From: a virus | DNA: 20,630 nt | Direction: 5' to 3' (one strand) | Virus record (IMG/VR): IMGVR_UViG_3300027906_002504 | Coordinates: 1-20,630 of that record | Shown: in pieces, positions 1 through 20,630 of the stretch | How positions within the stretch are numbered: position 1 is the first letter of the stretch | How the letters are laid out: every line of letters begins with the position of its first letter | Notes under the pieces: model-generated | What the model was told of the DNA's origin: nothing | Database searches by the model: none | What the model saw: only the letters and a program-made list of their open reading frames with translations | Made by a program: the position numbers and the translations under genes

Positions 1-641
1 AACCAAGGAATACTTTTTTCACAAGCATGTAGTTTATTGGCAATTATATTTTTATTTTCTTCTAACAGGGAGACATCAATAGGTATTCCTCTTTGTGTGA
101 TCCTTCTATTTAAAGTACTTATGGCTCTCTCATGTTCAGGCCATTCAGGAGAAAGCTTCTCCCAAAGTTTTAAACATAGTTCTGAATCTTTAAGGGCATA
201 TTCATCAACCTCTTTTTTAAATTCTTCAGGCATGTCTTCCCACTTTTTTCCTAGCATGTTATCCCTAGTCTCTTTACTAACCTCTAATTTAAATAGTTCT
301 GTAGTAGCACCTTTTAAAGATCTTGGATAACGGCAATACACAGACAAGTCAGCAGTACAATGCCATTCAGCAAAGTCTACCTTTGGCCACCAATCTTTTT
401 TTATACCAAAAAGGTAAAGAGTTTCATCAAAACTAGCATTATGACTAAGGACTCTATTGCCCTCAAGTTTACCCCAATCAAAATCTTTTGGGTGTCCTAC
501 AAAACGAGTCCCCTCATCTCCCCATATAGAAACCCTATAAGCATCAAAGTCGTGATGGCTAAAATAGCCTAAAGGACCAAGAGTTTTAATAGAGCACTCT
601 TTGTCATAATACGTTTCGTAATCTAGAGCATAGGTATCCAT
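1..641 (-). CDS. Family A DNA polymerase, 3'-5' exonuclease domain (partial, runs off left edge)
   Basis: The minus strand is open from ATG at 641 to the window edge, giving 213 codons without a stop. The N-terminus carries the three proofreading motifs of DnaQ/PolA-type 3'-5' exonucleases in the right order: ExoI D-Y-E (D7, E9), ExoII S-H-N-A-S-F-D (N68, D72) and ExoIII Y-A-L-K-D (Y148, D152). The following stretch (R-R-I-T-Q-R-G-I-P-I-D, about 184-194) resembles the start of the polymerase part of phage PolA enzymes, so the palm and fingers should lie left of base 1. An in-frame TAG just upstream leaves ATG 641 as the best start. It would be the phage replicase, or a gap-filling polymerase, acting with the helicase, nuclease and ssDNA-binding gene encoded upstream. 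The gene follows a strongly folded 94-nt leader. Family assignment is firm; the polymerase half is inferred. Confidence 0.88.
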   Translation of the reverse strand, partial: MDTYALDYETYYDKECSIKTLGPLGYFSHHDFDAYRVSIWGDEGTRFVGHPKDFDWGKLEGNRVLSHNASFDETLYLFGIKKDWWPKVDFAEWHCTADLSVYCRYPRSLKGATTELFKLEVSKETRDNMLGKKWEDMPEEFKKEVDEYALKDSELCLKLWEKLSPEWPEHERAISTLNRRITQRGIPIDVSLLEENKNIIANKLHACEKSIPW

Positions 642-652
642 AGTTGTGTAAT

Positions 653-733
653 GGCTCTAGCAGCCTTGGGAGAAAGCATAAACCCAAGACCACTAGAGCT
701 CCCCTCACATCAGAAGGTGAACAAGACCTTCTG
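653..733 (-). promoter_or_regulatory. Structured mRNA leader (two hairpins) of the DNA polymerase gene
   Basis: In the gap between the 54-aa gene and the polymerase start, the minus-strand RNA can form two hairpins. The first is perfect: CAGAAGGT (711-718) pairs with ACCTTCTG (726-733), 8 bp with a 7-nt loop. The second has an outer 7-bp stem (654-660 with 693-699), a symmetric 4x4 internal loop (661-664/689-692), an inner 6-bp stem CTTGGG/CCCAAG (665-670 with 683-688) and a 12-nt loop. It ends about 11 nt before the polymerase ATG. No U-tract follows either hairpin, so neither looks like an intrinsic terminator. Translational control or RNA processing is an inference. Confidence 0.5.
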
Positions 734-735
734 TA

Positions 736-900
736 CTAGCTTTCGCTAGAATCTTCTTGTTTTAAATAACTTGAAAAGATGTTAGAAAGGGTATTCATCT
801 TTCCAAGATGTTGAGTAAATTCTTCAAGTTGAGTTTTAATCTCCTCACGAATTTTTTCAACGCTCTCTAATTCTGCCTGTACTATTTCTTTTTCAGTCAT
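736..900 (-). CDS. 54-aa coiled-coil protein of unknown function
   Basis: A short reading frame of 54 codons starts at ATG 900, overlapping the stop of the preceding gene as ATGA, which suggests translational coupling. The product is highly charged and helical: residues 1-35 are rich in Glu, Lys and Gln with a hydrophobic heptad-like spacing (I6, A9, L11, V14, I17, I21, L25, F28), as expected of a short coiled coil; the C-terminus is Ser/Glu-rich. There is no recognisable enzyme motif. Its place between the probable ssDNA-binding protein and the DNA polymerase suggests a small accessory replication factor, but this rests on context alone. Confidence 0.6.
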   Translation of the reverse strand: MTEKEIVQAELESVEKIREEIKTQLEEFTQHLGKMNTLSNIFSSYLKQEDSSES

Positions 901-1574
901 GCAGTCATGTTTTTGAAGTTAGTGGCAAAATCTATGACATCTTGATCCACTTTGTTTCTGGATATTTTGAGCATTGGCTCTACCCACTCATTACCATTCC
1001 ACTCACGGTCTACAACTCTCCATGTCCACATTACATTTGCTGGTGAAGCAGCAGGATTAGTGGCTAAGAAAGTAGCTATTTGCATAAAGGTTCCTTTATA
1101 AGCTCCTTTACTACCTGTGTCATATATGCCTAAAGCATAGTTAGTATCTCCAAGAGGGTAGTTAAAGCCATCCTCATCTGCTCCTTTACCTTCTGGAATC
1201 AAAAAGATCAGGTCAGCTGCTGCCTTCACTTCAAACTCAGAGTCCTCTTCAATGGCTGCTTTTTCTTCAAGAGTATATGCAACACGCCCACGAATCTGTG
1301 ACCCAAAAGGTGCTTGCTCTCTCCATTTTTTCCTGACATCAACAAAGATAATATCTGTCTCTGATGACGCTGGTATTACTACATATTCCTGGTCTTTAAT
1401 CAGGTCTCCTGTTTCTCCTGCCTTAAACTTTGAACTCGCTTGTCTCAAGGAGTATCTCGGCAGTTGTATGTCTGAACTATCCACAGTGAATTTTGATTCA
1501 TGTGCTAGTTCGTTCTTCTTTACTTCAACAACGTCAGTTGTCGCTTCTTGCGATTTAGCTTTAGTTCTGCTCAT
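897..1574 (-). CDS. Probable single-stranded DNA-binding / replication-associated phage protein (225 aa)
   Basis: The 225-residue product has a charged N-terminal tail (1-28), then a conserved-looking block with I-Q-L-P-R-Y-S-L-R-Q-A-S-S (about 36-48) followed by K-A-G-E-T-G-D. This resembles phage proteins that accompany DUF2800-type nucleases and PolA polymerases and are thought to bind ssDNA. The core (60-225) alternates beta-like and aromatic stretches, with W-T-W-R-V-V-D-R-E-W near 183-192. It lacks the acidic C-terminal tip typical of canonical SSBs. The gene follows the nuclease gene after an A/T-only TTTA-repeat leader and has no Shine-Dalgarno. It overlaps the next gene by 4 nt (ATGA). 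The role is inferred mainly from gene order; it could instead be a recombination or replisome accessory protein. Confidence 0.55.
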   Translation of the reverse strand: MSRTKAKSQEATTDVVEVKKNELAHESKFTVDSSDIQLPRYSLRQASSKFKAGETGDLIKDQEYVVIPASSETDIIFVDVRKKWREQAPFGSQIRGRVAYTLEEKAAIEEDSEFEVKAAADLIFLIPEGKGADEDGFNYPLGDTNYALGIYDTGSKGAYKGTFMQIATFLATNPAASPANVMWTWRVVDREWNGNEWVEPMLKISRNKVDQDVIDFATNFKNMTA

Positions 1575-1575
1575 C

Positions 1576-1607
1576 TATTTTATTTATTTATTTATTTATT
1601 TTATTTA
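1576..1607 (-). repeat. TTTA tetranucleotide repeat forming an A/T-only leader
   Basis: On the plus strand four perfect TTTA units (1583-1598) are flanked on each side by TTTTA, giving 32 bases of pure A/T. On the coding (minus) strand this reads as AAAT-type repeats. The TAA stop of the upstream nuclease gene (1605-1607) lies at one end and the ATG of the next gene (1574) is just past the other, so the repeat is the whole leader of the probable ssDNA-binding gene. It contains no Shine-Dalgarno. Confidence 0.85.
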
Positions 1608-2723
1608 AGTCAATGTGTACCTCTTTTCGGACACATCGACAATTTCTGCTTCGCTAACAGAGCTTAAAAAGTCCTGCTTCGCTTGGCCCTTCTCCCCATC
1701 TGGGGCCCGTTTACTTACGGCAGTTGCAACCTTTTGCAAAGGAAAAGTTGCAAGCGTGAGTAATTCTTCATCTTCCAAGTTGTGCTCTTTAGCTATTTCT
1801 ATAAGCTTTTTGTTGTTATTGCACTTCTTAGTAGCTCCCATAGATTTTAATTTTAAAGAAGGAAACTCATGCCCTTCTTTAGCTTTTGCTATGGCTTTGG
1901 CTTTAATTCTTGTAGCCCAATTAGTAACTATTTTAGCGATTGCCCATAATTGCTCCAATGTTTCCATGTCTTCAGGGTCATCAATATCTGAATCGGGTAT
2001 GGGGTGGTCCGCTACTTTCTGTGCAATTTGTATTGCGATGGCTCCTAAAGCAGGACATTTACTTTCAAAAGCGCAGAACCTACAGTTAACCGTAGGGTTA
2101 ATCTCATCAACAGGGGGTGTGCCATACTCCCATTGAGGCCTGATCCTTTCTCCTTCGAGAATAACCCAAGAAAGCTCTTGAGTCATATCTGGCATTTCTT
2201 CTCTCTTAAACACATCGTGTAATACCTCATTCCTTACAGGCACATAGAACACAAAAGTTATTTCAGTTATGTCTTTAAACTTTTGGAAAGCTCCTAATGC
2301 ATAAGCCTTTGCTTGCCAATTTTCTCTTGGGGAATCAATGTTTGATATACCTGTTTTATAGTCCCCCATGATTGCCTTATCTCCATATAAGATAAGCCTG
2401 TCACAAGTACCCCATGTGCTTGTACCATTAAGCTGAACATGAGTAAGCATTTCATTATGCTCTACATACTCTTCATCCCCAATAATCTCATTCATGAACT
2501 CCTCTTCATCTTTGCAGATCTGCTCATATATTTCTAACTCTTCTTCATTATGCAGAGCGGAAGGGTCTCTTATTTCAAGAGCTTCATGTATACGGGTTCC
2601 TTTCTCAGCAGCTTCATTAGTTCCCCCACGCCCTTTAAATCCTGGGCAAGAGGCCACGTATTTAAGACTTGATGGAGAGAACTCTGCGTGTCCCCTACTG
2701 CCGTGATCTGGTTGATTATCCAT
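1605..2723 (-). CDS. Cas4/RecB-like PD-(D/E)XK nuclease with Fe-S cysteines (DUF2800-like)
   Basis: This 372-aa protein has the layout of a phage Cas4/AddB-type exonuclease. It begins with F-S-P-S-S-L and C26, followed by K-G-T-R-I-H-E (H46). The catalytic core is G-T-C-D-R-L (D108) and G-D-Y-K-T-G (D121, K123), then a Q-A-K-A-Y-A helix (Q137, Y141). Three more cysteines cluster C-terminally as C-x2-C-x5-C (C214, C217, C223); with C26 they could hold a [4Fe-4S] cluster as in Cas4. The C-terminal 140 residues are Lys-rich and helical. DUF2800 nucleases occur in phage replication modules with a PolA polymerase and a SNF2-like helicase, which is the context here. Likely role: end resection during replication or recombination. 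It overlaps the helicase gene by 8 nt and has an ATG start with no clear Shine-Dalgarno. Family call firm, function inferred. Confidence 0.82.
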   Translation of the reverse strand: MDNQPDHGSRGHAEFSPSSLKYVASCPGFKGRGGTNEAAEKGTRIHEALEIRDPSALHNEEELEIYEQICKDEEEFMNEIIGDEEYVEHNEMLTHVQLNGTSTWGTCDRLILYGDKAIMGDYKTGISNIDSPRENWQAKAYALGAFQKFKDITEITFVFYVPVRNEVLHDVFKREEMPDMTQELSWVILEGERIRPQWEYGTPPVDEINPTVNCRFCAFESKCPALGAIAIQIAQKVADHPIPDSDIDDPEDMETLEQLWAIAKIVTNWATRIKAKAIAKAKEGHEFPSLKLKSMGATKKCNNNKKLIEIAKEHNLEDEELLTLATFPLQKVATAVSKRAPDGEKGQAKQDFLSSVSEAEIVDVSEKRYTLT

Positions 2724-4008
2724 GTAGTGTTTTTAGATTTTTAATTTTCTTCTCGATAGACTGCATTACTTTCTCTTCAACAGAGTTAGCTGCTACTAAA
2801 ATCTTTTGTAATGCATCAGACTTAGCTCCATTCCTGTGTATTCTTCCCAATACTTGTAGGTGATTCTTCGCAGAGAAAGAAGGACTTATTAAACTTACCC
2901 TAGGGTATTTTCCTCCAGTATCGTGTAGAGACAATCCAGTACCTCCTGCTGCTATGTTTACTGTAAGCACTCTATCTTTATCCTCTTGAAACCTATCAAT
3001 AACTAATTGTCTTTCAGCCACTGTTTGACCTCCATCAATTCTACCGCAGTCTAGTTTACTACATAAAGTATCTATACTGTCTTTGTAGTTTAAAAACAAA
3101 ACTACAGAGTACCCTTGCTTCACATAATCATTAGCCATTTCTACAAGATCCATAACCTTATAGCTTTCAGCTAGCATCCTAGCTTTAAGTATATTGACTA
3201 TGTCGAATTCTGAATCTTCAACAGTCCCATGTTCAACAAAATGCTCTACAATATCAGGTGTAATTCCAAGATCATCATAAGCTTTAATAATTTTGTTAGG
3301 AGCACTGAATTCTATAGGTTCTACAAAAACCCTATTATTTCTAAAAGAATCAGGGAAGTCTTCAACCGTTAATTTAAACCCCGTCTCTGAATATATTTTT
3401 ACTCTAATTAGCTCAAGCCTTTTACGGCTCATAATTTTCCATGTCTTCCATTGATCTTGCATACACCCATTGGATAACATCCAAGAATACCAACTTCGTT
3501 TACCTCCTTCAGATTTATTTAAACTATGTAATCCTAGCATATACCCAATAGCCCTCATTTCAGTAGGGTCTTCACATGCCGTAGCACTCATACCATGAAC
3601 TTGAAACCCTTGGCATATTAAAGATATTAAAAGCTGTGCATTCTGCGTATATGGTCCTTTTGCTTTATGGATCTCATCCATAAGGATCAATGTGTTCTCA
3701 GGAAGATCCCAAGTCATTATCTTCTTACCCCTCTTGGACATGTAAGCCGTTTTACCTGTCCTAATTTTTTCGTAATTCAATACAAACAAAGGAGTTATAC
3801 CAAACTCATTTAGCTCTCGTTCCCACGAAGGGATAACCGCCTTTGGACATATTACAGCTATTGGCCTTCCTAATTCCTTTGAAACATAACTAGCAACCAC
3901 AGTTTTGCCAGTACCTACACTAGAAGTGTCTATAGTAGACTTTCCTTTATTTAAAGCCTCAATAAAAAAGTCGGCAGCGGTGCTCTGCTTTGGGAATAAT
4001 GCTTTCAT
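2716..4008 (-). CDS. SNF2-like superfamily 2 DNA helicase/translocase
   Basis: A compact two-domain SF2 ATPase of 430 aa. Motif I is V-G-T-G-K-T (31-36), motif II D-E-I-H (111-114), motif III S-A-T (141-143), motif V N-I-A-A-G-G-T-G-L-S-L (351-361) and motif VI Q-V-L-G-R-I-H-R-N-G (385-394). The spacing and the GTGLSL/GRIHRNG signatures fit the small phage SNF2-like (SMARCAL1-like) group rather than a replicative DnaB-type helicase. It should use ATP to move on duplex or branched DNA, perhaps remodelling forks together with the neighbouring nuclease and resolvase. The start ATG at 4008 is preceded by TAAGGTTAAG, which could act as a weak Shine-Dalgarno. The stop overlaps the nuclease start by 8 nt. 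Confidence 0.87.
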   Translation of the reverse strand: MKALFPKQSTAADFFIEALNKGKSTIDTSSVGTGKTVVASYVSKELGRPIAVICPKAVIPSWERELNEFGITPLFVLNYEKIRTGKTAYMSKRGKKIMTWDLPENTLILMDEIHKAKGPYTQNAQLLISLICQGFQVHGMSATACEDPTEMRAIGYMLGLHSLNKSEGGKRSWYSWMLSNGCMQDQWKTWKIMSRKRLELIRVKIYSETGFKLTVEDFPDSFRNNRVFVEPIEFSAPNKIIKAYDDLGITPDIVEHFVEHGTVEDSEFDIVNILKARMLAESYKVMDLVEMANDYVKQGYSVVLFLNYKDSIDTLCSKLDCGRIDGGQTVAERQLVIDRFQEDKDRVLTVNIAAGGTGLSLHDTGGKYPRVSLISPSFSAKNHLQVLGRIHRNGAKSDALQKILVAANSVEEKVMQSIEKKIKNLKTLHG

Positions 4009-4013
4009 TCTTA

Positions 4014-4040
4014 ACCTTAATTACCATTGATAGTTAAGGT
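4014..4040. repeat. 7-bp inverted repeat between resolvase and helicase genes
   Basis: ACCTTAA (4014-4020) and TTAAGGT (4034-4040) form a perfect inverted repeat around a 13-nt spacer. It fills the 41-bp gap upstream of the helicase start. It has no U-tract on either strand, so it is unlikely to be a terminator; it could be an operator-like site or a leader hairpin that partly hides the AAGG upstream of the helicase ATG. Confidence 0.4.
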
Positions 4041-4049
4041 AGTCTAGAA

Positions 4050-4535
4050 TTATTTTCCTCTAATGTACCTTGCTATTAAAAAAGCATCTATCATCCCATC
4101 GTGCGGTTTGCTAGCTCTTTTACTTTTCTGCCAACATTCTTCTGGTACTAAACACTCTGCTTTCCACGCTGCTGCTTCTTTTGTCATGCCTTTTGGTACA
4201 TGCCCTAACATGTTTTTCTGCCATTTATGTACTGAAACACAGCAATGATCCCAGTCTTTGATCTCACATAAAGCTTTTATTTTACCAAAAGACATGGCCA
4301 TTGACCTAACAGCTTGAGAAGATTTAGCATGGTGTAATGGCTCTTCAATAGCGATCATCAGATCACTGAAACACGGATCAAGAGCCAAGATCCATTGATA
4401 AAGTTTGTATGTATCTATTTCTCTTTTCCCTGCTCTCCTTAGTGTAGGCATCACAGTCTTGTCTATAACAGCTCCCGTTGTCCTTGAGATAGCTGTTAAT
4501 CCTCCATCTAGTCCGTTGTCTATTCCTATTATCAT
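4050..4535 (-). CDS. RuvC-like Holliday junction resolvase
   Basis: The 161-aa product has the RNase H-fold signature of RuvC-like resolvases: G-I-D-N-G near the N-terminus (D6), the second-strand acidic motif I-A-I-E-E-P (E64, E65), and the C-terminal H-D-G-M-I-D-A motif (D146, D150). The length is close to that of bacterial RuvC (about 170 aa). Phage members of this family resolve branched DNA before packaging or during recombination. The start at 4535 overlaps the stop of the upstream gene as TAATG, suggesting coupled translation. It sits upstream of the helicase and nuclease genes in the same leftward run. Assignment to the RuvC-like group is good; strict substrate preference cannot be read from the sequence. 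Confidence 0.85.
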   Translation of the reverse strand: MIIGIDNGLDGGLTAISRTTGAVIDKTVMPTLRRAGKREIDTYKLYQWILALDPCFSDLMIAIEEPLHHAKSSQAVRSMAMSFGKIKALCEIKDWDHCCVSVHKWQKNMLGHVPKGMTKEAAAWKAECLVPEECWQKSKRASKPHDGMIDAFLIARYIRGK

Positions 4536-4798
4536 TAATCGGGCAATACAAATAACCTATCTATAACTTTGCAAGTAAGTATTAAACCATCTCCTTCGGA
4601 AGGGATCATAACATCCACGTTTTTAATTAGCATTTGTATGTAAAAAATTTCTCTAGCTGTTTTTGGTATGACTAGGTAAAAGGAACCTACACGTTTTTCT
4701 GCTTTAAACCTAAAGTCTTTATTAGGCAAATCATGCCTAATCATAACTGTTGGGTTATTTACTCTTAATCGTCCCTGAAACATTTGGTGGATCATCAT
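4535..4798 (-). CDS. Unknown protein, 87 aa (69 aa if started internally)
   Basis: I do not recognise this protein. It is basic in its first half (R-H-D-L-P-N-K-D-F-R-F-K-A-E-K-R) and beta-rich in its second (S-F-Y-L-V-I-P, V-D-V-M-I-P, L-I-L-T-C-K-V-I), with no cysteine pairs or catalytic motif. The start is uncertain. ATG 4798 overlaps the preceding gene by 44 nt; an internal ATG at 4744 would give 69 residues beginning M-I-R-H-D-L-P and leave a 10-nt gap, which is more usual for this compact operon. The stop overlaps the RuvC-like start by 1 nt (TAATG). Its place in the run suggests a small replication or recombination accessory protein, by context only. Confidence 0.55.
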   Translation of the reverse strand: MMIHQMFQGRLRVNNPTVMIRHDLPNKDFRFKAEKRVGSFYLVIPKTAREIFYIQMLIKNVDVMIPSEGDGLILTCKVIDRLFVLPD

Positions 4799-5030
4799 TT
4801 AAAAAACAAGGTGTTGCTTCTCCATGATTACTGTTTAAGTATTCAAAAGCATACCTATCTCTAGCTTGTTTATTAGTTAGTCCATAGTCTTCAACAAGTA
4901 TGTTAATAACCATCCTCTTGCTATAGCAAGCTATTGAAGGTTGACCATAGCGTTCTATACTTCCTATGAAGGCGTTTTGTAATCCCTCATACAGTAACAG
5001 TGCATTATCACCGTCTTCTTTTGTAGACAT
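4755..5030 (-). CDS. Unknown protein, 91 aa
   Basis: The ATG at 5030 directly abuts the TAA of the putative small terminase gene (TAAATG), so the two are probably co-translated. The 91-aa product is soluble and mostly helical, with V-I-N-I-L-V-E-D-Y-G-L-T-N-K-Q-A-R-D-R-Y-A-F-E-Y in short helices (about 41-64). This could be a small helical-bundle or HTH-like fold, but no family is recognised. Two scattered cysteines (C35, C75) do not form a motif. No function is assigned. Confidence 0.6.
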   Translation of the reverse strand: MSTKEDGDNALLLYEGLQNAFIGSIERYGQPSIACYSKRMVINILVEDYGLTNKQARDRYAFEYLNSNHGEATPCFLNDDPPNVSGTIKSK

Positions 5031-5534
5031 TTAATCTTCTATTTCTTTTGGATTATCTTCAGCTATTTCAGCTTCTATTATAGGAGACTCTGAAGTAGTC
5101 CCTCTTTTAAGAACTGAAACATCAATTTGTATCTTAGAACTGCCTTTACTTTTATTATCAAACCCTAAATGCTTTAACACTTGATCATCAAGTTTACAGT
5201 ATTTATTTATAAAGCTCATGCTATTCCAATTACCTTCCCGTCTTAGTGTCTCAAGACCTTCATTAAGATCAGAAACAGACTGTGATTGATGTCTATCTAA
5301 GTTATGTATACCAGAAGCTCTTATATTAGCTTGTTCTTCTGCTCTCTTAGCCACAAGCTTATCATGCTTCTGGACACTAAGTTCGTCTCTTGAAGGTAGT
5401 TCTTGTTCTTTTATCCATCTATGTACTGTAGACCTGCCAACATCTAACTCATTAGCAATTGCTCGTGTGCTAAGACCTTCTTTATACAAATCTATAGCTC
5501 TTTGTAATTTTGAATTTTTATTATTATTAGCCAA
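5031..5534 (-). CDS. HTH protein, probable terminase small subunit
   Basis: The 167-aa product opens with a basic tail (N-N-N-K-N-S-K) and a clear helix-turn-helix at about 11-42 (A-I-D-L-Y-K-E-G-L-S-T-R-A-I-A-N-E-L then V-G-R-S-T-V-H-R-W-I-K), as in the homeodomain-like HTH of phage small terminase subunits and resolvases. A charged helical middle and acidic C-terminus (D-N-P-K-E-I-E-D) follow. The start codon appears to be TTG at 5534: an in-frame TAG lies upstream and the next in-frame ATG is about 105 codons further in. It faces the large terminase gene across 44 bp, transcribed away from it. It should bind packaging-site DNA and load the large subunit; a transcription regulator of the divergent region is the main alternative. 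Confidence 0.6.
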   Translation of the reverse strand: MANNNKNSKLQRAIDLYKEGLSTRAIANELDVGRSTVHRWIKEQELPSRDELSVQKHDKLVAKRAEEQANIRASGIHNLDRHQSQSVSDLNEGLETLRREGNWNSMSFINKYCKLDDQVLKHLGFDNKSKGSSKIQIDVSVLKRGTTSESPIIEAEIAEDNPKEIED

Positions 5535-5562
5535 CTTAGTTAATATATACTACCATAACTAC

Positions 5563-5568
5563 TATAAT
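5563..5568 (+). promoter_or_regulatory. Candidate -10 box in the divergent terminase gap
   Basis: A perfect TATAAT lies 10 bp before the large terminase ATG in the 44-bp divergent gap. No good -35 is seen at 16-18 bp upstream. If it is used, the transcript would have a 5' leader of only a few bases, almost leaderless. The short gap must also hold any promoter for the leftward block. Confidence 0.3.
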
Positions 5569-5578
5569 TCAAGTTCTC

Positions 5579-7381
5579 ATGACTGAGATAGACGGAAGAT
5601 ACGAACCCATACCAATAGGAATACAAGGTGACCTTCATGTATTTAAACTAGGAGCTCCTTTTGATGTGTGGGTTACGTGCAGTAACAAACTAGAAGCTCT
5701 TTTAATTGGATTTGTTGATGATAAAACAACTAACACAGCAAAAGAATATTACTTTTGGAGACTGTGCGACATTATTTGGAATAGGGAAGATTTATTTGAA
5801 CCTATTATGGTTAGGCATTCTTGGGCAGAAGATATAATTAGAGCTGCTATAGATAATAAATACGTAGCTGTTGGAGGAGCAGCTTCTTCTGGAAAGTCCC
5901 ACACAATGGCTGCGTGGGGTATTTTAAATTGGTTAGCTAAACCTGATGAAACCTTGATCTTGTTAACCTCGACCACTTTACGGGAGGCTAGAAAAAGAAT
6001 TTGGGGTTCAGTGATTAGTTTACTAACGGTAGCTAAAAGTATAATAGATACTCCATTTAAAATAAGGGACTCAATTGGTAACGTTGCTTATGTGGATGAA
6101 AGTGGAACTCTTTTTGAAAGAGCAGGTCTTTCTTTGATAGCTGCTGAAAAGTCTAAGACTAGGGAAGCTGTTGGTAAGTTTATTGGAATAAAACAAAAAA
6201 GAGTATTTTTAATTGCAGACGAGCTTAGTGAACTTAGTGAAGCTATTCTTCAAGCAGGACTGTCTAACTTATCTAAAAACCCTTACTTCTCTTTAGTAGG
6301 TATGAGTAACCCATCTAGTAGGTTTGATGCTTTTGGAGTATGGAGCACTCCTAAAAACAATTGGGAATCTGTAAATGTAGAAATAGATTATACTTGGGAG
6401 ACTAAATGGGGAGGGACATACATACGTTTAGATGGGGAAAGGTCTCCTAATATATTAGCAGGAGAAGATATTTTCCCTTGGCTACCTACGGAAGAGAAAA
6501 TTTCTGAAGATGCAGCTCTTTTAGGAGCTGAGAGCAGGGGGTATATGCGAATGGTAAGGGCTATTTTCTTTGATAGTGATGAAACTGAATCAGTGTACTC
6601 TGAATCAGAGCTCATAGGTTCAGGGTCCATGAGTCAAGTAGATTGGGAGGGTACGCCAACAGCTATAGCAGGGCTCGACCCTGCATTTACTACAAACGGA
6701 GATAGGACTATCTTATATTTTGGTTTAGTGGGCATGGATAAAAAAGGGCAATTCGTTTGTGAATTAGGAGAGGCAGTTCATCTCAATGACGATGCCACCA
6801 ACAAAGCGGTCCCAAGGACGCATCAGATTGCTCATCAAGTAAAAGAGCATTGTCAGAAACGGAATGTGGATTCTTCAAATCTTTCTGTTGATGCAACGGG
6901 AGCTGGTCAACCTTTTGCGGATGTTCTTGCAATGGAAGTTGGTCCTGACATTCTTCGGGTTTCATTTGGAGGTAAGGCTACGGATAAACCTATTAGTTCA
7001 AGAAACAAACTAAAGGGTTCTGACATGTATTTCAACAGGGTAAGTGAGCTTTGGTTTATAGGAAAAGATTTATGTAGAACTAAACAATTATTTGGAGTTT
7101 CCGCAGAGCTAGCAAAAGAAATAACTGCTAGAAATTTTGAGTCTGTTAAAAGTGGATCTAATCTAAAATTAAAACTAGAGTCTAAAATAGAATTTAAATC
7201 AAGGTTTGGGCAGTCTCCCGACTTAGCAGACGCTGCATTTTTGTGTTTAGATTTGGCAAGACAACGTCATGGACTGACTTCAGTTGATCCTCCAGAGAAA
7301 ATAGGGGGCAGTTATTTCAATAAAAGAAAATCTATAAAAGGTTTATCTAAAATTTTAAGTTCAGAAGCGTTAATTGATTGA
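5579..7381 (+). CDS. terL: Terminase large subunit (packaging ATPase and nuclease)
   Basis: The 600-aa protein has both halves of a phage packaging motor. The ATPase has Walker A G-G-A-A-S-S-G-K-S-H (99-108), Walker B F-L-I-A-D-E (210-215, D214 and E215) and a coupling motif G-M-S-N-P-S-S (241-247). The C-terminal RNase H-fold nuclease has A-G-L-D-P-A-F (D367), S-V-D-A-T-G-A (D438) and S-P-D-L-A-D-A-A-F (D548, D551), the expected acidic residues for two-metal cleavage. The length fits the 500-650 aa norm. An extra N-terminal domain of about 80 residues precedes the ATPase. The ATG start has no Shine-Dalgarno. It cuts and pumps DNA into the prohead with the small subunit and portal. It heads the rightward late block, but the portal gene does not follow as it usually does. 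Confidence 0.93.
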   Translation: MTEIDGRYEPIPIGIQGDLHVFKLGAPFDVWVTCSNKLEALLIGFVDDKTTNTAKEYYFWRLCDIIWNREDLFEPIMVRHSWAEDIIRAAIDNKYVAVGGAASSGKSHTMAAWGILNWLAKPDETLILLTSTTLREARKRIWGSVISLLTVAKSIIDTPFKIRDSIGNVAYVDESGTLFERAGLSLIAAEKSKTREAVGKFIGIKQKRVFLIADELSELSEAILQAGLSNLSKNPYFSLVGMSNPSSRFDAFGVWSTPKNNWESVNVEIDYTWETKWGGTYIRLDGERSPNILAGEDIFPWLPTEEKISEDAALLGAESRGYMRMVRAIFFDSDETESVYSESELIGSGSMSQVDWEGTPTAIAGLDPAFTTNGDRTILYFGLVGMDKKGQFVCELGEAVHLNDDATNKAVPRTHQIAHQVKEHCQKRNVDSSNLSVDATGAGQPFADVLAMEVGPDILRVSFGGKATDKPISSRNKLKGSDMYFNRVSELWFIGKDLCRTKQLFGVSAELAKEITARNFESVKSGSNLKLKLESKIEFKSRFGQSPDLADAAFLCLDLARQRHGLTSVDPPEKIGGSYFNKRKSIKGLSKILSSEALID

Positions 7382-7473
7382 CCTTTTTAAAAATTACTCT
7401 TAAGCGGTTTAATACAATATGTTATAAATTGCTTAATCCATATCAAGGTTAAATGTGTTTAGGTGTAGGTTGT

Positions 7474-7501
7474 TTGACTTACGCTAAATAAACCTTAAAT
7501 T
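7474..7501 (+). promoter_or_regulatory. Candidate sigma70-type late promoter
   Basis: In the 162-bp gap after the terminase gene, TTGACT (7474-7479, five of six to consensus) is followed after 16 bp by TAAATT (7496-7501, four of six). It would give a leader of about 35 nt before the 505-aa gene. The AT-rich surroundings make chance matches likely. A short imperfect palindrome (CCTT/AAGG arms at 7493-7507) overlaps the -10 and could be an operator. Confidence 0.3.
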
Positions 7502-7543
7502 TAAAGGATTCTTTTATACATATTAATTAAACAATTTTTTTAA

Positions 7544-9061
7544 ATGGCTTCTTGGTTAGATAAACTACAAACAGGACTTGATGTTGCGGGGATGACTCCG
7601 CTCGTTGGAAATTTTATTGATTTAGGTAATGCAGGTATTTCCTTGTTTAGAGGGGATTTAGTTGCTGCTGGATTACGAGGAGCTGCTGCCATCCCAGGAC
7701 TAGGTCAAGCAGTTACGGGAGGTAAGTTAGCTACTAAAGGAGCTAAAAACGTAGCAGGGAAACTTACTGGTGAGGGTGTGGACAAAGCTGTTAGATCTCC
7801 TAGAACTGTTCCTACTCAATTTGGACCACAGCAAGCTATCCCAACTGCTCGTCCAACTAGGCCTCCTAGGTCTCGGCAAACATCTTCCTCTGGAGGAATG
7901 CCTCCTCTTAGTGCTACAAACAGAAGAGCTGTAAGAGAGACAGATGCGGTAGCTCCAGAATTAAATAGGGTTCAAAAAATTCTACAAGGTAATCGTTTAA
8001 GTAGAGGAAAACAAATAGGGCTTAAAGGAGCTGCTGCTTTTGGTTTCACAGGCACAGGAGGGGATGATGAGATGTCCCAAGATGCTACAGGATTAGGGAT
8101 AGGGGGTGGAGAAGGAGGCGCTCCTCTTACTTTGCAAGAACGTATCGATCTTTATAAAAAACAAAGAGAGGCTGGAGCACCTCAAAAATCTGAGCGTAGC
8201 CGTGAACTTAAAAATCAACGGAGATTGCTTAAAGGATTAATGCCTTCTCTAGAAAGAGAAGCTTTTGATGAAGGGCAAGATGAAGTTTTATCAAATGTTG
8301 ATAAACGTAGAGAGTTAGGCCAGATGATAATTGACCGTATGACTCAGCCTGGAAGAGCTAATCCAGAATACTGGTCTAGAAATCCTGCCGAAAGAAAAAA
8401 ACTTTTAGATATAGGAAGGAGCTTGGGAGACGCTTCATTCAGTAGAACTGATATGGAACGTGTTATTAGAGGAGCCACTAAGAAAGCTAAAGAGCAAGCT
8501 AAGTTGGACACATACGCTGCTGATTCTGCGAAAGGAAAATCTTTTGTACAACAAAAAATAGCTAGTGATGATGAAAGACTACGTGCTCGTATGGGAGAGA
8601 AACCCGATGCGCTAAACCAAAGGATACTTCAAGAAGCTCGAATGGGGGTAGCAGGACAAGTTGGTGCTGCAGGAGGAGGTGGTGCTGCAGGAGCAGGTGG
8701 TCAAGCTGCTATAGAGGGGGTAGGCGAAAGAGATTCTTCAAAAAGAGATGAGTTAGACGAAGCTGAAAAGGCTTTAGAAATGGGAGATATAGAACGTAAA
8801 GTTGAAAATAAACTCTTTAAAAAAGATAAACGTGCTTATGATAAAGAGACTAAAAAGACTATAAAAGCAGAAAAAGAAAAAGAACGTGCTCAAGATTTAC
8901 GAGATTTAGCTAGGCTCAAAAGAGAAAGAGATGCCTTAATAAAAGAAAGGAATAAACCACAGAGTTTTATCTCACGGATGAAAAGAGGAACTGAAGTTTT
9001 AGGAGATGTTCTAAACGAAACAGTAGTTAACCCTATCTTTGGCGGAGGGAAATACAAATAA
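7544..9061 (+). CDS. Probable internal virion protein with pretoxin-TG-like hydrophobic segment (505 aa)
   Basis: Residues about 15-56 form a Gly/Ala-rich hydrophobic hairpin (G-M-T-P-L-V-G-N-F-I-D, then G-D-L-V-A-A-G-L-R-G-A-A-A-I-P-G-L-G). This closely resembles the PT-TG segment that precedes toxin domains in Rhs/polymorphic toxins and also occurs in phage ejection proteins, where it may insert in membranes. A Pro/Arg-rich basic linker follows (about 85-120), then charged helical sequence, a Gly/Ala-rich stretch near 366-390, and a Lys/Glu/Arg coiled coil at about 430-475. No catalytic motif is seen. The ATG at 7544 follows an A/T-only leader with no Shine-Dalgarno. With the next two genes it probably forms the set of capsid-internal proteins. 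Function is inferred from architecture and place, not from a named family. Confidence 0.6.
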   Translation: MASWLDKLQTGLDVAGMTPLVGNFIDLGNAGISLFRGDLVAAGLRGAAAIPGLGQAVTGGKLATKGAKNVAGKLTGEGVDKAVRSPRTVPTQFGPQQAIPTARPTRPPRSRQTSSSGGMPPLSATNRRAVRETDAVAPELNRVQKILQGNRLSRGKQIGLKGAAAFGFTGTGGDDEMSQDATGLGIGGGEGGAPLTLQERIDLYKKQREAGAPQKSERSRELKNQRRLLKGLMPSLEREAFDEGQDEVLSNVDKRRELGQMIIDRMTQPGRANPEYWSRNPAERKKLLDIGRSLGDASFSRTDMERVIRGATKKAKEQAKLDTYAADSAKGKSFVQQKIASDDERLRARMGEKPDALNQRILQEARMGVAGQVGAAGGGGAAGAGGQAAIEGVGERDSSKRDELDEAEKALEMGDIERKVENKLFKKDKRAYDKETKKTIKAEKEKERAQDLRDLARLKRERDALIKERNKPQSFISRMKRGTEVLGDVLNETVVNPIFGGGKYK

Positions 9062-9066
9062 TATAA

Positions 9067-10152
9067 ATGGCATCTTATAGAGATTCCCTTAGTGCTCGTC
9101 AGAAAGCCATCTATGACTCACAAGAGAGTCAAGCAGCTTCTCTTTTACAAGAAGCTCAGATGAATGCTTCTAACCCTAATAGAAAATTTGGGTTAGATGA
9201 CATACAGGCTTTAAAAAGTAATTTTTTCTCTACGACTTTAGGAAGCCCCCATAGTGCAGCTCTTGCAGCTACTTTTGGAGCCCAGTTTAATTCGTTAGAG
9301 GATAGAGAATTAGATGAGTTAACCGACAAAGCTGAAGCAGCTAGAAATAGGATGTTAGCAGAGCAAACTAATTTTAACATGATGCAAAAAACAAGAGAGC
9401 TTGCCGACACAAGGCAAGCTGAAGCTAAGTATGATCAACTAGCTTCTAGCATTACTAGTGTGTTAAACTCTGGAGCACCTCCTCATGAAATGTCAGCTCT
9501 TTCATATAATGTTTTATTATCAGAACCGTCCTTTTTAAGGACTGCCACAGGACAAAAACTTTTAAATTTAACTACTAAAGCTATTCAAGATGTTACTAAC
9601 GACAACTTATCTAAAGTTGGTAATGAGCTAATGACTGATGCTATCCGTAATGGCACAGTAGAGGGAATTGATTCAGCAGCAGATGCTTTAAATATTTCGG
9701 ACTCTCCATTAGTAGCAGGAGCTAAAAGTGCTGCTAGAGCGAAACGACAACAAGAAGCTACTGAAAAAGCGCAAAAGGCTTTACAAGCAGAGATACAACA
9801 ACTTGAAGGGATTATAAAGAATGGTATGCAAGAGGATTCTACATGGGAGAACATACAAACTTCAGGTAACGCTTTAGTAGCTACGGCAAGTAAGTTGGGG
9901 CTTAGTGCTAATGAAAACTTTAAAGCTTTTTCTGAATGGCTAACAATGCCTAAACCTCCAAAGGCTACAGGTTTTGCGCCTACAGTTAACCCATTTTTAG
10001 ACGCTCAAAACATGCTTAATGATTTATTCGTTGACGTTCAAAGGAATGCTTTAGTTCCTGGGGCAAGGTCAACAAGGACTTTCGACCCTAGTAGAAGAAC
10101 TAAAGGTTCATATGGTTTAGGGAACGCCTTAATACCTCCTAGAACAACTTAA
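9067..10152 (+). CDS. Probable helical virion protein of unknown family (361 aa)
   Basis: The 361-aa product is almost entirely helical and rich in Ala, Gln, Ser and Leu. Heptad-like stretches occur at about 75-130 (E-L-D-E-L-T-D-K-A-E-A-A-R-N-R-M) and 215-255 (A-K-R-Q-Q-E-A-T-E-K-A-Q-K-A-L-Q-A-E-I-Q). The C-terminal 70 residues are Pro/Asn/Arg-rich and look unfolded. There is no signal peptide, membrane segment or enzyme motif. It begins 5 nt after the stop of the 505-aa gene and ends 17 nt before the giant gene, so all three are likely one transcript. A core or ejection protein is the best contextual guess; a scaffold-like protein is possible. I do not recognise the family. Confidence 0.55.
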   Translation: MASYRDSLSARQKAIYDSQESQAASLLQEAQMNASNPNRKFGLDDIQALKSNFFSTTLGSPHSAALAATFGAQFNSLEDRELDELTDKAEAARNRMLAEQTNFNMMQKTRELADTRQAEAKYDQLASSITSVLNSGAPPHEMSALSYNVLLSEPSFLRTATGQKLLNLTTKAIQDVTNDNLSKVGNELMTDAIRNGTVEGIDSAADALNISDSPLVAGAKSAARAKRQQEATEKAQKALQAEIQQLEGIIKNGMQEDSTWENIQTSGNALVATASKLGLSANENFKAFSEWLTMPKPPKATGFAPTVNPFLDAQNMLNDLFVDVQRNALVPGARSTRTFDPSRRTKGSYGLGNALIPPRTT

Positions 10153-10169
10153 CCAATTAAGACTTTGTC

Positions 10170-13100
10170 GTGGCAACAAACATATCTACTTTATCCGCAG
10201 CTCAACCACCTATTGATGATCAGTTAGGTTCATATTATTCTTATCCACAATGGAAAGCAGTATATAGCGAAGAAGATTTTGCTACTGAGCAAGATCTTCC
10301 TAGTTACTTAGATTACTATAGAGGAGAGTTATTAAAAAGAGGAGAGCTTACCAGAGAAAAAGAAGTTGAGATACAAAACTACTATGCTAACTGGGCTTCC
10401 AATGGAGACGAAATTTCTCAAGAAGAGTTTGAAGAGTTAGCTAGTCAGTCAACCGCATACCTTCAAGGCAGTGAAAAAGAAGCAGCGATTGTTTCGAGGA
10501 TATTCCCTGCTTTAGATTGGGGTGGGCTAAACCCTGCACAACAAAATGATTATTTAAATAGAAGTAAGAAAGCTCTTTTATCTGCTGGAGAATTACCTTT
10601 TGCATCTTTAGTTGAGGGAGGTAGAGGAACTGTTCAAGTAGGTAACTATGGGTCTTTAGGAACAAGTCAAGATAGGCAAACTCGTGCAGGAGCAGAAGCT
10701 TTACAAGCCTACTATGCAGGAGCTATAGACCCTAGAGATTTATGGCAAGTGTCTGAAGGACTTTCTCCTTCGGCTATGCCAAACAAAACAAATTTTCAAG
10801 CTGACTTAGATGAACGGGATCTCCAAACTTTTCGTGAAGTATTAGGACGTAAAGATTCAGATTATTCTAGAGCTATTAATAACGCTATTATAAACTCCAT
10901 TGACCTTGAGACTTATAAAGGTAATTGGTTTACAGAAGTATTTGCAGATAGGCCTGAAGATATTACACAGATTATAGTTGATGATCTCCCTGATGAAATA
11001 GTAGCTATACAGCCTATGCTTATTCGAGAGATTGCCCGTAAGCAAGGTCTAGGAGATGCCGAAATTGCAGGGTTAAACTTAGAGAATAACTATAGGTTCT
11101 CTAACGAAAGATTCTTTTCTTTAATTAAAGAGTTAGCGATCAACCACGCTAATAATCAAGGGGTGTTTAAATATGATTCAAAAGACCTTACTAACAATAT
11201 AAGGGTAACTCCATTAGGACTACCTGTGGCACACCCTGATTTAATGCGTAGTAGCTCTTTCAAAGAAGTAGTAGAAGGGGATACAAGATTAAATCAAAAC
11301 CAAAAGAAGAGTCTCCTTGCATCTAGAAAAAACTACATAAGTTCTTTAGAGCCTTATGTAGATGGCCTATTAACTTCAGAGAATTTACAATCTTCTGTAG
11401 GGGAGTCATGGTTAAAAGCAAAGACAGATTCTCCAGCTTCATATGAAAAAGATTATGAAAGTTTTTATGACAGGTTCTTTTCTGAAAAGAAAAACTATGA
11501 CGAATCTGCTAACTGGTGGGGAGGTTTCTTCTCTTCTGTCCCTGAAGCAGTTGTTGGGATGGGCGCTTCTTTAGGAGCTCTGTTAGGGTTCGATAAAGCT
11601 TCAGAACATTTAGCAGAGTATCAGTCTAGTCAATCAAGAAGAAGGCAGTTAGCTTCTTTGTTTGGAGAAGACATGGGGTGGAAGTATGACCTCGCTACTA
11701 TAGTACCTGCGGTAGGAGCAGACTTAGGAGCTAGTTATTTATTAGCAGGACCATTTACCAAGCTAGCTAAAAAACCACAAGTTGCTCAAGCAGCTCAAGC
11801 TACAAAGGCTGGGGTTCGTGACATTAAACATTTTTTAAAGACAGAAACTTCTAACATAATGGCTACCTTTAAAGGAGATAGCCCTGCTAGAATAGCTGCT
11901 AAAAAGAAATTAGCTAGAGACATAATTGATCCTGACAAAACTACTTCCGCTATAAAAGGATTTAATGATCTTACTGCTAGGAGGTATGGTATACAGACTG
12001 CCATATTTACTACGGCTGCAAACAGAGCTGCGGGATCTACGTATGCTACTTTATATAATTCCCAACCAGAGGACATGTCTCATGAAGAGAAACATGATAA
12101 AGCATTAGGGCCAAGCCTTCTTAGAGGAACAGCGACAGGACTTATAACAACAGGTTTTTCTGCATTAGGATTTAAAAGGCCAGGAGCAGGAGGTGTTGAA
12201 GATATTATTTCTAAAGGGGTTTCATTCGGATCATTTAAAAAGGCCTTAAATAGCCTTCCTGAGAAAGCATTTACAGCTAACTCAAGTACTCTAAAGGCTG
12301 CTTTAAAAGGTCCTTTAAAGGATACCATAACAAAAGCTATTATTAATAATAAGCAGAGTTTAATTGGCACTACTTTGAGAGGGGCTTTTTATGAAGGAGC
12401 CGAAGAAAGTATCGATGAGTTTGTAGGCTCTTACATTGAAAGTATTTCTATGGATGAGTTCGTCCCTATGAGGGAGCGGATTAACCAAGCGGTGTATGCA
12501 GGAACTTTAGGTGGTGTGTTAGGTGGAGCAGTTAGTCTAGGTGCTGAAACTAAGTTTGGATTAGCAGGTATGCAAAGGCTAGCTGAAAGTAGATCTATAA
12601 AACGTAACCAAAAAGTTGCAGAAGACGAAGCTTTAAGGCAGCTCTCTGATGAAGTTGAAGCTGCAGGAGCTCCCCTAGTTGCACAAGAGTTAGAGAATGC
12701 TGCTAATGCTCCAGAAGAATTAGACACTCCAGAAGAAGTAGATGCTCCAGAAGAATTAGACACTCCAGAAGAAGTAGATGCTCCAGAAGTAGATGCTCCA
12801 GAAGAAACTCCCGTAGCTCCTATAGATATATTTACCCCTAAGTTTTCTGGTAAAGAAGTCCCTAAAGAAACCGTTGAAAATTATTTAATGGGTTGGGTTC
12901 CGACAGGAGTAACTCAAGGGTCTGATATTAGGGTTGATTTTAAAAAGTTCGAGGGTAGTGAGGCTAACCCAATGAGGGTAGTTGCTTTAAATGCTAGAGG
13001 GGATTCCCCAATGTTAGTTTGGCAAGTTGATTCAGAAGCTTTAAGCCAAAAAATAAATTCTCAAAAGGGAAATAAGAAAGATGCTTTAGATAGCTACATT

Positions 13101-16100
13101 GGACACGAGCTAATACATTTATCAGAACTTGAATATGCAAGAGACCTGTGGCGAAACTCAGGTCAAGAGACAAACTTTGTTAACTTTTATGATAAATATA
13201 CCGCAGATATTTACGGTGAGTTAACTAACTCTGAAGCAGGTCTTGATGAAATTAGGAAGTCTGTCTCTCAGTACTTAGGTATTGAAGAGAGTGAGGTCAT
13301 TCTCCCAGACGAAGGACTATCTCAAATGACTAAAGGAGAGATAGTTTCTGAGTTCACTAGGCAGTTTGCCGAAAGAGCTAACGCAGGGTCTGTTTCTGAT
13401 GCTTACTTCCAAGGTTTGAAAAAGAAAGACAAGCGTCTTTTCTTAGAGAATTTACAAGGGCTAGTTGATAAAGTTAGGGGTACGGTAGGAGACACCACTA
13501 ATAATGACGCTTATGATTTTATACAAAAATCTACATTAGGGTTCTTAGCAAAAGTAGAAGATAGGTATGCGAGCTTTTTCTTGGACTCTGTCCAAGGACG
13601 TTTCCTAGATTTTAATACTAAGGTGGAACAAAGGGAAGAAGCACTAGCTCAAGAAGTTCCTGAAGAAACTCCAGCAGTTAAAGTACCAGAAGAAGTAGAT
13701 GTTAAATGGAAGGAGGCTCTTGAAGAGTACGGTGAAAGCACCAAACTATCAGGTAAACCAATGACCGAAGAAAGAGCACTTAGAAAAGAGTTAGCTCTTA
13801 TACAAGTATTCGAATCTTACATTGTAGCAGATAGAAACCTAATGGGGTTTTCTTCTAAGAAAGGCGAGACCTTACAAGACTTACCAATGTTCTTAAACCA
13901 AAAGCAATTAGAGCTATTAAAAGGTTGGTTTGAAGGAGGGAAAGAATCTTTTCCAGAAGAGTTGAGGTTATCTAAATATGAAGACACTGCAATACGGACT
14001 AACACACTTGGTCAAATAAAAGAAATTGCACAAGAGATTGAGTCAACTTCAGGATTTTTATTGGCAACACATCAGTTACTCAACCCTGAATTAGGCTTAA
14101 CGGAAAACTTCGTATTGAGCAACGCACCTAGTGAAGTTTTTAATGTGGCTACAGAGGTAGATGGAGAAGTAGTAAACCACATCCCCCCTCCTGTTAACAT
14201 GTCTCCCATGACTTGGATGGAGGTAGAGGCTATGGATTCTTTTGAAGAGATTGCTCCTGTAATGAAAGAACTTACTGAAGAACTTTCAGCAAGGGCTAAG
14301 AAGATGGGGCTCACACTAGAAGTTAAGAACGTGTCTTATGGAGGTTCTCTATCAGGACGTAGTGATGTACTTAATGTTTCTGATGGTAAGGTTATAGTAA
14401 ATATATATCAACTTGCTAAACAGTATAATAGTTTTCATCGCCCTGACCAGTTATTAGGGCCTTCTCTTAAAGCATCAATGGCTATAAGGAATGCAGAAGA
14501 TAAAGTTATTAATGATATAGATTTTGAAACTGTTGCTTCTAATATAGATGATGCACAACTCATAGCTTTTCTATCTCAAGAGATCAGCCCTTATCTGAAC
14601 CTTGATCCAAAGACTGTAGAAGACTTAACCAAGGATGGTGTTTTAAATATTGAAGAAGGAGGAAAAGTTCTTTCTAACTATGTAAAAAGTTTTGTTGCTA
14701 AAGGAAGAGAGAGTCAAATCCCTAGAGATGAGTTCTTAATTATAAACTCTTTCGCTAGTTTAAAAGATGCAGCTATTCAAGCACTTGAAAAAACTATAGT
14801 AGAAGTAAGTAAAATTGAAAGTCTCCTAGAAGGAACGACTCAAGGTACAAAGGTTAAAGTATACCAATCATCAGATCAAGATACAAGGGTCACGGATCAA
14901 GAGGCAGCAGGTAAAGACATGTTACTCTCTAACTATCACTCAGGTAACTTATTAGGTTATTTAAAACAAGGGAGGATAGCCCCACTAATTAAAGAAATTT
15001 CATTCGATACGGGAGATGTTGAAGCGTCTATAGACATGGTGAGAAATATGGTAGCAGAAAGTTCTGTTCCAGAAGAAAGCAAACCTGTTCCAGAAAAAGA
15101 AGAAGTAGCTACTTCAGAAGAAGCTACTCCAGAAAAAGAAAAAGAAGAAGAAGAAGCTACCCCAGAAGATCCTGAGTTAGCTGAAATGGTTAATGATATA
15201 AACACTTCTTTGGAAATACCTTTAGTATCTTATGGGTTTGATGGTCGGTATACTACGACTGAAGAGAGCGCTCCTCTTTCTTTTGTAGGGAAGATTTGGA
15301 AATGGCTATCTAGTAATAAAGATCTTAGATGGCAAAGAGAAGTAGAGAACAGAGACAGTTATAGCACCGCAATCAATGAAGAAAATAAAATGATTGTCGG
15401 AGCTTTGAACAGGATTGTCAAAAAAGATTTCGGTGGTTGGACTCCTCGTCTAAAGAAATTAGTATCTCAAGCTTCTGGTAACACTGCGGGTACAACCCTA
15501 CCTGAAGGAGAACTAGAACAGTTTAAACAAGAAAGAGATTTAGAACTAGATGAAGCAAAGGCTTCTTATACTAGTCCTGAAAACCTTAAAGAAAAACTAG
15601 AGAGTGCTTATGATAACTTTGAGAAAAAGATTGCAGATAGGAAGGGTGAACTAATAGCCTTGAATAAAGAGTCTGTTAACCAAGCTTACAATGAGATTGC
15701 AAAGACATCTCCTGAACTTGTGAAAGAGTTAAGAGATGTGCGTAGAAAGATCACGGCTAACGGAAGAGTAGTGGGGATGAAGCTACAGGAGGTAGACTCT
15801 GACAAATATGAGGATGGTCCTATGAGGTTTTCTGAACAAGAAGGATTTTACCTTAGTAGATCTTACAGGATATTTAAAGATCCTAAATGGAGAGCTGATA
15901 TTTTAAACTTGGAGAATAAACAATTTAAATTAATAAGAGAAGAAGCTGCCAGAGCAGTCCTTGACGAGGAGATAGCTAAAGCTATTGATGCGGAAATAGA
16001 TTCAAGAAACAAACTAGCAATGGACGAAGGGGATATGTCTTGGCTAGAAACTACAGAGATAGAGAAGAGACAGATTGTAGATGAGGAGTTAGGGATATCA

Positions 16101-18443
16101 AAAAGTTTTCAAGGAAACAAATTAGACTTAGAATCTTTTTATGTAGATCACTTCAGTAAGTATGGTCCTGATGAGCAGACCGATATTCTTACAGGCAAAC
16201 AACAACTAAGCGAAGCAGTAAGGAAAGGACTTGGAGAGATAGAGTCCCCCAAATATAATTTAGTGCAGACACTTACAAACGTTAGGTCATTCGGGAATTC
16301 ATTAGCATTAGACTTAAACCTAATGAAACTAGGCAGACCTAAAGATGCTGACATATCGGAGTATTGGATACTTAATTTAAAGGAATACGATAAGCTAAAG
16401 AAGGATAACCCTGAAGAAGCTAGGAGATATTCTCACATACATAGGACTAAAACTATTAACGGAGAAAGTGTTAACATAAAAACTAACCCGTTGAGTCCTC
16501 TTAGAAATGCAGAAGCTCAGTATTATGTAGATGATAATTTTTATAATGCTCTTGCAGAAAGAGAAGCGTTTGTTTCTTCAAACAAACTAACAGATAAAGC
16601 TGCTGGTAGAATAAATAAATTTCTAAAGAAAGCGGTTGGTCTTTCCCTTGGATTTAAAACTTTAGGTAGTAGTACTTATTATTCCCGTAACATATTTGGG
16701 TCTGCTATTTTCTTTCCTTGGTCACAAGGATTCAGCCCTGGAAAAACAATAAAGAATCTTGGTAAAGAATTAAAAAGATTACGTAATCCTCAAGAGGTTA
16801 ATGAATATGTTTTAAACCTATACCGTAGAGGAATGCTAGAGCCTGAGTTTACTGTTAGTATGTTGAGTGACATGCTATCTGGGGAGGTTACTGCTGACTC
16901 TCTTGAAGCGGAGACCTTTAAATTATATGATGACATTCAGAAAGATAATAATCTTCCTCCCATTGAAGAAGGTAATCCTGATGCTTTACTTAAAACTTTA
17001 GTTGAAGCAGGGAAGAAGGGTAACTTATACATTAAAGATAATGTCCTTAAGAAGCTAACTAAGCTTTCAATGATGACTGATTCTTTCTTTAAGATATCTT
17101 ACTTTGAGAATGAAGTTAAAAACTTACAAGAGGCTAGACAATATGAGAAAGATTTAGGTACAGGTGGTAGCTATATTAACTTAACAGATTCTGAAATAGA
17201 ATCTTTAGCTGCAGATAAAGTTAAAAAGACTGCGCAGTTTTATTCTCAGTCTTCTGTATTAACAGATGCTTTTAATAAGTCTTCTGCTGCTTTAGCAGTA
17301 GCTCCTTATGTTAGGTTCAGAATGGAGGTAGCTAGAATAATGGTTAATAGCATGGTGCTAGCTAGGAGAGAGATGAAAGATAGTAATCCTGTTATCAGAG
17401 CACGGGGAAAGAAACGTGCTGCTGGTTTAGCTACGGTAGGTTTATTCTCTGCAACAGGATCTATAATTGCGGAGCCTGTTTTAGTAACACTATTAATAGG
17501 ACTTCAACTTGCAGATGAAGATGCTAGTGATCTTGATGATGAAACAAGACAAGCTTTAAGGCTAGCTTCTCCTTCTTATTTAAGAGACCACACTTTCTTA
17601 TACAGTAAAAAGAATGGGCAGTACCAGTCATGGGATTTAACTTACCTTAACCCTTATGCTATGTGGCTAGACGGTTTCTCTATAGCAGGTAGAAGTATTA
17701 ACAACGGGGAAAGTCTTCCTGCTGCTATGGGAAGGTTTGGTTTAAGCATGCTTGGAACTCCTCTTGTTGAAGGACAGATAGCTACGAATGCTTTCTTCAA
17801 TAGTATTATAATGAATAGGAATTCTAAAGGGGAGACTTTATATTATGAGAATGATAGTCCTATAAACAAAGCTACAAAGAGCGTTAGTAATTTTATTCAA
17901 GAAGCTTATGGTCCTCCTTCTTTTAAAAGACTTAATGAAAATATAAAAGGATTAGCTACGGGTGAATCTGAATACACAATAGGTAAACTAATACGAGATG
18001 AGTTCTCGCCAATCAAACCTTATGATGTTAAACCACAACAAGTTTTGTATGGGTTAACTAGATCTTTAAGGCAAGGCAAACTTAGAAACTCTAAGCTAAT
18101 CAATAGAGTACTCACAACTAGACCTTTGTCTGAATCTGAAGTTAATCAGATAGCGGATGAGACAATTAGGATATCTAAAATAACTCAGTTGATTGCATCT
18201 AAACATTTAACTAAACTAATTAACATTGGAGTAGACCCTGCAATAATTACAGAAGAGGTTGAAAAACTTTATGGTAAAGGAAGCTCGGCTTCAATCTTTG
18301 CGGGACAAGGTATGGTACAAATGCCTAGCGCTAGAACAATGGGGGCAGCTTCTCAAAGACCTGAAGTTGCAGAGAGAATCCAGCAGTACATAGATAGAAT
18401 AGAAGAGAAGACTAACAATGGTTTGATTAATCTTTATGATTAA
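10170..18443 (+). CDS. Giant phage polyvalent/internal virion protein with zincin-type protease motif (2,757 aa)
   Basis: Starts at GTG 10170; an in-frame TAA at 10158 excludes a longer form. Layout by residue: 1-420 helical, soluble; 430-560 hydrophobic Gly/Ala segments; 610-830 a block with R-A-A-G-S-T-Y-A, S-H-E-E-K-H-D-K-A-L-G, the E-G-A-E-E motif near 743 and a Gly-rich turn, typical of phage large polyvalent proteins; 847-882 an acidic Pro/Glu/Asp repeat linker; 900-1120 a zincin-like domain with H-E-L-I-H (H979, E980, H983) and possible third ligand E1057 or E1061; 1633-1672 a second acidic linker; 1690-2130 charged helices; 2150-2757 a C-terminal region with hydrophobic helices (about 2153-2189 and 2420-2449) resembling LPD38-type phage domains. 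It is probably packed in the capsid and ejected; its protease may mature itself, other proteins or act in the host. No RNA polymerase motif was seen. The gene alone takes 40% of the window. Confidence 0.72.
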   Translation: MATNISTLSAAQPPIDDQLGSYYSYPQWKAVYSEEDFATEQDLPSYLDYYRGELLKRGELTREKEVEIQNYYANWASNGDEISQEEFEELASQSTAYLQGSEKEAAIVSRIFPALDWGGLNPAQQNDYLNRSKKALLSAGELPFASLVEGGRGTVQVGNYGSLGTSQDRQTRAGAEALQAYYAGAIDPRDLWQVSEGLSPSAMPNKTNFQADLDERDLQTFREVLGRKDSDYSRAINNAIINSIDLETYKGNWFTEVFADRPEDITQIIVDDLPDEIVAIQPMLIREIARKQGLGDAEIAGLNLENNYRFSNERFFSLIKELAINHANNQGVFKYDSKDLTNNIRVTPLGLPVAHPDLMRSSSFKEVVEGDTRLNQNQKKSLLASRKNYISSLEPYVDGLLTSENLQSSVGESWLKAKTDSPASYEKDYESFYDRFFSEKKNYDESANWWGGFFSSVPEAVVGMGASLGALLGFDKASEHLAEYQSSQSRRRQLASLFGEDMGWKYDLATIVPAVGADLGASYLLAGPFTKLAKKPQVAQAAQATKAGVRDIKHFLKTETSNIMATFKGDSPARIAAKKKLARDIIDPDKTTSAIKGFNDLTARRYGIQTAIFTTAANRAAGSTYATLYNSQPEDMSHEEKHDKALGPSLLRGTATGLITTGFSALGFKRPGAGGVEDIISKGVSFGSFKKALNSLPEKAFTANSSTLKAALKGPLKDTITKAIINNKQSLIGTTLRGAFYEGAEESIDEFVGSYIESISMDEFVPMRERINQAVYAGTLGGVLGGAVSLGAETKFGLAGMQRLAESRSIKRNQKVAEDEALRQLSDEVEAAGAPLVAQELENAANAPEELDTPEEVDAPEELDTPEEVDAPEVDAPEETPVAPIDIFTPKFSGKEVPKETVENYLMGWVPTGVTQGSDIRVDFKKFEGSEANPMRVVALNARGDSPMLVWQVDSEALSQKINSQKGNKKDALDSYIGHELIHLSELEYARDLWRNSGQETNFVNFYDKYTADIYGELTNSEAGLDEIRKSVSQYLGIEESEVILPDEGLSQMTKGEIVSEFTRQFAERANAGSVSDAYFQGLKKKDKRLFLENLQGLVDKVRGTVGDTTNNDAYDFIQKSTLGFLAKVEDRYASFFLDSVQGRFLDFNTKVEQREEALAQEVPEETPAVKVPEEVDVKWKEALEEYGESTKLSGKPMTEERALRKELALIQVFESYIVADRNLMGFSSKKGETLQDLPMFLNQKQLELLKGWFEGGKESFPEELRLSKYEDTAIRTNTLGQIKEIAQEIESTSGFLLATHQLLNPELGLTENFVLSNAPSEVFNVATEVDGEVVNHIPPPVNMSPMTWMEVEAMDSFEEIAPVMKELTEELSARAKKMGLTLEVKNVSYGGSLSGRSDVLNVSDGKVIVNIYQLAKQYNSFHRPDQLLGPSLKASMAIRNAEDKVINDIDFETVASNIDDAQLIAFLSQEISPYLNLDPKTVEDLTKDGVLNIEEGGKVLSNYVKSFVAKGRESQIPRDEFLIINSFASLKDAAIQALEKTIVEVSKIESLLEGTTQGTKVKVYQSSDQDTRVTDQEAAGKDMLLSNYHSGNLLGYLKQGRIAPLIKEISFDTGDVEASIDMVRNMVAESSVPEESKPVPEKEEVATSEEATPEKEKEEEEATPEDPELAEMVNDINTSLEIPLVSYGFDGRYTTTEESAPLSFVGKIWKWLSSNKDLRWQREVENRDSYSTAINEENKMIVGALNRIVKKDFGGWTPRLKKLVSQASGNTAGTTLPEGELEQFKQERDLELDEAKASYTSPENLKEKLESAYDNFEKKIADRKGELIALNKESVNQAYNEIAKTSPELVKELRDVRRKITANGRVVGMKLQEVDSDKYEDGPMRFSEQEGFYLSRSYRIFKDPKWRADILNLENKQFKLIREEAARAVLDEEIAKAIDAEIDSRNKLAMDEGDMSWLETTEIEKRQIVDEELGISKSFQGNKLDLESFYVDHFSKYGPDEQTDILTGKQQLSEAVRKGLGEIESPKYNLVQTLTNVRSFGNSLALDLNLMKLGRPKDADISEYWILNLKEYDKLKKDNPEEARRYSHIHRTKTINGESVNIKTNPLSPLRNAEAQYYVDDNFYNALAEREAFVSSNKLTDKAAGRINKFLKKAVGLSLGFKTLGSSTYYSRNIFGSAIFFPWSQGFSPGKTIKNLGKELKRLRNPQEVNEYVLNLYRRGMLEPEFTVSMLSDMLSGEVTADSLEAETFKLYDDIQKDNNLPPIEEGNPDALLKTLVEAGKKGNLYIKDNVLKKLTKLSMMTDSFFKISYFENEVKNLQEARQYEKDLGTGGSYINLTDSEIESLAADKVKKTAQFYSQSSVLTDAFNKSSAALAVAPYVRFRMEVARIMVNSMVLARREMKDSNPVIRARGKKRAAGLATVGLFSATGSIIAEPVLVTLLIGLQLADEDASDLDDETRQALRLASPSYLRDHTFLYSKKNGQYQSWDLTYLNPYAMWLDGFSIAGRSINNGESLPAAMGRFGLSMLGTPLVEGQIATNAFFNSIIMNRNSKGETLYYENDSPINKATKSVSNFIQEAYGPPSFKRLNENIKGLATGESEYTIGKLIRDEFSPIKPYDVKPQQVLYGLTRSLRQGKLRNSKLINRVLTTRPLSESEVNQIADETIRISKITQLIASKHLTKLINIGVDPAIITEEVEKLYGKGSSASIFAGQGMVQMPSARTMGAASQRPEVAERIQQYIDRIEEKTNNGLINLYD
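12709..12815 (+). repeat. Tandem 36-bp (12-aa) repeats in the giant gene
   Basis: Two near-identical 36-bp units encode A-P-E-E-L-D-T-P-E-E-V-D twice in a row, followed by shortened forms (A-P-E-V-D, A-P-E-E-T-P). The DNA is repeated as well as the protein, which points to recent slippage or unequal recombination. The product is an acidic, proline-rich flexible linker between the hydrophobic N-terminal part and the zincin-like domain. Confidence 0.85.
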
Positions 18444-18729
18444 TTTCTTGGGCTTCTTCTAGAAGAGCTACTGCAAAGAGACATTCTTTAAGGGTCTTAT
18501 CATTATTAATGAATACATATTCTTGACTTAGTTCTAGTCTATCATTCTCTAGGCTTGGGCCTGAAAATAGCAAAGGGTTTTCAAACCAAATTCCCCAATG
18601 CCCTTCATTAGTTTTTACTCCTGTAGGCAAGCTCTTTGCTGACTCAACTCTACTGTCTTGTACAACATAGTTGTTTTCAAAGGCATCCATTACTTCATAT
18701 AGTCCTCTATTTATTTTTCTTAATAACAT
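18427..18729 (-). CDS. Unknown protein, 100 aa
   Basis: I do not recognise this protein. It is a small soluble acidic product with a mixed strand/helix look: an N-terminal basic start (M-L-L-R-K-I-N-R-G-L-Y-E-V), an aromatic middle (G-H-W-G-I-W-F-E-N-P-L-L-F) and a C-terminal helix (L-K-E-C-L-F-A-V-A-L-L-E-E-A-Q-E). It is read against the giant gene and overlaps its 3' end tail to tail by 17 bp. The ATG at 18729 lies just after a GC-rich hairpin and an A/T-rich leader without a Shine-Dalgarno, so it may be expressed separately from the methyltransferase run. Confidence 0.6.
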   Translation of the reverse strand: MLLRKINRGLYEVMDAFENNYVVQDSRVESAKSLPTGVKTNEGHWGIWFENPLLFSGPSLENDRLELSQEYVFINNDKTLKECLFAVALLEEAQEINHKD

Positions 18730-18741
18730 GATTTTTAAATT

Positions 18742-18783
18742 TAAAACCCCGCCACCTGCAAACCTAACAACAGATGACGGGGT
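18742..18783 (-). terminator. Candidate intrinsic terminator / leader hairpin upstream of the 100-aa gene
   Basis: On the minus strand ACCCCG (18778-18783, read as its complement) pairs with CGGGGT (18746-18751), and the stem continues inward with two mismatches (18753-18758 with 18771-18776) around a 12-nt loop. The minus-strand RNA then runs into UUUUAAAUUUAAAAAU, as expected of a terminator for leftward transcription leaving the methyltransferase run. The plus strand lacks a U-tract after the stem. Because it sits only 17-54 nt before the start of the next leftward gene, attenuation rather than full termination is possible. Confidence 0.45.
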
Positions 18784-18807
18784 CGTTTGCTATGCCACTA
18801 TGCAAAA

Positions 18808-18981
18808 TTAAAGTTCTTTTCTTTTATAGGTTTTCATTATCTTATGATCTAATATCTTTAAGATCATACCAACTGATTTCATACTAGGTATATTCTCCAT
18901 CGTCCAATCAGGATGATTGATAAACATAATGGTATACCTACCATCTTCTTCTTCTATAACAATGGCTTTCTGTTTACTCAT
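18808..18981 (-). CDS. Unknown protein, 57 aa
   Basis: A 57-codon frame starts at ATG 18981, overlapping the end of the methyltransferase gene by 8 nt (ATGAGTAA), so it is probably translated by coupling. The product has a short beta-like start (K-A-I-V-I-E-E-E-D-G-R-Y-T-I-M-F-I), a W-T-M-E-N-I-P-S-M turn and a basic C-terminus (K-I-M-K-T-Y-K-R-K-E-L). No motif identifies a function. Position and coupling suggest it belongs to the methyltransferase transcript. Confidence 0.6.
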   Translation of the reverse strand: MSKQKAIVIEEEDGRYTIMFINHPDWTMENIPSMKSVGMILKILDHKIMKTYKRKEL

Positions 18982-20170
18982 GTAACCTTTCTGCTAAAGT
19001 TATAAAGGCTTTCGCTGCTACTTGGTTTACAACACCATTGCCCAACAGTCTTAATCGATCCACTCGATTGGCAATTGAGTCCACTTGACGGGAAGCCCCA
19101 TCAACTGCTCGACCCATGACGGATTGAGCCTGTTTGGATTGCTCACTTGTCGAGTGATCCTCTTCTGCTTGCTGTTCTTTCCTGGGTGTCCCTTGTGGTC
19201 GCTCGCTGACGGAGTTCCCCACTGTTCTGGATTCTTCCCAGTCGTATTGTTCTTGGTTCTGACAGGCTGGCCAGACCGTTTCTCTGTAGCATAGTCTAAC
19301 CGCCCGTTCGATCTGTCCTTCCCATCCTTCCGTATTACTGTCGGACCTGAACCCTTGTGGTCGCTCGCTGTTGGAGTCGGCCAGTTCTGCATAGCTATTG
19401 CTTCCCTCAGTTGAATGTTCCCCCACTTGCCCTCTTGTATCTGCTTCAACCGCATCCCTCCTGACACCTCTGCAAGTGTTGGAGTCGGCCAGTTCTCTTG
19501 CTTGTATATCTCCACTGCCTTTGGATCTATTTGTTCCCTCAAGTTCGCAGGTTTCTTTCTGCCCTTGCGTGATGTGTTTGCTTGCCTCCTCAAGGCTTCG
19601 TCTGATCGTGGAGGTAAGGTGTCCATTGTGTTTGGAGTACCCCATAATGAACACTCTCTTTCTCTGGTGCGGAGCTCCGACTTCAGACGCTGAGAATACT
19701 CCTGCCGTTGCTTGGTAACCCAACTCTTCCAAGCTCCGAAGGACATACTTGAGAACACTTTCTCCATCGGTTGTTTTGCAGGAGATAATTCCCTCAACAT
19801 TTTCGAGAAAGATAACTGAGGGTCTGCACTCTCTGATTCCTTCAAGGATGTAGGGGAAGATATGTCTTGGGTCTTCTGTCCCTTTTCTTTTCCCTGCTCC
19901 ACTGAATGGTTGGCAGGGGAATCCGCCAGACAAGATGTCCACGCATCCACGAAACTTTCGGAATGGGAACTCTTTAAGGTTCGAGAACACAGGAGTCGGA
20001 GGAATTTTACCCTCTTCCATCTTCGCAACCAAGTTGGCGATAGCGTAGGCTTCGATCTCCACATAAGCGACCTCTCGCACATTTGGGAGAACTCTTCTGA
20101 TTCCAATTCCGATCCCTTCGTATCCACTACAGAGGGACAGGTGTCTGATATGTTGTTTGGTAATATCCAC
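18974..20170 (-). CDS. dcm: DNA (cytosine-5) methyltransferase, phage Dcm type
   Basis: The 398-aa enzyme has the m5C methyltransferase motifs in standard order: motif I L-C-S-G-Y-E-G-I-G (13-21, SAM binding), motif IV G-G-F-P-C-Q-P-F-S (82-90, nucleophile C86), motif VI E-N-V-E-G (123-127), motif VIII Q-R-K-R-V-F (169-174), and motifs IX-X R-L-R-L-L-G-N-G-V-V ending in a helix (372-395). The target-recognition region (about 180-365) is hydrophilic, with repeats of E-L-A-D-S-N and S-E-R-P-Q-G. The start is GTG 20170, since an in-frame TAG lies close upstream; this GTG overlaps an ATG belonging to another frame (ATGTG). The DNA is much more GC-rich than its neighbours. The enzyme would methylate phage or host DNA, for example to evade restriction; no partner nuclease is seen. 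A second long frame overlaps almost all of it. Confidence 0.92.
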   Translation of the reverse strand: MDITKQHIRHLSLCSGYEGIGIGIRRVLPNVREVAYVEIEAYAIANLVAKMEEGKIPPTPVFSNLKEFPFRKFRGCVDILSGGFPCQPFSGAGKRKGTEDPRHIFPYILEGIRECRPSVIFLENVEGIISCKTTDGESVLKYVLRSLEELGYQATAGVFSASEVGAPHQRKRVFIMGYSKHNGHLTSTIRRSLEEASKHITQGQKETCELEGTNRSKGSGDIQARELADSNTCRGVRRDAVEADTRGQVGEHSTEGSNSYAELADSNSERPQGFRSDSNTEGWEGQIERAVRLCYRETVWPACQNQEQYDWEESRTVGNSVSERPQGTPRKEQQAEEDHSTSEQSKQAQSVMGRAVDGASRQVDSIANRVDRLRLLGNGVVNQVAAKAFITLAERLHE

Positions 20171-20172
20171 AT
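19051..20172 (-). CDS. Overlapping frame in the methyltransferase gene, methyltransferase-associated WPTP/LNPxWVExLMG protein (up to 373 aa)
   Basis: A second frame on the same strand is open for 373 codons from ATG 20172 to a stop at 19051. Its second half has features of a real protein: C-S-L-W-G-T-P (174-180), N-W-P-T-P-T (227-232), N-W-P-T-P-T-A-S-D-H-K-G-S-G (263-276), Q-W-G-T-P-S-A-S-D-H-K-G (317-328), and R-L-N-P-S-W-V-E-Q-L-M-G-L-P (348-361). I recognise these from phage proteins annotated as methyltransferase-associated. The first 115-120 residues look like a shadow of methyltransferase motifs I-IV and have no motifs of their own, so translation may instead start internally, for example at M125 (19800) or M136 (19767). 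Function is unknown; a partner altering target recognition is one idea. Openness alone is weak evidence here because other frames are also long in this GC-rich segment; the motifs are the main support. Confidence 0.6.
   Translation of the reverse strand: MWILPNNISDTCPSVVDTKGSELESEEFSQMCERSLMWRSKPTLSPTWLRRWKRVKFLRLLCSRTLKSSHSESFVDAWTSCLADSPANHSVEQGKEKGQKTQDISSPTSLKESESADPQLSFSKMLRELSPAKQPMEKVFSSMSFGAWKSWVTKQRQEYSQRLKSELRTRERECSLWGTPNTMDTLPPRSDEALRRQANTSRKGRKKPANLREQIDPKAVEIYKQENWPTPTLAEVSGGMRLKQIQEGKWGNIQLREAIAMQNWPTPTASDHKGSGPTVIRKDGKDRSNGRLDYATEKRSGQPVRTKNNTTGKNPEQWGTPSASDHKGHPGKNSKQKRITRQVSNPNRLNPSWVEQLMGLPVKWTQLPIEWID
19190..19496. repeat. In-phase direct repeats in the methyltransferase variable region
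   Basis: On the plus strand cccttgtggtcgctcgctg occurs at 19190-19208 and 19352-19370 (162 bp apart), and tgttggagtcggccagttct occurs at 19369-19388 and 19477-19496 (108 bp apart). Both spacings are multiples of three, so each repeat keeps phase in both frames: on the minus strand one frame gives the E-L-A-D-S-N and S-E-R-P-Q-G units and the other gives the W-P/G-T-P-x-x-S-D units. Confidence 0.85.
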
Positions 20173-20199
20173 TATTTGCTTTCTATTGTTTAGGTTTAT

Positions 20200-20394
20200 T
20201 TACTTATCGTTTTCGAGGATCATATCGAAAAGCTTTTCGGCTTGCTTCTCATCCTCTCCTTCGTAAAGAATTGTGTTTAGTTGTTTGTCTCTTACCCCTA
20301 TTATTCTCCAGACATCTTTACCTCCATCGTAAAGCATGGCTATAGATTTGTACGGGTAGAACTCAACGTCTTTTTGATTTACTATTGTTGACAT
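20200..20394 (-). CDS. Unknown protein, 64 aa
   Basis: The frame is open from a GTG at 20409, but ATG 20394 (M-S-T-I-V-N-Q) is the likelier start, with the A-rich AGAAAAGAA directly before it. The product is small, soluble and mixed alpha/beta: beta-like Y-K-S-I-A-M-L-Y-D and W-R-I-I-G-V-R-D, then an acidic helix (E-D-E-K-Q-A-E-K-L-F-D-M-I-L-E). No family is recognised. It overlaps the membrane peptide gene upstream by 32 nt and ends 27-29 nt before the two overlapping methyltransferase-region starts. Confidence 0.6.
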   Translation of the reverse strand: MSTIVNQKDVEFYPYKSIAMLYDGGKDVWRIIGVRDKQLNTILYEGEDEKQAEKLFDMILENDK

Positions 20395-20479
20395 TTCTTT
20401 TCTGATCACTACTCATTCCCATAAATCTGCAAATGAATAGTAAAGTTATTATGTATAGGGCGATTGCTATTACCCACAT
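20363..20479 (-). CDS. 38-aa single-pass membrane peptide
   Basis: A short frame starting at ATG 20479 encodes a hydrophobic helix at about residues 2-21 (V-I-A-I-A-L-Y-I-I-T-L-L-F-I-C) followed by a basic tail ending K-S-K-R-R. One transmembrane helix with a positive cytoplasmic C-terminus is the likely topology. AAAGGG lies 7 nt before the ATG, one of the few good Shine-Dalgarno matches in the window. It overlaps the stop of the upstream DnaA-like gene by 10 nt and the following 64-aa gene by 32 nt. Such peptides can be holin-like or superinfection-related, but nothing here decides this. Confidence 0.5.
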   Translation of the reverse strand: MWVIAIALYIITLLFICRFMGMSSDQKRNVNNSKSKRR

Positions 20480-20630
20480 TGACTTGCCCTTTCTCTTATC
20501 CTGTCCAAATGTGGAGTGTACTTTTCTGGGTCAGCGTTAATCTTCTTAACAACATGATGCACAGTTGGGTGCTTCCTGCCATAATGCTTCGCTGTATTAG
20601 CTGCCGTCTCCCCCTCTGAATAGATGAGGT
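20470..20630 (-). CDS. Partial protein with DnaA domain IV-like helix-turn-helix C-terminus (enters from right edge)
   Basis: The minus strand is open from the right edge for 52 codons to a TAA at 20470. The visible C-terminus contains E-G-E-T-A-A-N-T-A-K-H-Y-G-R-K-H-P-T-V-H-H-V-V-K-K-I. It resembles the recognition region of bacterial DnaA domain IV, whose signature runs G-R-D-H-T/S-T-V with a downstream K-I. The basic tail ends A-S-Q-C-G. Such HTH domains also occur in small phage proteins without an ATPase part. The rest of the gene is outside the window, so whether it is a full initiator, an origin-binding protein or a regulator cannot be said. Confidence 0.55.
   Translation of the reverse strand, partial: LIYSEGETAANTAKHYGRKHPTVHHVVKKINADPEKYTPHLDRIRERASQCG

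Follow-up and report, generated by a model that had tools for sequence, protein, structure and literature searches.

M.EcoHK31I is a YGGCCR enzyme, the small subunit of which is encoded in another frame inside the gene of the large subunit. Together with M.AquI, it is a natural two-polypeptide C5 methyltransferase (PMC3404938). The larger subunit of M.EcoHK31I carries motifs I-VIII and X and the smaller one motif IX, the recognition domain having been placed in the large subunit; in M.AquI, one chain has motifs I-VIII, and the other combines the recognition part with motif IX (PMC3404938). Tandem recognition cassettes are described for the multispecific methyltransferases of the Bacillus phages SPR, phi3T, SPbeta and H2, among other places in the literature cited in PMC8936443.

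We analysed a stretch of 20,630 bases from an IMG/VR virus record (the window), in which two frames, here called alpha and beta, overlap on the minus strand across the whole of beta. Alpha (18974-20170, minus strand) is a cytosine-C5 methyltransferase frame of 398 codons, and beta (19051-20172, minus strand) is nested in it and stop-free over 373 codons. Their start codons overlap in the sequence ATGTG (20168-20172, minus strand), where the ATG (20172-20170) is the start of beta and the GTG located 2 nt further (20170-20168) that of alpha. The sequence-only reading had described two real-looking overlapping frames, and this observation was confirmed: beta has no stop in its 373 codons, 16 stops interrupt the remaining frame of that strand, and the openness of beta exceeds chance in the permutation test described below. 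Elsewhere in the window, phage replication genes (DNA polymerase, PD-(D/E)XK exonuclease, helicase and RuvC-like resolvase) lie on the minus strand at 1-5534, and the plus strand encodes a terminase large subunit at 5579-7381; a single ORF of 2757 codons (10170-18443, plus strand), possibly a giant virion protein, adjoins virion-type genes.

The overlapping starts are conserved. Among 89 distinct family loci, beta begins with ATG in 84 and with GTG in 5, and the alpha GTG is found at +2 from the beta start in 88; L048 has lost the alpha GTG and retained the beta ATG, its alpha starting elsewhere. A recognisable Shine-Dalgarno sequence before ATGTG is absent in about half of the family loci, and no good one was found upstream of ATGTG in the window. 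Every nested beta occupies the +1 frame of alpha, except at frame-disrupted loci such as L047, L161 and L178. In L047 (2007-3120), a close relative, a frameshift in the module region, from either decay or a sequencing error, disrupts both frames, and in L161 and L178, which are Paenibacillus-type prophage copies, motif IX is now in the alpha ORF and motif X in another frame, apparently through small indels.

Alpha matched PF00145 (E 2.7e-38) and phrog_363, a family named 'DNA methyltransferase' (E 1.9e-52). Based on motif positions and an alignment with HhaI, we observed on the minus strand C5-methyltransferase motifs I (HLSLCSGYEGIG, 20108-20143), IV (GGFPCQPFSGAGKRKG, 19880-19927, with PCQ and the catalytic Cys), VI (FLENVEGI, 19787-19810, with ENV), VIII (GAPHQRKRVFIM, 19643-19678) and X (DRLRLLGNGVVNQVA, 19016-19060, residues 371-385). 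Alpha had initially been read as a complete methyltransferase (I-X), but we did not detect motif IX in its frame; a IX-like stretch occurs in the beta (+1) frame only. In motif X, the window has GNGVVNQVA where relatives have GNGVVPQVA or similar, and this replacement of Pro by Asn was seen in the window only, among the sequences aligned. In the AF2 model of alpha, residues ~5-214 and 377-398 are folded, while residues 215-376 (19043-19528, minus strand), which read through the beta modules, have a pLDDT below 50 and are predicted to be disordered. By Foldseek, the model aligns to M.HhaI over ~173 columns, roughly half of HhaI, and the match is restricted to the large domain. According to both the motif scan and the AF2 model, motif IX and an ordered recognition domain are thus missing from the alpha chain. 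The LADSN-type strings, formerly assigned to a methyltransferase variable region, are indeed present in alpha, but these and the NSERPQG strings are mostly read-through of beta modules.

Beta matched phrog_1008, named 'DNA methyltransferase' (E 1.1e-22, residues 65-369), and both halves match this family when taken separately. No Pfam family reached the threshold with beta; a VapE-like match (E 0.0028, under the cut-off) was rejected as noise. Beta is made of a leader, then four W-x-T-P modules, then motif IX. The leader (residues 1-176, ~176 aa) overlies the catalytic half and is weakly conserved apart from its openness; with it, beta reaches 373 aa and is not the small partner that had been supposed. 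The motif positions first given were exact: the W-x-T-P units start at residues 177, 228, 264 and 318, SDHKG is present twice, in units 3 and 4, and the closing LNPSWVEQLMGLP, which is motif IX-like, is at residues 349-361. On the minus strand, module 1 (WGTPNTMD...NLREQIDPKAVEIYKQEN, residues 177-227) corresponds to 19492-19644, module 2 (WPTPTLAEVSGG...LREAIAMQN, residues 228-263) to 19384-19491, module 3 (WPTPTASDHKGSGPTVIRKDGKDRSNGRLDYATE..., residues 264-317) to 19222-19383 and module 4 (WGTPSASDHKG..., residues 318-348) to 19129-19221; the cassette of module 3 is also found in beta of the E. coli phage K1G. The stretch LNPSWVEQLMGLPVKWT (residues 349-365, 19078-19128, minus strand) was assigned as motif IX-like by its position and pattern, and in the single-chain relatives L190 and L225 such a stretch sits between the modules and motif X. 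With a profile of the IX-X region, the sole matches were weak ones to DRM2-type methyltransferases of plants (E 0.02).

W-x-T-P opens each module, and most modules are 30-55 aa long. Most beta proteins contain 1-6 of them (1-8 by the pattern used, the higher counts including a few false leader units). Module types were defined as strict communities; single-linkage clustering merged all modules. These types recur in differing order and combination among phages. For module 3 of the window, counterparts with 61-80% identity occur in phages of E. coli and Erwinia; the catalytic half of the window is just 30-37% identical to those of these phages, which looks like cassette exchange. The tandem modules are most likely exchangeable target-recognition domains. 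AF2 modelled beta poorly (mean pLDDT 56, the surroundings of module 1 being better modelled) and a Foldseek search with the model matched no known fold, so that the proposed role in target recognition is drawn from the position of the modules in the chain and from their modularity.

We then considered whether beta could be open by chance. Beta is stop-free in all 89 distinct family loci, with a length of 305-502 aa. Most of these loci were retrieved, ranked by match, with a beta query and a pattern including the beta start; in the 11 loci retrieved by an alpha query (L001-L010 and L036, several of them near-identical), beta is likewise open. For the permutation test, the alpha protein was kept fixed, synonymous codons were permuted and beta stops were counted, in the window and in 18 relatives. 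For the first part of the window the expectation was 2.6 stops (P 0.025) and for the second part 2.8 (P 0.004), and none was observed. None was observed in any of the 18 relatives either, with 1.6-4.3 expected over motifs I-VIII and 0.6-6.4 beyond, even if for the second part of L049 the absence of stops has P 0.42. Stops thus do not appear in beta among relatives, as the sequence-only reading implied.

The substitution pattern indicates which frame is under selection. In this overlap, the second codon position of beta is the third of alpha, and the wobble position of beta is the first of alpha. In the part ending with motif VIII, per-site differences amount to 0.22, 0.15 and 0.35 at the first, second and third positions of alpha, a pattern typical of the alpha frame, with an alpha identity of 0.743. 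In the module part (70-80% bin) they become 0.38/0.14/0.16, and the amino acid identity is 0.755 for beta, 0.558 for alpha and 0.490 for the unused third frame, alpha coming near the latter. The same inversion past motif VIII was found in the E. coli K1G-like and the Paenibacillus-like groups. As a control, the module/IX/X part of the fused L190 and L225 gave 8/5/48 at positions 1/2/3, that is, normal third-position divergence. Selection acts on alpha up to motif VIII, switches to beta just past it, over the modules and motif IX, and returns to alpha at motif X; over the modules, alpha is merely held open. The constraint expected at methyltransferase synonymous sites is consequently seen in the module part, where alpha third positions change little and alpha first positions most. 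The idea of a conserved dual-coding pair stands insofar as both frames are open and conserved, but not as a constraint on both frames over the whole length. Synonymous divergence was also compared with that of L011-L034 (0.35 vs 0.435 at ~76% amino acid identity). These loci, with motif IX in the alpha frame, had been taken as plain single-chain controls and were rejected as such, their module part evolving in +1 too; the control being partly dual-coded, this comparison is just supportive.

The relatives distribute the same parts in several ways. In type A, to which K1G and Paenibacillus phages belong along with the window, motifs I-VIII and X are in alpha and the modules and motif IX in beta. 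In type B (L011-L034), alpha has motifs I-VIII, IX and X, and a nested +1 ORF of 141-221 aa contains modules only (W/L-P-T-P); this ORF begins inside the gene and ends at motif IX, and the same frame upstream is closed by 3-7 stops. L011-L034 represent a second phage methyltransferase family. In type C (L159, L187, L191, L192, L208 and L229), alpha has motifs I-VIII and the second chain the modules with motifs IX and X. The separately annotated genes gp76 (phrog_363) and gp75 (phrog_1008, E 3e-93) of mycobacteriophage Camperdownii are also of this type; they share just 182 nt and most of gp75 lies outside the alpha-like gp76. In type D (L081, L082, L092, L094, L097, L128 and L131), alpha is shut by many stops right after motif VIII, beta is intact and motif X is found in a separate ORF of 110-167 codons in the alpha frame, a possible three-piece methyltransferase. 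In type E (L190 and L225; Pelosinus), motifs I-VIII, W-P-T-P modules, IX and X are in one chain, the C-terminal half of which is homologous to beta. The L225 chain matches both phrog_363 and phrog_1008; as its initial beta module can still be read in +1, the fusion looks secondary. The partner frame therefore has homologues that are not simply overlaps of methyltransferase genes, namely Camperdownii gp75 and the L225 single chain. The motif-only classifier left some loci incomplete, in part owing to a motif pattern that was too narrow.

Taken together, these data lead us to propose, with high confidence, that the locus encodes one cytosine-C5 methyltransferase split in two subunits, both encoded by the same DNA but each in its own frame. 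The domain for AdoMet binding and catalysis (motifs I-VIII plus X) would come from alpha, and the target-recognition modules and motif IX from beta. Since ATGTG offers two overlapping starts in one ribosome-binding region, ribosomes there could make either chain, and such a shared initiation step is supported by the conserved ATGTG and the open leader. Alpha would pass through the beta modules solely to reach motif X, this stretch acting as disordered filler. As split, fused and nested forms of the same enzyme exist, we infer that the two chains assemble into a single enzyme in which the modules pick the sites. As exchangeable recognition domains, the modules would allow the phage to change or combine the sequences that it methylates, probably to escape host restriction. 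The translation of beta, its function in target recognition and the anti-restriction purpose are likewise inferred.

The main rival is programmed frameshifting, in which ribosomes would translate alpha to motif VIII, shift by +1 into beta and produce one fused chain, beta not being initiated separately. The natural in-frame fusions L190 and L225 and the confinement of the frame switch to one place just past motif VIII speak for it. However, such a mechanism requires no open beta before motif VIII, and the leader, which is open in every one of the 89 loci against 1.6-4.3 expected stops each, would be left unexplained. In addition, L048 retains the beta ATG although its alpha has a different start, the frame upstream of the internally starting nested ORF of L011-L034 is closed by 3-7 stops, and motif X of the L081 type would require a third piece or a second shift. 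We consequently judge frameshifting improbable.

Even less probable is that beta is a separate regulator or accessory protein and alpha alone the active methyltransferase. The failure of beta to match a known fold or a Pfam family at threshold would fit such a protein, but alpha would then have to work with neither an ordered target-recognition domain nor motif IX, and in single-chain relatives the same modules and motif IX hold the position of the recognition domain. Finally, beta could be untranslated, its openness being due to chance or to the repeated sequence of alpha (LADSN repeats). A low-stop composition does permit zero stops in one sequence, as the P values of the window's first part and of L049 illustrate; yet the module part conserves beta and not alpha, alpha is closed with beta intact in seven loci, and beta-type genes largely outside alpha exist. 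Unless it is an artefact, the frame-specific substitution pattern refutes this explanation, to which we give practically no credit; together with the 89 open loci, it also rules out an assembly error.

The two-frame organisation is widespread. IMG/VR relatives retain both frames, one viral scan gave 549 matching stretches, K1G beta was matched by 218 phage records and, with a Paenibacillus-phage beta as query, beta-type loci were also found in prophages of Bacillota and Bacteroidota. Both frames are annotated as overlapping genes in K1G (C-specific methylase / Mte8-like) and Bloom, and fKuEco01 also lists both; many records list a single gene at the locus. Among the annotations examined, none calls phrog_363 and phrog_1008 the two-frame halves of one enzyme, and we found no description of such a two-frame layout in the open-licence literature searched. 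We lean, with some reserve, towards a wider reading: many genes of phages and prophages annotated as a single-chain 'DNA cytosine methyltransferase' would form a large class without an in-frame recognition domain, the recognition half being a second protein overprinted in +1. In this reading, the cassettes are specificity units that move between phages, and the relatives distribute motifs IX and X between the chains in at least five ways, the possible three-piece enzyme among them.

Very long same-strand overlaps in which each frame is a different half of one enzyme are rare and instructive: this one would show how the halves of an enzyme can be separated and redistributed between frames while the gene is retained. 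Many phage methyltransferases annotated as single-chain would be inactive if cloned recoded in one frame, and specificity prediction would miss their recognition part. As candidate recognition cassettes, the modules would constitute a naturally occurring library, and the nested, split, three-piece and fused variants make split-enzyme evolution directly testable.

Compared with the known systems by motif content, the window fits the motif split of M.EcoHK31I, with I-VIII and X in one chain and IX in an overlapping second frame, the frame layout of M.EcoHK31I being taken from general background. Unlike M.EcoHK31I, where the recognition domain is in the large subunit, the window has its modules in beta; these modules are multiple and shuffled, and beta is wholly nested from a shared ATGTG. 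M.AquI, as far as motifs IX and X in the second chain are concerned, is resembled by L159, L187, L191, L192, L208, L229 and Camperdownii gp76/gp75; the window differs from it by motif X being in alpha and by the second gene being nested in the first. Like the phage C5 methyltransferases of SPR, phi3T, SPbeta and H2, that of the window would have several tandem recognition cassettes but, whereas those enzymes are single-chain, its putative cassettes lie in a separate nested frame. What appears to be new is the overlap of all of beta, the shared start, a selection that changes frame within the gene, the shuffled nested modules and the spread of this organisation.
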